Assembly (NCBI RefSeq): GCF_900142135.1
Contig: NZ_FQZU01000003.1
Location: forward strand, 1-64,000
Direction: 5' to 3'
Origin: Desulfatibacillum alkenivorans DSM 16219
Lineage (GTDB): Bacteria > Desulfobacterota > Desulfobacteria > Desulfobacterales > Desulfatibacillaceae
DNA length: 64,000 nucleotides
A program made the position numbers and the translations under genes. How positions within the stretch are numbered: position 1 is the stretch's first letter; the number at the start of each line of letters is the position of its first letter. The notes below the pieces were generated by a model. It saw only the letters and a list, made by a program, of their open reading frames with translations, searched no databases and was not told where the DNA came from. This document shows positions 1 through 64,000 of the stretch, in pieces.

Positions 1-1
1 G

Positions 2-298
2 GCCAGCAGGGAAAGGCGTTTATATATTACGAGCTTGGGGTGTGACGCCAAGAAATTTGGGGAGGCCGTTCGCAATCATTGGGGCATAGAAAATTCGGTC
101 CATTGGGTCCTGGACATTGCATTCCGGGAGGATGAAAGCCGGATCAGGGCTGGGCACGCCCCTGAAAACTTGGCGGCGCTAAGACATATCGCCTTGAATT
201 TGCTGAAAAAAGACAAATCCTTTAAAGGAAGTATAAAAACCAAGAGGCTGAACGCGGCAATGGACGTTGAGTATTTACAAGAGGTTGTGTTTTCATAA
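2..298 (+). CDS. ISAs1-family transposase, C-terminal part (5' end outside window)
   Basis: The reading frame is open from the first bases of the window, so only the last 98 residues are seen. They carry the conserved end of ISAs1-family DDE transposases: a YITSL strand, then RNHWGIEN followed by HWVLD, and the FREDESRIR segment that holds the last acidic catalytic residue, ending in an ALRHIALNLLKK helix. The protein would cut and rejoin IS ends. The C-terminus looks intact. Whether the element is whole cannot be judged, because its left part is missing. GCGTTGGCCCTG at 340-351 could be part of the right terminal inverted repeat, but there is no left end to compare with. The family call is firm; activity is unknown. 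Confidence 0.85.
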   Translation, partial: ASRERRLYITSLGCDAKKFGEAVRNHWGIENSVHWVLDIAFREDESRIRAGHAPENLAALRHIALNLLKKDKSFKGSIKTKRLNAAMDVEYLQEVVFS

Positions 299-451
299 AA
301 TTCACTGAACACGAAACGCCACACGCGGATTCTTTACTTGCGTTGGCCCTGGAAGGCAGGACTATATTTTAGGCAAACGAATGTGCTATGCCTTTTGTGG
401 TGGAGAACGGCCCGCCGTGTGCTAGACATTACATCCAATCTGAGAGCATTC

Positions 452-1645
452 ATGAGTCAGCCTTCCGACTCCGGTTTTTCCGGAGACCAATTGTTTACCA
501 AACCTTTCGCCGTGCTGCTGGTTGTGTATTTCATGGTCATGAGCAATTTGGCGGTGTTTTTTAATTTTTTCAGCTATCTGGAACAGGTTGGGGTTTCCGC
601 GAAGACGGCCGGCTTGCTTTTGGGCGTTTTTCCTTTGGTTGCCTTGGCGGCGAGACCCATGCTGAGTTCGCGGGTGCATCCGGGAAACGCCCTGCCCTGG
701 TGCATATCGGGCGCCGTAGGCATGGCGGCGAGTCTGGCCGCGTACGCTTTTGTGCAGGATGTTTGGCTTTTGGCCGTGCTCAGGGGATTCCATGGCCTGG
801 CTTTTGTAATCGGGCTGACTGCTTTGATTTCCCTGACGGTCAGCGTGGTTCCTCCCTTGAAAAGCGGCCAGGCATTCGGGGCCATAACGGTGGCGAACCT
901 TTTTCCCTACGCCATAATGCCGCCCGCAGTGGAGTACGTCCTGGGAAACGGCGGGACCCAGGGCATGGTGTTTATGGGCGCCGGAATCGTCATGGCGGCG
1001 GCGCCGCCTTTTTTATGGCTCGTCAGCCGCATGGAAGCCTTTTCCGTCAAGGAGCGGCCCAAGGAGGAAGACGTCCTTTCAAGGCGGGAGTTTTTGGATA
1101 ATTTCAAGTCGCCGGTTATGCTTTTTTTACTGGCCATGTCCGGCGCGGCGTATTTGTGCTTCGCCATGGTTTTTTATTTCCTGAAGAGTTACGGCGGCGC
1201 CATCGGAATCCATCAGGTCGGGCGCTTTTTCACCCTCACCATCATTTTCATGATCGGAGTGCGGGTGGCGGCGTTTTCCCTTTTCGACCGCTGGAACAAG
1301 GCCAGGGTGTGCGGCGCAGGGCTTATTTATGTCGGATTGTGCTTTTACTTGCTGGGAACGGTTCGCAGCCCCTGGCTGTTTTTCGGAACCGGCGCTTTAC
1401 TGGGGCTGGGGTGGGGAATAACCATGCCGCTCATCGGCGCGCTTATATTCGACGCATCGCCGCCCAGGCTGCGGTCCTTCAATACCAACATGATGATCGA
1501 GATGATCGACGGAGGCTATTTTCTGGCCCCGACCCTGGGCGCAGCCATAGCGTCGTCTTTGGGATATCCGGCTATGTTGTATTTTGAGGCGGGAGTTGCC
1601 GTGTTGTTCGGGATTGGGGCTTTACGGCTGGCGAGAAAGATATAG
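452..1645 (+). CDS. MFS transporter
   Basis: Major facilitator superfamily permease of 397 residues with about 12 hydrophobic segments and a charged central loop near residue 200 (rich in K, E and R). It should move a small solute across the inner membrane by proton or ion coupling; the substrate cannot be told from sequence. The frame is open from 338, but the first 38 residues of that longer form are not membrane-like and run into possible IS-end sequence. I therefore prefer ATG 452 (MSQPSDSG), giving the usual MFS length. No strong ribosome site is visible; TGAGAG lies just upstream. The gene follows an IS remnant, so its promoter may have been changed by the insertion. The family is clear; the role is not. 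Confidence 0.8.
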   Translation: MSQPSDSGFSGDQLFTKPFAVLLVVYFMVMSNLAVFFNFFSYLEQVGVSAKTAGLLLGVFPLVALAARPMLSSRVHPGNALPWCISGAVGMAASLAAYAFVQDVWLLAVLRGFHGLAFVIGLTALISLTVSVVPPLKSGQAFGAITVANLFPYAIMPPAVEYVLGNGGTQGMVFMGAGIVMAAAPPFLWLVSRMEAFSVKERPKEEDVLSRREFLDNFKSPVMLFLLAMSGAAYLCFAMVFYFLKSYGGAIGIHQVGRFFTLTIIFMIGVRVAAFSLFDRWNKARVCGAGLIYVGLCFYLLGTVRSPWLFFGTGALLGLGWGITMPLIGALIFDASPPRLRSFNTNMMIEMIDGGYFLAPTLGAAIASSLGYPAMLYFEAGVAVLFGIGALRLARKI

Positions 1646-1720
1646 GGAGGCTGCGCCGAGCCGTTTAACCGCCCGGCCGCAACCGTCCCTATCCCCCGCG
1701 CCAGGGGGGCGTCTTTTCAG

Positions 1721-2014
1721 TTAGATGGAATCCACCTCTTCGTACACCGTGATTTCAGGCTGGCCGGCGGCGAAGGTCATGGCTTTTTCCATGAAGGCCT
1801 TGAAGTGCGGCGTGGAGCTGTGAACGCCCAGGGCTTCCTTGTCTTTATATTTTTCAATGATAACAAAGGTATTGGGATCTTTTTTGTTGATGTTAAGGCT
1901 GTAGGCCAGGGCGCCTTCTTCGGTTGCGACGCCTTTTATAAGTTCCTTGACGCCTGCCAGGGCTTCGTCTCTTTTGGCTTCCTGGACCGGAATTTTTGCG
2001 ATTACTGCGATCAT
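1721..2014 (-). CDS. Putative quinol monooxygenase (ABM domain)
   Basis: A 97-residue single-domain protein of the antibiotic biosynthesis monooxygenase (ABM, YgiN-like) dimeric alpha-beta barrel family. It starts with MIAVIAKIPV, has the EEGALAYSLN strand and the FVIIEKYKDKEAL core, then the HSSTPHFKAF helix typical of the family. Members are cofactor-free oxygenases or quinone- or heme-handling proteins. In an anaerobe a role in quinone or redox stress handling is more likely than antibiotic synthesis, but that is inference. The ATG at 2014 is chosen because AAGGAG sits at the right distance before it; an upstream extension to 2077 has no ribosome site. The gene stands alone on the minus strand. 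Confidence 0.8.
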   Translation of the reverse strand: MIAVIAKIPVQEAKRDEALAGVKELIKGVATEEGALAYSLNINKKDPNTFVIIEKYKDKEALGVHSSTPHFKAFMEKAMTFAAGQPEITVYEEVDSI

Positions 2015-2243
2015 GGCTTTCTCCTTGATGTGAAAGTTAAAATGACGCGGGGCGGAATCCTCGCCTTCCATATTCACACAATCGGGCTAAAAAGGACAAT
2101 AATAAAATAGAGCGCTCGTCATATTAATTCGGTGGCCGATGTTTGAATCTTTCTGCTATTTTAATATAATAATTTAAAAATATTACCATATATGCCATTT
2201 GATAAAATGGTCTTCGTGATCAGGCAATGCTCTTTAACGAAGG

Positions 2244-2348
2244 GGGCAGGGTCTCCCTGCCCAAGGCGGGCATGACCGCCTTAATTCCGGGCCGGAAGCA
2301 TGTTTTCATAGCGCGTGGCCGCGCTATGAGGGCAGGGAAACCCTGCCC
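2244..2348. repeat. Cluster of four hairpins, REP-like element
   Basis: Four perfect inverted repeats follow each other in 105 bases: GGGCAGGG/CCCTGCCC (2244-2262, loop TCT), AAGGCGG/CCGCCTT (2263-2282), ATAGCGCG/CGCGCTAT (2308-2327) and again GGGCAGGG/CCCTGCCC (2330-2348, loop AAA). The outer two have identical arms and can also pair with each other. The set lies 114 bases upstream of a RAYT-type transposase remnant, which is the arrangement of REP/BIME elements mobilised by such enzymes. A 71-codon open frame (2227-2442) through it looks like a by-product of the repeat, not a gene. The remainder of 2015-2461 is AT-rich and shows nothing else. Confidence 0.65.
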
Positions 2349-2461
2349 CTACGAGGCGGCAACTGAGGTGTTGACGTTTTTAGGCAGCCAATCCAGCCTT
2401 ATTCATGGCAAGTGCATCTTTTCCAATCAGCCAACCCATTAATCCATGACGGAGACGCGAC

Positions 2462-3037
2462 ATGGATTATAATCCCGACATCCACCATCGTTGATCCATC
2501 CGGTTAAAATCTTATGATTACTCGGGGACGGGAACTGTTTTTGTCACCATTTGCCTTCAAGGGCGAAAATGCCTTTTGGGAAACATTACGGACGGAAAAA
2601 TGATTTTAAACGACGCGGGAAAGATAACGGAATATTGGTGGCGCCGGATTCCCGAACATTATCCCGGGGTCCAACTGGATGCATTCGCGGTGATGCCCAA
2701 CCATTTGCACGGAATTTTCCATGCTGGCCACTCCGGCGAGCAAAGAGAACCTGGGTCGCAGCAGAGATTAGACTTTCAAAAGGTCTCAAAATTGGGAAGG
2801 ATAATCGCCTATTTCAAATATCAATCCACCAAGCAAATCAACTCATTTGGGAACGCTCCTGGACAAAAGGTGTGGCAGCGTAATTTTTATGAGAACGTGG
2901 TTCGAGACGAAAAGTCATTGAACGCCATTCGGGAATATATTGCGAAAAATCCCCGTCAATGGGAGTTTGACAAAGAGAATCCCATGAGAACATGGCGGAG
3001 CGCCCCAGGCCAAAACGCCGCGCCTTCAGAGCCTTAG
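2462..3037 (+). pseudogene. REP-associated tyrosine transposase (RAYT), interrupted by a stop codon
   Basis: The frame from ATG 2462 reads MDYNPDIHHR, meets TGA at 2492-2494, and goes on in the same frame with SIRLKSYDYSGTG and FVTICLQGRK. This is the normal N-terminus of a Y1 (HUH) RAYT transposase. Downstream are the metal-binding motif MPNHLHGI (HUH-type) and the C-terminal block VWQRNFYENVVRDEKSLN with its candidate catalytic Tyr, then YIAKNP. Apart from the TGA, where family members tend to have a second Arg (one change from CGA), the protein is full length at about 190 codons. Reinitiation at TTG 2576 would lose the first strand of the fold, so it is probably inactive. The hairpin cluster upstream would be its cognate repeat. 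Confidence 0.75.
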
Positions 3038-3181
3038 CAAGTTTAATTTGGAGCCCAAAACAGAGTTGCCTCGCGTCCTCTTTTCTGAACGCCGGAAATA
3101 ACTATTGCCTGAATTCGACCTCCCGGGTATGACTCTCGAGGATAACGCCTGGAGATTGGAGTTTTCCGGCAAAGGAGGTTT

Positions 3182-4066
3182 ATGACACGGCAGCAGCAGG
3201 CATATGCATACGCCATTGGAGCGGTTTTGATCTGGTCCACGGTGGCGTCGGCGTTTAAAATATCCCTCAGGCATTTAAGCCCGATCCAGCTTCTGCTGTG
3301 GGCGGACATTTTTTCGATCATCTGCCTGTTTTCCGTTCTGCTGGTTCAGAAGAAGCTGCCGATGCTGAAAACCCTGCCCCGCCCCGCGCTTAAGCGCGGC
3401 CTGGCCCTGGGCGTGTTGAACCCCTTCCTATATTACGTGATTTTGTTTGCGGCCTATGACCTGTTGCCCGCCCAGGAGGCCCAGCCTCTCAACTATACCT
3501 GGGCCATCACCCTCACCGTGCTTTCCTGGCCCTTGCTGGGCCAGAGGCTCGGGGTCCGGGAAGCCGTCGCCATCGCGGTCAGCTACCTGGGAGTCGTACT
3601 GATATCCACCCATGGAAACCCTTTGGCCCTTTCCTTTTCCAGCGGACCGGGCGTGGCTCTGGCCTTGGGCAGCACCATTATCTGGGCTTTGTTCTGGATT
3701 TTCAACGCCAAGGACGAGACCGATCCGGTCATCAGCCTGTTTCTGAATTTTTCCGCCGGATTTCCTTTTATATTGATCGCCTGCGTCCTGTTTTCATCCC
3801 CCTGGCCGGGCGCCTGGCAGGGGCTTGCCGGAGCGGCCTATGTGGGCGTGTTTGAAATGGGAATCACCTTTGTTTTCTGGTTGAAAGCCTTGCGCCTGAC
3901 TTCCAGCGCGGCCAAGGTGTCCACTTTGATATTTTTTTCGCCTTTTTTGTCCCTGGTTTTCATCCATTTTCTCGTGGGGGAGGAGATTTTGCTCTCCACC
4001 ATCGTCGGCCTGGGATTCATAATAGCAGGCAATGCTCTCCAACAGACCGGCAAAGGCGCCGATTAA
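3182..4066 (+). CDS. EamA/DMT-family transporter
   Basis: A 294-residue inner-membrane protein with ten predicted hydrophobic segments in two homologous EamA halves; the first begins near residue 8 (YAIGAVLIWSTVASAFK) and the second near residue 155. Drug/metabolite transporter family members export amino acids, amines or other metabolites, or act as generic permeases. The substrate cannot be read from sequence. The ATG at 3182 is preceded by a strong AAAGGAGG ribosome site, which fixes the start. The gene is free-standing: the RAYT remnant lies upstream and the liv operon is 178 bases downstream. Confidence 0.87.
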   Translation: MTRQQQAYAYAIGAVLIWSTVASAFKISLRHLSPIQLLLWADIFSIICLFSVLLVQKKLPMLKTLPRPALKRGLALGVLNPFLYYVILFAAYDLLPAQEAQPLNYTWAITLTVLSWPLLGQRLGVREAVAIAVSYLGVVLISTHGNPLALSFSSGPGVALALGSTIIWALFWIFNAKDETDPVISLFLNFSAGFPFILIACVLFSSPWPGAWQGLAGAAYVGVFEMGITFVFWLKALRLTSSAAKVSTLIFFSPFLSLVFIHFLVGEEILLSTIVGLGFIIAGNALQQTGKGAD

Positions 4067-4149
4067 TTTCCGATTCTACTATTTCTCTATTGTGCAATTG
4101 ACCGATTTATATTGGTTTTTACGTATTTCTCAGGGCGTTCAAAATCAGG

Positions 4150-4179
4150 TTGACGCATTGCGTTCTGTGAGGGTATCGT
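4150..4179 (+). promoter_or_regulatory. Possible sigma-70 promoter of the liv-putA operon
   Basis: TTGACG (4150-4155) and TATCGT (4174-4179), 18 bases apart, lie 65 bases before livK. The -35 matches five of six consensus bases and the -10 four of six. The region has no other convincing promoter, but this is a weak match found by eye. Confidence 0.3.
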
Positions 4180-4244
4180 TAGGCTTTTAAGGGCGCACGC
4201 CCAAACCCCAAAAAACACCCCTCTATTTTGGAAAGGAGATAGCA

Positions 4245-5363
4245 ATGAAAAAAATTCTGTTTCTGATCGCGGCGCTGAGCATGATCGCAGCCGGGACGGC
4301 CTTGGCGGCCGACACCGTCAAAATCGGCCTGACGGCTCCCATTACCGGTTCCTGGGCCGCAGAAGGCCAGGACATGAAGCAGATTTGTGAACTGTTGGCC
4401 GATCAGGTGAACGCCGATGGCGGCCTGTTGGGCAAAGAGGTCGAAGTGGTTGTGGCTGATGACGGCGGCAACGAGCAGACCGCAGCCCTGGCGGCCCAGC
4501 GTCTGGCGACCAAAGGCATTGTCGCCGTTGTGGGCACCTACGGCTCCTCCGTGACCGAGGCTTCCCAGGGCATCTACAACGCCGCCAAGATCCCCCAAAT
4601 CGCCAATGGATCCACGGCTGTCCGCCTGACCGAAAAAGGCCTGAAGTACTTTTTCCGCACCAGCCCCCGCGATGACGAGCAGGGCCGGGTGGCCGCCAAG
4701 ACCCTCATGGGCATGGGCTACAAAAAGATCGCCATCCTCCATGACAACACCACTTACGCCAAAGGCCTGGCCGAAGAAACCAAGGCTCTGCTGGACAAAG
4801 AGCCCGTGGAACTGGTTTTCTTTGACGCTCTGACCCCCGGCGAGCAGGATTACACCACCATCCTCACCACCCTGAAGACCAAGGATGCGGAAGTGGTTTT
4901 CTTCACCGGCTACTATCCGGAAGCGGGCCTCATGCTGCGCCAGAAAAAAGAGATGGGCTTTGACGTTCCCTTTGTGGGCGGCGACGCCACCAACAACCCC
5001 GACCTGGTGAAGATCGCCGGCAAAGACGCAGCCGAAGGCTTCTACTTTATTTCTCCTCCGGTTCCCCAGGATTTGCCCTCCAAGGAGGCCAAAGACTTCC
5101 TGGCCGCTTACACCAAGAAATACGGCGCCGCTCCCGGATCCATCTGGGCGGTTCTCTCCGGCGACGGGTTCCGGGTTATGGTGGAAGCCATCAAGCAGAC
5201 CAAGTCCACCGATCCCGACAAGATCGCCGATTACCTGCACACTGGTATGAAGGACTTCCCCGGACTGACCGGCTCCATCTCCTTTGACGGCAAAGGCGAC
5301 CGCGTCGGCGACGTATACCGGGTTTACAAAGTAGATGCAGAGGGTGGGTTCATCCTTCAGTAA
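4245..5363 (+). CDS. livK: Branched-chain-type amino-acid ABC transporter, periplasmic binding protein
   Basis: A 372-residue type I periplasmic binding protein of the Leu/Ile/Val family (Peripla_BP_6). A signal peptide of about 21 residues (KK, hydrophobic core, cleavage after ALAA) precedes DTVKIGLTAPITGSWA. The VAVVGTYGSSVTEA region and YFFRTSPRDDEQG are typical ligand-pocket elements. It captures the substrate in the periplasm and delivers it to the LivHM permease encoded downstream. AAAGGAG before the ATG is a good ribosome site. The location just ahead of livHMGF and a proline-oxidising putA suggests that proline, or a mix of neutral amino acids, is the ligand. That ligand is inferred from context only. 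Confidence 0.92.
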   Translation: MKKILFLIAALSMIAAGTALAADTVKIGLTAPITGSWAAEGQDMKQICELLADQVNADGGLLGKEVEVVVADDGGNEQTAALAAQRLATKGIVAVVGTYGSSVTEASQGIYNAAKIPQIANGSTAVRLTEKGLKYFFRTSPRDDEQGRVAAKTLMGMGYKKIAILHDNTTYAKGLAEETKALLDKEPVELVFFDALTPGEQDYTTILTTLKTKDAEVVFFTGYYPEAGLMLRQKKEMGFDVPFVGGDATNNPDLVKIAGKDAAEGFYFISPPVPQDLPSKEAKDFLAAYTKKYGAAPGSIWAVLSGDGFRVMVEAIKQTKSTDPDKIADYLHTGMKDFPGLTGSISFDGKGDRVGDVYRVYKVDAEGGFILQ

Positions 5364-5483
5364 TTAACACGGATTGCGCATTGATCGCACCGTATGCGGA
5401 GGGGGCGGCAGGGGCTCAAGGCCTTTGCCGCCCGTTCCCCTTTTTGGGGCCTTCGTAAAAATTCCTGCAAGGGGAACGGACTC

Positions 5484-6389
5484 ATGGAACAATTTTTCCA
5501 GCAATTGACAAACGGGCTGGCCATCGGAGGCATATACGCCCTTATCGCTTTGGGCTACACCCTGGTTTACGGGGTATTAAAACTCATCAATTTCGCCCAC
5601 GGCGATTTATTCACCATCGGGGCTTTTCTGGGCCTCTCTCTTCTTACGGCTTTTTCCCTGACCGACAAACTGGGCTTTGCCATGGGCGTGGGCGCCCTGG
5701 TGCTCATGGTCGTGTGCCTGGTGGGCATCATCGGCATATTGTTGGATCAGGCGGCGTACAAGCCCTTGCGCACGTCCCCGCGGCTGTCCGCCGTGGTTTC
5801 GGCCCTGGGCATGTCCATTGTCTTTTCCAACGCCATCATGCTGGTTTTCGGCCCCAACCCCGAGGTCTATCCCCACGGAATCCTGCCCTCCAGCGCGCTG
5901 AACATTTTCGGCCTGCCCTTTCCGGTCAAGCGCCTTATGCTTCTCCTGACTTCGCTGGTGCTCATGGCGGCCCTGTATTTTTTCATCCAAAAGACCACCA
6001 TCGGCGCGGCCATCCGCGCGGCGGCCATTGACCAGGACGCGGCCCGGCTCATGGGCATCAACGTGAATCGCGTGATCATGCTGATTTTTTTTATCGGCCC
6101 GGCTTTGGGCGGGGCCGCCGGAGTCATGGTGGGGCTCTATTACGGGCAGATCAAGTGGACCATGGGCTGGCTCTACGGGCTCAAGGCTTTTACGGCGGCC
6201 ATTCTGGGAGGCATCGGCAACATCCCGGGCGCCATGGTGGGCGGACTTTTGCTGGGAGTCATCGAATCCCTGGGTTCGGCCTACATCTCCATGGCCTGGA
6301 AAGACGCCATCACCTTCGTGGTGCTCATTTTAATCCTGATTGTCCGTCCCACGGGCCTGTTGGGGGAAAGGGTGGCAGAGAAGATATGA
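5484..6389 (+). CDS. livH: Branched-chain-type amino-acid ABC transporter permease LivH
   Basis: A 301-residue inner-membrane permease with the LivH opening GLAIGGIYALIALGYTLVYG and the INFAHGDLF motif near residue 37, both diagnostic. About eight hydrophobic helices follow, with the coupling-loop segment GAAIRAAAIDQDAARLMGI near residues 175-195. It forms the channel with LivM. The frame is open from 5394, but that extension is hydrophilic and the ATG at 5484 follows AAGGGGAA. The stop overlaps livM by four bases (ATGA), so the two are translationally coupled. Confidence 0.92.
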   Translation: MEQFFQQLTNGLAIGGIYALIALGYTLVYGVLKLINFAHGDLFTIGAFLGLSLLTAFSLTDKLGFAMGVGALVLMVVCLVGIIGILLDQAAYKPLRTSPRLSAVVSALGMSIVFSNAIMLVFGPNPEVYPHGILPSSALNIFGLPFPVKRLMLLLTSLVLMAALYFFIQKTTIGAAIRAAAIDQDAARLMGINVNRVIMLIFFIGPALGGAAGVMVGLYYGQIKWTMGWLYGLKAFTAAILGGIGNIPGAMVGGLLLGVIESLGSAYISMAWKDAITFVVLILILIVRPTGLLGERVAEKI

Positions 6390-7450
6390 ACGACGCTCCC
6401 CGTTTTTCCAAAAGGCAGATCATATATGCGGCGGCGGCGGCGCTATGGATTATTTCGCCCTTGTTTCTGGACAATTATCAGACGGACGTCCTGAACAATG
6501 TGGGCCTGTACGCCATTCTGGCCTTGTCCCTGAACGTCATCCTGGGCTACGGCGGCATGTTCCACATGGGGCATGCGGCCTTTTACGCCATCGGGGCGTA
6601 CACCACGGCCATCTTGTCCACCCAGTTCGGCGTCCCCACAATGTGGACCATGCCTTTGGCGGGCATCCTGGCGGGAGGGTTCGCCCTCATCGTGGCCCGC
6701 CCCATCATCCATTTGCGGGGCGACTATTTGTTGATCGTGACTATTGGCATGGTGGAAATCGTGCGCATTGCCATTATTAATGACGCGGTTTCCAGCGCCG
6801 CCAAACTCCTCAACAAGGGCTTTATGCTCATAGGCATCCAGGATTGGGCCTGGTGTAAGAAAATCGCCATGGCATCAACCGGCGGCCCAAACGGCATCTT
6901 TGGAGTGCCGGCGCCCTCGGTTTTCGGTTTTGAGATTAACGGCATTGTAAACACCACCCACTACTTTTTCTTGATCACCGCGTTCCTGGCGGCGACCATC
7001 GTGCTGTTTTTCCTGCTGGAGCGGTCCCGCTACGGCCGGGCCCTGCGCTACCTGTGCTCGGACGAGATCGCCGCCGAAGGCAGCGGCGTGAACACCTCGG
7101 GCTATAAGCTGAGCGCCTTTGTCATCGGCGCTTTCTGGGCCGGCATGGCCGGAACCTTGTTCGCGGGCAAGATCACTTTCATCTCTCCCAGCACCTTCAC
7201 CTTTTGGGAGTCGGTGGTCATGTTCATGATCGTCATCCTGGGCGGCTCCGGCTACATACCCGGCGTGTTGTTGGGCGCCTTGCTTATTGTGGGCTTGCCG
7301 GAAATGTTTCAGGAGCTTCAGCAATACCGCATGCTGATTTTTGGAATTGTGCTTGTGATTATGATGGTTTTCAGGCCCCAGGGCATTATGCCGCCCAAAC
7401 CGCCCAAGTATCCCATACACAAAGTGGAAGAAAAGGAGGTGACGCTATGA
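6386..7450 (+). CDS. livM: Branched-chain-type amino-acid ABC transporter permease LivM
   Basis: A 354-residue LivM-type permease with [20 protein letters not shown] near residue 45, the hallmark of the family, and several further membrane helices. An insert around residues 140-190 ([11 protein letters not shown] to [11 protein letters not shown]) precedes the substrate-channel part, as in other LivM proteins. The start at 6386 overlaps the livH stop as ATGA and the end overlaps livG as ATGA. The pair LivH-LivM forms the membrane channel; ATP is supplied by LivG and LivF. Confidence 0.92.
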
Positions 7451-8217
7451 GCCTCCTGAAACTGGACGGAGTCGTAAAGACGTTCGGCGGCCTGACCGCC
7501 GTGGACGAGGTTTCCTTTGACGTGCCCCATGGCTCCATTTTTGGGCTTATCGGCCCCAACGGCGCGGGCAAGACCACGGTGTTCAACCTCATCACCGGCA
7601 ATTACAAGCCGGACCGGGGCGCCGTTATTTTTAACGGCGAAAACATCACGGGCAAGATCACCCACAAAATCGTGGAAAAGGGCATCGCCAGGACCTTTCA
7701 GACCATCCGGCTGTTCCAGGAGATGTCCGTCCTGGAAAATGTGCTGGCGGGATGCCATTGCCGCATGACTTCCGGCCCCATCTCCGCCATGTTCCGGCTG
7801 CCCAAAGCCCGCCGGGAGGAAAGAAAGACCCTGGGCAAGGCCCTGGCCGAGCTTCGATTCACCGGCCTGGAAGCCCAGGCGGAGAATCTGGCCAAGAACC
7901 TTTCCTACGGCAATCAGCGGCTTTTGGAGATTGCAAGGGCGCTGGCCACCAATCCGCAATTGATCATTTTGGACGAGCCCGCGGGCGGCATGAACGAGCA
8001 GGAAACCGCGGCTTTGGTGGAATTGATTTTTCAGATTCAAAAGCGGGGCGTCACCGTGCTATTGATCGAGCACGACATGAGCTTGGTCATGAAAGCCTGC
8101 GAGTATCTCGTGGTGATCGAATACGGCAAGAAAATCGCCGAAGGAACCCCGGACGTGGTGAAAAACGATCCCCAGGTTATCGAAGCCTATCTGGGCAGCG
8201 ATGAAGATGATTTTTAG
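7447..8217 (+). CDS. livG: Branched-chain-type amino-acid ABC transporter ATPase LivG
   Basis: A 256-residue ABC ATPase. Walker [10 protein letters not shown] is at residues 36-44, the signature region is [15 protein letters not shown], and Walker B is [12 protein letters not shown] followed by the LLIEHDM switch His. LSYGNQR in place of LSGGQQR and the AGGMN after Walker B are normal for LivG. It powers import together with LivF. The ATG overlaps the livM stop by four bases; livF starts nine bases after this stop. Confidence 0.93.
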
Positions 8218-8226
8218 GGAGCGCCC

Positions 8227-8940
8227 ATGCTTTTAGATATAAAAAATCTGCACGTTAAATACGGCAATGTGGAGGCCCTGCACGGCATCGACATCGAGGT
8301 TGATGAAGGGGAGATCGTCACCCTGTTGGGCGCCAACGGCGCGGGAAAAACCACTACCCTGAACGCCATCTCCGGCCTGGTCAACGTGACCCAAGGGGAG
8401 ATTGTGTTCAGAGGCGAGGCCCTGCACAAACTTCCGGCCCATAAGGTGGTGACCCGCAAAATCACCCAATCGCCCGAAGGCCGCCGGGTTTTCGGCGTAT
8501 TGACAGTCCAGGAAAACCTGAATTTAGGAGCCTTTACGTCCAAGAATAAGGAGAGGGTTGCAAAAAGCCTGGAATGGATCTATGAGCTTTTTCCTCGTCT
8601 GGCGGAGCGCAGGGCCCAGTTGGCCGGGACCCTGTCCGGAGGCGAACAGCAAATGCTGGCGATCGGCAGGGCTCTCATGTCCAACCCCAAGCTCTTGCTT
8701 TTGGACGAGCCCAGCCTGGGCCTTGCGCCAGTGCTGGTGAACCAGATTTTTAAGACGGTTCGACAAATCAATCAGGCCGGCGTTACGGTCATGCTGGTGG
8801 AGCAGAACGCCCGCATGGCGCTTAAGCTGGCCCATCGGGGGTACGTGATGGAGGTGGGGAAAATAGTCATGGCCGATTCGGCCCAAGCGTTGTTGAAAAA
8901 CCCCGACGTGCTCCAAGCCTATCTGGGAGGAGCTGAATGA
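8227..8940 (+). CDS. livF: Branched-chain-type amino-acid ABC transporter ATPase LivF
   Basis: A 237-residue ABC ATPase with Walker A GANGAGKTT (residues 35-43), the LivF marker SPEGRRVFGVLTVQENL, signature LSGGEQQMLAIGRAL, Walker B LLLLDEPSLGLAP and switch VEQNAR. It is the second nucleotide-binding subunit of the transporter. TAGGGAG lies before the ATG. putA starts 16 bases after its stop, so both are expected on one transcript. Confidence 0.93.
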   Translation: MLLDIKNLHVKYGNVEALHGIDIEVDEGEIVTLLGANGAGKTTTLNAISGLVNVTQGEIVFRGEALHKLPAHKVVTRKITQSPEGRRVFGVLTVQENLNLGAFTSKNKERVAKSLEWIYELFPRLAERRAQLAGTLSGGEQQMLAIGRALMSNPKLLLLDEPSLGLAPVLVNQIFKTVRQINQAGVTVMLVEQNARMALKLAHRGYVMEVGKIVMADSAQALLKNPDVLQAYLGGAE

Positions 8941-8956
8941 TCTGAAAGGAGTAAAA

Positions 8957-11900
8957 ATGGCTGACATGGATGACAGGAAGATTAGGCAGGCTGCCGCGGA
9001 ATTGGCCGCAAAATGGCAGGACCGTGCGAATAAACTCCTGACTCGAGAAGAAAAAGCCATTCAGGAGCAAATGCTCAAGCTTCTGACCCACCCGTCTGAC
9101 AAGGTGGTTCTCACCAAAATGATCGATCAGTGTTTTCGATCGCATGACAACGACCGGGTGGCCGATCAAGTCAACCATCTTCTTACGGATTTCGGCGTGC
9201 CCGGGTTTTTCTCCCGGGTGGAAAAACTGCTCATTCAGATGTTCATGGGCCTGGGACGCCACTTCCCGGACGTGGCCGTGCCCAGAATGGTCAAGCAAAT
9301 GCGCCAGTCCTCGTCCCGGGCTATTATCCCGGGCGAGGCCGATCCTTTGCACAAGCACCTGGAAAAGCGCAGGAACCAGGGTGTGCGCATGAACATCAAC
9401 CACCTGGGCGAGGCGGTCCTTGGCGAGGAGGAGGCCCATCACAGGCTGGTCACCTACATCCAGGATATGGCCGACCCGGACGTGGAATACATCTCCGTCA
9501 AGATTTCCACCCTATATTCCCAGATTTCCTCTTTGGCCTTTGAGCACACCGTGGACGTGATGGTGGACCGCCTGTCCAAGCTCTACGCCGTGGCCAAGCA
9601 AAACACCTTCACCCGCCGCGACGGAACCAAAGTTCCCAAGGTCGTGCACCTGGACATGGAGGAATACCGCGACCTCCACATTACCTATCAGGCGTTTATC
9701 CGCACCCTGGATAAGCCGGAGTTCAAGGACTATACCGCCGGCATCGTGCTGCAGGCCTATATTCCCGACTCCCAGCCCATTCAGCAGCAGCTGACCGAAT
9801 GGGCCAAAAAACGCGTGGCAGACGGCGGCGCGCCCGTCAACCTGCGCATCGTCAAAGGCGCCAACATGGAAATGGAGATGATCGAATCCCACCATTTCAA
9901 CTGGCCCCTGGCGCCTTACGACAATAAGCTGGACGTGGACGCCAACTACAAACGCATGGTCAGGTACGCCATGCAGCCGGAAAACATCAAGGCCGTGCGC
10001 CTGGGCGTGGCGTCCCATAACCTGTTCGAGCTGGCCTACGCGCACGAAACGGGCAAGGCCCTTGGCGTCGCCGGCCAGTATTGGTTCGAAATGCTGGAAG
10101 GCATGGCCGATCACGTGCGCCGGGCCATCTGCGAAATGTCCGGAGAGGTGCTGTTATACGCGCCCGTGGCGACCAATGATCAGTTCATCAACGCCATCGC
10201 CTATCTCATCCGCAGGCTGGACGAAAATACGTCTCCTGAAAATTTTCTACGGTATTCCCCAGCCCTTAAAACCGATTCCGAAGCCTGGGATTTTCTGAAA
10301 GACAGCTTTTTGGAATCCTGCGACCGGATTGACACCGCGCCCGTTGGACCCAGACGGTCCATGGACAGGGCGGCGGAGAAATTCCCCGAGGACGTGGGAG
10401 CCTACCATTCCCTTATGTTCACCAACGAGGCGGACACGGACTGGTCTCTGCTCGCCAACGTGGAGTGGGCCAAGTCCATTCGGGATAAATGGATGATGGA
10501 AGAAGGCGCGAAGCCTGCGCAAATCCCCATTGTGGTCGCGGGCGAGGAAATCTTCGACCGGGATGCAAGAGAAGCCATCGACTCGGCCCGGTACGATGAA
10601 AAAACCGGTCAGCGCATCGTGGCCGCCAATTACGCCATGGCCACGGCCGAGGACGCGGACAAAGCCGTGGAAGCGGCCAAGGCCGACCCGGACGGATGGC
10701 GCTCCAAAAGCCTGGACGAACGCCACGCCATCCTGGATAAGGTCGCCCATGAACTCAGGAAGGCCCGCGGCGACCTCATCGGCGCGGCCGCCGCCAACAC
10801 GGGCAAGGTGTTCACCGAAGCGGACCCGGAAGTCTCCGAGGCTGTGGACTTTGCCGAGTTTTATCCCTATTCCGCCAAGCAATTTGAAGCCCTGCCCAAT
10901 ATCAAAGCAACGCCCAAGGGCGTGGGCCTTGTGGTGACTCCCTGGAACTTTCCCATCGCCATCCCCTGCGGGGGAATGGCAGCCGCCCTGGCCGCCGGAA
11001 ACACAGTGATTTTCAAGCCGGCTTCCGCAGCGGTTATCACGGCCTGGGAGCTTGTCCAGTGCTTTTACCGGGCCGGGGTTTCCAAAAACACCTTGCAGTT
11101 CCTGCCATGCTCCGGCGGAGAGGTCGGCCCCCGTTTGGTCAACAACCCGGACGTGGATTTTGTCATTCTCACCGGCGGCACGGATACGGGCATGGAAATG
11201 CTCAAGCAGCGCCCGGACATGTTCCTGGCGGCGGAGACCGGCGGCAAGAACGCCACCATCGTCACGGCCATGTCCGATCGGGATCAGGCCATCAAGAACA
11301 TCCTGCACTCCGCCTTTTCCAACTGCGGACAGAAGTGCAGCGCCACCTCCCTGGTGATCCTGGAAAAAGAGGTCTACGAAGACGAGCTATTCCGCAAGCA
11401 ACTGGCGGACGCGGCCAGGAGTCTTAAGGTCGGGTCGTGCTGGCAGTTCCGCAACAAGATGGGGCCGCTCATCCATCCTCCCAAGGGAGACCTGAAAAAA
11501 GCCCTGACCACCCTGGAGCCCGGAGAGTCCTGGCTGTTGCAGCCGGAGCAGGTGGGGGACAACCCGTATCTGTGGACTCCCGGCATCAAATGGGGCGTTA
11601 AGCCCGGCTCGTACACCCACATGACCGAGTTTTTCGGCCCGCTCATCGGCGTCATGGAAGCCAAAGACCTGAGCCACGCCATGGAGCTGGTCAATCAGAC
11701 AGGCTACGGCCTGACCTCCGGCCTGGAAAGCCTGGACCACCGCGAACAGCTCAAGTGGAAGGACGGAATCAAGGCCGGAAACCTTTACATCAACAAGGGC
11801 ACCACCGGCGCCATCGTCCTGCGTCAGCCTTTCGGCGGCATGCGCAAATCCGCATTGGGCGCGGGCATCAAGGCGGGCAGCCCCAATTACGTATACCAAT

Positions 11901-12571
11901 TCATGGATTTTGAAGACGTTTCCTGGCCCGAGGCCGGACCGGTGAATAAGGAAACTGCGTTATTGCGGATCGCCCAGGACTGGGAAATCGACCTGAAATG
12001 GAACCGTTTTCCCGAGGAAATCTCCCAGGATCTGTGGAAGACGGTCCGGGCCATCAAAAGCTATGTATACCAATACGACAAGGAGTTCGGCCGGGAGCAT
12101 GATTATTTCACCCTTCGCGGTCAGGACAACCTGTTCCGTTACCTGCCCAAAGGCCGTGTGGTCATCCGCGTGACGCCCCAGGACAGCCTGTTTGAAACTT
12201 TGGCCCGCGTTTCCGCCGCCATTGCAACCCGGTGCGTGCCCATGCTCAGCCTGCCGCCTGGTTTGGATAACGAATTGACGGCGTTTCTTTCCACGCGGCG
12301 CGGACAAAAATTCTGCAAGGACGTGGCCATGGCCAAGCAGACGGACAAGGACCTGTGCGCGTTCATGCCCAAGGTCCAGCGCATCCGTTACGCCGGGCCG
12401 GACCGGGTTCCCATGGAGGTGTTTGCAGAAGCCGCCAAGACGGGCTTTTACATCTCCCGCACGCCCGTGAGCATGGAAGGCCGGATCGAACTGCTCCAAT
12501 ACATCCAGGAACAATCCATCAGCGTCAACTATCACCGCTACGGCAACCTTGGCGCCAGGGCCGTGGACTAA
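8957..12571 (+). CDS. putA: Bifunctional proline dehydrogenase / L-glutamate-gamma-semialdehyde dehydrogenase
   Basis: A 1204-residue PutA. The proline dehydrogenase barrel spans roughly residues 100-490 (VEYISVKISTLYSQ, RIVKGANMEMEMIE, GVASHN, YLIRRLDENTSPENF), oxidising proline to pyrroline-5-carboxylate with FAD and passing electrons to quinone. The aldehyde dehydrogenase spans about 520-1015, with TPWNFPIAIP, the Glu of AAETGGKNA and catalytic Cys794 in NCGQKCSA; it makes glutamate with NAD+. There is no N-terminal ribbon-helix-helix region, so it should not repress its own gene. About 190 C-terminal residues follow the ALDH fold without a clear motif. AAAGGAG precedes the ATG. Its place after liv genes suggests coupled proline uptake and oxidation. 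Confidence 0.93.
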   Translation: MADMDDRKIRQAAAELAAKWQDRANKLLTREEKAIQEQMLKLLTHPSDKVVLTKMIDQCFRSHDNDRVADQVNHLLTDFGVPGFFSRVEKLLIQMFMGLGRHFPDVAVPRMVKQMRQSSSRAIIPGEADPLHKHLEKRRNQGVRMNINHLGEAVLGEEEAHHRLVTYIQDMADPDVEYISVKISTLYSQISSLAFEHTVDVMVDRLSKLYAVAKQNTFTRRDGTKVPKVVHLDMEEYRDLHITYQAFIRTLDKPEFKDYTAGIVLQAYIPDSQPIQQQLTEWAKKRVADGGAPVNLRIVKGANMEMEMIESHHFNWPLAPYDNKLDVDANYKRMVRYAMQPENIKAVRLGVASHNLFELAYAHETGKALGVAGQYWFEMLEGMADHVRRAICEMSGEVLLYAPVATNDQFINAIAYLIRRLDENTSPENFLRYSPALKTDSEAWDFLKDSFLESCDRIDTAPVGPRRSMDRAAEKFPEDVGAYHSLMFTNEADTDWSLLANVEWAKSIRDKWMMEEGAKPAQIPIVVAGEEIFDRDAREAIDSARYDEKTGQRIVAANYAMATAEDADKAVEAAKADPDGWRSKSLDERHAILDKVAHELRKARGDLIGAAAANTGKVFTEADPEVSEAVDFAEFYPYSAKQFEALPNIKATPKGVGLVVTPWNFPIAIPCGGMAAALAAGNTVIFKPASAAVITAWELVQCFYRAGVSKNTLQFLPCSGGEVGPRLVNNPDVDFVILTGGTDTGMEMLKQRPDMFLAAETGGKNATIVTAMSDRDQAIKNILHSAFSNCGQKCSATSLVILEKEVYEDELFRKQLADAARSLKVGSCWQFRNKMGPLIHPPKGDLKKALTTLEPGESWLLQPEQVGDNPYLWTPGIKWGVKPGSYTHMTEFFGPLIGVMEAKDLSHAMELVNQTGYGLTSGLESLDHREQLKWKDGIKAGNLYINKGTTGAIVLRQPFGGMRKSALGAGIKAGSPNYVYQFMDFEDVSWPEAGPVNKETALLRIAQDWEIDLKWNRFPEEISQDLWKTVRAIKSYVYQYDKEFGREHDYFTLRGQDNLFRYLPKGRVVIRVTPQDSLFETLARVSAAIATRCVPMLSLPPGLDNELTAFLSTRRGQKFCKDVAMAKQTDKDLCAFMPKVQRIRYAGPDRVPMEVFAEAAKTGFYISRTPVSMEGRIELLQYIQEQSISVNYHRYGNLGARAVD

Positions 12572-12598
12572 CCAACCCATACATAGAAAAAACAAAAA

Positions 12599-12632
12599 GG
12601 GAGCCTGGACTAATCCAGGCTCCCTTTTTTTT
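12599..12632 (+). terminator. Rho-independent terminator of the liv-putA operon
   Basis: A perfect 11-base stem, GGGAGCCTGGA (12599-12609) with TCCAGGCTCCC (12614-12624), has a CTAA loop and is followed by eight T. It lies 28 bases after the putA stop. Confidence 0.95.
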
Positions 12633-12748
12633 CTGAGAAATCACTTGAAAACAATGTATTGGCAGGATATTTATAACCTAATGCAATGTAAGCAAATAAT
12701 ATGTAGTCCTTTTTTTCAGATTATAAAATGCGACCGGGGAGGCGTGCA

Positions 12749-13933
12749 TTGAAGATAGAATCCATCCGCCTGAAAAATTTTAAAGCATTCAAGGATGCGG
12801 AAATGACGAACATTCCCCGTTTGTGCGTCGTGGTCGGGGCAAACGGCACGGGAAAGTCGTCCTTATTCAGTGTTTTCGCATTTTTAAAGGACGCCTTGGA
12901 AACCAATATTAATGCCGCTTTGGGAAAATTGGGAGGAAGCAGGGGCATCAAGGAAGTTCGTTCCCGAGGAGAGGATGGCCCCATTGAAATTGAAATCAAG
13001 TTTCGGGCTAAGCCTCAGGACCCATTAGCCACCTATTTCCTGTCCATCAATGATGATGACGGGCAGCCTGTTATTGAAAGAGAAATTTTGAAATACAGGC
13101 GGGGAAGCTATGGAGCGCCCTGGCATTTTTTGGACTTCTCCTGTGGTAAAGGTTCTGCTGTAACTAATGAGCTGGAAAATGTAACGGACGTCCGCGATTT
13201 GGACAGGGAAGAACAGCAACTGAGATCCCCGGATATCCTGGCCATCAAAGGGCTGGCTCAGTTCCAGCGGTTTCCGGTTGTCATGGCGTTGGGCCAGTTA
13301 ATAGAGAACTGGCACATTTCAGACTTCCACATTAACAGAGCTCGCCCGGAACAGGATGCCGGGTATGCGGAACATCTTTCCAAGGAAGGGGAAAACCTCT
13401 CCCTGGTTACGGAATACCTGTATAACAGACATAGAGATGTTTTCGATTGCATTTTGGAAAAATTAGCGGAACGCATTCCTGGCATCACCCGTGTGGCTGC
13501 CAAAACCACTGAGGAGGGAAGAGTGCTTCTGAGGTTTCAGGATGGCGCATTTGAAGACCCCTTTCTGGCAAGATACGTCTCTGATGGAACCATAAAGATG
13601 TTTGCGTACCTTGTACTTTTGTATGATCCTTCTCCCCATCCTTTGTTATGCGTGGAAGAGCCTGAAAACCAGCTGTATCCCAAACTGCTTCTGGAACTGG
13701 CCGAGGAATTCCGGCTCTATGCAAACAGAGGCGGCCAGGTTTTTATTTCCACTCACTCGCCTGATTTTCTGAACGCCTTGGAGGTGGACGAGGTATATTG
13801 GCTTGTAAAGGAAAGGGGGTTCACAGCGATTAAAAGAGCATCGGAAGACGAACAGATTGCAGCGTACATGGCCGAAGGCGATAAAATGGGCTACTTGTGG
13901 GAGCAGGGTTTTTTTGAGGGGGTGGACCCGTGA
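12749..13933 (+). CDS. AAA-family ATPase (OLD/RecF-like), partner of a DUF4276 protein
   Basis: A 394-residue ATPase of the SMC/OLD/RecF type (COG4637-like). It begins KIESIRLKNFKAF, has Walker A GANGTGKS at residues 30-37, a long insert holding the coiled middle, then Walker B LLCVEEPENQLYP near residue 300 and the switch strand FISTHSPDFL near 330. The frame is open from ATG 12728, but TTG 12749 has GGGGAGG six bases before it and gives the normal family N-terminus. The stop overlaps the next gene as GTGA. Related ATPases act as DNA- or invader-sensing modules in two-gene conflict systems such as OLD, Gabija and PARIS. That role is inferred from pairing and fold; nothing here proves it. Confidence 0.82.
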   Translation: MKIESIRLKNFKAFKDAEMTNIPRLCVVVGANGTGKSSLFSVFAFLKDALETNINAALGKLGGSRGIKEVRSRGEDGPIEIEIKFRAKPQDPLATYFLSINDDDGQPVIEREILKYRRGSYGAPWHFLDFSCGKGSAVTNELENVTDVRDLDREEQQLRSPDILAIKGLAQFQRFPVVMALGQLIENWHISDFHINRARPEQDAGYAEHLSKEGENLSLVTEYLYNRHRDVFDCILEKLAERIPGITRVAAKTTEEGRVLLRFQDGAFEDPFLARYVSDGTIKMFAYLVLLYDPSPHPLLCVEEPENQLYPKLLLELAEEFRLYANRGGQVFISTHSPDFLNALEVDEVYWLVKERGFTAIKRASEDEQIAAYMAEGDKMGYLWEQGFFEGVDP

Positions 13934-14499
13934 ACCCGATCATTGTCTTTCTGCTTGAGGAACCCTCCGCCAAGGAAATGCTTAATGGGCTATTGCCAAG
14001 ACTGATCCCAAGTCATATCGCCACGCAATGCATCGCTTTCCAGGGAAAGCAGGATTTGGAAAGAAATATCGTCCGCAAAATGCGCGGCTGGAAGGCCCCC
14101 AACACATTGTTTGTGGTCATGCGGGATCAGGATTCCGGCGACTGTCAAGTCATTAAAAAGAACCTGCAGGGATTATGCTTCCAGGGAAACAGGCCGGACG
14201 CTTTGGTGCGCATTGCCTGCAAGGAGCTGGAAAGCTGGTATTTGGCGGACCTGCAGGCCGTGGAAAAAGGCCTTGGCATCGATGGACTTGCAAGAAATCA
14301 AAATAAAGCCAAATTCCGAAACCCTGACCATTTGGGATCTCCCTCCAAAGAACTTTCAGCGCTTACGAACGGAGAGTATCAAAAGATCGGAGGCTCCCGC
14401 CGCATCGGTCCACATCTCAACCCTGAAAACCAGCGTTCCAATAGCTTTACGGTTTTCGTCTCTGGGTTAAAGGCTCTTGTTGACAGATTTGACCAATAA
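13930..14499 (+). CDS. DUF4276 family protein (Toprim-like)
   Basis: A 189-residue protein matching the DUF4276 family from memory: FLLEEPSAKEMLNGLLPRL at the start, FQGKQDLE, then FVVMRDQDSGDC and RIACKELESWYLADL. Glu10/Glu11 after the first strand and Asp66/Asp68 after a later strand sit like the E and DxD metal ligands of Toprim nucleases, so a nuclease or nucleotidyl-processing effector is plausible. It starts at GTG 13930, overlapping the ATPase stop by four bases, so the two are translationally coupled and probably form a complex. No function is established. The gene converges on the DUF711 gene 37 bases downstream. Confidence 0.78.
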   Translation: MNPIIVFLLEEPSAKEMLNGLLPRLIPSHIATQCIAFQGKQDLERNIVRKMRGWKAPNTLFVVMRDQDSGDCQVIKKNLQGLCFQGNRPDALVRIACKELESWYLADLQAVEKGLGIDGLARNQNKAKFRNPDHLGSPSKELSALTNGEYQKIGGSRRIGPHLNPENQRSNSFTVFVSGLKALVDRFDQ

Positions 14500-14536
14500 T
14501 CTCCAAAATATGTAAAATGTGTTTCTACTCACGCCC

Positions 14537-15910
14537 CTAGTTTTTCAAGCTGTGGATCGGCGCGGGGATGCGGCCGGCGCGGCGGACGAACAGGTTGTCG
14601 GCGGCGGCCTGCTTGACTTCGATGATTTCCGCATGACCCAAAAGGCCTCCGAACTCGGCCAGGTCGCCGGCTTTTTTGCCGGGCACGGGGATAAGCCGCG
14701 TGGCCGTGGTCTTGGAGTTGATCATGCCGATGGCCATTTCGTCCGCGATGATGCCGGCCAGGGTTTCCACGGAAACGTCGCCTGGAATGGCCACCATGTC
14801 CAGGCCCACGGAGCAGACCGAGGTCATGGCTTCCAGCTTTTCGATATTCAAATGGCCTTCGGCCGCGGCCTGGGCGATGTTCAAATCTTCGCTGACCGGG
14901 ATGAAAGCCCCGCTCAGCCCGCCCACGTGGGAGCTGGCGAATGCCCCGCCCTTTTTGACGGCGTCGTTCAGCATGGCCAGGGCGGCTGTGCTGCCGGGAA
15001 GCCCCATTTTAAGAAGCCCCAGGCTTTCGAAGATTTCACCCACTGAATCGCCTACGGTCGGGGTCGGGGCCAGGGACAAGTCCACTACGCCGAAAGGCAG
15101 GCCCAGGGTTTTGGCCACTTCCCGGCCGATCAATTCCCCCACCCTGGTGACCTTGCAGGCGGTCAGCTTGATGACTTCCGCGATGCGCCCCAGGCCCATG
15201 TCCGGCTCGGCCTGAACGGCCCGGTCGATGGCCGCCTTGACCACGCCCGGCCCGCTGACGCCCACGCTTACCACGGCGTCGGCTTCGCCTATGCCCAAAT
15301 AAGCGCCCGCCATAAAAGGCACATCCTGGGGGATGTTGCAGAACACGCAGAGCTTGGCGCATGCCAGGCCGTCGGAGTCGGCGGTGAGGGCGGCGGCTTC
15401 CTTGATGGCCTTGGCCATTCTCAGGACGGCGTCCATGTTGATGCCGGCCCGGGTGGAGGCCACGTTCACCGAGCTGCACATGCGCTGGGTTTCGGCCAGG
15501 GCCTGGGGGATGGCGCGGATCAGGGAGTCATCCCCGTTGGCGATGCCTTTTTCCACCAGGGCGGAAAAGCCGCCGATAAAATCCACGTTCACGTCCTGGG
15601 CGATGGAGTCCAGGGTTTTGGCCACCTCCACCATCTGGCCCGGCGAAAACGGCGCGGCCGCCACGGCAATGGGGCTGACGGAGATGCGTTTGTTAACCAC
15701 CTGGACGCCGTATTTCTCCCCCACCTGATTGCAGGTTTCCACCAGATTCTTGGCCAGACCGGTAATCTTTTTGCGGATGTTGGATTTAAAAACCTCCAGG
15801 TCGTGACTCACGCAGTCGATGAGGTTGACCCCCAGGGTCACGGTGCGCACATCCAGGTTTTCGTTCCTGAGCATGTGCAATGTGGAGAAAAGCTCCTGGT
15901 CGTTATACAT
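14537..15910 (-). CDS. UPF0210 / DUF711 family protein
   Basis: A 457-residue member of the UPF0210 (DUF711, PFL-like) family. It opens with the DVRTVTLGVNLIDC segment and carries NKRISVSPIAVAA, VNVDFIGGFSALVEKG and, near the end, the GLLGHAEIIEVKQAAAD block, all family hallmarks. The fold is related to the glycyl-radical (pyruvate formate-lyase) barrel, but no glycyl-radical motif is present and the reaction is unknown. It lies 50 bases downstream of an ACT-domain gene on the same strand, the common arrangement for this family, so the pair probably works together, with the ACT protein as ligand sensor. Confidence 0.85.
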   Translation of the reverse strand: MYNDQELFSTLHMLRNENLDVRTVTLGVNLIDCVSHDLEVFKSNIRKKITGLAKNLVETCNQVGEKYGVQVVNKRISVSPIAVAAAPFSPGQMVEVAKTLDSIAQDVNVDFIGGFSALVEKGIANGDDSLIRAIPQALAETQRMCSSVNVASTRAGINMDAVLRMAKAIKEAAALTADSDGLACAKLCVFCNIPQDVPFMAGAYLGIGEADAVVSVGVSGPGVVKAAIDRAVQAEPDMGLGRIAEVIKLTACKVTRVGELIGREVAKTLGLPFGVVDLSLAPTPTVGDSVGEIFESLGLLKMGLPGSTAALAMLNDAVKKGGAFASSHVGGLSGAFIPVSEDLNIAQAAAEGHLNIEKLEAMTSVCSVGLDMVAIPGDVSVETLAGIIADEMAIGMINSKTTATRLIPVPGKKAGDLAEFGGLLGHAEIIEVKQAAADNLFVRRAGRIPAPIHSLKN

Positions 15911-15960
15911 GACTATTTCCTTCCGCCTGAAATGGCAGGCAGTATTCTTGATTGGCAGAC

Positions 15961-16515
15961 TTAGATTTTGTTGACGGCGTCAAAGATGTCCCGATGCTGG
16001 ATGATGATTTCCAGCCCCAATTCCTTGGCTTTGGACCGCAGCCCGGCGTACAGGGCCTCGCGGTTTCCGTCGGCGGGGACGTCCACTTCGTATACCATGA
16101 TGTTCCGATCCGGGTTTTGTCCGCCGTGGAAGACGGCCTTGAAATTGGTGACGTTGGCGCCGTGTTTGGCCAGGACCGCCGTGATGCGCGCCACCAGGCC
16201 CTTGGCGTCCGGCCCCATGGTGGTGATGAGAAAGGGCTCAACCACGGGCGCAGCTGCAGGAGCCTGAGGCTTTGTCAGCACCTTGGCCTGCACCTCCAGG
16301 TTCATGGCGGCCAGGGCCTTATTCAGGGACTCTCTGACGCCTTCTATCGTGGCGCCTTCCGGAGCGGTAATCACAAAGAGTCCGGCGAACTCGGACTGGA
16401 GAACCATCTGGGAGATATTTTCTATATTGCAGTCCTGTTCAAAAAGCGATTGGGAGACAGCGGCGATAATGCCCGGCCGGTCCTGTCCCAGGACCGTAAT
16501 AATAATTTTTTCCAT
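15961..16515 (-). CDS. Tandem ACT-domain protein
   Basis: A 184-residue protein with two ACT domains. The first (residues 1-80) starts MEKIIITVLGQDRPGIIAAVS, the second (about 98-180) starts EPFLITTMGPDAKGLVARIT; each has the Gly turn used for small-ligand binding. They are joined by an Ala/Pro-rich linker. It is similar in layout to GcvR-type regulators and to the ACT partners of UPF0210 proteins. It most likely binds an amino acid and regulates the downstream DUF711 protein. AGGAGGCCC lies before the ATG. It is divergent from the shikimate kinase gene. Confidence 0.83.
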   Translation of the reverse strand: MEKIIITVLGQDRPGIIAAVSQSLFEQDCNIENISQMVLQSEFAGLFVITAPEGATIEGVRESLNKALAAMNLEVQAKVLTKPQAPAAAPVVEPFLITTMGPDAKGLVARITAVLAKHGANVTNFKAVFHGGQNPDRNIMVYEVDVPADGNREALYAGLRSKAKELGLEIIIQHRDIFDAVNKI

Positions 16516-16628
16516 AAAAGGGCCTCCTATTCCCGCCCCGCCTTTGCAGAGCCGGAGTCCGGTATTGGTTCCGGGGTTATTTTTTTATATGCGGCCGACC
16601 CGCACTTTCCCGGACAGGCAAAAACCAG

Positions 16629-16634
16629 TATAAT
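16629..16634 (+). promoter_or_regulatory. Consensus -10 box before shikimate kinase
   Basis: A perfect TATAAT lies 69 bases upstream of the gene start at 16703, in the divergent intergenic region. The sequence 17 bases upstream (TTTCCC, 16606-16611) is a poor -35 element, so strength or activator need is uncertain. Confidence 0.4.
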
Positions 16635-16702
16635 GGTTTCCGGCAGATTTCAACCTGCAATTTCAACTTCTTCCAACTCTCGGACAAGGAAGGGGAAAAA
16701 TA

Positions 16703-17242
16703 ATGGAACCCAAACGCAACGTCGTCCTCATCGGAATGCCCGCCGTGGGCAAGAGCACCATCGGCGTGCTGTTGGCAAAATCTTTAGGCTTTTCCTTTGT
16801 GGACACCGATATCATCATCCAGGCCGGCGAGGGCGTCACCCTGCAGGAGATCATCGATACAAAGGGCCTGACCTTTTTCCGGGAGGTGGAGGAACGCTAT
16901 ATTTGCGGTCTGGAGCATCATTGCCACGTCATCGCCACAGGGGGAAGCGCGGTGTACAGCCCCAAGGCCATGGCTCATCTGGCTGAAAACGGGGTGATTG
17001 TGCATTTGCGAATCGACCTGGAGAGCCTGGAACAGCGCCTGGCGGACATTGGAAACCGGGGCGTGGTCATGGACCCCGGTCAGAGTATTGCCGACCTATA
17101 TGCGGCCCGCAGGCCCCTTTATTTGAAATACGGCCAAGTCGCCGTGGAATGCCAAAGCCTGACCCCGGACCAGATCGTGGGGCGAATCATCCAGGCTCTG
17201 GATGAAAACCCCGGCATTCTCAAGCCCGATACCGAGTGCTGA
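16703..17242 (+). CDS. aroK: Shikimate kinase
   Basis: A 179-residue P-loop kinase of the shikimate kinase family. Walker A GMPAVGKST is at residues 11-19, followed by FVDTDIIIQ (the Mg-binding DTD), FFREVEER in place of the usual FR-E-E block, and ATGGSAVYSP for the shikimate-binding GG motif. It would phosphorylate shikimate in the chorismate pathway in the cytosol. The lid region GNRGVVMDPGQ differs somewhat from AroK of E. coli, so a related small-molecule kinase is possible. AGGAAGGGGAA precedes the ATG. The 292 bases downstream (17243-17534) show no clear element. Confidence 0.78.
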   Translation: MEPKRNVVLIGMPAVGKSTIGVLLAKSLGFSFVDTDIIIQAGEGVTLQEIIDTKGLTFFREVEERYICGLEHHCHVIATGGSAVYSPKAMAHLAENGVIVHLRIDLESLEQRLADIGNRGVVMDPGQSIADLYAARRPLYLKYGQVAVECQSLTPDQIVGRIIQALDENPGILKPDTEC

Positions 17243-17534
17243 CCAACGGCGTTACGCGGTTTCAAGAACTCACCTTCTATTCAAATTTAACGGTTTTTTA
17301 ATGCCTGTCCGCTACTCCGGTGAAAATGCCCATTGTGGAATATGCCTTGATTTAGTACTGTAGTTAGTTGCGCGCCGGAAATAATGCGCCTTATGTACGC
17401 TGCTTCCCTCCTGTGAAATCAGCCTTTTACAAAGAAGAGGCTTTAGCCGGTCCGGAAGTGAAACAGGGCGGACGCGCTGCTGCAATTAATTGGAGTAAAC
17501 TGCGTTCCCCCCATTCTGTTGAGGAACTTACTAC

Positions 17535-18923
17535 GTGGATTTGGGACTGAAAAATCGTATCGCCAGGGCCGTAAGGGGAATGGCCGCTGTCGTTGTCGCG
17601 GCCCAGATAATCAGCTTTCAAGGATGCATCGGGCCTCAGTTTGAAGGCGACTCCCTGGATCGAGTCATGGAAAGGGGCAAGATCACCCTTTTAACCAGGG
17701 ATTCGCTTCACACGCATTATATCTACAGAACCCAGCACGCAGGATTTGAATACGACCTGGCGTCGGCTTTCGCCGATCATCTGGGGGTCGAACTGGAGGT
17801 TCGATCCGTTAAAGAGGAGAAGCTGTTTTCCCTTCTTAGGAGCGGCCAGGGGGATTTTGCGGCCGCAGGCATCCGCGTCACCCCGGTCCGCAAAAAGTTG
17901 GTGGATTTTTCCGAGCCCTACGCCCAGACGCAGATATATCTTGTGGCTCACAAGGACAATCGGCTGATTCTTTCCGTGGATGATTTAAAGGAAAAGACGG
18001 TTTACGTGCGCAAAGGGAGTGCGGAGGAGTACTGCCTTCGCCGCTTGCGGGACAGCGGGATTGATTTCACGATAGAAACCCGCAGGAAGACCGTGGACAA
18101 CCTCCTGAGCATGGTGGAGAACAAGCAGATTGAACTGACCGTCACGGGAGATCGCACCGCCGACCTTTACAGGCGCTACCATCCGGCGATTCAGACTTTG
18201 TTTCCCATTGGCGATTCCATGCCTGTGGCTTGGGCTGTTGCGCCGGGCCAGGCTTCCCTGCGGGAAGCCATAAACCGCTTTTTTGAGGAGGCGGAAAATA
18301 ACGGCGCTATGCACGCCGTCAATACGCGGTATTTCGGCAACGGAACTTATCGCGAGTACCTGGACCTGAGGCGCTTTCATAACCGCATCAAATCCCGTCT
18401 GCCCCGATACCAGGATATGATCAAGGACGTGGCCCGGGAAAAGGACCTGGACTGGCGCTTGATCGCAGCCATGATGTACCAGGAGTCCCATTACGACCCG
18501 GAAGCGGTGAGCAGCACCGGAGTCAAGGGGCTCATGCAGGTCACCCGGACGACCGCCTTGGAGATGGGCATTGAAAACCGTCTGGATCCCCGGCAGAGCA
18601 TCGAGGCCGGGGCTGACTATCTCAACAAACTCATTGGAATGTTTCCGGACGTTCCGGAGCCGGAACGCACACGCCTGGCCCTGGCCTCCTACAACGTGGG
18701 GTACGGACATGTGAGGGACGCCATGGCTCTCGCCCGGGATTTGGACATGAACCCCATGGTCTGGCCTACCTTGGAAAAAACCCTGCCGCTTTTAAGGCAG
18801 AAGAAGTATTATTCCAAGGCAAAGCACGGATACTGCCGGGGGTACGAACCCATCCACTACGTAAACAACGTCATGGCCTATTACGATATTCTCCGGCGCA
18901 AGGCCGTTGTTTTGAGATCATGA
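17535..18923 (+). CDS. mltF: Membrane-bound lytic murein transglycosylase F
   Basis: A 462-residue MltF-type enzyme. Residues 1-32 form a signal sequence with a lipobox-like FQGC, so it is probably anchored in the outer membrane. A periplasmic-binding-protein domain (SBP_bac_3) covers about 45-270 and is thought to sense muropeptides. A C-terminal SLT lysozyme-like domain covers about 300-440, with catalytic Glu317 in QESHYDPEA and the GVKGLMQVT motif. It cleaves peptidoglycan to 1,6-anhydro-muropeptides. Translation starts at GTG 17535. The stop overlaps the archease start as ATGA, an unexpected coupling of a cell-wall enzyme to RNA-repair genes. Confidence 0.9.
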   Translation: MDLGLKNRIARAVRGMAAVVVAAQIISFQGCIGPQFEGDSLDRVMERGKITLLTRDSLHTHYIYRTQHAGFEYDLASAFADHLGVELEVRSVKEEKLFSLLRSGQGDFAAAGIRVTPVRKKLVDFSEPYAQTQIYLVAHKDNRLILSVDDLKEKTVYVRKGSAEEYCLRRLRDSGIDFTIETRRKTVDNLLSMVENKQIELTVTGDRTADLYRRYHPAIQTLFPIGDSMPVAWAVAPGQASLREAINRFFEEAENNGAMHAVNTRYFGNGTYREYLDLRRFHNRIKSRLPRYQDMIKDVAREKDLDWRLIAAMMYQESHYDPEAVSSTGVKGLMQVTRTTALEMGIENRLDPRQSIEAGADYLNKLIGMFPDVPEPERTRLALASYNVGYGHVRDAMALARDLDMNPMVWPTLEKTLPLLRQKKYYSKAKHGYCRGYEPIHYVNNVMAYYDILRRKAVVLRS

Positions 18924-19345
18924 AAAAGAAAATCGAATACACGCTGATCGATCATACCGCGGACTACGGATTCACCCTTTGCGCGGAAAGCCCGGAAGAA
19001 TTGTATGCCAACGCAGCCCTGGCCCTGACCGACCTGATGCTGGGCGACTCCCTGATAGAACCCCGCTTGAAGCATCGGATAGAGGTTGAAGGGGAGGACC
19101 GGACGGACCTTATGATCAATTGGCTCCGGGAAATCCTGTTTTTATTAGCAGGAGAAGGGGAGGCTTTTTCCCAAGCCGAGGTGGAAACAGCAGAGGAGTC
19201 ATTTTTGTGCGCAACGGTGTATACGGAGGCGTTCGACCCTGAAAAGCACGAAATCCTGGAGGAAATCAAGGCTGTGACCTATCACCAGGCCAGGGTGGAA
19301 CAAACGGATGGCGGATGGGAGTGCCAGGTTATTTGCGACGTGTAA
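18920..19345 (+). CDS. Archease
   Basis: A 141-residue archease. The family block YTLIDHTADYGF at the N-terminus supplies Asp and His metal ligands, followed by the LYANAALALTDLM helix and the C-terminal ICDV. Archease speeds guanylylation of the RNA ligase RtcB and lets it turn over many times. rtcB is 12 bases downstream, which supports the call. The ATG overlaps the mltF stop by four bases. Confidence 0.93.
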   Translation: MKKKIEYTLIDHTADYGFTLCAESPEELYANAALALTDLMLGDSLIEPRLKHRIEVEGEDRTDLMINWLREILFLLAGEGEAFSQAEVETAEESFLCATVYTEAFDPEKHEILEEIKAVTYHQARVEQTDGGWECQVICDV

Positions 19346-19357
19346 AGGAGTATAGCC

Positions 19358-20791
19358 ATGCGTCTTATTGAAAAAAGCCCCTATTGCTACGAAATAGCCC
19401 AGGAAGGGAACATGCGGGTTCCCGGCCGCGTATATACCAGCAAAACCCTCATGCCCGGCATGGAAGCGGATCAAAGCCTCAAGCAGGTGGCCAACGTGGC
19501 GACCCTGCCGGGGATCGTCAAAGCCTCCATGGCCATGCCCGACATTCATTGGGGATACGGCTTTTCCATCGGCGGCGTGGCTGCCTTTGACTGGCAGGAC
19601 GGCGTGATTTCCCCTGGCGGCGTGGGCTACGACATCAACTGCGGGGTCAGGTTGGCGGCCACTTCGTTGGACATGGACAGCCTCCAGCCCTACCTGGATA
19701 AAATCGCCGACGCCCTGTACCAGGGCATACCCTGCGGGGTAGGCTCCACGGGATTCGTCAAGCTGAATCAAAAAGAAGCCAAAAAGGTGCTTGAGCAGGG
19801 CAGCCGTTGGGCGGCCTCCCAGGGCATGGGCGCGGACTCGGACCTGGAGCATACCGAGGAATATGGGTGCATGGACGCCGCGGATTCGGAATCGGTCAGC
19901 GAAAGGGCGTTGCAGCGGGGCCTCAAGCAGTTGGGCACATTGGGCTCGGGCAACCACTTTTTGGAAGTCGGAGTGGTGGACGAAGTCTTTGATCCTGCCA
20001 TTGCTGACGTCTATGGCCTGTCTGAAGGACAGGTCACCGTTTTTCTTCACTCCGGCTCCCGGGGGCTGGGATACCAGGTTTGCGACGACTATCTGGCGCG
20101 CATGACGAAGAAGTCCAAGGATCTGGGCATTGAGCTTCCCGACCGCCAACTGGTGTGTTCGTGGGTCAATTCCAAAATGGGCAAGGAATATTACAGCGCC
20201 ATGGCCTGCGCCGCCAATTACGCCTGGGCCAACCGCCAAATACTTATGCATCAGGCGGAGGAGGTTCTAATGAAGACCCTGGGCATGGGGCCGCGGGACT
20301 TGGGCATGCGTCTGATTTATGACGTGTGCCACAACATCGCCAAAAAGGAAACCCACGTGGTGGACGGCGTATCCCGGGCTTTGTGCGTGCACAGAAAAGG
20401 GGCCACCCGGGCTTTTGCGCCGGGACATCCAGACGTTTGCAGCGCATACAGAAAGGTGGGGCAGCCGGTTTTGGTTCCCGGCGACATGGGAACCTGCTCC
20501 TATGTGCTGGCCGGCACGGAAAAGGCCATGGAAGAGACCTTCGGTTCCACCTGCCACGGCGCCGGCCGGGTTATGAGCCGCACCCAGGCGAAAAAGGCGG
20601 TCAAGGGCCGTTCCATCCACCGGGAGTTGCTGGACAAAGGCATTCGGGTGAAATGGACCGGCCGCACGACCCTGGCGGAAGAGGTTCCCGAGGCCTATAA
20701 AAACGTGAGCGAGGTGGTGGAAGTGGTGCACGGCGCCGGGATTTCCCGAAAGGTGGCCAGGCTGCGCCCGGTGGTCGTGGTTAAGGGGTAG
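19358..20791 (+). CDS. rtcB: RNA-splicing ligase RtcB
   Basis: A 477-residue RtcB. It joins RNA 2',3'-cyclic phosphate (or 3'-phosphate) ends to 5'-OH ends using GTP and Mn2+. Diagnostic motifs are MPDIHWGYGFSIGGVAAFD, GGVGYDINCGVR (metal-binding Cys), GSGNHFLEVG, FLHSGSRGLG and the C-terminal VPEAYKNVSEVVEV with the CHGAGR segment that holds the guanylylated His. AAAGGAG precedes the ATG. With archease upstream it forms an RNA-repair or tRNA-ligation unit. No rtcR-type regulator gene lies in this window. Confidence 0.95.
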   Translation: MRLIEKSPYCYEIAQEGNMRVPGRVYTSKTLMPGMEADQSLKQVANVATLPGIVKASMAMPDIHWGYGFSIGGVAAFDWQDGVISPGGVGYDINCGVRLAATSLDMDSLQPYLDKIADALYQGIPCGVGSTGFVKLNQKEAKKVLEQGSRWAASQGMGADSDLEHTEEYGCMDAADSESVSERALQRGLKQLGTLGSGNHFLEVGVVDEVFDPAIADVYGLSEGQVTVFLHSGSRGLGYQVCDDYLARMTKKSKDLGIELPDRQLVCSWVNSKMGKEYYSAMACAANYAWANRQILMHQAEEVLMKTLGMGPRDLGMRLIYDVCHNIAKKETHVVDGVSRALCVHRKGATRAFAPGHPDVCSAYRKVGQPVLVPGDMGTCSYVLAGTEKAMEETFGSTCHGAGRVMSRTQAKKAVKGRSIHRELLDKGIRVKWTGRTTLAEEVPEAYKNVSEVVEVVHGAGISRKVARLRPVVVVKG

Positions 20792-20798
20792 ATGGGTC

Positions 20799-20814
20799 TG
20801 GCGCGGATTTTGCT
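20799..20814 (+). promoter_or_regulatory. Sigma-54 (-24/-12) promoter before the hybrid kinase
   Basis: TGGCGC-GGATT-TTGCT matches the consensus TGGCAC-N5-TTGCW at all conserved positions except A to G in the -24 element. The GG to GC spacing is correct. It starts eight bases after the rtcB stop and would start RNA near 20825, about 108 bases before the kinase gene. Confidence 0.65.
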
Positions 20815-20932
20815 AAAATTCAGGGCGGTTATCAAGGCAACAAAGAATGGCGCAAGATTGGGCCGTGTGTTTAGCAGGTGGAAGGCGTTATCCCTGAATT
20901 GATTATGTCAACCTCTGGCAAAGCGGGTCCAT

Positions 20933-22981
20933 GTGAAGACGTTCCTTTTATTCGCCATAGCATGCGTGGGCGTGACAGCGCTCTTCTTCATAGACGTGTG
21001 GCTGTTGAAGGACGTGGAAAGAAAGCACCAGGAAGACTTTCTTATCATGTCGGAGACCGCCCGCATCCGTCTGGAAAACACCATCCAATCCCGGTTTAAC
21101 GCCGTAAGCGCTCTGGAAGCGCTTTTTATTATCCATCCCCGGACAAAGCCGGAGGAATTCGCCCGCTTCGCCCAATCCTTGTTGGAGAAAAATCCTCCGG
21201 TCCGAGCCCTGCAGTACGCGGACTCCCAAACCCAGGTAACTTACGTTTATCCGCCCAAAGGCAACGAGATCACCATAACCAGGCCAATGGTCCTTATTAC
21301 GGACCCGAAAAGAGGGCCTTTCACACGGAAAGCCATTGAAACCAGGAAAGCCACGCTGCAAGGCCCCTTTCCTTTGCGTCAGGGCGGCATGGGCGTGGTT
21401 GTCCGGGCGCCGATTTTCGGCGGCGGCAGGTTTCTGGGCCTCGCCATAGGGGTGTACGACCTGCCGGCATTGCTGGAGGAAGCCATCGGGGACGAACAAT
21501 ACGCGGGAATCTCCATACAACTGGCCGATCCGAACGACCATGTTTTTTCCGGGCCCGAGCACTTGCCGGGAACGATCCACAGGCAAAACGTCCGGGTGCT
21601 TGACCAAACCTGGATCATGACCTCCATGCCTATGGAGGTGAAAAAGCCTCCCCAACTGCCTCGCGCGCTCACCTGGATTTTCGGTCTGGCGGGTCTCACG
21701 GCCATTATAATAGCCATCAGGCTTTCGTGGCGACAAACGGCCCGTCTGGAGCAGACGGTCCAAATGAGAACCAAGGAGCTGGAAGAGGCCAACCTGGCTT
21801 TGGCCCAGGATATTGAAGACATCCAAAGGATGGAAAAGCAATTGCTCCACGCCCACAGGATGCGCTCCATTGGAACGCTTTCAGGAGGCATCGCCCATGA
21901 GTTCAATAATTTATTAAGCATTATACTCGGCAACACGGAGCTTGCTTTGGAAGACGCCCCGGAAAACATGGAAAGCCGGTTGTTTTTGCAGGACGTGATT
22001 GCTGCATGCGCCCGGGGCAAAAAAGTGGTGCAGCAAATTATGCGTTTCAGCCGGAAAACCCCATCGGGAAAAACCCGGCTGAACGTAAGCCCTATTACCA
22101 AGCAGGCCCTGAAGCTCATCCAAGGGACAATCGGAAAAGGGGTGGAGTTTCGTCCCAATTACTCCCGGAATGAAGGATGGGTTCTTGGGGATCCCCAAGA
22201 GATTCAGCAGGTTGTTGTGCAATTAATCACCAATTCAGTCCAGGCGCTGGAGAGCAGCGGAGGACTAATTGAGGTTCGCATATACACCAAAGAACTTTTT
22301 ACGCCTCTCCGGGTTTTTGGGCAGGACCTTCCTCCCGGAAAATACGTGTGCCTGGAAGTGCAGGATAACGGCCATGGCATTGCACCGCAGGTCATGGAAC
22401 GGATCTTTGAGCCCTATTTCACCACCAGGGGGTTCGGCCGCAACCTGGGCATGGGGCTTTCCGTGGTGCAGGGAATCCTTTTGGGGCATGGAGGCGGAAT
22501 CAGGATTGAGAGCGAAGAAGGCCGGGGCGCCCGGGCGTTGTGCTTCTTTCCCGCAGCGGAGGCCGAGGAGCAGCAGGAGGCTGCCAATGGGGATGTCATT
22601 GCCGGCGGCACGGAAAGCATTTTGTTTGTGGACGACGAAGAATCCATTGCAAGAACCAATAAAATCCGTCTGGAGCGGTTGGGCTACTCGGTGACGGAGG
22701 CTTTGGACCCGGCAAAGGCTCTGGCCATGGTGGAGGAGGATCCCTTGCGGTTTGATCTGGTGATTACCGATCTAACCATGCCCGGAATGAATGGGGATCG
22801 GTTCATCCGGCTTATCCGCAAAATCCGGCCGGATCTCAAATGCATTTTGTGCAGCGGGTACAATGACGCAGTCTCCGGCGAGGCGATTGAGGAAACAGGC
22901 GCAAGCGCCTGGCTGAGCAAACCGGCCAAAGGGCTGGATTTGGCCCGCATTGTGCGTAAAACCCTGGACGGCGCCGAATGA
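20933..22981 (+). CDS. Membrane hybrid histidine kinase with C-terminal receiver
   Basis: A 682-residue sensor kinase. One N-terminal membrane helix (about 3-25), a periplasmic CHASE-type sensor (about 40-230) and a second helix (about 248-268) precede a coiled coil. The dimerisation box has the phospho-His in SGGIAHEFNNLLS near residue 324, a form used by NtrB/DctB-like kinases. The ATPase motifs include VQDNGHGI and GMGLSVVQGILLGHGG. A receiver (about 560-680) has the phospho-Asp in LVITDLTMPGMNG. Translation starts at GTG 20933. It lies behind a sigma-54 promoter and has no cognate regulator beside it. The ligand is unknown. Confidence 0.87.
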   Translation: MKTFLLFAIACVGVTALFFIDVWLLKDVERKHQEDFLIMSETARIRLENTIQSRFNAVSALEALFIIHPRTKPEEFARFAQSLLEKNPPVRALQYADSQTQVTYVYPPKGNEITITRPMVLITDPKRGPFTRKAIETRKATLQGPFPLRQGGMGVVVRAPIFGGGRFLGLAIGVYDLPALLEEAIGDEQYAGISIQLADPNDHVFSGPEHLPGTIHRQNVRVLDQTWIMTSMPMEVKKPPQLPRALTWIFGLAGLTAIIIAIRLSWRQTARLEQTVQMRTKELEEANLALAQDIEDIQRMEKQLLHAHRMRSIGTLSGGIAHEFNNLLSIILGNTELALEDAPENMESRLFLQDVIAACARGKKVVQQIMRFSRKTPSGKTRLNVSPITKQALKLIQGTIGKGVEFRPNYSRNEGWVLGDPQEIQQVVVQLITNSVQALESSGGLIEVRIYTKELFTPLRVFGQDLPPGKYVCLEVQDNGHGIAPQVMERIFEPYFTTRGFGRNLGMGLSVVQGILLGHGGGIRIESEEGRGARALCFFPAAEAEEQQEAANGDVIAGGTESILFVDDEESIARTNKIRLERLGYSVTEALDPAKALAMVEEDPLRFDLVITDLTMPGMNGDRFIRLIRKIRPDLKCILCSGYNDAVSGEAIEETGASAWLSKPAKGLDLARIVRKTLDGAE

Positions 22982-22985
22982 ACTC

Positions 22986-23951
22986 CTACTCCGGGATGTG
23001 AAACCGGCGGATGAAGGCGTCTTGCGTCCCGCTCTCCCTGACCCTGGCCAGGGTGGATTCCGCCTCATTTCTATCACTGAAAGGCCCTACTAAAACCCGG
23101 TACCAGACGCTCCCCTGCTCCTCGTCCTTGCGCACGAACGCGGAGAATCCCTTTTTATGCATGGAGGCCGCCGTTTCCACGGCGCCGTCTTCTTCATGAA
23201 AAGCCCCCACCTGCAGCTCAAAACTATCCGCCCCCACAGACTCTTTCACATGGAATTCCATCTCCTGGGCGGCGGGAACCCGGGCGACCAAAGTGCGGCA
23301 AAGGTCGTCCACCACCCGCACTCGAACCACTTCCCGCATGTTCATGCCTGAGCGCATGGCCGTAAGAGGGATGGACAGAACGTCCAGGGGAACCCCCCCG
23401 TCATGAAAGCAGGCCTCCTCAAAGTCCGTCCAGACCTTTTCTCCCGTGCGGGTGTCATATACTTCCAGCGAGGTCGCTACGCAGACCGAAGAGAACACGC
23501 CGATATACACCCTGCTGCATTTGGTGACGGACCCGTAAACCACGGCGTCGGCGTGCAAAAGTTCGCCCAACTCGCGAACCTCCACGTTCCGCACGTCCTC
23601 AAAGCTGGAAAGGCCTGCTGATTCCAGCCTGGCGTCCACCTCCCCAAGTTCGACGTCCTCATAATGCTTGGGCGACAGATGGCTGTACAAACTCTCGCGC
23701 ACCAGTTGGGCGATTTCAGGGCATTCGGTCAGGTTTTCAAATGGAAGCAGGGCTACGGAATGGGGAGGACAGGTCCGGGAGGCGCGGGTCTGGAAATTTC
23801 CCGGAGACTCATCCAAATGTGACGAACACCCCTGGAAAGCAAACATAATAGCTAAAAGCGCCGAAACCAATCCGAATAAAAGCGTTTTGCTGCTGCGGCG
23901 CGCGCGGATATATTGCGGAGCTTTGCCGTCTCCTGAAAAAAATAATTCCAA
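22986..23951 (-). CDS. Lipoprotein with GNA1162-like and SPOR domains
   Basis: A 321-residue exported protein. A basic stretch and hydrophobic helix end in a lipobox-like FAFQGC near residue 41. The first domain (about 62-215) looks like the GNA1162/DUF799 family of lipoproteins (VALLPFENLTECPE, ADAVVYGSVTK, VYDTRTGEKVW), which resemble LPS-export or CsgG-type periplasmic proteins. The C-terminal 75 residues form a SPOR repeat (FELQVGAFHEEDGA, WYRVLVGPFSDRNEAE), which binds denuded peptidoglycan glycan. The combination suggests septal or cell-wall location. The start is TTG 23951, chosen only because it gives a whole signal sequence. It converges on the hybrid kinase with a four-base gap. Confidence 0.7.
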   Translation of the reverse strand: MELFFSGDGKAPQYIRARRSSKTLLFGLVSALLAIMFAFQGCSSHLDESPGNFQTRASRTCPPHSVALLPFENLTECPEIAQLVRESLYSHLSPKHYEDVELGEVDARLESAGLSSFEDVRNVEVRELGELLHADAVVYGSVTKCSRVYIGVFSSVCVATSLEVYDTRTGEKVWTDFEEACFHDGGVPLDVLSIPLTAMRSGMNMREVVRVRVVDDLCRTLVARVPAAQEMEFHVKESVGADSFELQVGAFHEEDGAVETAASMHKKGFSAFVRKDEEQGSVWYRVLVGPFSDRNEAESTLARVRESGTQDAFIRRFHIPE

Positions 23952-24539
23952 TTGTCTAACTCACTTGGACAGGCTGTGAATCCCCCTCATAATTTTTTAT
24001 GAAACCAGAACCGGAAAGGTCCGTCAAGAGCCAAGGGGCGATATGAGGTTATTATGTGATAATCCGTCGTTTGGCAATGGTTGGGCCAAGGAAGGGCGAA
24101 AAAAAATCCCCTGGCTGGAGCAGGGCGCTCCGCCAGGGGCTCCTTTAAGAAAAGGGGGGGTCTTTTCCCTAAGGTGAGAAAATAATAAGAACCTCGCAGT
24201 CCCTTGTCAAGAGAAAGTAATGCAGCTAGTCAAAAAATAATGATAAAACCAAATATAAAGCATTGTAATTAATAGTTAATTTGGGTTAAAAAATTGTACG
24301 AAGATGCAAATTTACTAACTATAATAACTGTCAAGCGTCTTTTGCCTCGCCCCATCCGAACAGCTTTTCCCCTCCCTGTCCAGGCCCCTGGAATCACCGG
24401 AAATCTTTATGCCTTTTTCCGAGAAGGCCGCCCTGTCTTGAATCCTAGGGAAAAAAAGGCTATCCCAATACGGGACAAAGGCCTGGGCAATGATTATACT
24501 ATTCTAACTTGGGGTCGAAGGCCCCTTTGGGTATGGGTT
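23952..24539. other. Long AT-rich intergenic region
   Basis: This 588-base gap holds a minus-strand terminator-like hairpin (annotated separately), an A/T-rich stretch from about 24170 to 24340, and a TATAAT at 24320-24325 that could be a -10 box for trmL with no good -35. The trmL frame is open from 24294, but that part is not protein-like. I see no tRNA or convincing small gene. Confidence 0.5.
24099..24140 (-). terminator. Orphan intrinsic terminator on the minus strand
   Basis: Read on the minus strand, GCCCCTGGC-GGAGC and GCTCC-A-GCCAGGGG form a long stem with one bulge each side, followed by A and eight T (the A run at 24099-24106). No annotated minus-strand gene lies upstream of it, so it may end an unannotated short RNA or antisense transcript from 24141-24500. 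Confidence 0.6.
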
Positions 24540-25016
24540 ATGGAAAGACACATAGTACTGGTTGAACCGGAAATTCATTGGAATACGGGCAATATTGGCC
24601 GCACATGCCTGGGCGCGGGCGCTGATCTGCATTTGATCAAGCCCTTGGGCTTTTCTTTAGACAGCAGCCATGTAAAAAGGGCCGGCCTGGATTATTGGGA
24701 AAGGGTTCGGCTGCACACCTGGGAGTCGTTTGACGAGTTCTCCGCCAAGATGCGGAATGGTCCTGATGAGACCCTTTTGTTCTCCAAATTTGGCGCCCGT
24801 CCGTTTTGGGACATGCCCTCTCACATGAACCGTTTATTTTTGGTTTTGGGCGCGGAAACCCGGGGGCTGCCCCAGGGCGTTCTGGACCAATACCCGGGGA
24901 ATGTGTATCATGTGCCCATAACCAATGAGATTCGTAGTCTGAACCTGTCGACCACGGCCGGCATAGTCCTTTATGAAAGCATGCGGGGGCTTCCGCCGGG
25001 GCATGCTTGGAAATAA
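24540..25016 (+). CDS. trmL: tRNA (cytidine/uridine-34-2'-O)-methyltransferase
   Basis: A 158-residue SPOUT-class methyltransferase of TrmL length. It starts HIVLVEPEIHWNTGNIGRTC, the family hallmark, and has the knotted SAM-binding segments LVLGAETRGLP and IRSLNLSTTAGIVLYE. It methylates the wobble ribose of certain leucine tRNAs. ATG 24540 is chosen because the family N-terminus begins there, although an open frame extends to 24294. The activase gene starts shortly after; an alternative start of that gene at 24973 would overlap this one. Confidence 0.9.
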   Translation: MERHIVLVEPEIHWNTGNIGRTCLGAGADLHLIKPLGFSLDSSHVKRAGLDYWERVRLHTWESFDEFSAKMRNGPDETLLFSKFGARPFWDMPSHMNRLFLVLGAETRGLPQGVLDQYPGNVYHVPITNEIRSLNLSTTAGIVLYESMRGLPPGHAWK

Positions 25017-25041
25017 GAAGACGAACAGGAGCCAATGCGTT

Positions 25042-26616
25042 TTGAGTACAGCAAATTCCAACACGGAGCCGGGCGCACACACGAAAAGCGCCTGGGTGCA
25101 GACAGTTGAAATACCGGCGCCAAGCCTGGAGAATAATACCGCTTTTGTAGAACGTGTATGCAGCCAGCTGGAAAAAACCATGGACGGCATGAAAATATCG
25201 GTGGACCTGGAGGTTTTGAAGGCTCTCCCGAAAATTCTCCGCACCGGAGAAGGCGCCATGGATTGCATGCTCTTCGGCCAGGGCGGGGAAGCGGCGCTTG
25301 TGGGGGTTGCGCCCAAAAAGGCCGGCCCGTTGCCGGGGCTCGCCGTGGACCTGGGAACCACCCGCGTGGTTTTGCGCCTGGTGGACATGCGGACCGGACA
25401 GATTCTGAAGGAGTCCTCTTTTGACAATCCCCAGGGGCGGATAGGGCCGGACGTGCTGGCCAGAATTCATTACGCCGAGCAGGAAGGCGGGTTGGAGGAG
25501 CTTCAAAGCCTTATAGCCCAAGGCATCAGCCAGGAGGGCGCCCGTCTGGCCGCCGCTTGCGGCCTTTCCCCCAAGGACGTTTATTGCGTCGCCGCCGCCG
25601 GCAACACGGCCATGACCCATTTGCTGCTGGGCGCGGATCCCTATTGGATCATTAGGGAGCCTTACACTCCCATGGTCAACAGCCCCGGTTTTCTCAAGTG
25701 CCGGGATATTGGCCTGGACTTCGCCAAATCGGCGCGAGTCTATGTGTTTCCCAACGTAGGCAGTTATTTCGGCGGAGACCTTTTGGCGGGAATTCTATCT
25801 TCGGACATGGTTTGCAAGGAAGACGTCTCCATGTTGGTGGACGTGGGCACCAACGCCGAAGTGGTGGTGGGCAACAAGGACTGGCTTATGGCTTGCGCAG
25901 GCGCGGCCGGCCCCGCCCTGGAAGGCGGGGTGACCGCCATGGGCATGCTGGCAGGCCCCGGCGCCATTGAAAAGGTCCGCATAGACCCCCAAACCCGCGA
26001 GTTCGCTTTTCAAACCATTGGAGGCATCAAGCCCGTGGGCATTTGCGGCTCCGGCGTCATCGACCTGGCCGCCCAGCTTTTTCTGGCCGGCATGATCGAC
26101 CTGCGGGGCAAACTGGTTCCCACAGCCTGCGAAGGCCGCCTGATAGAACTGGATGAAATTCCGGCGTTGATTATTGTCAGCGAAGAAGACTCCGCCAACG
26201 GCCGGGCCTTATTGTTCTCCCAGGCCGACCTGGACAGCCTGGTGCGCTCCAAGGCCGCCATGTACACCATTCTGCGCACCATCACCAACACGGTGGGGCT
26301 GGCGTTCACCGACCTGGCCGAATTCAACATTGCAGGAACCTTCGGCTCCTATATCGACCCTGTGTCGGCCATTACAATAGGCATGATCCCCGATCTGCCC
26401 CTTTCCACATACAAGGCCTTGGGCAATACGTCCCTGGAAGGCGCCACCCAGGTTTTGCTGCAACGGGAAGCCGTGGGCTTTGTCAGGGAGATTCGCGAAA
26501 AAATCACCTATATGGAGCTCAATGTAAATCAGGAGTTCATGAACCGCTTTTCAGCGGCCAAGTTCATCCCCCATACCAATCCGGCTTTATTTCCCTCGGT
26601 GAAGATACCGCAATAA
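25042..26616 (+). CDS. RACo-like ASKHA-domain reductive activase (DUF4445)
   Basis: A 524-residue protein of the RACo family, which uses ATP to reduce inactive Co(II) corrinoid proteins. Residues about 20-95 match the middle region (VEIPAPSLENN). The ASKHA ATPase follows: AVDLGTTRVVLRL (phosphate 1), AAGNTAMTHLLLG, MLVDVGTNAEVVVG (phosphate 2), GICGSGVIDL and IAGTFGSYI. The N-terminal [2Fe-2S] ferredoxin domain of typical RACo is absent. A start at TTG 25042 after AGGAG is preferred; ATG 24973 would overlap trmL by 44 bases. No corrinoid methyltransferase gene is in the window, so its partner lies elsewhere. Confidence 0.82.
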   Translation: MSTANSNTEPGAHTKSAWVQTVEIPAPSLENNTAFVERVCSQLEKTMDGMKISVDLEVLKALPKILRTGEGAMDCMLFGQGGEAALVGVAPKKAGPLPGLAVDLGTTRVVLRLVDMRTGQILKESSFDNPQGRIGPDVLARIHYAEQEGGLEELQSLIAQGISQEGARLAAACGLSPKDVYCVAAAGNTAMTHLLLGADPYWIIREPYTPMVNSPGFLKCRDIGLDFAKSARVYVFPNVGSYFGGDLLAGILSSDMVCKEDVSMLVDVGTNAEVVVGNKDWLMACAGAAGPALEGGVTAMGMLAGPGAIEKVRIDPQTREFAFQTIGGIKPVGICGSGVIDLAAQLFLAGMIDLRGKLVPTACEGRLIELDEIPALIIVSEEDSANGRALLFSQADLDSLVRSKAAMYTILRTITNTVGLAFTDLAEFNIAGTFGSYIDPVSAITIGMIPDLPLSTYKALGNTSLEGATQVLLQREAVGFVREIREKITYMELNVNQEFMNRFSAAKFIPHTNPALFPSVKIPQ

Positions 26617-26646
26617 AGCCATGGAAATCCGCAACGATCCGGAGCC

Positions 26647-29523
26647 ATGAAAGGATGCATGATGGCATTGCTTAGGAAAAACTCTCGTTATTATCTGGCG
26701 GCGGCCGCTGTATTGATTTTCGCCCTGCTGCTTCCCTCCGCCCTCTGGGCCGCCAAAGCCCCCCAACCGGTCTGGCCCCATGAGAAAAGCGATCTGAACC
26801 CTGACCCGTCCCTGGCCTTCGGCCGCCTGTCCAACGGCTTTGGGTACGTCCTCATGCATAATGAAGAGCCCAAAAACAGGGTTTCCATCAAGCTGGGCGT
26901 CAAAGCCGGGTCTTTGAACGAAGAGGAAAACCAGCGCGGCTTGGCCCATTATCTGGAGCACATGGCCTTTAACGGCTCGGAGCATTTTCCCCCTGGCGAG
27001 TTGGTCCAGTATTTTCAAACCATTGGTATGCGCTTTGGCAACGACGTAAACGCCCACACCGGCTTCAACGAAACCGTGTACCAGCTTCTTCTGCCCGACG
27101 GAACCAAGGAAAGCCTGGAAAAGGGGCTCACCGTCATGGCGGATTACTCCTACGGCCTGTTTTTATTGCCTGAGGAAATCGAACGGGAGCGGGGCGTCAT
27201 CCTGGCGGAGAAGCAAACCCGCGATTCCGTCGGGAGCCGGACCTTTGAGGAATCCCTCAAGTTTTTCATGGACCACGCCAAGATATCCTATCGCATGCCC
27301 ATTGGAACCGAAGAGGTGATTAAAGCTGCGGACCAAACTCTTCTCAAGGAATTCTACGACGCCTGGTACAGGCCGGATAACATGTTCTTGGTCATGGTGG
27401 GGGACTTCGACCCCCAGACGGCCGTTCCCTTGATTGAAAAAGCCTTTGGGCCTTTCAAGGCCAGGAGCGAAGCGCCCCGGGAGGAGGAACTGGAAAAGGT
27501 GGTCCACAAAGGGACGAAAACCTTTTACCATCATGAGTCTGAGGCCGGAAACACCTCCGTAAGCATAGAAACCATTTCAACCGTGAAGCCCAAACCCGAT
27601 TCCTTCGCCGTGCAAAAGAAACGGGTTTTGGAGGCCATGGCCAACAGGATCGTCAAGTACCGGCTGGATTATCTCAAAGAGCAGCCTGACGCGCCCTTCA
27701 CCGATGCGTCCATCGGCTCCGGCCTGTTTTTGAATCGCTATAATTACTCCAGCATTTCCGCTGACTGCGCTCCCGAAAACTGGGAGGGCTCCCTGGCTGC
27801 CATGGAGCAGGCGCTTCGTCAGGCCCTGCGCTACGGTTTTACCCAGGAGGAAGTGGATCGGGTGCAAAAGGAATTCCTGGCCAATCTGGATACGGCAGTC
27901 GCCAAGGCAGGGACCAGAAACAGCGATTCCCTGGCCAGGCTTGTGGTCAGGAACGTCATGAGCGACGAAGTGATGATGAGCCCCGCCCAGGAAAAGGAGC
28001 TGTTTGGGCCTGTTGTAAGCGAGGCCTCCCGCCGGGCGTTGCACAAAGCGCTCAGGAAGGCGTGGCCTTCCAGCCATCGGCTTGTTCTGGTGACTGGAAA
28101 CGCGGCCATCGGCCCAAAAGGGGAGACGCCGGAAGAATACATTGAAACCGTTTTTGAAGCCAGCGCCAGGACCCCGGTCCACAAGCCCGAAAAACGGGAG
28201 GCCAAGGCCTTTCCCTATTTGCCGGAGCCGCAGGAGCCCGGCAAAGTGGCTGAGGAGGAGACGATCGACGACTTGGGCGTGGTCCGTCTGGTTTTTGAAA
28301 ACGGAGTCTCGGTCAACATCAAGAAAACCGACTTCAAGGACAGCCAGATTCTGGCTTCCATGCGCCTTGGCTCGGGACGCTCCCAGGAGCCCGCCGGCAA
28401 GCCCGGTTTGGCGTACCTGGCGCCTTCCGTTTTTAATAAAAGCGGCCTGGGCGGCATGACCCACGATGAATTGAAACGGGCCCTGGCCGGCGCCAGCACT
28501 TCCGTCGGCCTCAAAGCCAAGGAAGAGGCCTTTTTAATTGACGGAGCGACCATTCCCAAGGAACTGCCCCTGCTTTTCCAGTTATACAGCCATTATCTTC
28601 GGGATCCCGTGTTCCGGCAGGACGCTTATGACCGTTCCATGAAGCAGTTTGAGCAGATGTACGATGACCTGTCCCACACTGTGGAAGGGGCCATGCAGCT
28701 TCATGTCATGCCGTTTTTCGCCGGCACGGACTCCAGGTTTGGAATGCCTCCCCGCGATCAATTCATGGCATTGACTCTGGAGGACGCAGAAAACTGGACG
28801 GCCCCGGCGTTAAGGTCCGCCCCCATAGAGCTTTCCATCGTGGGAGACCTGGATGTGGATGAAGTGAAAAGCCTGGCCGCCCTCTATTTGGGCTCGTTGC
28901 CTGAAAGAACGCCTTTAAAGGAAGCCAGGGGGGTTAACATTGAGTTCCCGTCCGGGGAGTCCCGGTTGTTCAAGGTGGATACAAAAATCATCAAAGGCAT
29001 GGTGCTTGTGGCCTTTCCCACGGAGGACGTCTGGGATATCTCCCGCACCCGCCGTTTGAGCATCATGGCGGAAGTGTTCTCCGACCGCTTAAGAAAGGAC
29101 GTCCGCGAAAAACTGGGCCTTACCTACTCCCCCCAGGCATGGAACCATCCCAGGAGAGCCTATCCGGGATACGGATACCTGGCCGCCTCCATTACCATTG
29201 ACCCTTCAAAGGCGGACGAAGTGGTGGATGTGGTGAAGAAAATCGCAGAGGAATTGGCTGCAAACGGCCCGGACAAGGACGAAGTGGAGCGGGCCCTGGC
29301 GCCGTCGGTCACAAGCATTAAGGACATGCTGCGGACAAATCCGTATTGGTTGAACACGGTCCTCTCGGGTTCTTCCATTCACCCTCAGCAGTTGGAGTGG
29401 TGCAGATCCATCCTGCAGGACTACTCCTCGATCACTGCGCAGGACGTTGCAGGATACGCCAAAAAGTATCTGCTCAATGAAAAAGCGGCTGTTGCAGTGA
29501 TTGTTCCTCAGCAGACCAATTAA
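26647..29523 (+). CDS. M16-family zinc metallopeptidase
   Basis: A 958-residue two-repeat M16 peptidase (pitrilysin/insulinase type). A signal peptide ends near LWAAKA, so it is exported to the periplasm. The inverted zinc motif HYLEH is at residues 101-105, with the distal Glu in EREIERERGVILAEK about 75 residues on; HMAFNGSEHF and YFQTIGMRFGNDVNAHTGF are typical of M16B. The second half (about 520-950) repeats the fold without a zinc site and closes the chamber. It probably degrades peptides in the periplasm. ATG 26647, 26659 or 26662 are all possible; AAGGA at 26650-26654 would favour the last. Confidence 0.88.
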   Translation: MKGCMMALLRKNSRYYLAAAAVLIFALLLPSALWAAKAPQPVWPHEKSDLNPDPSLAFGRLSNGFGYVLMHNEEPKNRVSIKLGVKAGSLNEEENQRGLAHYLEHMAFNGSEHFPPGELVQYFQTIGMRFGNDVNAHTGFNETVYQLLLPDGTKESLEKGLTVMADYSYGLFLLPEEIERERGVILAEKQTRDSVGSRTFEESLKFFMDHAKISYRMPIGTEEVIKAADQTLLKEFYDAWYRPDNMFLVMVGDFDPQTAVPLIEKAFGPFKARSEAPREEELEKVVHKGTKTFYHHESEAGNTSVSIETISTVKPKPDSFAVQKKRVLEAMANRIVKYRLDYLKEQPDAPFTDASIGSGLFLNRYNYSSISADCAPENWEGSLAAMEQALRQALRYGFTQEEVDRVQKEFLANLDTAVAKAGTRNSDSLARLVVRNVMSDEVMMSPAQEKELFGPVVSEASRRALHKALRKAWPSSHRLVLVTGNAAIGPKGETPEEYIETVFEASARTPVHKPEKREAKAFPYLPEPQEPGKVAEEETIDDLGVVRLVFENGVSVNIKKTDFKDSQILASMRLGSGRSQEPAGKPGLAYLAPSVFNKSGLGGMTHDELKRALAGASTSVGLKAKEEAFLIDGATIPKELPLLFQLYSHYLRDPVFRQDAYDRSMKQFEQMYDDLSHTVEGAMQLHVMPFFAGTDSRFGMPPRDQFMALTLEDAENWTAPALRSAPIELSIVGDLDVDEVKSLAALYLGSLPERTPLKEARGVNIEFPSGESRLFKVDTKIIKGMVLVAFPTEDVWDISRTRRLSIMAEVFSDRLRKDVREKLGLTYSPQAWNHPRRAYPGYGYLAASITIDPSKADEVVDVVKKIAEELAANGPDKDEVERALAPSVTSIKDMLRTNPYWLNTVLSGSSIHPQQLEWCRSILQDYSSITAQDVAGYAKKYLLNEKAAVAVIVPQQTN

Positions 29524-29530
29524 ATTGGGA

Positions 29531-29560
29531 GACGCGGCCCGCCTTTATTCGGGCCGCGTC
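29531..29560 (+). terminator. Hairpin after the M16 peptidase gene
   Basis: GACGCGGCCCG (29531-29541) pairs perfectly with CGGGCCGCGTC (29550-29560) around an eight-base loop, eight bases after the stop. The T run is short (TTCAT), so termination may be weak or factor-aided. Confidence 0.65.
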
Positions 29561-29627
29561 TTCATGCATATCATTTTGTCCGTCAATAATTCCCTTGCAA
29601 CGCTCGCCATTATTTTGACTCTCCTTG

Positions 29628-29644
29628 TTTTCGTTCAACGAAAA
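29628..29644 (+). promoter_or_regulatory. Palindrome at enhancer distance from the che promoter
   Basis: TTTTCGTT-C-AACGAAAA is a perfect 8+1+8 palindrome centred 106 bases before the start site predicted from the sigma-54 promoter at 29716. This is where sigma-54 activators usually bind. The protein that binds it is unknown. Confidence 0.45.
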
Positions 29645-29715
29645 AATACCTAAAACCGCCTTTCTGGTTTATATAAGATCTTTGAATCCAAAGGTTTTTT
29701 TGCTTTCATCAGTGG

Positions 29716-29731
29716 TGGCGCCATTATTGCA
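29716..29731 (+). promoter_or_regulatory. Sigma-54 (-24/-12) promoter of the chemosensory operon
   Basis: TGGCGC-CATTA-TTGCA matches TGGCAC-N5-TTGCW with one change (A to G) and correct spacing. Transcription would start near 29742, 84 bases before cheA. This makes the whole operon dependent on a sigma-54 activator, as is common for motility and sensory genes. Confidence 0.7.
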
Positions 29732-29825
29732 ATTTTCCTCCTCCGTATAGCGCGGACAGGCCGTATTAAGCATTTAAGGCCGCTTTTTCGGTTTTCTGAA
29801 TATGGGCATTGAAGGAGTTGACGAA

Positions 29826-32168
29826 ATGGCAGACGCTACATTGCTTGGGGAATTTGTTTTAGACAGCCTGGAGCTGTTGGACGATGCGGAACCCAAGCTC
29901 ATAGAGCTTCAGGCTTCCTCACAGGTTCCTGACCAAGTAAACACCGAATCCATAAATTCCATCTTCCGTCTTTTTCATTCCATGAAGGGCAGCGCGGGCA
30001 TGTTGGAGTTGCACAACATCACTTCGCTGACCCATGAGGCGGAAACCTTGCTGGATATGTTTCGTTCCGGCAAGACCCAAATGACCCGGGCCCACATGGA
30101 TACTCTATTCAAGGCCATGGATCTTATCCGGGAGATTTTGGCGAGCGTGGATGCGAATTTGACGGATAAAGGGTTTGAAGATTCCGTGAGCGGTTTGGTG
30201 GAGGAGTTGGGCATTGCCATCAGCCAGGGCGGCGGCGACGCCTCTCCTGCTCCGAAAGCGAAAAAGCCCGAGCCTGTCAAGCCCCCCGAGCCGCCTCCTC
30301 CGCCTCCTGAGCCTGTGGCGAAACCGGAGCCCGAGCCGGCCGCCGCTGCTGATTTTTCCTTTGACGAATTTGAAATCCCCATAACCCAGGAAATGCTGGA
30401 CCGGTTTGTCACCGAGGCGGACGAGTTGCTGGAGCAATGCGAGGCGATGCTCCTGACCATGGAGGACGACACCACGGGCGAACCCGTCCATGAAGCCTTT
30501 CGCGCCATGCACAGTTTTAAGGGCAATTGCGGATTCATGGGGCTTTCCGATCCCGAACGCATGAGCCATAGGATGGAAAACGTCCTCAGCGGCGTCAAGG
30601 AAGGCATTATCGCCCCCACCTCGGACAACACCGGAATCTTGTTAAAATTAGTGGATATTTTGCGGGACGCCGTGGCCGACGTTTCAAGCGGCGGCAAGGG
30701 CCATATCGATAACCTGGAGTTGTATGTGCAACTCCTGGATGAAATTCTGCCCGAAGCCTCTGAACCGGACGCCGAGCCGGAGCCCGCTGCTGAGCCCCAG
30801 GCTATGGCTGCAGGGCCGGCTGAGCCGGCCTCCGCCCCTGGTCCGGAGGAGGAATCTCCCCTGCCCAGTATGGAAATCAAGCTGGAGGAGGAAAAGGCGC
30901 CCGAGGCTCCCCAGGACGCAGCAGGTCCCAAGGCCGTTCCGGCCAAGCCCAAGGAAATTCCCGCAACCAAGGCCGCCCCAAGAACCATTGTTCGTCAGGA
31001 CATCCGCGTGGATTTGGCGAAGCTGGACCATTTGATCAATCTTGTGGGCGAACTGGTGATTGCAGAAACCATGGTCACTCGCAACCCGGATCTGGTGGGC
31101 CACGATTTTGAGAATTTTGAAAAGTCCGCCATGCACCTGAGCAAGATAGTTCGCGACCTTCAGGATATTTCCCTGTCCGTGCGCATGATTCCCATCGCGG
31201 GTGTGTTTCGAAAGATGATCCGCCTGGTCCACGACCTTTCAGCCAAGGCCGGCAAGAAGATCAATCTCACCCTGGTCGGCGAAGATACGGAAATTGACAA
31301 GACCGTCGCGGAAATCATAGCCGACCCCCTGGTGCACCTGGTTCGCAATTCCATCGATCACGGCCTGGAGCCGCCGGACGAAAGAAAGACCGCCGGCAAG
31401 GAAGAAACCGGGGAAATTCTGCTTCAGGCCGGCCATGAGGGCGGCGAAGTCTGGATACTCATCCGGGACGACGGCCGGGGTCTGAGTCGCGAAAACATCC
31501 TGGCCAAGGCCATAGAACGCGGGCTTGTAAACGGCGACGGCTCCGATCTGAGCGATTCGGACGTTTATAACATGATTTTTCATCCCGGCTTCTCCACGGC
31601 CAAGCAAGTGACCGACATCTCCGGCCGCGGAGTGGGCATGGACGTGGTCAAAAAGAACATCGAACGCATCAAGGGGCACATCGATGTACGCAATAACCCG
31701 GGCCACGGATGCACCATAGTGCTGCGCCTGCCTTTGACCATGGCCATTATTGAGGGGCTGCTGGTGCGCGTGGGCAAAGCAAAATACACCATTCCCCTTT
31801 TGGCGGTCCGTGAAAACATCCAGGTGACAAAAGAGATGATCACTAAAACCATGGACGGTCAGGAACTGGTCATGGTGCGCGGCCAACTGCTTCCCATATA
31901 CCGGGTTCACGAACTCCATAACACCCGGCCCGATAACTATAAGCTGGAAGAAGGCCTTTTGGTGATTGTGGAAAACAGGGGCGAGATGGCTTGTTTGTTC
32001 GTGGATGAAATCCTGGGAGATCAACAGGCGGTTATCAAGGGCCTGTCAAACTATATCGGCAGTGTGAGGGGCGTTTCCGGCTGCACCATCCTGGGCGACG
32101 GCGAAGTCAGCCTGATTCTGGACGTGGCGGGACTGATCAGAAAAGCCCAGGGACTGGAAGCCGCTTAA
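29826..32168 (+). CDS. cheA: Chemotaxis histidine kinase CheA with two HPt domains
   Basis: A 780-residue CheA. It has two phosphotransfer domains: the first with His51 in FRLFHSMKGSAG, the second with His229 in FRAMHSFKGNCG. They are joined and followed by long Pro/Glu/Ala linkers (about 135-185 and 300-390), and there is no clear P2 domain. The dimerisation domain (about 395-460), the ATPase (N box VRNSIDHGLEPP near 505, GRGVGMDVVKKNIE near 605) and the CheW-like P5 domain (about 645-775) complete it. ATG 29826 follows AAGGAG; an ATG at 29802 lies before that site and is less likely. It heads the sigma-54-controlled chemosensory operon. Confidence 0.93.
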   Translation: MADATLLGEFVLDSLELLDDAEPKLIELQASSQVPDQVNTESINSIFRLFHSMKGSAGMLELHNITSLTHEAETLLDMFRSGKTQMTRAHMDTLFKAMDLIREILASVDANLTDKGFEDSVSGLVEELGIAISQGGGDASPAPKAKKPEPVKPPEPPPPPPEPVAKPEPEPAAAADFSFDEFEIPITQEMLDRFVTEADELLEQCEAMLLTMEDDTTGEPVHEAFRAMHSFKGNCGFMGLSDPERMSHRMENVLSGVKEGIIAPTSDNTGILLKLVDILRDAVADVSSGGKGHIDNLELYVQLLDEILPEASEPDAEPEPAAEPQAMAAGPAEPASAPGPEEESPLPSMEIKLEEEKAPEAPQDAAGPKAVPAKPKEIPATKAAPRTIVRQDIRVDLAKLDHLINLVGELVIAETMVTRNPDLVGHDFENFEKSAMHLSKIVRDLQDISLSVRMIPIAGVFRKMIRLVHDLSAKAGKKINLTLVGEDTEIDKTVAEIIADPLVHLVRNSIDHGLEPPDERKTAGKEETGEILLQAGHEGGEVWILIRDDGRGLSRENILAKAIERGLVNGDGSDLSDSDVYNMIFHPGFSTAKQVTDISGRGVGMDVVKKNIERIKGHIDVRNNPGHGCTIVLRLPLTMAIIEGLLVRVGKAKYTIPLLAVRENIQVTKEMITKTMDGQELVMVRGQLLPIYRVHELHNTRPDNYKLEEGLLVIVENRGEMACLFVDEILGDQQAVIKGLSNYIGSVRGVSGCTILGDGEVSLILDVAGLIRKAQGLEAA

Positions 32169-32194
32169 TCAAAATTTTTTAGGGAGAAGCAATC

Positions 32195-32704
32195 ATGAGC
32201 AAAGAAAACCAAATGGTGGATGAGGACCTGTACGACGAAGACGGGGAAGACACTCAAAAAGACCGTTATTTCACCTTTCGCGTAGGTGAAGAGGAGTACG
32301 GCATAGAAATCATGCATGTCCTTGAGGTGGTCGGCCTCCAGAAAATCACCGAAGTGCCGGACATGCCGGACTTTGTCAAGGGGGTGATCAATCTGAGGGG
32401 GCAGGTTATCCCCATTATGGATGTAAGAACCCGTTTTGGCATGGAAACCGTGGAGTACGACGACCGCACCTGCGTGCTGGTGGTGAATATGATGGATCAG
32501 CAGATCGGCCTGATTGTGGATAAGGTCAGCGATGTGCTGGATATCCCCGAATCCCAGGTTCAGCCTCCGCCCAAAGTCAGCAACAGGCCGGGCAGCCGTT
32601 ACATCTCGGGGCTAGGCAAGGTCGACGAGGAGGTCAAAATTTTGCTGGACGTGCAAAAGCTGCTCTACGAGGAGGAAATGGCCCAGGTGGCCTCCGCGGT
32701 TTAG
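32195..32704 (+). CDS. cheW: Chemotaxis coupling protein CheW
   Basis: A 169-residue CheW with an acidic N-terminal tail (about 1-24) and a single CheW SH3-like double barrel (FRVGEEEYGIEIMHVLEVV, VPDMPDFVKGVINLRGQVIP, then LIVDKVSDVLDIPESQ). It bridges the MCP hairpin tips and CheA. AGGGAGAAGC precedes the ATG, 26 bases after cheA. Confidence 0.94.
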   Translation: MSKENQMVDEDLYDEDGEDTQKDRYFTFRVGEEEYGIEIMHVLEVVGLQKITEVPDMPDFVKGVINLRGQVIPIMDVRTRFGMETVEYDDRTCVLVVNMMDQQIGLIVDKVSDVLDIPESQVQPPPKVSNRPGSRYISGLGKVDEEVKILLDVQKLLYEEEMAQVASAV

Positions 32705-32784
32705 CAAGGCGGCAATCCCGATAAATGCATTTTCAATGGAATTCTTTGGTCGCAATTTTCATGCACGCAATGAAGGAGGAAGCA

Positions 32785-33723
32785 ATGAATGGAGCAAAAA
32801 GGCTGTTGATCGCTGTTTTATGCATCGTGTTGGTTTCTATGCTCGCCGGTCTGGGAATTGCCGCCGAACTGGGGCTGGCCTGGGTGGGAAAGTCCGGCAT
32901 GGCGAACAGGGTGGCCTCTGGCTTCGAGGCGGGCTCTGAAGGCAAAGGCTTCAACGTGGAGTACAGAAAGGAGCTCGCCTCCCTGGACGATTTGGCGGAA
33001 GTGGTCAAACAATGGCAGACGGAAAAGCAGGGCATGATCATCCTGCGCTCCAACGGAGCAAAGTGGCTCGGGGCGAACCCCCCTTCGATTCCCACATTCA
33101 TCGGCGGCTGCAACAATCCGGAAACATTGGGAACCATGAAGGACATGAACGCTCCGGAAGGCAACATCACCGGAGTCACCTATTACCTTCCCACCAAAAC
33201 CCAGTTTGAAGTGTTTAAGGCCATACTTCCGAATATGGAATCCGTGTTGCTGCTTTTGGCGCAAGGGAATCCCTCCTCGGCCGTGGATCGCAAGGGAACC
33301 CAGGAGGCTTGTTCGCTTTTCGGCGTCGCCTACAACGAAAAAGTGTGCGCAACCACGGACGACGCCATGGCGGCCATCAAGGAATATGAAGGAAAGGTGT
33401 CAGCCATAATCATTGGAAGTCAGGCCCTGCACATTGACAATGCGGCAAACATTGTGGCTGCGGCGGGATCCACCCCGGTTCTGTCTTATAGCGACAAGCC
33501 CGTAAAAGCCGGCGCCCTGGGAGGCTTTGTGGCCGATGACAACAAGCTGGGCATGATCCTGGCCGAAGTGGTGAATCAGGTTATAGTTCAGGGAAAAGCC
33601 ATCAAGGATGTGCCTGTGCAGGTCGATCCTGACCCGAGGTTTTACGTGAATGCCAAAACAGCGGAAAAGCTGGGCGTGGAAATTCCGTTTAACATTCTGG
33701 AAATGGCAACCGTGGTGGAATAA
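32785..33723 (+). CDS. ABC-type periplasmic binding protein inside the che operon
   Basis: A 312-residue exported binding protein of the ABC_sub_bind (TrpX/YckB-like) family. The signal peptide (residues 1-27, ending GIAA) precedes ELGLAWVGKSGMA. Typical features are the VTYYLPTKTQFEVFKAILPN segment, AIIIGSQALHIDNA and VLSYSDKPVKAGALGGF. ATG 32785 is preceded by AAGGAGGAAGC; an open frame from 32725 has no signal-like start. No permease or ATPase genes are nearby. Its place between cheW and two MCP genes suggests it captures a small ligand and presents it to a chemoreceptor, as Gal/Glc or AI-2 binding proteins do; that role is inference. Confidence 0.8.
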   Translation: MNGAKRLLIAVLCIVLVSMLAGLGIAAELGLAWVGKSGMANRVASGFEAGSEGKGFNVEYRKELASLDDLAEVVKQWQTEKQGMIILRSNGAKWLGANPPSIPTFIGGCNNPETLGTMKDMNAPEGNITGVTYYLPTKTQFEVFKAILPNMESVLLLLAQGNPSSAVDRKGTQEACSLFGVAYNEKVCATTDDAMAAIKEYEGKVSAIIIGSQALHIDNAANIVAAAGSTPVLSYSDKPVKAGALGGFVADDNKLGMILAEVVNQVIVQGKAIKDVPVQVDPDPRFYVNAKTAEKLGVEIPFNILEMATVVE

Positions 33724-33806
33724 GCGATTTGGACGACAGGGTCGCCAGAGCACAAAGCCCGCTGAGGAAAAAGGGGGCGCAGGATTTTGGACAGAGGAGA
33801 AAGAGC

Positions 33807-35951
33807 ATGAAATTCAAAATCAGGTGGAATTTACGCAACAAAATCATTTTGCCCATAGCGGCGCTGATCATATTGGGAATGGTGCTATCCACTCTGGTGA
33901 CCAACTCGTATGTGTCCGAGGCCCTCATTGCTGTTTCGGAAAACCGTTTTGCAATCCAGATCAACTCCAATGCGGACAGGATTTCAGACTGGCTGGACGC
34001 CAGAGCCGTGGAAATTGGAAGCTGGAGCGGCAACAAGACCCTCATCACCTCCACCCAGGATTCCTTCATGGGCAAGGCGGCGAGAAAAACCGCGAGCGAA
34101 CTGCTGGCTGCATTGCTGGATGGTTACAAGGATTACGAGGCCATCATCCTGTTGGACAAAACGGGGACGATGATCGCGTCCGGAGCGGCCGCCGGTGAAA
34201 AGACCGAGTCTTTCGGCGGCAGTGCGGACTTTAAAAAGGCCCTGAACGGCGAACAGGGCGTTTCCCGCGTGTACCGCAGCGGGAAAAGCGGCAAGACCGT
34301 CTTTAATGTGTTTTCTCCCGTGTATCCGGAAAACGCGGCCCATGAAGTGAAGAACGTTCAGGGCGTGTTGCTGTGCACGCTGACGCTGGATACCATCGCC
34401 CAAAAATTCGTAAATACCATCAAGTACGGAAAAACCGGCTACGGATTCCTGGTCGGCTCCGATGGCGCCACGCTGGTCCACCCGGACCCAAACCTTATTC
34501 TTTCGCTTAATGTGCATGATCTTCCTTTCGGCGAAGATTTGATGGCTTCGCAATCAAAAAGTTTTTACTACAACTTCAAAGGGGTGGATAAGTTTGCGGC
34601 CATGAGCATCATTCCCCGCTCCGGCTGGCGCCTGGCCCTCACTTCCAATGTGGAGGAATTCATGGCCTCTGCATACAAGATCCGCAATCTGCTGGGCATC
34701 ATCGGTTTTTTTGTGGTGGCTTTTGTCAGCGTCGGGGCTTGGTTCCTGATAGGCGGAATGGTTATCAAGCCTGTCCATCAGGTGGTGGGGCTGGCCAAAA
34801 AACTGCAAATGGGCGATCTCTCCGCGCAACTGGAAACCGGAAACGATGAACTGGGACAGATGGGCGAGGCGTTGAACGCCGTGGTCCTGGGAATGCGGGA
34901 GCGCGCCCAGGCCGCCAAGGGCATTGCGGCCGGAGACCTGTGCCAGGATATTGTGGTGGCCTCCGAAAAAGACGTCCTGGGCAAGGCTTTGTTCGACATG
35001 GTGGAAAGCCTTAACAGCGTGGTGGGAGAACTTACAATCTCAGGCCAGCAGGTGGATGAGGGCGCCCGCCAGATATCCGACAGCAGCCAGTCCCTGGCCC
35101 AGGGGGCGACGGAGCAGGCGTCCTCCCTGGAGGAGATTTCCGCTTCCATGTCCGAGATCAGCACCCAGACCAAGACCAACGCCGACAACGCGGTCCAGGC
35201 CAATCAACTGGCGGAGGAGGCCCGCAAGGCCGGAGATAAAGGCGCTTCCCGCATGGGCGAAATGATGGACGCCATGAGCGCCATCAACGAGTCCTCCCAG
35301 CAGATCGCCAAAATTATTAAAACCATCGATGACATAGCTTTTCAGACCAACCTGTTGGCCCTGAACGCCGCCGTGGAAGCAGCCAGAGCCGGCGTGCACG
35401 GCAAAGGCTTCGCCGTCGTGGCCCAGGAAGTGCGTTCTCTGGCCGCCCGGAGCGCCAAGGCGGCTCAGGAAACCGCCGACCTCATCGAAGGCTCCTCCCA
35501 CAAGGTGTCCGACGGAAATGATATCGCCGAAAAAACGGCGGAAGCATTGACGGGCATCAATGACACCATCACCAAGGTGGCGGATCTGGTGGGCGAAATC
35601 GCCGCCGCGTCCAATGAGCAGGCCCAGGGGATTTCGCAGATTAACATCGGCCTCTCCCAAATCGACGACGCCACCCAGCAAAACACCGCCAACGCGGAGG
35701 AAACCTCCGCGGCGGCCCAGGCCCTGTCAGCGCAGTCCACGCAGGTCCAGGCGCAGCTCGCCCGTTTTAAAATCAAGGGCGACGGAGCCTGCAAGGCCGC
35801 ATATTCAGGCGAAAGAGCGAAGACGGTCAGGCCGGCGGCCGGGAACAGGCCCCGGATTCAGGATGGTTGGGGGCAGGATGACTCCGGAAGCCGGACCGTT
35901 GAGCCTAACCAGTTAATAGCCTTGGATGACGGAGAATTCGGCAAATACTAA
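33807..35951 (+). CDS. Methyl-accepting chemotaxis protein with dCache sensor
   Basis: A 714-residue chemoreceptor. Helix 1 (about 13-33) and helix 2 (about 290-313) flank a periplasmic double-Cache domain. A HAMP domain (about 313-365) and the long cytoplasmic coiled coil follow; the CheA/CheW-binding tip reads [20 protein letters not shown]. Methylation helices around residues 430-460 and 620-660 carry the Gln/Glu-rich pattern. The C-terminus has a flexible linker and ends EFGKY, a candidate CheR tether. ATG 33807 follows AGAGGAGAAAG. It could work with the binding protein encoded just upstream. Confidence 0.92.
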
Positions 35952-36036
35952 CCGGCAAATACTTGGTTATATGGGCGGCGCCTTCAGTATGCAGCCCCAG
36001 TGCAATTGGAATGTTGCTGAGCAGAGGAGAGATGCC

Positions 36037-38445
36037 ATGGTAAAAAAAATGGGTATTAGGTCTAAAATATTGCTGATGTTCACTTTGGTGATGCTTGCCA
36101 CCGGCGTCGTGCTGTGCTCGGTCATCATTTACGAGCTGAAGTCCACCGCCAAAGCAGCCGCCCAAACAACCCGCATGGAAGAGATGACCAAGGCGGAAAA
36201 CCGCTTAAAGGACTATGTGGACATCGCCTATGCCAGCGTGGAATCCAGCTACAAAAACGCTCAGGACCCGGCCCACTTGGAAAAAATCTACGGCCATCGC
36301 CTGCGAAACATCATCGAAATGGTCCAGAGCATTGTGGACGAGCACCTGGCCCTTATCGCGGCCGGCGAAATGAGCGAGATGGAGGCCAAGTCCCGTGTGG
36401 AAGCCCTGGTAAGAGCCTATCGGTACGATGATGGCACGGGCTATATCTGGATCAATGACACCACTTTGCCTATTCCAAAAATGATCATGCATCCCACGTC
36501 CCCCCAGTTGAACGGGACGATTCTGGACAATCCGCAATACAACTGCGCCATGGGGGTGGGAAAAAACCTGTTCGCCGCCGCCGTGGAAGTCGCCAAGAAG
36601 AGCGGCGAGGGTTTTGTGGATTACAAATGGCCCAAACCCCTTAAAACAGGCCTCACCGAGGAGCGCCCCAAGCTGTCGTACGTCAAGCTGATTCCCCAGT
36701 GGAACTGGGTCTTGGGCACGGGCATTTACGTGGATGACGCCTTGGAAGAGGCGAAGGATTCAATCATTGAGGAGGTCAGGAAACTTCGTTATGAAAACGG
36801 CGCCGGCTACTTCTGGATCAACGATACCACCCGCCCCTTGCCCCGCATGATCATGCATCCCTTGTCTCCCCAACTGGAAGGCAAGATCATGGACGATCCG
36901 GCGTACAACTGCACCAAGGGGACAAACCAGAACTTCATGCAAGCCGGCGTGGACGTCTGTTTGAAAGACGGCGAGGGCTTTGTGGAATACATTTGGCCCA
37001 AAACCTTGGAGGACGGAACCACCAAAAAAGAGCCTAAGCTCTCCTTTGTCAAACTGCATCCGGAGACGGGCTGGATCGTGGGCACGGGCTTTTTCATCGA
37101 CTCCATCGAAGCCGCGGTTGCGGCGAAAATCGAAGAAACCAACAAGGACATATCCACCCTCATTTGGTTCCTGGTTGTGGTAATCGCCGTCAGCTTGGCA
37201 ATTTCCATGCTGCTCATCGGCTTTTTCATGACCAAGTCCATCATCAATCCGATTATCGCGGCGAAAGAGCTGGCCATACATGTATCCAACGGCAGGCTTG
37301 ACAAGCAGAAGGAGGTTACCCGGGGGGACGAGATCGGAGCCCTGGAAAGCGCCATGGTGACCATGGTTCGCAGGCTGAAAAAGAAGGAGGGGCTTGCCCA
37401 GTCCATCGCCGCCGGCGATTTGAGGGCGGAATTGAAGCTGGAGTCCCAGGAGGACGCTTTGGGCCTTGCCCTGGTAGCCATGACGGAAAACCTGAACGAT
37501 GTCATCGGCGACTTGTTTGGATCCGCCAACCAGGTGGACGAAAGCGCCACCCAGGTTTCGGGCGCCAGCCAGTCCCTGGCCCAGGGCGCCACGGAGCAGG
37601 CTTCCTCCATCGAGGAAATCAGCGCCTCTTTAACTGAAATCGCTGCTCAGACCAAAACCAACGCCGACAATGCAGCCCAGGCCAATCAACTGGCCGAAGC
37701 CGCCAGGCAGGCCGGTACGCAGGGCGGGCAGCAGATGGACGAAATGGTTGACGCCATGAGCGCCATTACCGCGTCCTCGGATCAGATCGCCAAGATCATC
37801 AAAACCATTGATGATATCGCATTCCAGACCAACCTCCTGGCTTTGAACGCAGCCGTGGAAGCGGCCCGGGCGGGCAAGCACGGCAAAGGCTTCGCCGTGG
37901 TGGCTCAGGAAGTGCGCTCCCTGGCGGCCAGAAGCGCCAAAGCCGCCCAGGAGACTGCGGAGCTGATTGAAGGCTCGGGCCAAAGGGTGGCTGCGGGCAG
38001 CGATATTGCGCAAAAAACGGCCGAAGCCCTTTCCGGCATCAACGAAACCGTAACCAAGGTGGCGGACCTTGTGGGCGAGATCGCCGCCGCCTCCAACGAG
38101 CAGGCCCAGGGGATTTCCCAGATCAATGTGGGCCTCTCCCAGATAGACGACGCCACCCAGCAGAATACGGCCAACGCCGAAGAGACTTCGGCGGCCTCCG
38201 AAGCGCTTTCCGCTCAGGCGACTGAAATGCGGTCGCTGCTTGCGCGGTTTAAGCTCAAGGGCGTGCAAAGCTCCTCCAGCCGCCAGTCCTTCCGGCAGGC
38301 GCTCCCCGAGGCTCATGAGGCGCCCAAGCCGAACAAGGCGTCTGCGCCGGCCGGCGGAGGCTGGGGCGGCGGAGGCTCTAAAGGCGCGGTGGTCAGGCCT
38401 GAAGAAGTCATCGCCCTGGATGACAGCGACTTTGGCAAGTATTAA
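36037..38445 (+). CDS. Methyl-accepting chemotaxis protein with duplicated sCache sensor
   Basis: An 802-residue chemoreceptor. The periplasmic part (about 30-370) contains two consecutive copies of a single-Cache (sCache_2) module; the repeated core is [18 protein letters not shown] near residue 136 and [18 protein letters not shown] near 259, each followed by GEGFVDY or GEGFVEY. Helix 2 (about 372-398), HAMP and a signalling domain very close to that of the preceding MCP follow. The tail is Gly/Ala-rich and ends DFGKY. ATG 36037 follows GAGGAGAG. sCache_2 domains often bind short carboxylates, so organic acids are the likely ligands. Confidence 0.92.
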
Positions 38446-38514
38446 GCCCTTGCTGCTGTTGAAAATGTAAAACACACGTGCAGTCTGAAGCCATAGGTGG
38501 GAGCGCTTGTTGTG

Positions 38515-39399
38515 ATGGAGCAAACCATAAATGACGCCGGCATGCCGGAGGACCGTTCGCCGACGAGTATGATGCGTTTGACTGACAAAGAGTTCGAGTC
38601 CATCCGGAAGATGGTTTACGACCGGTTTGGAATCAATCTCACGCCAGCCAAAAGGTCCCTGGTAGTCGGCAGACTGCAAAAGATTCTCCGCTCCAGGAGC
38701 ATTCCCACGTTTTCAGCTTATTACGACATGCTGCAAAAAGACGGAAGCGGCCAACTCCTGTCTGAGTTCGTGAACAGGATCAGCACCAATTATACGTATT
38801 TTGAGAGGGAAAAAGATCATTTTGAATTCTTCAGCAAAACCGCCCTCCCGGAAGCGGATAGACGCCATAAAGCCAAAAAGGAGCTGGACCTTAGGATTTG
38901 GTGCGCCGGCTGTTCCACGGGCGAAGAAGCCTACACCCTGGTCATTCGCATGTTGGATTTCTTCGGGAGTGAATACTCCCGGTGGAATGCAGGTCTTTTA
39001 GCCACGGACATTTCGGCGGACGCCCTGTCCGTGGCCGCCTCAGGGCTTTACTCCGACGAAAGAGTCGCTCAATTGCCGACCGCCATAAGAAACAAGTACT
39101 TTAGCCGCAGGCCTGACGGACAATGGTCGGTGGTCGACAAAGTAAAGAAGGAAATCGTTTTCAGGCGCTTTAATCTGATGAACTCCCAATTTCCTTTCAG
39201 GAAGCCGTTTGACGTAATTTTTTGCCGAAACGTGATGATTTATTTTGATTCTCCAACGCGCAAGGCCCTGGTGAGCCGATTTTGCGACTGCTTGACGCCT
39301 GGGGGATATCTGTTCATAGGACACTCGGAATCCCTGGGCAGGGATTTGCGGAGGCTGGAGTACGTGATGCCGGCAGTTTACCGCAGAAAAGAGGGATGA
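38515..39399 (+). CDS. cheR: Chemoreceptor methyltransferase CheR
   Basis: A 294-residue CheR. The N-terminal helical domain (about 20-75) precedes FVNRISTNYTYFERE, then the SAM-binding core with IWCAGCSTGEEAYTL, ATDISADALSVA and DVIFCRNVMIYFD. It methylates glutamates of the MCPs. The ATG at 38515 is preferred; GTG 38497 or 38512 are possible, as the GGTGGGAG ribosome site fits 38512-38515 best. The stop overlaps cheB (ATGA). Confidence 0.93.
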   Translation: MEQTINDAGMPEDRSPTSMMRLTDKEFESIRKMVYDRFGINLTPAKRSLVVGRLQKILRSRSIPTFSAYYDMLQKDGSGQLLSEFVNRISTNYTYFEREKDHFEFFSKTALPEADRRHKAKKELDLRIWCAGCSTGEEAYTLVIRMLDFFGSEYSRWNAGLLATDISADALSVAASGLYSDERVAQLPTAIRNKYFSRRPDGQWSVVDKVKKEIVFRRFNLMNSQFPFRKPFDVIFCRNVMIYFDSPTRKALVSRFCDCLTPGGYLFIGHSESLGRDLRRLEYVMPAVYRRKEG

Positions 39400-40460
39400 T
39401 GCCTACTAGACCGATTAGACTGCTAATAGTGGATGACTCAGCTCTGGTCCGCGAGATCCTATCCACGGGTCTTGCCAAAGACCCGGGCATCCAGGTGGTA
39501 GGAACCGCTTCCAACCCCTATGAGGCCAGGGATAAAATCGTTCAGCTTCGGCCTGATGTGTTGACGCTGGATGTGGAAATGCCGCGCATGGACGGAGTGG
39601 AATTCCTGCGCAAGCTCATGCCTCAGTTTCCCATCCCGGTTGTGATGGTCAGTTCCTTGACGGAAAGCGGCAAGAAGATCACCTTCGATGCTCTGGAGGC
39701 GGGCGCCCTGGATTTTGTTTCCAAGCCGCGCTCCAACGTCGCCGCGGGTCTGAGCTCCATGCTTATGGAATTGTCCACCAAGGTAAAGCTGGCCTCTACC
39801 GTGGATGTTTCCCATTGGAAGGGAAAAAGGGTGGAAAGAGGCGCCCGGGGACCCATTCAAAGCTCGGCCCTGGAGGAATCCACGGACAAGGTCGTGGCCA
39901 TTGGGGCCTCCACGGGCGGGACCGAAGCCATTAAGGAGGTCATCACCCGTTTTCCCGTCACCATGCCCGGAGTGATTATTGTTCAGCACATGCCCGCGGG
40001 TTTTACAAAAATGTTTGCAGACAGGCTAAACTCCCTGAGTCCCATGATGGTCAAGGAAGCGGAGAACGGAGACCGGATTATGGCGGGGAGGGTGCTGGTC
40101 GCCCCGGGCGGCAAGCAGATGCGCGTCGTTCGCAGGGGCGGCATATACCAGGTGGAGGTTAAACCGGGCGAGCCGGTCATGGGCCATTGCCCATCGGTGG
40201 AGGTGATGATGCAGTCCGTGGCCAAGGAAGTGGGCAAAAACGCCGTGGGCGTCATGCTGACCGGCATGGGCTCGGATGGATGCACAGGCATGAAGGCTAT
40301 GGCGGACGCCGGCGCTCTGTGCGTGGCCCAGGACGAGGCGACTTCCGTAGTTTTTGGCATGCCAAAAGAAGCCTATGCGCGCGGCGGCGCAAAGAAATTG
40401 GTTCCTTTGGGGGATATGGCTCAGACTGTAATCAATATGGTGAACAGGTTGGCGGCATGA
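39396..40460 (+). CDS. cheB: Chemoreceptor methylesterase CheB
   Basis: A 354-residue CheB with a receiver (residues 1-125; phospho-Asp in LTLDVEMPRMDG) and a methylesterase/deamidase domain (about 160-350). The catalytic Ser is in GASTGGTEA, the His in VQHMPAGFT and the Asp in MLTGMGSDG. It removes methyl groups from MCPs when phosphorylated by CheA. ATG 39396 overlaps the cheR stop by four bases, and the stop overlaps cheD by four bases. Confidence 0.94.
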   Translation: MMPTRPIRLLIVDDSALVREILSTGLAKDPGIQVVGTASNPYEARDKIVQLRPDVLTLDVEMPRMDGVEFLRKLMPQFPIPVVMVSSLTESGKKITFDALEAGALDFVSKPRSNVAAGLSSMLMELSTKVKLASTVDVSHWKGKRVERGARGPIQSSALEESTDKVVAIGASTGGTEAIKEVITRFPVTMPGVIIVQHMPAGFTKMFADRLNSLSPMMVKEAENGDRIMAGRVLVAPGGKQMRVVRRGGIYQVEVKPGEPVMGHCPSVEVMMQSVAKEVGKNAVGVMLTGMGSDGCTGMKAMADAGALCVAQDEATSVVFGMPKEAYARGGAKKLVPLGDMAQTVINMVNRLAA

Positions 40461-40945
40461 AAAAAATATTCCTAGGACTAGGCGACATGGGCGCAACCAG
40501 GACCCCGGGGCAGGAATTAAGAACCCTGGCCCTGGGGTCATGCGTCGCCCTGATCATGATGGACCCGAAAGCAAGGTGCATTGCTATGGTTCACGTGGTC
40601 CTGCCCGAAAGCTCCATAGATCCTGCTAGGAGTCAAAAAAAGCCGGGCCATTTTGCAGACACGGCGGTGCCGGCTCTTTTAGGGGAAATGAAGAAGTTAG
40701 GTTCGGACAACGTGGGCAAAGGGATGATTATTAAACTGGTCGGAGGCGCCAACGTTATGGATCCGAACAACACTTTCAATATAGGCAAACGAAACGCTTT
40801 GGCCATTAAAAAGGCGTTGTGGAAATTCGGCATGGGGCCCAGGGCGGAAGACATTGGCGGTCGAATCAGCCGCAGCGTTTCCGTGGATGTCGACACCGGA
40901 AAAGTGAAAATAACCTCCCCTGGCAGGGACGGTTGGGAATTATAA
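40457..40945 (+). CDS. cheD: Chemoreceptor glutamine deamidase CheD
   Basis: A 162-residue CheD. Catalytic Cys29 in LALGSCVAL and His46 in CIAMVHVVLP fit the Cys-His-Thr triad, and the LVGGANVMDPN and IGKRNA motifs are typical. It deamidates MCP glutamines and, in systems with CheC, helps its phosphatase activity; a CheX-like protein is encoded further down the operon. The start overlaps cheB by ATGA. Confidence 0.93.
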   Translation: MKKIFLGLGDMGATRTPGQELRTLALGSCVALIMMDPKARCIAMVHVVLPESSIDPARSQKKPGHFADTAVPALLGEMKKLGSDNVGKGMIIKLVGGANVMDPNNTFNIGKRNALAIKKALWKFGMGPRAEDIGGRISRSVSVDVDTGKVKITSPGRDGWEL

Positions 40946-40962
40946 TCTGGAGGAAATTTGTC

Positions 40963-41331
40963 ATGGCGAAAATCCTGATAGCTGAAGATGACTTGATCAC
41001 CAGGAAAGTGTTGTACAAAATTGTGGAAGGCATGGGCCATTCCGTCATTATGAGCCCCAATGGTCGCCATGCCTGGGAAACTCTGGAAACCAACCCGGAC
41101 ATTTCCATGTTGATCACGGATGTCATGATGCCCGAAATGGACGGCCGGGATTTGATCGAATTGGTCCGGGCCCGGGAGGAGTTTCAGAACTTGCCGATCA
41201 TCATCATTTCAGCCGTTGTCGGCCCCAAGGCCGTGGCCAATTTGTTGAAGATGGGCGCCACATTGTTCTTGTCGAAGCCTTTGAAGGTGGATGAGACGAG
41301 AAAGTACATCGAAAGATGGGTGGAAGTATAA
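40963..41331 (+). CDS. cheY: CheY-like single-domain response regulator
   Basis: A 122-residue stand-alone receiver. The acidic pair is in ILIAEDDLITRK, the phospho-Asp in MLITDVMMPEMDG, and the Lys in LFLSKPLKV. It is likely phosphorylated by CheA and acts on the motor or another target. GGAGG precedes the ATG. There is a second receiver gene (42214) in the same operon, so the two may share output and phosphate-sink duties. Confidence 0.9.
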   Translation: MAKILIAEDDLITRKVLYKIVEGMGHSVIMSPNGRHAWETLETNPDISMLITDVMMPEMDGRDLIELVRAREEFQNLPIIIISAVVGPKAVANLLKMGATLFLSKPLKVDETRKYIERWVEV

Positions 41332-41344
41332 ACGGAGACAAAAC

Positions 41345-42217
41345 ATGGCTATTCCGCCTGATATCAAAGACAGCATCGCCAAGGTCAAGCCTTTATCCCA
41401 AAGCGCGGTGAGGCTGATGTCCATTATGGCGGACCCGGACCATACCGTCGCGCAAATTGCGGCCGTAGTGGAGAGCGACCCTATTCTCACAGGCAACGTC
41501 CTGCGGGTGGTAAACAGCCCTGCTTTCGGCCTCAGGGCCAAAATCAGCACGGTGGCCAGGGCGGTTTCCTACACCGGAGGAAACATGGTGGTCGGATTGG
41601 CCCTGCACTTGTGCGCCAGCGGCATTTTTAACAACCCGCTGGACGGATACGAAAGCCAGCGGGGCTCCTTGTGGAGGCATTGCCTGTTCACGGCCATTGC
41701 ATCCAGGGAGATCGCCAGGTTTTCCGGCGGAAAGGCCGACCCCGAAGTCGCCTATACGGCCGGACTGCTTCACGACATCGGCAAAGCCGTCATGTCGGCC
41801 CCGTTGGGCGATTCGGCGAGAAAGATCGTCGCCATCGCCGATAAAGGAGAAATGCGGGATTTTGTGGCGGGAGAAGCCAAAGCCGTGGGCACGGACCACC
41901 CGGAGGTGGGAGAGGCCATCGCCATGCACTGGAGCCTGCCCGGTCCCTTAAGGGAGGTTATCCGGCATCATCATGCCCCGTCCAAAGCCAAAGAGGAATA
42001 TCGCACACTGGTTTATGCGGTTCACCTGGGCGATTTCATCGCCATGATGAGCGGCACGGGCACCGGCGCTGACACCATGCTTTATCTTTTGGACCATGAC
42101 TATAGAAATTTCATAGATGTTTCCGCGGCGGAGTTGGAAAAGGTGATTCTGGACGCCGGCCAGGAATACCAGCAGGTGGTGGAGTCTATGTTTGGAAGTG
42201 AGGAGGAAATGCAATGA
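41345..42217 (+). CDS. HDOD-domain protein
   Basis: A 290-residue HDOD protein. The domain (about 10-210) has the LMSIMADPDHTVAQIAAVVESDP opening, LLRVVNS-like NVLRVVNSPAFG, and HDIGKAVM in place of a full HD phosphohydrolase metal site. HDOD proteins usually serve as signalling scaffolds in chemotaxis, motility and c-di-GMP circuits, not as enzymes. ATG 41345 is 13 bases after the receiver gene; the stop overlaps the next receiver gene by ATGA, pointing to a functional HDOD-receiver pair. Confidence 0.87.
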   Translation: MAIPPDIKDSIAKVKPLSQSAVRLMSIMADPDHTVAQIAAVVESDPILTGNVLRVVNSPAFGLRAKISTVARAVSYTGGNMVVGLALHLCASGIFNNPLDGYESQRGSLWRHCLFTAIASREIARFSGGKADPEVAYTAGLLHDIGKAVMSAPLGDSARKIVAIADKGEMRDFVAGEAKAVGTDHPEVGEAIAMHWSLPGPLREVIRHHHAPSKAKEEYRTLVYAVHLGDFIAMMSGTGTGADTMLYLLDHDYRNFIDVSAAELEKVILDAGQEYQQVVESMFGSEEEMQ

Positions 42218-42582
42218 AAAAAGTAATCGTGGCCGATGATTCCGGCACAGCCCGTATGTTCATTATACGGTGCCTGCAAATAGCAGGGTTTGACGGCGCA
42301 CAGTTTATGGAAGCGAAAAACGGCGCAGAAGCGCTCACGCTTCTGGAGCAAGGGCCGGCGGACCTGCTGGTCACGGACTTGTTCATGCCGGAGGTCAGCG
42401 GGGAGGAGCTTTTGCTCCAGGTCAGGGCCCAGGACAAGTTCAAGGCCATGCCGATTTTGGTTATCACGAGCGCCAAAAACCCCGCAAAAGAACAGGAGCT
42501 TATGCAAGGCGGAGCTTATGCCGTCATTTCCAAGCCAATCAGCCCTTCCATTATGGTTCCTATTTTAGAAGCTCTTTCTTAA
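42214..42582 (+). CDS. CheY-like single-domain response regulator (second)
   Basis: A 122-residue receiver with VIVADDSGTARM (acidic pair), LLVTDLFMPEVSGEE (phospho-Asp) and the Lys of AVISKPISP. MPEVSG instead of the usual MPxMDG is a small departure. It overlaps the HDOD gene by four bases and precedes the CheX-like phosphatase gene by 15. Confidence 0.89.
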   Translation: MKKVIVADDSGTARMFIIRCLQIAGFDGAQFMEAKNGAEALTLLEQGPADLLVTDLFMPEVSGEELLLQVRAQDKFKAMPILVITSAKNPAKEQELMQGGAYAVISKPISPSIMVPILEALS

Positions 42583-42597
42583 AAGGCAGGAGGAAAA

Positions 42598-43191
42598 ATG
42601 ACCTCGTCAGAAAATGTGACCAAAGCCGTTTTTAGAGCTATGAGCGACACCTTTGAAGGCATGGCCTTCATGCAGATCTCCCGTCTTGAAGATGAGTCGC
42701 CGGACACCACTGCAGATGATATGATTTGGTCGCGGGTGGATGTAAAAGCTCCTGCACCGGGCTTTATGGCCATCGCCTACACCAGGGAAGTGGGAGTCCG
42801 CATCGTGGAATCCTTATACGGAATGCTGGATGAACCCTGTAGTCAGGAAATGCTCCAGGATTCTCTCAATGAAATCGTAAACACGGTGATCGGCCGGTGC
42901 ATGAGCCTGCTGGTTCCCGCGGGGCAAACCTTTGAACTGGGGCTTCCCAAAACCGGCGAAGGCTGGCCTGACTTTGAAGGTGCGGAGATACACGGATTTT
43001 CCACCATGGACGGGGGGCAGCTTCTGGCCTTTACCGACCTGGGGGATTTGGATTTGCTGGACGGTCCCTTGGAAGTGGAGGGGTTCGGCGGCAAATCTTC
43101 GGACGGCGACGAGTGGGGCGACTCCGGCGACTCGGATGACGCCTGGGGGGCCTCCGGCTCCCAGGACTCTTCTGATGACGGATGGGGATAG
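42598..43191 (+). CDS. CheX-like CheY-P phosphatase with acidic tail
   Basis: A 197-residue protein. Residues about 10-155 resemble the CheC/CheX/FliY fold: the catalytic pair E92-x-x-N95 is in LNEIVNTVIGRC, followed by the FELGLPKTGEG strand as in CheX. It would dephosphorylate one of the two receivers encoded just upstream. The last 40 residues are a low-complexity acidic tail of Asp, Ser, Gly and Trp (DDAWG, DDGWG), which may serve as a docking peptide. AGGAGGAAAA precedes the ATG. It is the last gene of the operon and converges on the hybrid kinase genes. Confidence 0.75.
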   Translation: MTSSENVTKAVFRAMSDTFEGMAFMQISRLEDESPDTTADDMIWSRVDVKAPAPGFMAIAYTREVGVRIVESLYGMLDEPCSQEMLQDSLNEIVNTVIGRCMSLLVPAGQTFELGLPKTGEGWPDFEGAEIHGFSTMDGGQLLAFTDLGDLDLLDGPLEVEGFGGKSSDGDEWGDSGDSDDAWGASGSQDSSDDGWG

Positions 43192-43203
43192 GGGCCTCTT
43201 TCC

Positions 43204-46200
43204 CTATTCCAAAATTCCTGTTTTCCTCACCGCTTCGCCAAATAGCCTCCCTTCCTTTTCCAACTGCTCACATATTGCCAGGCTTTTATTCAAGTCCGAA
43301 TCCATAGCCGCCGTTTCAAGATCCTTGGCGGCGGCCTGGATGGCGCAGGCGCCCACGCTGGCCGAGGAGCCTGCCAGGGTGTGGGCTTTTAGTCCCGCCA
43401 AGACCAGGTTCCGTTCTTCCAGGGCTATGTGCAAGGTTCTAATCTGATTGGGAAGTTCCTGCAAAAATGCACCCAGCACGTCTTTAACCAGCGCACTGTC
43501 TTCCAACAGGCGAGAAAAAAGGCCTTCCATGTCAAAAACATCTGTTCCCGCCTTAACGGGCGCCTCTTCCTCCGGCATCGGCGCAGGCTCCGAAGGCGGG
43601 GGAGCAGGCTCCGAAGGCGGATTGGAGTTGTCCAGCCATTTTTCCACAACCTGATTCAACGCCGCAGGCTCCACCGGTTTGGAAATATAATCGTCCATGC
43701 CGCATGCAATGCACTTTTCCCGGTCTCCGGCCATGGCGTGGGCGGTCATGGCTATGATGGGAATGCCTTTGTTTAACACCCGGGAATCAGTGCTGCGAAT
43801 TCGTTTAGTAGCCTCATATCCATCCAATTCGGGCATTTGGCAATCCATCAGCACCAGGTCGTAGGGTTGCATCTCCAGCGCCGAAATCGCTTCCAAGCCG
43901 TTGGATACTGCATCCGCTTTGAAACCCAGGTTATCAAGGATGCTCAGGGCGACTTTTCGGTTTACCAGGTTGTCTTCCACCAGCAGCAAGCGATAGCGGC
44001 GCTTCTTCGCCTCTGCAATGGCGTGGCGCGTTATAATGGGCTTGCGCTCTTTGGGGCGGGGAGGGGTATGGGCGCCCAGAACGGTTTGCAGGCAGTCGAA
44101 CAGGACGGACTGCTTAATGGGCTTTGTCAGGTAGGCGGAGAATCCGATTTCCGACAAACGGGCGGCGTCTCCCCTGTTGGCTATGGAGGTCATCATGAGC
44201 AGGGAGCTGTCAGCCAGGTCCGGATCGTTTTTGATCAGCCGGCCCAACTCCTCTCCATCCATCAGCGGCATTTGCATGTCGGTGATGATGAGCGAGTACG
44301 GCTCCTTTTCTTCCAGAGCCGCTTTCTTAATTTTAATCAGGGCGCTCCGGGCGTCCGGGGCTTCTTCGTGCCGGCAACCCCAGGTTTCCAAAAGGACGCT
44401 CAATAATCTGCGGTTGGTGGCGTTGTCGTCAACTATCAGGATTTTACGGCCTTGGATGCTCGCGGTTGCAAGAGGCTCCCGGCTTTGCGTCTGCCTTGGA
44501 AAAGGAAGCGAAAACCAGAACGTGGCGCCTTCTCCTGGACGGCTGCTAACCCCTATTTCCCCGTTCATCAACTGCACGAGCCTTTTGCAGATGGAAAGTC
44601 CCAAGCCCGTTCCGCCGTATTCCCGGGTGGTGGACGCATCCATCTGGGTGAAGGGGGCGAAAAGGTCGTTCTGCTTATCCTCGGGAATGCCGATTCCCGT
44701 GTCCGTTATCGTAAAACGCAGGTACGCCTTATCCTCTTTGATTTCTTCTCCGACAACCCTGACGACGACTTCGCCCTCCCGCGTGAATTTGATGGCGTTA
44801 TTGCATATATTGATGATCAACTGGCGCAGGCGGCCGGGATCGCCCACCAGAAGGGAGGGTACATCCGGGTCCACCATGCAGACGAATTCCAGGTTTTTGG
44901 CCTGGGCTTTCATAGCCAGCAGATCGCTCACGTCTTCCAGAGTAAAACGAAGATCAAAGCCAATGGACTCCAGTTCCAGTTTGTCTGCTTCGATCTTTGA
45001 AAAATCCAGAATGTCATTTATTACAGTCAGCAGGTTGGCTGCGCTGGATTGGATGGTTTCGGCGAATTCACGCTGCCTTTCATCCAGGTCCGTATCCAGC
45101 AAAAGCCCTGTCATGCCAATGACTCCGTTCATGGGAGTGCGGATTTCGTGGCTCATGTTGGCCACAAACTGGCTTTTGGCGATATTGGCGGTCTCGGCGT
45201 CCTTTTTGGCTTTTTTTAGCGCCTCTTCCGCCTTTTTTCGGTCCGTGATATCCCGCGAGATGACCACAGTCCCGAGAAAATGCCCGTCTTTATCCCAAAA
45301 CATGGAGGCGCTTGCCTGAATTTCCAGGAGCCGGCCGTCCTTAGTGTATCGTTGGGTTTCTTCCAGGACGGACTCGCCTTTTCGCATGCGGGCTATCAAC
45401 TCGTCGGTTTTGGGCCTTTCGTCGCTGGGGACGAAATCCAAAGGCTTGCCCAGCACCTCTTCCGCAGTCCAGCCGAACAGCTGCTCAAAGGCCGGATTGA
45501 GGTAAAGGAGATTGCCTTCCCGGTCATAGACCGTGACAGCGTCCGGGGTGGCCTCCAACAAAGCCCGGTTGCGTTCTTCGCTGGCGACCAGCGCGGCCTC
45601 CGCGGCTTTTCTTTCCGAAATGTCTTTGGCTACAGCCACCACGCCTGTCGGGTCTTCCCCCTCCCCGCGTATCAGCGAGATGCTCATCCAACAGGGAAAT
45701 TCGGTTCCGTCTTTCCGAACGTGCCCCATCTCTCCATAGTTGCTTCCCTTGGCGGACACGAGCTCCAGGAACGGGGCCACCTCATTTTCATATTGAGCGG
45801 CGGAATGAAAAATCCGCGCATGGGCGCCTTCCACCTCTTTTGGGGTGAGCCCGTGCATGGACGCCCACGCGGGGTTGGCGAATTTTATTCGCCTGTCCGG
45901 TCCGGCGACCGCAATGCCGTCTACGGAATGGTCTATGGCGGTTTTCAAGTACTGGAGGGTGTCGTTGGCTTCCTTGAGTTTTTTCCGTTCCTGGTTCAGT
46001 CCGTCCTGGATTTCCTCCCTGATGGCCTCGTATCGATTGGCCGTAATAAGCGAAAACAGAAAGACTATCAGGAACCTTGTTTTTATCGCAAGAGGATACG
46101 GGAATGCGCCGGTAAACTCCGCGGGCGGAATTATTATGGCTGCGGCGAGACAATAAACGCCCAAGGAGAACCACAGGCCCTCCTTTTTTCCTAATATAAA

Positions 46201-46539
46201 ATGAGTAAGCGGGGGTAACAGAAAAATCCAGAAGAGCAGGGAGCCATGCCGGCCGCCAAGATAGATGAAATATGTAAATAAAACGCTGGTGCAAAAAATC
46301 ACGACCCGGTATACGATCCGCCCGGAGGGCATGCGCTTCAATAATAAGAGCCCAAAGCCTATGACGGCGGCCATGGCAAAGTCCAGAGAACCCAGCCCGG
46401 CGTTGCCGTTCCATAGGTTAACCAGGCCGACAGTAATGCAAACGAAAACGCCGACATGGGCGGGTATGATAAAGAAGAGACGCCTTCTGTTCTCTTCATA
46501 ATCTGATTTTGGATTGTTAAAGTACGAAAAGTAATCCAT
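43204..46539 (-). CDS. Membrane hybrid histidine kinase (PAS-PAS-HK-REC-REC-HPt)
   Basis: An 1111-residue BarA-like hybrid kinase. The first 190 residues form about six membrane helices with almost no periplasmic domain. Two PAS domains (about 200-325 and 330-450), the dimerisation box (FVANMSHEIRTPMNG), the ATPase (TDTGIGIP, GGTGLGLSICKRL), two receivers (LIITDMQMPLMDG; LVLMDCQMPELDG) and an HPt with His in LKAHTLAGSSASVG follow. All phosphorelay residues are present. GAGGCGGG stands right before the ATG. It lies on the strand opposite to the che operon, end to end with it (12-base gap). Confidence 0.9.
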   Translation of the reverse strand: MDYFSYFNNPKSDYEENRRRLFFIIPAHVGVFVCITVGLVNLWNGNAGLGSLDFAMAAVIGFGLLLLKRMPSGRIVYRVVIFCTSVLFTYFIYLGGRHGSLLFWIFLLPPLTHFILGKKEGLWFSLGVYCLAAAIIIPPAEFTGAFPYPLAIKTRFLIVFLFSLITANRYEAIREEIQDGLNQERKKLKEANDTLQYLKTAIDHSVDGIAVAGPDRRIKFANPAWASMHGLTPKEVEGAHARIFHSAAQYENEVAPFLELVSAKGSNYGEMGHVRKDGTEFPCWMSISLIRGEGEDPTGVVAVAKDISERKAAEAALVASEERNRALLEATPDAVTVYDREGNLLYLNPAFEQLFGWTAEEVLGKPLDFVPSDERPKTDELIARMRKGESVLEETQRYTKDGRLLEIQASASMFWDKDGHFLGTVVISRDITDRKKAEEALKKAKKDAETANIAKSQFVANMSHEIRTPMNGVIGMTGLLLDTDLDERQREFAETIQSSAANLLTVINDILDFSKIEADKLELESIGFDLRFTLEDVSDLLAMKAQAKNLEFVCMVDPDVPSLLVGDPGRLRQLIINICNNAIKFTREGEVVVRVVGEEIKEDKAYLRFTITDTGIGIPEDKQNDLFAPFTQMDASTTREYGGTGLGLSICKRLVQLMNGEIGVSSRPGEGATFWFSLPFPRQTQSREPLATASIQGRKILIVDDNATNRRLLSVLLETWGCRHEEAPDARSALIKIKKAALEEKEPYSLIITDMQMPLMDGEELGRLIKNDPDLADSSLLMMTSIANRGDAARLSEIGFSAYLTKPIKQSVLFDCLQTVLGAHTPPRPKERKPIITRHAIAEAKKRRYRLLLVEDNLVNRKVALSILDNLGFKADAVSNGLEAISALEMQPYDLVLMDCQMPELDGYEATKRIRSTDSRVLNKGIPIIAMTAHAMAGDREKCIACGMDDYISKPVEPAALNQVVEKWLDNSNPPSEPAPPPSEPAPMPEEEAPVKAGTDVFDMEGLFSRLLEDSALVKDVLGAFLQELPNQIRTLHIALEERNLVLAGLKAHTLAGSSASVGACAIQAAAKDLETAAMDSDLNKSLAICEQLEKEGRLFGEAVRKTGILE

Positions 46540-46602
46540 CCCGCCTCAACATCGTTAAAAGCCGTTCCAGCCATATACCTCTGCTAACGGGAAAGCTCCC
46601 TG

Positions 46603-49452
46603 TCAGGGGGTTTGCCAGTGGATGCTTTCAAGCTCATCCATCAAGCTTGTGAACTCGGCGTCGAGTTTTTCAGCCAAAGCAATCACGGCGATTAAGTCTT
46701 CATTAACGCCCGCCATCTCCGTTTCCCTTGCTATGTGCATCATGGCCATGGCGCCAACATTGGAGGCGGCGCCTTTAATGGCGTGGGCGCATTTGCTTAT
46801 CCCGGTAAAATCCTTTTTCTCTGCAAAGCCTTTGAGCTCCAGGATTTTGCCGGGAGTGTCCTCAATGTAGGCCTGAACTATTTCACGCGCCAGGTCTTCA
46901 TCGTTAAGCAAACGATCCAGCAGGCCTTTTTTATCAAACACCGGATGCCTTTTTGGCATCTGCGCTTGGGGAGTCTTTTCCGGTCTGATTTTTTCCGCCT
47001 CGGTTTTCTCCGGCAGCCATTTATGGATCATTTCAATGAGGGCGCCGGGCTCGACGGGTTTGGACAAATAGTCGTCCATTCCGGCCTCGATGCATTTTTT
47101 ACGATCCCCCTCCATGGCGTGCGCCGTCATGGCTATGACGGGGGTTTTCGGGTCGAGCACGCAGGATCGGCGGCTCCGAATGCGCCTGGCGGCTTCATAC
47201 CCATCCATGTCAGGCATTTGGCAATCCATGAACACCATGGTGTATTTTTTCTCGCAAAGGGCTTTCACCGCTTCCCTTCCATTGGCCACGGCCTCTGCGT
47301 GCAACCCCAGTTTTTTTAGAATGCTCAGGGCCACTTTTTGATTGACCGGGTTATCCTCGGCCACCAGGATGGAGACGTCCGGCCTTTGCAGGGAAGTCAG
47401 CGACGGCATTTCAAAACGGGGGCGCTTGGAGATTTTATGCGATCCGCCTTCGGCGTTCAAGGCGCTTACCAGGCTGTTATACAAAGCGGATTGTTTGACG
47501 GGCTTGGTGAGGCATCCTTCAAAGCCCGCGCTCTTCATCCTGTACTCGTCCCAGCGTTTGCCCATGAAGGTCATGATCAGCCAGTGGGCGCCGGCGAGCT
47601 TGATATCTTTTTTCGCCAGCCGCCCCAATGTTTCCCCATCCATGTCTTTGAGCTTGTTGTCCGCAATAGCAAGGGCAAAGGGATCCTGAGACGCCGCGGC
47701 CAGGCGCATCTTTTCAAGAGCCTCGCCTCCGCCCTGGGCTTCCTCCGGTCTGCAGGACCACGATTTAAGCATGTTGACCAGTTGAAGCCTGGTGGCGGCG
47801 TTTTCGGCAACCACCAGCACCCGTTTGTTCTGCACGGCGAGATAGGGGGAAATTTCTTCTTTGGCCTGAGTCTGTTTTCCAAACTGGGCGGTGAACCAGA
47901 AGGTGGAACCCTTGCCCTCCTCGCTTTCCAGCCCTATTTTGCCTTTCATCATTTGAGCGAGTTTTTTGGAAATGGCCAAGCCAAGCCCTGTGCCGCCGTA
48001 GTTCCGCGTGGTGGAGGCCTCGGCCTGGGTGAAGGCGTCAAACAAAGATTGCTGGCGGCTGGCGGCGACTCCTATACCCGTGTCCGTCACCGAAAATTTC
48101 AATTCCAGCAAGTCCGGCGCCTGCTTGAGCAGCTCCACCCGGATGGTGATGCTTCCCTGGGCCGTGAACTTGACGGCGTTATTGGCCAGATTCAATACGA
48201 TCTGACGAAGCCGGACCGGATCCCCCTTAAGGCGGAAAGGGACGTCCGGGTCAATGATGCAGACGAACTCCAGGCCTTTTTCCTGGGCCCTTAAAGCGAC
48301 AATGTCGCTGGCTTCCTCCAGGGTGTTGCGCAGATCGAACTCAATGGCTTCCAGGTCCAGCTTGCCTGCTTCGATTTTTGAAAAGTCCAGGATGTCGTTG
48401 ATGATCTCCAGGAGGGAATGGGCGCTGTTGCGAACCGTTTCGGCGTACTCCTTCTGCTCCCGGGTGAGCTCCGTCTCCAAAAGCAGGCTGATCATACCCA
48501 CGACGCCGTTCATGGGGGTGCGGATTTCGTGGCTCATGTTGGCTAGAAACTCGCTTTTCGCCATATTGGCCAGATCCGCTTGTACGGCAAGGCGGTTGGA
48601 GTCTTCAATAATCATTTCCAACTGCCTGTTTGCGTCTTCGGTCTCCTCTTTAGAGCGTCTGAGCGCTTGCTCCACTTCCTTTTGGCGGGTAATGTCCAGC
48701 AGAATGCACTGGAATCCCATAATGTGGCCGTCAGAGCGGGAAATGGGGTGGATATTGCTGGAGAAGCAGCGTTTTTGACCGCCCGGCAAAGTCACCCAGT
48801 CTTCATAAATGCCCCCAACGCCTTTTTCCAGGATCGCATGAAACCGCTTGGTGAACCGGGCCGCGTCTTCGGAAGGCATGAAGTCCCTGACTCCCATGCC
48901 CTCGACTTTGTCCTTCTTCATTCCGAATAAGGACGCCGCCACTTCATTGGCCAGGATGACTTTGTCGTTTGCGTCGAAAAACAGAATGGCCGAGCCGGCG
49001 TTTTCTATCAGCGCCCTGTAGCGTTCCTCGCTTTCCCGGATTTTTTCCGCAAACTCCTTGTTGTCGCGGGTGAGCCGGGCTTTCTCCAGGGCGTTGATGA
49101 TGGCGTGGTAGAGAATATCCAGATCGTTGATGGGCTTGATCAAATAGTCCCAGGCGCCGTTTCTGAGGGCGTTGACGGCTTCGCTCACTCCCCCGGCGCC
49201 CGAAATGACGATGACCGGGGTGAGCGGGGACTCTTTTTTGATTTCTTCTAAAACCTGCAACCCGTCCATCCTGGGCATACGCAGGTCCAGGAGCACCAGG
49301 TCCGGCGATTCCGCCCGGAATTTTTCAAGCCCCATAATGCCGTCATCGGCAAGAACCACCTCAAAATCGTAGTCTTGCAGATAGGCTGAAACGCTGTTTT
49401 GAATGGCTTTTTCATCGTCAACAGCAAGTATTTTAATGGGCTGGTCTGTCAT
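46603..49452 (-). CDS. Soluble hybrid histidine kinase (REC-PAS-HK-REC-REC-HPt)
   Basis: A 949-residue cytosolic kinase. An N-terminal receiver (VLLDLRMPRMDG) suggests control by another kinase. A PAS domain (about 145-265), the His box (FLANMSHEIRTPMNG), the ATPase, a degenerate receiver (VLVVAENAATR, LAIADNKLKDMDG), an intact receiver (VFMDCQMPDMDG) and an HPt (KCAHAIKGAASNVG) follow. In the first C-terminal receiver the acidic pair is reduced to AEN, so it is probably weak or structural. It lies 63 bases upstream of the membrane kinase gene on the same strand and shares its core. Confidence 0.89.
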   Translation of the reverse strand: MTDQPIKILAVDDEKAIQNSVSAYLQDYDFEVVLADDGIMGLEKFRAESPDLVLLDLRMPRMDGLQVLEEIKKESPLTPVIVISGAGGVSEAVNALRNGAWDYLIKPINDLDILYHAIINALEKARLTRDNKEFAEKIRESEERYRALIENAGSAILFFDANDKVILANEVAASLFGMKKDKVEGMGVRDFMPSEDAARFTKRFHAILEKGVGGIYEDWVTLPGGQKRCFSSNIHPISRSDGHIMGFQCILLDITRQKEVEQALRRSKEETEDANRQLEMIIEDSNRLAVQADLANMAKSEFLANMSHEIRTPMNGVVGMISLLLETELTREQKEYAETVRNSAHSLLEIINDILDFSKIEAGKLDLEAIEFDLRNTLEEASDIVALRAQEKGLEFVCIIDPDVPFRLKGDPVRLRQIVLNLANNAVKFTAQGSITIRVELLKQAPDLLELKFSVTDTGIGVAASRQQSLFDAFTQAEASTTRNYGGTGLGLAISKKLAQMMKGKIGLESEEGKGSTFWFTAQFGKQTQAKEEISPYLAVQNKRVLVVAENAATRLQLVNMLKSWSCRPEEAQGGGEALEKMRLAAASQDPFALAIADNKLKDMDGETLGRLAKKDIKLAGAHWLIMTFMGKRWDEYRMKSAGFEGCLTKPVKQSALYNSLVSALNAEGGSHKISKRPRFEMPSLTSLQRPDVSILVAEDNPVNQKVALSILKKLGLHAEAVANGREAVKALCEKKYTMVFMDCQMPDMDGYEAARRIRSRRSCVLDPKTPVIAMTAHAMEGDRKKCIEAGMDDYLSKPVEPGALIEMIHKWLPEKTEAEKIRPEKTPQAQMPKRHPVFDKKGLLDRLLNDEDLAREIVQAYIEDTPGKILELKGFAEKKDFTGISKCAHAIKGAASNVGAMAMMHIARETEMAGVNEDLIAVIALAEKLDAEFTSLMDELESIHWQTP

Positions 49453-49518
49453 TCTTTATCCTGGTATTCTATAGAGCATCGCCACATTTACTGAACTCCC
49501 AATAGAAATACAAGAGTA

Positions 49519-52179
49519 TTATAGCGCCTCAATATGCAAATTGTCTCCTTTGGGCCAGAGATCCGCCCTGGACGCCAGGGAGTTGAGGTTCACAGGCTTG
49601 GCCAGGCAGGCGTTGGCGCCCGCCTCCAAGGCGGATTGGCAATCCGGACCGTCCTGTTTTTTGCTTAAAACAACCAAGGGAATGCCTTTGCCCGCCTCTT
49701 CCTCCCGGATGGATTTGATCGGGGCGTAGCTGTCGGAGGATAGCAAGGCTTCCTCCGCTATGATCAGGCTGACGTTTTCGTTTTCCTGCAAGCGCTCCAG
49801 GATTTCGCGGGCGTTCCTGGCGACAATGACCTTGGCCCCCACGTCGCCCAGGACTTTGCGCAAGGTGAAAACATGGCGCATGTCTCTGTCCGCAAGCAAA
49901 ATGAGCCTGCCGTTAAAAAAACGCTCGTTTTCGGGCTGCAGTTGCAAAGGCTCCTGCTTGGCGGGCGGGGCCGACTCCGGCTCCCCGGGAGCTCCCACTC
50001 CCTCCCACGGCCGGACTATGGGCGGATCCGCTGGCGCTGCATAGACTTCCGGGATGATCAGAGTGAAGGTGCTGCCCGCACCCGGCTCGCTTTCGGCGCG
50101 TACGGCGCCGCCTATGAGGCGGGCGATTTCCCGCGAGATGGTCAGCCCAAGGCCGGTTCCGCCGAACTCCCGGCTGGTGGTTCCGTCGGCCTGGGTGAAG
50201 GCTTCGAAGATTTCCTCCATTTTTTCCTGGGGAATTCCTATTCCTGAATCCGTCACGGAAAAAGCTGCGCATTTGCCCGGGGGATAACCGGGAAGGGCGT
50301 CCTCCTTCCTGGGGCGGCTTACCCGCAAAACCACGGAGCCTTGTTTGGTGAATTTTAAGGCATTGGAGATAAAATTACGCAGCACCTGCTCCAGTCTTTG
50401 GCTGTCTGACTGGATGTTTTGAGGAATGTCCGCGTCCATCCTGACGGAAAAATCCAGGCCTTTGTTCTTGGCCAGGGGCAGAAATTCCCTCTCAATAGCC
50501 TGGACAAAGGTTTTGGTCTCAAAAAAGGAGGTGTTCACCGCCATCTTGCCGGCTTCTATTTTGGAAAGATCAAGAACCTCGTTGATAAGCAGGAGCAGGG
50601 CTTTGCCCGAGGATTGGATGGCCTGGGCGCATTCCAGATCGCTGTCGGTGAGGTTTTTTTCCCGGTTTTCGCATAAAATCCCGGACAATAGAATAATGCT
50701 GTTTAACGGCGTTCGAAGCTCGTGGGATACATTGGCGAGAAACTGGGATTTGTACATGCTCCCCACTTCCAAGTCCCTGGCCCTGGCTTCCAGAAGCTCA
50801 TGGGCGTTCTGCAGCTCCACGTTCTTTTTTTCAAGCTGCTGATAGGCGTCCTGAAGCTTTTGCTCCGAGGCCTTTCTTTCGGTCACGTCCCGGCCGCTGA
50901 AAACCACGCCGCCCACGCCCGGAACGTCCATTTGGGAGTTTAGCACCCCCTCCAGCCAGTACCATCCGCCGTCCCTGTGGCGGAAACGAACGCCTTCCAG
51001 CTTAATGGGCCGCCCGGGATGAGTTAATGCTTTTTCCAGGGCTTTCTCCACCATGGAAACGTCCTTGGGGTGCATGTTGCGGCTGGTGTACTGGCCGATC
51101 ACCATTTCGGGCTTGTAACCGTAAGCGGAAAAAACGGAAGGGCTGGCGTAGGTGTAGGTGTTGTCCGGCCCTATGATCAAGGTGATGTCGGAGGAGTTTT
51201 CCGTCAAAGCCCGAAAGCGTTCTTCACTGGCCGTAAGCGCCCGGGCTGCATTGATGTCCTTGAGGGCTTCCACGCCGTGGGTGGCTATGAGGGCGGTCAG
51301 TTCCAGGTCCGCATCCGAAAAAGGGTCGTCCGCGGCCTTTGAGATGATGCTCAGACCCAGAATGCTTTTGTCCGGGGTAAAGATGGGGGTCAGCAGCAGA
51401 GAGGCGCCTTCACACCCCTCTAAGGCGGCGTCCAGATACCCAATTCCTTGTTCATAGGCATTGATGATAACCGCTTCTCCGGCGCTCCAGAGCTTATCCA
51501 GCAAGGCGTCCTGGCCGTCAGGCAAGGGGATGGACCACCCGGGGCGCTTGGCGTCGGTGGAGCATTTTAGTACCAGGACGTCATCCCTGCGCAGGAAAAA
51601 CCGCCCCTGCCCGGCCGTGGCGTTCTCCATCAAGGCGCTTAAAAGCATGGTGCACAGCTCGTCTTCTGTGTTGCAGGCAGTGAAAAACAGGGTGCAGTCG
51701 GTGATGTGCTTCAGCCTTCTGCTGTACTCCATGAGCTTTTCGGAGCGCTCCTGCACCAGGGCTTCGAGATTTTCCTGGTAATCCTTATTCTCCTTGCGCA
51801 ATTGCGCCCGCTCCAGGTTTTTTCTCACCGTGTGCAGGAGGATGCTAAGGCTTTCTATGGGCTTGAATATGTAGTCCCAGGCGCCCATTTTCAAGGCATT
51901 GACGGCGTCTCTGGCCACCCCGGCGCCGGAAACCACAATAAGCGGCACGTCCGGCGACTCCTTGCTTAGAATGGAAAGCACTTCCAGACCGTCCATTTCC
52001 GGCATACGCAGGTCGACCAGAACCAGGTCGGGTTTTTCCCGGCGAAAGAGCTCCACGCCCAACCGGCCGTTTGCAGCTTCCAGGACTTCATAGCCGTTAT
52101 CCTCCAGAAACGAGGCAAAGCTCCAGCGGATAGCGTCTTCATCGTCAATGGTCAAAATTTTGGGAGGTCCGCCTTCCAT
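49519..52179 (-). CDS. Soluble hybrid histidine kinase (REC-GAF-PAS-HK-pseudo-REC)
   Basis: An 886-residue kinase. A receiver (LVLVDLRMPEMDG; residues 1-125), a coiled coil, a GAF domain (about 160-310), a PAS domain (about 320-440), a His box with LANVSHELRTPLNS and an ATPase with TDSGIGIP and GGTGLGLTISREI follow. The last 120 residues have a receiver fold but the acceptor strand reads LIIAEEALLSSD, with no Asp in place, so it should not be phosphorylated. The N-terminal receiver is close to that of the preceding kinase. It begins 153 bases from the sigma-54 activator gene on the same strand. Confidence 0.88.
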   Translation of the reverse strand: MEGGPPKILTIDDEDAIRWSFASFLEDNGYEVLEAANGRLGVELFRREKPDLVLVDLRMPEMDGLEVLSILSKESPDVPLIVVSGAGVARDAVNALKMGAWDYIFKPIESLSILLHTVRKNLERAQLRKENKDYQENLEALVQERSEKLMEYSRRLKHITDCTLFFTACNTEDELCTMLLSALMENATAGQGRFFLRRDDVLVLKCSTDAKRPGWSIPLPDGQDALLDKLWSAGEAVIINAYEQGIGYLDAALEGCEGASLLLTPIFTPDKSILGLSIISKAADDPFSDADLELTALIATHGVEALKDINAARALTASEERFRALTENSSDITLIIGPDNTYTYASPSVFSAYGYKPEMVIGQYTSRNMHPKDVSMVEKALEKALTHPGRPIKLEGVRFRHRDGGWYWLEGVLNSQMDVPGVGGVVFSGRDVTERKASEQKLQDAYQQLEKKNVELQNAHELLEARARDLEVGSMYKSQFLANVSHELRTPLNSIILLSGILCENREKNLTDSDLECAQAIQSSGKALLLLINEVLDLSKIEAGKMAVNTSFFETKTFVQAIEREFLPLAKNKGLDFSVRMDADIPQNIQSDSQRLEQVLRNFISNALKFTKQGSVVLRVSRPRKEDALPGYPPGKCAAFSVTDSGIGIPQEKMEEIFEAFTQADGTTSREFGGTGLGLTISREIARLIGGAVRAESEPGAGSTFTLIIPEVYAAPADPPIVRPWEGVGAPGEPESAPPAKQEPLQLQPENERFFNGRLILLADRDMRHVFTLRKVLGDVGAKVIVARNAREILERLQENENVSLIIAEEALLSSDSYAPIKSIREEEAGKGIPLVVLSKKQDGPDCQSALEAGANACLAKPVNLNSLASRADLWPKGDNLHIEAL

Positions 52180-52332
52180 CCATTCCTCGCGAATCGGCTT
52201 AACGCCATTGCCGGCCGTTGGTTGTCGTCAATAATCCGGTTGGGCCTGTGGTTTCAAAAGCATGGGTCCGAAAAAACAGGATGCAAATTCCGGGCCACGC
52301 GCCTCCCGGGCCGGCCTGCGAACGGCGCCCAT

Positions 52333-55300
52333 TTACTTTCTCTTGATTCCCAGTTTTTTGATGCGTGAAAACAAGGTGTTGTGATTGATTTCCAAAAGCT
52401 CGGCCGCCCCTCCCGGGCCGCGCACCTTGCCGCCTGTCTTTTTTAAGGCCCATAAAATATGACGGCGTTCGTTTTCCTCCAGGGAGACGGCATCCCGGTC
52501 CAGAGCGAAGGAGGCGCCGCTTTGGGAGAGATCCGGAATTTCCAAACGGGCGCCGGAGCTCAGGATTGCGCTTCTTTCGATGACGTTTTCCAGCTCCCGC
52601 ACATTGCCGGGCCAGTCATAGGCCACCAGTTTGTCCAGATCCTCCGGCGTGACGGCGCCCCGGGGCTTTCCCAGGTTCTTGGCGTGCCGATCCAGAAAAT
52701 AGTCCACAAGAAGAGGTATGTCTTCCTTGCGCTCCCTCAGGGGAGGAATTTTAAGGCTTAAAACATTGAGGCGATAGTACAGGTCTTCCCGGAATCTTCC
52801 GGTTTTCACGTCCTCCCGCAAATCCCGGTTGGTGGCCGCCAAGAGCCTGAAGTCCGACCGCAGGGTGGTTCTTCCGCCCACCCGTTCGAACTCCTTGTTT
52901 TGAAGGACCCGCAGCAGCCGGACCTGGACTTCGTGGGAGATGTCGCCGATTTCGTCCAAAAACAGGGTGCCTCCGTCCGCCAGTTCGAATCTGCCCAGGC
53001 GCCTTTTGTCCGCACCGGTGAAAGCGCCTTTTTCGTGCCCGAACAATTCGCTGGCTATGAGCCCTTCCGGAAACATGCTGCAGTTGACGCGGATGAATGG
53101 TTTGCCGGCTCTGGAGCTTCTTTCGTGGATGGCTGTTGAGATCAACTCCTTGCCCACGCCGGTTTCCCCCAAAATCAGGACCGTGGAGTCCGTGGCCGCA
53201 ATTTTTTTCACGTCATTCAAAACCTTGCGCACGGCCGAGCACTCGCCCACAAATTCCACGGGGGGCTGAAACTCGCTTTGCTGTTCCTCCAGATACCTCT
53301 TTTCCTCCTCCAGCTTGCGGATAAGAGCTCTGTTTTGTTCGTGAATCCGTGCGTTATCCAGCGCGATGGCGGCCTGGGAGGAGAAAAAATCCAGAATGCG
53401 GATGTCCGACTCCTTCAGGGCGCTGGGGAAAATCCGGTTATCCACGTACAGCACCCCCAGGACCGTCTCCCGGAATTTCATGGGAACGCAAATGCACGAG
53501 TGGACCACCTTATTTTCAAGGGGGTGGGACTGGCGGGGCGCCTCGGTGAGGCGAAACCGGGCGCGGCCCGTAAAGGCCGCTTCCCGCACCATTTTCATGC
53601 TGGATTGAAATTCGGGCCGGGAAATGTCCTGCTCCATGATGTTCCGGGCGGCCCTAAGGACCACGGCGGGCTTGCCGGTCTCCTTGTTGACCAGAAAGAC
53701 CGCGCCCCGCTCGGCGCCTGTAATGCGATTGACAGTGGCAAGAATATGACGCACCAGGTCCCGGTCGTTCCGGATGGTGGCCAGCTCCTGCCCCAGCTTC
53801 ATGATTTCCTCCAGCAGGTTTTTATCCGTGCGCAGGTCTTTTAAGAGGAATCGCAGATTGTCGGGAACCTGGTCGTGGAGAAAGGAGTCCAGTAGCTCGG
53901 CGCTTTTCTGCATGGCGCCTTTGGCTTTTTTTTCCTGGCCCATGGACAGGTACAGGCGGGCCATTTCCATGCGGGTCCGGGCGAGCTGAATCTCGTGGCC
54001 GGACTCCTCCAGCCATTTTTCCGAGAGCTTCATGGACCGGAGAACCTTGCTGGTCTCCACGCCCCTCTTTTCCTCCAAAAGGGCCTGGTACCGGTATGCT
54101 CCCCCTTTAATAAGGATGTTCCGGCTTTTTTGCCACTCCTTGAGATCTTCCATGGCCAAGGCCGCCTGGACCGCCGGAAGCTGGCCCTGCTCCATGGCCC
54201 AGAACATTTCGGCGTTTTGATAAATATGGGTTTCTATTTTAATGCCTCTCTCCCTTGTGACCCGCACAGCCTCGCTCAAATACGAAACCGCTTCCTTTTG
54301 GTTGTGGTTGCGGAAATGGGCCAGGGCCAGGTTCAGGCTGATGAGGATGGAGTTGTAGGTGTTGTTGGTCTGAAGGGCGTGGTCCAGGGCCAGGTCCAGG
54401 TAGTAGATGGCCTCTTCGTACTGCCCCAGCTCTATGAGCAGGCTGCCGATATGGTAGCCCACGTAGCTGCCCACGTACAAATCCCCTACGCTCCGGCATT
54501 TTTCATAAATGGCGTCCATGAGGCCCATGCCCCGCTTGATCTGGCCGTTGAAGGCATAGCAGACCCCCACCACCTGGGCGGACAGCATGGGAAAGCGGCC
54601 CCTGGGATACTTGTCGATGTCCGAGACCACCTCTTCGTAGTTGCGGATCACCTCCCGAAGCCTGCCCTGGGCGTACAGGAAAAAGGTGCTCAAAAACACC
54701 GCGGATCTTTTCAAAGCGGGGTCGTCGATCTTCTCCGCCAGGGCCCAGCCGCGATTAAAGTGGCGCATGGCCTGGTTGAAGTGGGAGCAAAACCACTCGT
54801 TTTTCGCCAAATGCATTTCCAGAAGCGCGGTATGGGCGTCGTCCTTCCGGTCCCGGGCCTTTTGCACCGCGGTTTTAAGGGGCGGCACCGTGGCTTCCAC
54901 GTCCGGCGCCAGCTCCACGATCTTGGAGACGGCGATAACCGCATTGGTGAACAGCTGGTACGCCTGGGTGGAGGCGGCCATTTCCAGGTCGTCGATGATT
55001 TTCTGGTAGCATTGAAGGGCCTTCTGGTGGCGGTGGGTCTTCCGGTAAATGTCCCCGGCCTTCATGAGGACCTTGCACTCCTGCTCGCCGTTTTTCAAAT
55101 GAATCAGGTGGCTGGAAGCCGCCAGGACAGCTTCGTCCTGGCTTTGCATCTCCCGGAAGTAAATTCCCGCGATGGAGCGGTGCCAAAGCTCCTTTTCCGC
55201 CTGGGGAACGGACTGGGCGATCTTTTTTCTTTGGGCCTCGTTTCTGAAGGAATAGACGCCGGGGCCTTCTTTTTGGAGGATTTTTCTTTCAAAGAGTTTG

Positions 55301-55449
55301 TCCAGCTCCTGGAGGATTTCGCTGGCTTTCAGGCCGGACATTTCCAGGATCCAGTCCACGGAGAAATTATCCTCGAACATGGCCATGAGGCTCAGCAGAC
55401 CATGGTCGGCGAGCCTTGGAAGAGAGGACGGGGTATTCAGGTCAGGCAT
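52333..55449 (-). CDS. Sigma-54-dependent activator with TPR and GAF regions
   Basis: A 1038-residue enhancer-binding protein. The N-terminal 560 residues are helical with TPR-like repeats (AGDIYRKTHRHQKALQCYQKII, EEAIYYLDLALDHALQ). A GAF domain (about 565-720) may bind a small effector. The AAA+ domain has Walker A GETGVGKE near 760, the sigma-54 contact loop GAFTGA near 805 and FLDEIGD. A Fis-type helix-turn-helix ends the protein. All key residues are intact, so it should activate sigma-54 promoters. ATG 55449 follows CGGAG at long spacing; the frame is open from 55536 but that part is not conserved-looking. It is divergent from the acyl-CoA operon, a likely target. Confidence 0.88.
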   Translation of the reverse strand: MPDLNTPSSLPRLADHGLLSLMAMFEDNFSVDWILEMSGLKASEILQELDKLFERKILQKEGPGVYSFRNEAQRKKIAQSVPQAEKELWHRSIAGIYFREMQSQDEAVLAASSHLIHLKNGEQECKVLMKAGDIYRKTHRHQKALQCYQKIIDDLEMAASTQAYQLFTNAVIAVSKIVELAPDVEATVPPLKTAVQKARDRKDDAHTALLEMHLAKNEWFCSHFNQAMRHFNRGWALAEKIDDPALKRSAVFLSTFFLYAQGRLREVIRNYEEVVSDIDKYPRGRFPMLSAQVVGVCYAFNGQIKRGMGLMDAIYEKCRSVGDLYVGSYVGYHIGSLLIELGQYEEAIYYLDLALDHALQTNNTYNSILISLNLALAHFRNHNQKEAVSYLSEAVRVTRERGIKIETHIYQNAEMFWAMEQGQLPAVQAALAMEDLKEWQKSRNILIKGGAYRYQALLEEKRGVETSKVLRSMKLSEKWLEESGHEIQLARTRMEMARLYLSMGQEKKAKGAMQKSAELLDSFLHDQVPDNLRFLLKDLRTDKNLLEEIMKLGQELATIRNDRDLVRHILATVNRITGAERGAVFLVNKETGKPAVVLRAARNIMEQDISRPEFQSSMKMVREAAFTGRARFRLTEAPRQSHPLENKVVHSCICVPMKFRETVLGVLYVDNRIFPSALKESDIRILDFFSSQAAIALDNARIHEQNRALIRKLEEEKRYLEEQQSEFQPPVEFVGECSAVRKVLNDVKKIAATDSTVLILGETGVGKELISTAIHERSSRAGKPFIRVNCSMFPEGLIASELFGHEKGAFTGADKRRLGRFELADGGTLFLDEIGDISHEVQVRLLRVLQNKEFERVGGRTTLRSDFRLLAATNRDLREDVKTGRFREDLYYRLNVLSLKIPPLRERKEDIPLLVDYFLDRHAKNLGKPRGAVTPEDLDKLVAYDWPGNVRELENVIERSAILSSGARLEIPDLSQSGASFALDRDAVSLEENERRHILWALKKTGGKVRGPGGAAELLEINHNTLFSRIKKLGIKRK

Positions 55450-55543
55450 GGGCGTCTGCTCCGAAGGAAAGCAATTTTCAACCGGTTTGGAAGACCGGGG
55501 AGAGCATAGCCTGAGGGGGGCGTGGAAGTCAAGCATTATGAAC

Positions 55544-55569
55544 GATATATAAAGCTCGTTTGATATATA
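55544..55569. repeat. Direct repeat of GATATATA upstream of the sigma-54 activator gene
   Basis: GATATATA occurs at 55544-55551 and again at 55562-55569, a period of 18 bases, in the divergent region between the activator gene and the acyl-CoA operon. The spacing is not a whole number of helix turns. It could be a pair of operator half sites or chance in AT-rich DNA. The rest of 55450-55916 holds the promoter-like site at 55651 and a CTCACA/TGTGAG pair near 55747-55782, and nothing else clear. Confidence 0.3.
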
Positions 55570-55650
55570 ACGCAGGGGTTTGCGCGTTTTATTTCGTGCT
55601 GTGCCTTTAAACTAGATGAAATAATTGAATAAACAAAAAACTTTGCGTTT

Positions 55651-55666
55651 TGGAATACATTATGCA
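55651..55666 (+). promoter_or_regulatory. Possible sigma-54 promoter of the acyl-CoA operon
   Basis: TGGAAT-ACATT-ATGCA keeps GG and GC at the correct spacing of -24/-12 elements but departs from TGGCAC and TTGCA at three positions. A start near 55677 would give a 240-base leader before the first dehydrogenase. The neighbouring sigma-54 activator gene makes it plausible. Confidence 0.42.
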
Positions 55667-55916
55667 CTATCATCCCGCGGGTCCGGGAAGCGCCGGGGAT
55701 AATCCCAAAGCCTCCCGCGGCCCGGAGGGTGAACATTCAGACGGATCTCACAAAACGGATTTGCAAGTGCCATGACTGTGAGGGAATATCGTTGGATTTC
55801 GTCTTATCTCGCAAACGCGTTAACTTCGGTCTTAGGAGCGTTTTCGCTTTCCAAGAGGGTAAGGCCTGATTTTCCGCCGTTTTAGGCAAATAATCGACAA
55901 CTTCAGGGAGTAAGAA

Positions 55917-57047
55917 ATGTTCGCATTTACCAAGGCGCAACAGGCGATACGCAAAGCCGCAAAGGACTTTGCCAAGGGGGAATTGGACAAGGAAACCATT
56001 ATCCAATGGGAAAAGGACGGAGCCTTTCCGACGGAAGTTTGGGAAAAGGCGGCGGACCTGGGCTTTTTGGGCATGCATCTGCCTGAAAAATACTCGGGGG
56101 GGGGCTTGGGCATGCTGGACAGCGTGGTCACCCTGGAAGAGATCTGCCGCAAGGACTCCACCGTGGGCGTGGCCTTGGGATATGCGGCTCACGGAGCGGA
56201 ATGTCTTGCCAAGTGGGGAAGCGACGCCCTTAAGGAGGCTTTTTTGCCCAAGGTTCTGGAAGGGGAAATGCTTTCCGCGGGCGCGTTCGGAGAAAGCCGG
56301 CGGGGCGGCGACCTTTCCGCGGAAGCCGTTACGGCGGAGAAGGAAGGCGGCGAGTGGGTGATCAACGGCCAGAAAACCTATGTGCCCAACGGCGGCCTGG
56401 CGGGATTTTACATTGTCCTGTGCAAGACCGGGGACGCCGCCAGCCTGATTCTGGTGGAAGCCGACCGCACCGGGCTCTCCGTGGAAGGCCTGGGCCGCAA
56501 GCTGGGGGGAAACATGACTCCCACGGCGAACATCGCCTTTGATAAAGTGCGGGTCCCCGCCGGCAACCTGGTGGGCGAGGAAGGCAAGGGGCTTGCTTAC
56601 GCCAAGGAGTTCACCGCGGAAAACAAGATTCTTTTGGCCGCCCAGGCTTTGGGGACGGCCTTCGGCGCTTACGACCGCATGATGGAGTACGTCAAGGGCC
56701 GGGAGCAGTTCGGCCGGAAACTGGCCCAGTTCCAGGTCAGCCAGCACAAGATCGCGGACATGGCCGTGAAAATCGAATTATCCGCCTTGATTACCTACAA
56801 GGCCGCCTGGGTGCGGGACGAAGGCAAGATGGATCCGACCTTGTGCTCCATGGCGAAGATGACGGCCTGCCGTACGGCCATGGAAGTCAGCGCCCAGTCC
56901 ATCCAGCTTTTCGGCGGATACGGATTCATGACCGAGTACGAAGTGGAGCGCTCCTACCGGGACGCCAAAACCCTGGAAGTCATGGCCGGCGCCGCCGCCG
57001 TGCAAAAGGACATCATCGCCCAAAGCGCCATCGGCAGGATTCGGTAG
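55917..57047 (+). CDS. Acyl-CoA dehydrogenase family protein lacking the usual catalytic Glu
   Basis: A 376-residue acyl-CoA dehydrogenase fold. FAFTKAQQAIRKAAKDFA begins the helical domain; the middle beta domain has GAFGESRRGGDLS; the C-terminal helices have REQFGRKLAQFQVSQHKIADM and QLFGGYGFMTEYEVER. Where most family members have Glu in YEGTSEI, this one has VMAGAAAV. At the alternative base position used by long-chain and isovaleryl-CoA enzymes (Glu of ER) it has Asn in AENKILL. It may be a non-catalytic partner of the next gene product, or use another base. FAD and electron-transfer flavoprotein binding should be kept. GGGAG precedes the ATG. Confidence 0.87.
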   Translation: MFAFTKAQQAIRKAAKDFAKGELDKETIIQWEKDGAFPTEVWEKAADLGFLGMHLPEKYSGGGLGMLDSVVTLEEICRKDSTVGVALGYAAHGAECLAKWGSDALKEAFLPKVLEGEMLSAGAFGESRRGGDLSAEAVTAEKEGGEWVINGQKTYVPNGGLAGFYIVLCKTGDAASLILVEADRTGLSVEGLGRKLGGNMTPTANIAFDKVRVPAGNLVGEEGKGLAYAKEFTAENKILLAAQALGTAFGAYDRMMEYVKGREQFGRKLAQFQVSQHKIADMAVKIELSALITYKAAWVRDEGKMDPTLCSMAKMTACRTAMEVSAQSIQLFGGYGFMTEYEVERSYRDAKTLEVMAGAAAVQKDIIAQSAIGRIR

Positions 57048-57108
57048 CCGCTTCTAACCAAAATACCCGCAGCCCCCAGGGGCTGGACAGGCATAATAAG
57101 GAGAAATC

Positions 57109-58251
57109 ATGGGAGTTTTAAAATACACCGAAGATCATGAGCGGTTCCGCCTGCAGGTGCGTGAATATATGGAGAAGGAAGTGCTTCCCCATACCATGGA
57201 ATGGGAGGAAGCCCATATCGTTCCCAAAGAGGCCTGGAGAAAGATGGGCGAGGCCGGATACCTTTGCCCTTGCGTTTCCAAGGAATACGGCGGCCCTGGG
57301 CTTGACTTCCTGTATTCGGTCATCATCACGGAGGAAATGGCGGCCGTCGGCCAGGCCGGCCTGGCGGCCATGCTTCACAGCGATATTGTGGTGCCCTACA
57401 TCAATACCTACGGCACGGAAGAGCAAAAGAAAAAGTACCTGCCCGGATGCGTGTCCGGCGCAATCATCACAGCCGTGGCCATGACCGAGCCCGGCGCAGG
57501 CAGCGACGTGGGCGGCCTGGAGGCTACGGCCGAAGAAGACGGCGACGAGATCGTCATCAACGGCGTCAAGACCTTCATCTCCAACGGCATCAACTGCGAC
57601 CTGGTCGTTCTGGCGGCCCGCAATCCCGAGATAGCCGACAAGCACGCCGGCGTCTCCCTGTACCTTGTGGAGGACGGAACGCCCGGCTTCACCCGGGGCA
57701 AGCATTTGGACAAAATGGGCATGCACAGCCAGGATACGGCCGAACTCTTCTTCTCCAACTGCCGCATTCCCAAGGAAAACATCCTGGGCCAAAAAGGCCA
57801 CGGGTTCCTTATGCTCATGGAAAAGCTCCAGCAGGAGCGTCTCATGAGCGCCATAGCCAACGTGGCCGGAGCGGAAACCGCGCTCAAGTGGGCGGTGGCC
57901 TACGCCAAGGAAGCCATTGTGGACGGCAAGCCCTTGAGCAAATCCCAGGCCGTCAAGTTCAAACTGGCTGAAATGGCGACGGATATCAACCTGAACCGGG
58001 CCTTTTTGGACAACCTGATCAACGACCACATGGCGGGCAAGGACGTGACCGCGCAAACCATGATGTCCAAATACGCCAGCTCGGAAATGATGAACCTCCA
58101 GATCTCCGACATCATGGATTTGTTCGGGGAATACGGACTCCTGGAGTCCTCTCCTGTGGCCCGCGGCTTCCGGGATCAGCGCATCACCACCATTTTTGCA
58201 GGAACAACGGAAATCATGAAAACCATTATCGCCAAGTCTTTGGGCCTTTAG
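57109..58251 (+). CDS. Acyl-CoA dehydrogenase (long-chain / isovaleryl type active site)
   Basis: A 380-residue acyl-CoA dehydrogenase. Features are LGLDFLYSVIITEEM, the AMTEPGAGSDVGGL substrate/FAD loop, VKTFISNG and the C-terminal FAGTTEIMKTIIAKSLG. The classical Glu of YEGT is Ala here, but the alternative Glu is present in KLQQERLMSA, as in long-chain and isovaleryl-CoA dehydrogenases, so it should be active. It introduces a trans-2 double bond into an acyl-CoA and passes electrons to ETF. AAGGAGAAA precedes the ATG. It follows the degenerate dehydrogenase gene by 61 bases, so the two may form a mixed tetramer. Confidence 0.9.
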   Translation: MGVLKYTEDHERFRLQVREYMEKEVLPHTMEWEEAHIVPKEAWRKMGEAGYLCPCVSKEYGGPGLDFLYSVIITEEMAAVGQAGLAAMLHSDIVVPYINTYGTEEQKKKYLPGCVSGAIITAVAMTEPGAGSDVGGLEATAEEDGDEIVINGVKTFISNGINCDLVVLAARNPEIADKHAGVSLYLVEDGTPGFTRGKHLDKMGMHSQDTAELFFSNCRIPKENILGQKGHGFLMLMEKLQQERLMSAIANVAGAETALKWAVAYAKEAIVDGKPLSKSQAVKFKLAEMATDINLNRAFLDNLINDHMAGKDVTAQTMMSKYASSEMMNLQISDIMDLFGEYGLLESSPVARGFRDQRITTIFAGTTEIMKTIIAKSLGL

Positions 58252-58313
58252 CCCCAGGCTGGCTTTAGCGACTCTTAATTGCTTTTTAACCCCTGAAAAC
58301 AAAGGAGTTTATC

Positions 58314-59135
58314 ATGGAAAAAATGCTGGATGGCAAGGTAGCCATTATTACGGGTTCCGGTCGCGGAATCGGCAAAGCCGCAGCTATGCTGTTCGCCGCT
58401 GAAGGCGCCAAAGTGGTTGTCAGCGACATCGACCCCGCCCCCGCCGAGGAAACCGTGGCTGAAATCAAGGCCGCAGGCGGAGAGGCCATCGCCTACGCAG
58501 GCGACGCCACGGCCGACGATTTCGCGGAAGGCATTGTGAAAGCCGCTGTGGACGCCTGGGGCGGTTTGCATATTATCGTGAACAACGCCGGTTACACCTG
58601 GGACGGCGTGGTCCATAAAATGACCGACAAGCAGTGGGACGCCATGATGGCCATCCACTTGAGAACCCCTTTCCGCCTCATCCGTGCGGCCGCTCCTTAT
58701 TTCAAGGACGCCGCCAAAAAGGAAATGGCTGAAGGCGGCCCCGTGGCCCGTAAGATCATCAACATTTCCTCCGTCTCCGGCACCCGCGGAAACGCTGGCC
58801 AGATCAACTATTCCTCCGCCAAGTCCGGCCTTTTGGGCATGACCAAAACCATGGCTCAGGAGTGGGGCCGCTACAACGTCCAGTCCAACGCCGTGGCTTA
58901 CGGCTGGGTGGAAACCCGCCTGACCGCGGCCAAGGAAGACGCGGGCGCCGTGGATCGCGACGGCGAGAAAGTCGCCCTGGGCATTCCGGACGCACAGCGC
59001 CAGATGATGAAAATGGTCATCCCCATGGGCCGCGGCGGAACGCCCGAAGAAGCTGCAGGCGTGATCCTGTTCCTGGCTTCTCCCCTGTCCAACTACGTTT
59101 CCGGCCAGTGCATTGAAATGACCGGCGGCATGTAA
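58314..59135 (+). CDS. SDR-family oxidoreductase (3-hydroxyacyl-CoA dehydrogenase-like)
   Basis: A 273-residue short-chain dehydrogenase. The nucleotide-binding TGSGRGIG (residues 14-21), NNAG near 91 and the catalytic Ser, Tyr and Lys of NISSVSG and YSSAK are intact. The C-terminus ends in GQCIEMTGGM. In this operon it is most likely the NAD-dependent oxidation of a 3-hydroxyacyl-CoA. FabG-like reductase use cannot be excluded from sequence. AAAGGAG precedes the ATG. Confidence 0.9.
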   Translation: MEKMLDGKVAIITGSGRGIGKAAAMLFAAEGAKVVVSDIDPAPAEETVAEIKAAGGEAIAYAGDATADDFAEGIVKAAVDAWGGLHIIVNNAGYTWDGVVHKMTDKQWDAMMAIHLRTPFRLIRAAAPYFKDAAKKEMAEGGPVARKIINISSVSGTRGNAGQINYSSAKSGLLGMTKTMAQEWGRYNVQSNAVAYGWVETRLTAAKEDAGAVDRDGEKVALGIPDAQRQMMKMVIPMGRGGTPEEAAGVILFLASPLSNYVSGQCIEMTGGM

Positions 59136-59145
59136 AAGACTATTA

Positions 59146-59230
59146 GGCGCCCTCGAATACGGGGGCGCCTTTGCACGACCCGATATCTATATAACCCGGG
59201 CGGCCCTGGGGGTCTTAAGCATGGCCGCCC
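59146..59230 (+). other. Two hairpins between the SDR and the HMGS-like gene
   Basis: GGCGCCC (59146-59152) pairs with GGGCGCC (59163-59169) and is followed by TTTG, like a weak terminator or attenuator. A second pair, GGGCGGCC (59198-59205) and GGCCGCCC (59223-59230), lies 47 bases before the next start. They may set the ratio of upstream to downstream gene expression within the operon. Confidence 0.5.
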
Positions 59231-59276
59231 ATTCCACTCAGTGCGGATGCCGCACAGGATATCTGAAGGAGGTCCA

Positions 59277-60734
59277 ATGGCTGGAATATGTTCATACGGC
59301 GGTTACGTACCGCGCTATCGCTTGAACCGCGGCCTGGTCTACGGCGCCATGGGATGGATGAATCCCGCAAATATCGCCAATGCCAGGGGGGAAAAAGCGG
59401 TGGCAAACTTTGACGAAGACAGCATCACCATGGCCGTCGCCGCGGGCATCGATGCATTAAAGGGCGTGGACAAATCCACCGTGGGCGGCGTGTACTACGC
59501 TTCCACCACCATGCCTTACAAAGAAAGGCTTAACGCCGGCATTATCACGGCCGCCCTGGGCCTTAACGATCAGATTCGCGCCGCGGACTTTTCCGGCGGA
59601 ATCAAAGCCGGAACCACCGCTCTCTTAGCCGCCCTGGAAGGCGTGGCCGCCAAGGGCGTGGACAATGTGGTTGTCACGGCATCCGACTGCCGGCTCGGCA
59701 AGCCCGCTTCTCCCCAGGAGTTGATTTTCGGCGACGCCGCGGCCGCTCTGGTTGTGGGATCCGAAAACGTGATCGCCGAATTCAAGGGCGCTTACTCCAC
59801 CACTTACGACTTTGTGGATCACTACCGCGGCGAAACCGCCAAGTTCGACCGCGCCTGGGAAGACCGCTGGATCCGCGACCTGGGCTTCGCCCAACTGGTG
59901 CCTGAAGCCGTGCAGGGCCTGCTGGAAAAAACCGGCCTGGCCATGACCGACTTCGCCAAGGTGGTGTATCCCTGCCACTACGGGGCCGCCCGCAAAGGCC
60001 TTAACAAGAAATTGGGCATCACCCCTGAGCAGGATCAATCCAACCTTCAGGTTGAAATCGGGGAAACCGGAACGCCCCATTCCCTGGTCATGTTCGTCAA
60101 AGCTCTGGAGGAGGCCAAACCCGGCGACAAGATTTTGCTGGTGAGCTTTGGAAGCGGTTGCGACGCACTGGCCTTTGAAGTCACCGAAAACATCACCAAG
60201 TTGGCCCCCCGCGCCGCCATCACCGGAAGCCTGGCCAACAGGGCTGACCTGGATAACTATACCAAGTACTTGATCTGGCGGGATATCCTGCCCGGAGACG
60301 CCGGCCTCAGGAGCGAAGAAGACCTGTGGACCCGTTGGTCTCAGCTCTGGAGAAAACGCAGGGAAGTCCTGGGCCTTTGGGGCACCAAATGCCAGGCTTG
60401 CGGCACGGTGCAATATCCCAAGCAGCGCATCTGCGTGAATCCCGAGTGCGGCGCGGCCGATCAGATGGAAGAATACTGCTTTGCCGACAAAGTCGGGACG
60501 ATCGCCAGCTACACCGGCGACAACCTGGCCGCTTCCGTCAATCCGCCCGCCATTTACGGCCAGGTGGTTTTTGAAGAAGGCGGCAAGTACATGTTTGACT
60601 TTACGGATTGCGATCTGGACTCCCTGGCCACGGGTATGCCTGTTGTCGTGAGCTTCCGGAGGAAGTACTCCGATAAGCATAGGGACATTGCCGGTTATTT
60701 CTGGAAAGCAGTTCCCAAAAGAGAGGAGGCGTAA
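59277..60734 (+). CDS. HMG-CoA synthase-like protein fused to a DUF35 OB-fold
   Basis: A 485-residue fusion. Residues 1-345 have the HMG-CoA synthase / thiolase fold (GGYVPRYRL, PQELIFGDAAAALVVGSE, YPCHYGAARKGL with a candidate active His, LVSFGSGCDALAFEV). In archaeal HMG-CoA synthases the nucleophile sits in a CKAGT motif; here it reads SGGIKAGTTAL, so the Cys is replaced by Ile. Residues about 365-480 form a DUF35 domain: a Zn ribbon (CQACGTVQYPKQRICVNPEC) and an OB fold that can bind CoA. It may be an aldolase- or lyase-type or scaffold subunit for the thiolase encoded next. AAGGAGGT precedes the ATG. Confidence 0.8.
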   Translation: MAGICSYGGYVPRYRLNRGLVYGAMGWMNPANIANARGEKAVANFDEDSITMAVAAGIDALKGVDKSTVGGVYYASTTMPYKERLNAGIITAALGLNDQIRAADFSGGIKAGTTALLAALEGVAAKGVDNVVVTASDCRLGKPASPQELIFGDAAAALVVGSENVIAEFKGAYSTTYDFVDHYRGETAKFDRAWEDRWIRDLGFAQLVPEAVQGLLEKTGLAMTDFAKVVYPCHYGAARKGLNKKLGITPEQDQSNLQVEIGETGTPHSLVMFVKALEEAKPGDKILLVSFGSGCDALAFEVTENITKLAPRAAITGSLANRADLDNYTKYLIWRDILPGDAGLRSEEDLWTRWSQLWRKRREVLGLWGTKCQACGTVQYPKQRICVNPECGAADQMEEYCFADKVGTIASYTGDNLAASVNPPAIYGQVVFEEGGKYMFDFTDCDLDSLATGMPVVVSFRRKYSDKHRDIAGYFWKAVPKREEA

Positions 60735-60736
60735 TC

Positions 60737-61945
60737 ATGGCTGACGGAATTAGAGATAAAGTCGCCATCCTGGGTATGGGATGCACCAAGTTCGGCGAAC
60801 GGTGGGACTGCAGCGGCGAAGACCTGATGGTGGAATCCTTTTTGGAGTGCCTGGCGGACGCCGGCATCGAGAAAAAGGAAATTCAAGCCGCCTATTTTGG
60901 CGTTCATATCGATGAAGTGAACGTGGGCAAGGCCGGAACCCCCCTGGGCGCCGCCCTCAAGCTCCCCTTCATCCCCATTACCAGAACGGAAAACTTCTGC
61001 GCCACGGCCACGGAAGCCTTCCGGGCCGCCACCTACGCTGTGGCCTCCGGGGCCTATGACATCGTTCTGGCCCTTGGCGTGGAAAAGCTGAAAGACACCG
61101 GTTACGGCGGACTTCCCGGCGGCGCCGCTTTCGGTACGGAAATGTTCCTGCGCGGCTCCAACGCCACGGCCCCGGGCCTTTTCGCCCAATTGGCCACGGC
61201 TTACGCCGCCAAGTACGACATTCCCATGGAAAAGATCAAGGACGCCATTGCTCATATTTCGGCCAAAAGCCATTACAACGGCTCCTTGAACCCCAAGGCC
61301 CACCTGAGGAAAGCGGTGCCGGAAGAAGCCATCAAGGCCGCTCCCATGATCGCTTATCCCCTGGGACTGTTCGACTGCTGCGGCGTGTCCGACGGCTCGG
61401 CCGCGGCCATCGTCACCACCCCGGAAATCGCCAAGAGCCTCAAGCCCAACCAGGACATCGTCAAGGTCAAGGCCCTGCAGATTTCCGTCAGCTCCGGCGA
61501 AGAAGAAACCTACACCAACTGGGACGGGGCCCACTTCGCCACCACCCGCGTGGCGGCGACCAAGGCTTACGAAGAAGCCGGCATCAAGAATCCGCGCGAA
61601 GAAGTGAGCATGATGGAAGTCCATGACTGCTTCTCCATCACCGAATTCGTGACCATGGAAGACGTGCACATCTCTCCCAAGGGCGGCGCATACGAAGACG
61701 TCATGAACGGCTTCTACGACCTGAAGGGCGGCGGAGTTCCCTGCCAGGTGGACGGCGGCCTCAAGTGCTTCGGCCACCCCATCGGCGCTTCCGGCCTCCG
61801 GATGATCTACGCCATGTACGAGCAGCTTTTGGAAAGAGTTCCGGAAGAGCGCGCAGTCAAGAACGCCAGGTTCGGCCTCACCCATAACCTGGGCGGCACC
61901 CCGGCCAAGAACGTGGCTGCCATCTCCATTATCGGAAGGGATTAG
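60737..61945 (+). CDS. Thiolase family protein (SCP2-thiolase-like)
   Basis: A 402-residue thiolase-fold protein. The nucleophilic Cys is in TENFCATATEAFRA near residue 92. The HD region MMEVHDCFSITEF and the CFGHPIGASGLRM motif (active His) follow. The C-terminal THNLGGTPAKNV replaces the second catalytic Cys block of biosynthetic and degradative thiolases, as in SCP2-type and Ltp2-like proteins. It could cleave a 3-oxoacyl-CoA or act as a retro-aldolase. It begins two bases after the HMGS-DUF35 stop with a strong GAGAGGAGG site; the two products probably form one complex. Confidence 0.87.
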   Translation: MADGIRDKVAILGMGCTKFGERWDCSGEDLMVESFLECLADAGIEKKEIQAAYFGVHIDEVNVGKAGTPLGAALKLPFIPITRTENFCATATEAFRAATYAVASGAYDIVLALGVEKLKDTGYGGLPGGAAFGTEMFLRGSNATAPGLFAQLATAYAAKYDIPMEKIKDAIAHISAKSHYNGSLNPKAHLRKAVPEEAIKAAPMIAYPLGLFDCCGVSDGSAAAIVTTPEIAKSLKPNQDIVKVKALQISVSSGEEETYTNWDGAHFATTRVAATKAYEEAGIKNPREEVSMMEVHDCFSITEFVTMEDVHISPKGGAYEDVMNGFYDLKGGGVPCQVDGGLKCFGHPIGASGLRMIYAMYEQLLERVPEERAVKNARFGLTHNLGGTPAKNVAAISIIGRD

Positions 61946-61977
61946 TATTTCCTCCCTCCGACATGAAACAAAAAGCA

Positions 61978-62010
61978 GCCGCCCGGCCCTCAAACTCAGG
62001 GCCGGGCGGC
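61978..62010 (+). other. Strong intra-operon hairpin
   Basis: GCCGCCCGGCCCT (61978-61990) pairs without mismatch with AGGGCCGGGCGGC (61998-62010) around a seven-base loop. No T run follows, and the ribosome site of the next gene comes directly after (AAAGGAGG). It looks like an mRNA processing or stability element, not a terminator. Confidence 0.75.
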
Positions 62011-62032
62011 CTCCGGAAAGGAGGTCATTTTA

Positions 62033-62524
62033 ATGGCAGAGAATTTCCAAATTACCGAAGAAATGCAAGCTCTTGTGGGTTGGGAATCCGCCCCCTGGGA
62101 CTTTGAAGTGACCGCCACCAGCGTGCGGGCCTTCGCCAGGGGCGTGGGCTACACCGATCTGGTGTATTACGACGTGGAAGCCGCCAAAGCAGCCGGCTAC
62201 CGCGATCTTCCCGCGCCTCCGTCCTACCTGGGCACGGCGATTTTCATCCCGGGCCGGAGCGACGAATACCTTCCTTTTCCGCCCGGCTACTCCCCGCCTT
62301 TGGATCACGGCCTGTTGGGGCTCTTGGACGGCGGAACGGAAACCGAATATTTTGAAGACATATGCGCCGGAGACACCCTCACTTGCGTGAACAAACTGGC
62401 AAGCCTGGCCACCAAGGAAAGCAAAGGCCTGGGAACCATGCTCATCATGGGCACGGAAGCCGCGTACACGAACCAGAACGGCAAGGTCGCAGCCATTCAG
62501 CGCAGCCAGGTCATTCTATATTAG
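62033..62524 (+). CDS. MaoC N-terminal-type (FAS1-like) dehydratase subunit
   Basis: A 163-residue hotdog-fold protein of the FAS1-like dehydratase / MaoC_dehydrat_N family (SVRAFARGVGYTD, LPAPPSYLGTAIF, LDGGTETEYFEDICAGDTL). Such proteins usually lack the catalytic Asp-His pair and form heterodimers with a MaoC subunit, making room for long or bulky acyl-CoA. The next gene encodes that partner. AAAGGAGGTCAT precedes the ATG. Confidence 0.84.
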   Translation: MAENFQITEEMQALVGWESAPWDFEVTATSVRAFARGVGYTDLVYYDVEAAKAAGYRDLPAPPSYLGTAIFIPGRSDEYLPFPPGYSPPLDHGLLGLLDGGTETEYFEDICAGDTLTCVNKLASLATKESKGLGTMLIMGTEAAYTNQNGKVAAIQRSQVILY

Positions 62525-62537
62525 GAGGGAGGACAGC

Positions 62538-62954
62538 ATGGCAATTACATGGGAAGCAATCAACGAAGGAGACCTGATCCCGGAACTGAAAAAATGCCCG
62601 GGGGTCACCCAGCTTGTCAAATACGCCGCCGGCTCCGGGGATTTCAATCCCTTGCACCATGATTATAATTTTCCCCAGTCCAAAGCCATTGGCTCCATTA
62701 TTGTGCACGGCCGCTTTAAATACGCCGTCATCGGCGAATGCGTCTCCAATTGGCTGGACCATGCAGGCCGCATCAAGAAAATGTCCTGCCAATACCGGGG
62801 CATGGATTTTCCGGATCAGGAAATCACCTGCAAAGGAACCGTGGTCCGCAAGTTTGAGGAAAACGGGGAAAAACTGGTGGAGCTTTCCGTTTGGACGGAA
62901 AATCCCGAAGGCAAAAACACCACCCCCGGCCTTGTGGTGGCGGCTTTTAAATAA
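62538..62954 (+). CDS. MaoC-family enoyl-CoA hydratase subunit
   Basis: A 138-residue hotdog-fold MaoC protein. The (R)-specific hydratase motif is intact: AAGSGDFNPLHHD with catalytic Asp and His, then GSIIVHG. It adds water to a trans-2-enoyl-CoA. With the preceding N-terminal-type subunit it should form a heteromeric hydratase. GGAGGGAGGAC precedes the ATG, 13 bases after the partner gene. It is the last gene of the operon; the terminator is about 240 bases downstream. Confidence 0.87.
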   Translation: MAITWEAINEGDLIPELKKCPGVTQLVKYAAGSGDFNPLHHDYNFPQSKAIGSIIVHGRFKYAVIGECVSNWLDHAGRIKKMSCQYRGMDFPDQEITCKGTVVRKFEENGEKLVELSVWTENPEGKNTTPGLVVAAFK

Positions 62955-63191
62955 ACGATTTCGATGGCAGGCTATTTTGTTATAACGATTTCATTTGATG
63001 AGGTTTTGCCGCGGGGCCTGAGCCGGGCCAATAGTCTCAGTTAAGGGCGATTCTCCTTTCGGGAGCGGCGGGGGCCATTCTTTTTTGTCAGCCGCCTTTG
63101 ATTGTTTGATATTTCGTTCAAATAGGGGCCGCTTCGCTCCGAATTCCCAGTGTGCGCGTTTTCAATGCCATTGACGCGCCGTCTCACCATA

Positions 63192-63225
63192 AAAACGCGT
63201 CGCCGAATGCCCGGCGGCGCGTTTT
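63192..63225 (+). terminator. Terminator after the acyl-CoA operon
   Basis: AAAACGCG-T-CGCCG (63192-63205) and CGGCG-G-CGCGTTTT (63212-63225) form a 14-pair stem (one T-G wobble) with an AATGCC loop, then GCTTTG. The symmetry would allow termination in both directions. The 62955-63191 stretch before it shows no gene. Confidence 0.8.
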
Positions 63226-63501
63226 GCTTTGTCTTAAAAAAGAACTTGGATAACCTACATAAAAAAGCGCTCAGCAAGCTCTATCAATTTGGGGGAGTTC
63301 ATCAAACTTTGAAAAACATCCTCCAAAATCCTATCATAGTAAAGGTGGGGCACAGAGGATATAAAAAAGTTTCACCCGTAAAGAGATGAAGAGCGGTTTG
63401 GATTCTTGCCATGAATTACCCATAGCAGTTGGCTTCCGGCATTTCGAAAAACTATTTACATTAATCAGGTATTGATATATGGCTGAATCAATGTTTCCTA
63501 T

Positions 63502-63517
63502 ACACATAGCTATGTGT
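63502..63517. promoter_or_regulatory. Perfect 16-base palindrome, possible operator
   Basis: ACACATAG-CTATGTGT is fully self-complementary. It lies in AT-rich DNA 162 bases before the gene at 63679 and could bind a dimeric repressor. No other regulator site or gene is seen in 63226-63678 except three close copies of ATGGATA around 63570-63605. Confidence 0.35.
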
Positions 63518-63678
63518 TGTTATTATCTATTTTCATGTATTATTATTGAGATGCTACAATCTTTAAAACTGATGGATAATGGATAAGATGGTTGATCTCC
63601 ATGGATACAGGGGCACCCATTACATGCATATAATCCATTCCGAAAATTATAAGCATAATTGATAAGGGGGACTATCTT

Positions 63679-64000
63679 ATGCATACGCTTAGCGCCTTTC
63701 CTGACGAGATAAAGGATATCGTTGATCTTTTCGAAAAAGACCATGGAATACAATCATTGTGTGTTCGAGAACATCTTACATCTGGAAAATCAGGCGCTTA
63801 TGTTGGCATAGTAGATTGTGAAGGAGATATTGATGGCCTTTTTGTTCTAAAGGTTGGTGATATTTCAGAGCAATATGATGACGAGATTGCCTTACACGAA
63901 AAAGCGGTATCTGTTGGGGCTTTTAATAAAAAAATTCCAGAAATTGTGGGGAGTATTAGAAACGAAAATCAGTACCTGCTTTTGCTAAAAATTGCTGGCA
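63679..64000 (+). CDS. Kinase/phosphotransferase-fold protein, N-terminal part (3' end outside window)
   Basis: The frame is open from ATG 63679, after AAGGGGG at good distance, to the window edge (107 full codons). LTSGKSGAYVGIVD looks like a glycine-rich loop, FVLKVGD has the Lys expected in strand three, and DEIALHEKAV could give the pairing Glu; LLLLKIAG follows as a hinge-like strand. This is the order of an APH/protein-kinase N-lobe, seen also in ternary-complex-associated domains of conflict systems. The DNA is much richer in A and T than the window at large, which suggests recent transfer. The family call is tentative, because the catalytic lobe is not in view. Confidence 0.55.
   Translation, partial: MHTLSAFPDEIKDIVDLFEKDHGIQSLCVREHLTSGKSGAYVGIVDCEGDIDGLFVLKVGDISEQYDDEIALHEKAVSVGAFNKKIPEIVGSIRNENQYLLLLKIAG

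What the first reader, a model, noticed from the sequence alone, without database searches (positions are those of the whole stretch)
59277..61945. HMG-CoA synthase-like domain without nucleophile, fused to DUF35 and paired with a thiolase
The expected Cys is Ile (SGGIKAGT against the archaeal CKAGT form), and a DUF35 OB-fold is fused behind. The thiolase gene starts two bases later. Archaeal thiolase, HMGS and DUF35 form one complex with a shared CoA pocket, and DUF35 also partners Ltp2-type aldolases. This operon may encode a degradative version that does not make HMG-CoA.
Basis: partly seen in the sequence, partly recalled or inferred. Interest (0 to 1): 0.62.

Follow-up and report, generated by a model that had tools for sequence, protein, structure and literature searches.

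The report
Dead HMG-CoA-synthase scaffold for a thiolase
A protein that looks like the enzyme making HMG-CoA, but has lost its catalytic residues, is fused to a zinc/OB-fold linker and sits next to an intact thiolase in a fatty-acid-type breakdown operon, so it is most likely a scaffold for a degradative thiolase and is easily misnamed as HMG-CoA synthase.

Summary
The 485-residue protein at 59277-60734 has an HMG-CoA-synthase (HMGS) fold joined to a DUF35 zinc-ribbon/OB domain; the thiolase ATG follows after two bases. Against archaeal HMGS (6ESQ) the nucleophile (Cys114 to Ile109), Glu82 (Thr77) and His238 (Pro232) are all gone. Of 94 distinct sequences compared, none has the Cys or the Glu and one has the His, while the partner thiolase keeps its catalytic residues in every row that covers them. 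The domain is under purifying selection. The genome (probably Desulfatibacillum) has no HMG-CoA reductase match but has DXP reductoisomerase. The operon supplies a full beta-oxidation round. A paralogue in the same genome is one 910-residue HMGS-like/DUF35/SDR/SCP2 chain beside a thiolase. Best reading: a retired HMGS domain serving as scaffold, and probably part of the CoA site, of an SCP2-type degradative thiolase. The retro-aldol idea is not supported (HDCF, not YDHF/YDCY). PhlA of the PhlACB acylase already lacks the same Cys and Glu, so this is a widespread new variant of a known kind. Complex formation, substrate and activity are untested.

The parts
59277..60296 (+). HMG-CoA-synthase-like (thiolase-fold) domain, residues 1-340; T77, I109 and P232 in place of Glu82, Cys114 and His238 of 6ESQ chain I
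60297..60734 (+). DUF35 part (zinc ribbon with C372, C375, C386, C391, then OB fold), fused behind; end includes the stop codon
60737..61945 (+). SCP2-type thiolase, nucleophile Cys88, HDCF at 296-299, GHP with His347; starts two bases after the previous stop
55917..57047 (+). acyl-CoA dehydrogenase 1; lacks Glu at both base positions compared, so possibly a non-catalytic partner
57109..58251 (+). acyl-CoA dehydrogenase 2; Glu at the long-chain-dehydrogenase-type position (LQQERL), closest solved relatives 2pg0 and 8w0t
58314..59135 (+). short-chain dehydrogenase, likely 3-hydroxyacyl-CoA dehydrogenase (inferred)
62033..62524 (+). hydratase half without the D-x-N-P-x-H motif (FAS1_DH_region, HadA-like)
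62538..62954 (+). MaoC/HadB-like hydratase half with the motif DFNPLH
52333..55536 (-). divergent sigma-54 activator with TPR and GAF domains, candidate regulator (an 84% identical one is also beside the close relative in L020)

Best explanation
The operon encodes one round of beta-oxidation of an unidentified, possibly branched or bulky acyl-CoA. Its last enzyme is an SCP2-type thiolase that works in a complex with an HMGS-like/DUF35 fusion protein. The HMGS-like domain no longer catalyses the HMGS reaction. By analogy with the archaeal thiolase/HMGS/DUF35 complex and with PhlACB, it most likely packs against the thiolase through the DUF35 domain, completes the shared CoA site and shapes the cavity in which the thiolase cleaves the 3-oxoacyl-CoA. 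Shown here: the fold, the loss of Glu/Cys (and, but for one row, His) in the sequences compared, the intact thiolase, the gene order, no HMG-CoA reductase match, purifying selection. Inferred: the physical complex, the CoA-site role, the direction (thiolysis) and the substrate.
For: Of 94 distinct sequences (window included) 0 have Cys, 0 have Glu and 1 has His at the three columns. The partner thiolase keeps Cys88 in 60 of 60 rows, and the His and Cys of HDCF and the His of GHP in 58 of 58 rows that reach that far; the whole HDCF is invariant in the 45-row alignment. A same-strand thiolase lies within 1.5 kb downstream in 60 of 65 distinct copies (78 of 84 with repeated loci). HMGS-domain dN/dS is 0.088 in one pair, window against L020. 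No HMG-CoA reductase match in the genome, with the same search ringing in 5 of 14 control genomes; DXP reductoisomerase present. All four beta-oxidation activities in 16 of 35 relative loci, 0 of 20 control stretches. Ten distinct relatives, one of them this genome's paralogue, are fused onward to an SDR, nine of the ten also to SCP2. PhlA lacks the same Cys and Glu, and only PhlC residues take part in acyl transfer (PMC6392133 passages).
Against: No complex was modelled or measured; the structure tool folds one chain only. Gene order does not give direction, so a biosynthetic Claisen step is not excluded. None of the seven operon genes is a CoA ligase, CoA transferase or transporter, so the substrate is open. 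19 of 35 relative loci do not show all four activities nearby, and Liv-type transporter parts are no commoner there (5 of 35) than in controls (3 of 20). One relative (L096) has no thiolase next to it. One relative (L138) has a His at the His column. Conserved C233 and C295 in the closer clades could mean some remaining chemistry.
Confidence: 0.74

Rival explanations
1. It is a true HMG-CoA synthase with an unusual or relocated nucleophile, making HMG-CoA for isoprenoids or another pathway.
For: The profiles that hit best are HMGS profiles: PRK04262 224.1 bits, TIGR00748 161.9 bits. C233, next to the lost His position, is Cys in 49 of 88 distinct rows. One distant relative, L138, has a His at the His column.
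Against: Both hits are below the curated cut-offs (244 and 353.35). Cys and Glu are absent in 94 of 94 sequences, His in 93 of 94. No HMG-CoA reductase match in the genome. The rows with C233 are those of 43% identity and above (50 of 55 rows); by subtraction the more distant rows have none.
Confidence: 0.03
2. The thiolase works as a retro-aldolase of the Ltp2/Sal kind, cleaving 3-hydroxyacyl-CoA, with DUF35 as partner.
For: DUF35 partners thiolase-fold aldolases in steroid breakdown (PMC12329534 passages).
Against: The aldolases carry YDHF or YDCY; here it is HDCF, with Cys88 and GHP kept in the rows that cover them. The operon has an SDR that could make the 3-oxo substrate of a thiolase, and the paralogue has an SDR fused on. 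The best family match is PRK06157, named acetyl-CoA acetyltransferase, 655.9 bits, cut-off 403.
Confidence: 0.06
3. It is a PhlACB-like acyltransferase moving acyl groups to or from a phenol or another carbon nucleophile, not a beta-oxidation thiolase.
For: PhlA-type chains are the best profile match and the first Foldseek row of the HMGS-like part, although VIA-align puts 6ESQ_I first.
Against: The thiolase is closer to the archaeal acetoacetyl-CoA thiolase, SCP2 thiolases and the benzoylsuccinyl-CoA thiolase than to PhlC. The surrounding genes are acyl-CoA dehydrogenases, SDR and hydratases.
Confidence: 0.07
4. The complex runs in the synthetic direction, a Claisen condensation making a branched 3-oxoacyl-CoA, with the other genes reducing it.
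For: Thiolases are reversible (established knowledge). HadAB-like hydratases and FabG-like SDRs also occur in synthesis (family matches).
Against: Two acyl-CoA dehydrogenases here, and in relatives CaiB-type CoA transferases (13 of 35 loci, controls 1 of 20) and acyl-CoA synthetases (13 of 35, controls 2 of 20) nearby, point to activation and breakdown.
Confidence: 0.1

Closest known systems
PhlACB / CsATase multi-component acyltransferase (PDB 5M3K, 5MG5, 9SKH)
   Same: HMGS-like subunit without the catalytic Cys and Glu, DUF35 subunit with a zinc ribbon, active thiolase-fold subunit with Cys88 and His347; best profile match and first Foldseek row for the HMGS-like part
   Different: DUF35 is a separate subunit there; acyl transfer to phenols without CoA; biosynthetic operon; thiolase partner more distant
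Archaeal acetoacetyl-CoA thiolase/HMGS/DUF35 complex (PDB 6ESQ, 6ET9)
   Same: Same three folds; HMGS part superposes with Z 47.1, 1.8 A over 337 residues, the first VIA-align row; its thiolase is the best solved match of the partner
   Different: There the HMGS has Cys114 and Glu82 and serves the mevalonate pathway (PMC6392133 passages); here those residues are lost and DUF35 is fused
Benzoylsuccinyl-CoA thiolase BbsAB (PDB 7PXP, 7PYT)
   Same: Thiolase with a DUF35-type partner (TaBbsA in a DUF35 alignment), ending the beta-oxidation of benzylsuccinate (pathway recalled)
   Different: No HMGS-like subunit (recalled); BbsB profile gives only 129.7 bits against a cut-off of 750
Ltp2-ChsH2 and Sal-Shy steroid aldolases (PDB 6OK1, 9MYR)
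   Same: Thiolase fold bound by a DUF35 domain that is fused to another side-chain-degrading enzyme
   Different: Aldolase motif YDHF/YDCY; here the thiolase residues are intact
MucABC acyltransferase (PDB 9VBO, 9VBT)
   Same: HMGS-like subunit, Z 41.7 to the model, with a thiolase-like partner
   Different: MucA/B/C are held responsible for C-3 acetylation in tetramate biosynthesis (PMC10161427 passages); 21% identity

Membership tests
HMG-CoA synthase (archaeal type) | Catalytic Cys (Cys114 in 6ESQ chain I) | tested here: not met
   Ile109; 0 of 94 distinct sequences has Cys, one has a gap there
HMG-CoA synthase (archaeal type) | Catalytic Glu (Glu82) | tested here: not met
   Thr77; 0 of 94 has Glu, 4 have Asp
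HMG-CoA synthase (archaeal type) | Active-site His (His238 by alignment; its role is recalled from other HMGS) | tested here: not met
   Pro232; 1 of 94 sequences (L138) has His
HMG-CoA synthase (archaeal type) | HMGS fold | tested here: met
   Model pLDDT 91.5; Z 47.1 to 6ESQ_I
HMG-CoA synthase (archaeal type) | Curated family score | tested here: not met
   161.9 of 353.35 (TIGR00748) and 224.1 of 244 bits (PRK04262)
HMG-CoA synthase (archaeal type) | HMG-CoA reductase elsewhere in the genome | tested here: not met
   0 matches to PF00368; the search rings in 5 of 14 control genomes
Thiolase/HMGS-like/DUF35 complexes (PhlACB, 6ESQ type) | All three modules encoded together | tested here: met
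Thiolase/HMGS-like/DUF35 complexes (PhlACB, 6ESQ type) | DUF35 zinc ribbon with four Cys | tested here: met
   C372, C375, C386, C391; kept in 85-86 of 88 distinct rows, two of which have no DUF35 part
Thiolase/HMGS-like/DUF35 complexes (PhlACB, 6ESQ type) | Physical complex with a shared CoA site | not testable with these tools
   The structure tool folds single chains only
PhlACB acyltransferase proper | CoA-independent acyl transfer to phenols | not testable with these tools
   needs an assay
SCP2-type thiolase | Nucleophile Cys, HDCF and GHP residues | tested here: met
   C88, H296-D-C298-F, H347; invariant in the rows that cover them
Ltp2/Sal aldolase | YDHF or YDCY motif | tested here: not met
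   HDCF in the window and in all rows of a 45-row alignment; motif definition from PMC12329534 passages
BbsAB benzoylsuccinyl-CoA thiolase | BbsB family score | tested here: not met
   129.7 of 750 bits

The most novel reading that the evidence does not exclude
A retired HMG-CoA synthase has become the hub of a bacterial beta-oxidation metabolon. The HMGS-like/DUF35 module docks the 3-hydroxyacyl-CoA dehydrogenase (covalently in the HMGS-like/DUF35/SDR/SCP2 paralogues, as a separate operon partner here) onto the thiolase and keeps the CoA end of the substrate bound in its old CoA site while the acyl end moves between active sites. In the closer clades the conserved C233 beside the dead site may add a new function.
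Probability: 0.28. Interest if true: 0.68.

Novelty: new variant of a known kind. Interest (0 to 1): 0.45.

Why it matters
Matches to this protein (E 1e-20 or better) occur in 109 of 395 sampled genomes of the phylum (only part of them read residue by residue) and in 47 plasmid records, among them Sphingobium, Rhodococcus and Variovorax. They carry names such as hydroxymethylglutaryl-CoA synthase or OB-fold domain-containing protein. Reading them as mevalonate enzymes would probably be wrong. They suggest that an enzyme fold can be kept, under purifying selection, as part of another enzyme's assembly, here in a breakdown pathway, and the HMGS-like/DUF35/SDR/SCP2 fusion makes a testable case for hand-over of intermediates between two successive beta-oxidation enzymes.

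Tried and rejected
Retro-aldolase reading: rejected on the HDCF motif and intact thiolase residues. HMG-CoA synthesis: rejected on residues, family cut-offs and the lack of a reductase match. Relocated nucleophile: C233 and C295 were checked; both vary between clades, and no coordinates were available to measure distances, so this is left open. A thiolase partner fused into the same polypeptide was suspected from the open-frame lengths; it proved to be an SDR-SCP2 extension instead. Liv-type transporters as a sign of the substrate: dropped, as they are no commoner near the relatives (5 of 35) than in controls (3 of 20). The thiolase dN/dS is not used, because the two genes differ in length by one codon and were not aligned. 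The DUF35 part was not folded or searched on its own. My first counts (64 distinct sequences, 88) left out five plasmid loci fetched later (L134-L138) and the incomplete L050; one search adds all six, which brought in the one row with His (L138). The paper on the archaeal complex (PMC5879682) and a guessed DOI for the BbsAB paper are not held. Statements about the BbsAB pathway and its lack of an HMGS-like subunit, the His role, heteromeric acyl-CoA dehydrogenases and the long-chain-dehydrogenase Glu position are recalled. Open-access text searches for this architecture gave no paper seen to describe a bacterial HMGS-DUF35 fusion; of the papers they list I saw passages of six (PMC6392133, PMC12329534, PMC8084838, PMC12955522, PMC10398937, PMC6996347) and only the listing of three (PMC6163223, PMC6722718, PMC7794910). 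The searches were otherwise seen as listings, apart from passages of PMC10161427. PDB 9VBO/9VBT gave no paper.
Full report
WHAT IS THERE. The window lies in a 6.47-Mb genome of 102 contigs. A genome of the same genus (G370) has its copy on a contig of 49116 bases, the length of the record of L020, Desulfatibacillum sp. MAG7, so the genus is very probably Desulfatibacillum. On the plus strand, 55917-62954 carries two acyl-CoA dehydrogenases, an SDR, the HMGS-like/DUF35 fusion, a thiolase, and two small hydratase-type proteins. A sigma-54 activator is divergent at 52333-55536. The fusion runs from ATG 59277 to 60734 and the thiolase ATG is at 60737, two bases later.

THE HMGS SITE. The first 340 residues have the HMGS fold: the AlphaFold model has mean pLDDT 91.5 and pTM 0.93, and VIA-align gives Z 47.1, 1.8 A over 337 residues with 6ESQ_I, and 45.5 with 9SKH_C. 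On a MAFFT alignment with 6ESQ chain I, Cys114 falls on Ile109, Glu82 on Thr77 and His238 on Pro232. The final set has 94 distinct sequences, window included. They came from loci and the 30 loci, the last chosen by the archaeal HMGS profile and not by the window protein. 0 of 94 has Cys, 0 has Glu and 1 (L138, a Sphingopyxis plasmid) has His at the three columns. At the Cys column the residues are L 38, I 15, T 13, Q 11, V 6, P 4, A 2, M 1, S 1, F 1, R 1 and one gap. Before these six were added the set was 94 rows, 88 of them distinct, 92 rows fused to DUF35 and 2 standing alone. In the profile search over 297 genomes no genome had a match over the family cut-off, while three archaeal control genomes did. 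Only the 30 loci given by that search were read residue by residue.

WHAT IS KEPT. The zinc cysteines 372, 375, 386 and 391 are kept in 85-86 of 88 distinct rows; two rows have no DUF35 part. The residue after the lost Cys is K in 44 and R in 44 of 88. G152, G262, G265 and others are invariant in 59 rows. dN/dS of the HMGS part against L020 is 0.088 and of the DUF35 part 0.067, one pair. So the domain is constrained although its catalytic residues are gone. Two other cysteines deserve care: C233, beside the lost His, is Cys in 49 of 88 distinct rows, and C295 in 44 of 88. C233 is Cys in 50 of 55 rows of 43% identity and above; the counts leave none for the more distant rows. I could not measure distances.

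THE THIOLASE. In 60 partner thiolases, window included, Cys88 is kept in 60. The His and Cys of HDCF and the His of GHP are kept in all 58 rows that reach that far, and the four letters HDCF are invariant in a 45-row alignment. SCP2 thiolases have HDCF, while the DUF35-bound aldolases have YDHF (Ltp2) or YDCY (Sal) (PMC12329534, passages seen). The best family profile is PRK06157, 655.9 bits with cut-off 403, and BbsB gives 129.7 of 750. The nearest solved relatives are the archaeal acetoacetyl-CoA thiolase, a Pyrococcus thiolase, SCP2 thiolases, a Sulfolobus thiolase-like protein and benzoylsuccinyl-CoA thiolase, with PhlC and Ltp2 further off.

CONTEXT. A same-strand thiolase lies within 1.5 kb downstream in 60 of 65 distinct copies, or 78 of 84 with repeated loci. 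Of the six misses, four (L025, L028, L032, L050) lie at a contig edge, L101 has an annotated thiolase that my ORF and gap rule missed, and L096 shows none. In 35 relative loci of at least 14 kb, all four of acyl-CoA dehydrogenase, SDR, thiolase and hydratase occur in 16, against 0 of 20 control stretches of 16 kb at positions picked by hand in genomes of the same set. One by one, relatives against controls: thiolase 34 of 35 and 2 of 20; SDR 26 and 0; hydratase 23 and 0; acyl-CoA dehydrogenase 20 and 2; CaiB-type CoA transferase 13 and 1; acyl-CoA synthetase 13 and 2; Liv-type transporter parts 5 and 3, so these last are not enriched. The test counts blast matches to 29 reference proteins and does not prove operons; an SDR fused to the query protein counts as SDR; a few genomes give two loci. 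The own genome has no HMG-CoA reductase match but has DXP reductoisomerase.

THE PARALOGUE. The same genome codes at C76:87514 (L060:7015-9744) for a 910-residue protein, HMGS-like, DUF35, SDR and SCP2 in one chain, followed by its thiolase and an acyl-CoA dehydrogenase and preceded by a 703-residue MFE-2-type hydratase/SDR/SCP2 protein. Ten distinct long fusions were seen; nine are 910-928 residues and one (L089) is 810. All ten match the SDR part of L060, and nine match its SCP2 part; L089 does not. An SDR of this kind would make the thiolase's 3-oxo substrate (inference), so the fusion ties two successive steps together and favours a thiolase over an aldolase.

A SECOND THEME, weaker. The hydratase pair and the dehydrogenase pair also look like one active and one inactive half: the motif D-x-N-P-x-H is in 13 of 14 rows of the second hydratase gene and 0 of 14 of the first. 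Acyl-CoA dehydrogenase 2 has Glu at the long-chain-type position in 23 of 26 rows; dehydrogenase 1 has Glu at neither position in 5 of 7 rows, the window copy among them, and keeps the common Glu in 2 (repeated loci included).

MECHANISM. Most likely the HMGS-like/DUF35 protein is the scaffold and part of the CoA site of a degradative thiolase. Shown: fold, residue losses, intact thiolase, gene order, selection. Inferred: complex, CoA role, direction, substrate. PhlA shows that an HMGS-like subunit without Cys and Glu can serve such a complex: in PhlACB only PhlC residues act, yet the whole operon must be expressed (PMC6392133 passages; PMC12955522 passages).

NOVELTY. Each element has a precedent: HMGS-like subunit without Cys and Glu (PhlA), DUF35 with a degradative thiolase (BbsAB, recalled), DUF35 fused to another side-chain-degrading enzyme (ChsH2, Shy). 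The combination in a beta-oxidation operon, its spread (matches in 109 of 395 sampled genomes) and the fusion to SDR and SCP2 were not found described in the papers seen. I rate it a new variant of a known kind.

Noticed in passing
L060:7015-9744 (own genome C76:87514-90243): Paralogue with four modules in one chain: HMGS-like, DUF35, SDR, SCP2; preceded by an MFE-2-type hydratase/SDR/SCP2 protein and followed by a thiolase and an acyl-CoA dehydrogenase.
   Followed up: yes
own genome C73:4500-8800 and C19:45400-49700 (loci L004, L008, L011, L014, L015, L017, L018): Two further clusters where several thiolase-fold genes lie with separate DUF35/zinc-ribbon genes; possible BbsAB- or Ltp2-like sets.
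   Followed up: no
window 55917-57047 and 62033-62524: Each may be a catalytically degenerate partner of the gene beside it: a dehydrogenase without Glu at either base position compared and a hydratase half without its D-x-N-P-x-H motif.
   Followed up: partly
window residues C233 and C295 of the fusion (near 59973 and 60159): Cysteines next to the position of the lost His and in the C-terminal glycine loop, conserved in the closer clades but not family-wide; role unknown.
   Followed up: partly
L120 and L129: HMGS-like proteins without the catalytic Cys that are not fused to DUF35 but have a separate DUF35-like ORF nearby.
   Followed up: partly
L138:7980-9410 (Sphingopyxis plasmid): The only one of 94 distinct sequences with a His at the HMGS His column; it still lacks Cys and Glu.
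   Followed up: no
window 43204-52179, minus strand: Three long minus-strand ORFs (1111, 949 and 886 aa); the one at 49519-52179 reads like a response-regulator/PAS/histidine-kinase hybrid by eye; not analysed.
   Followed up: no
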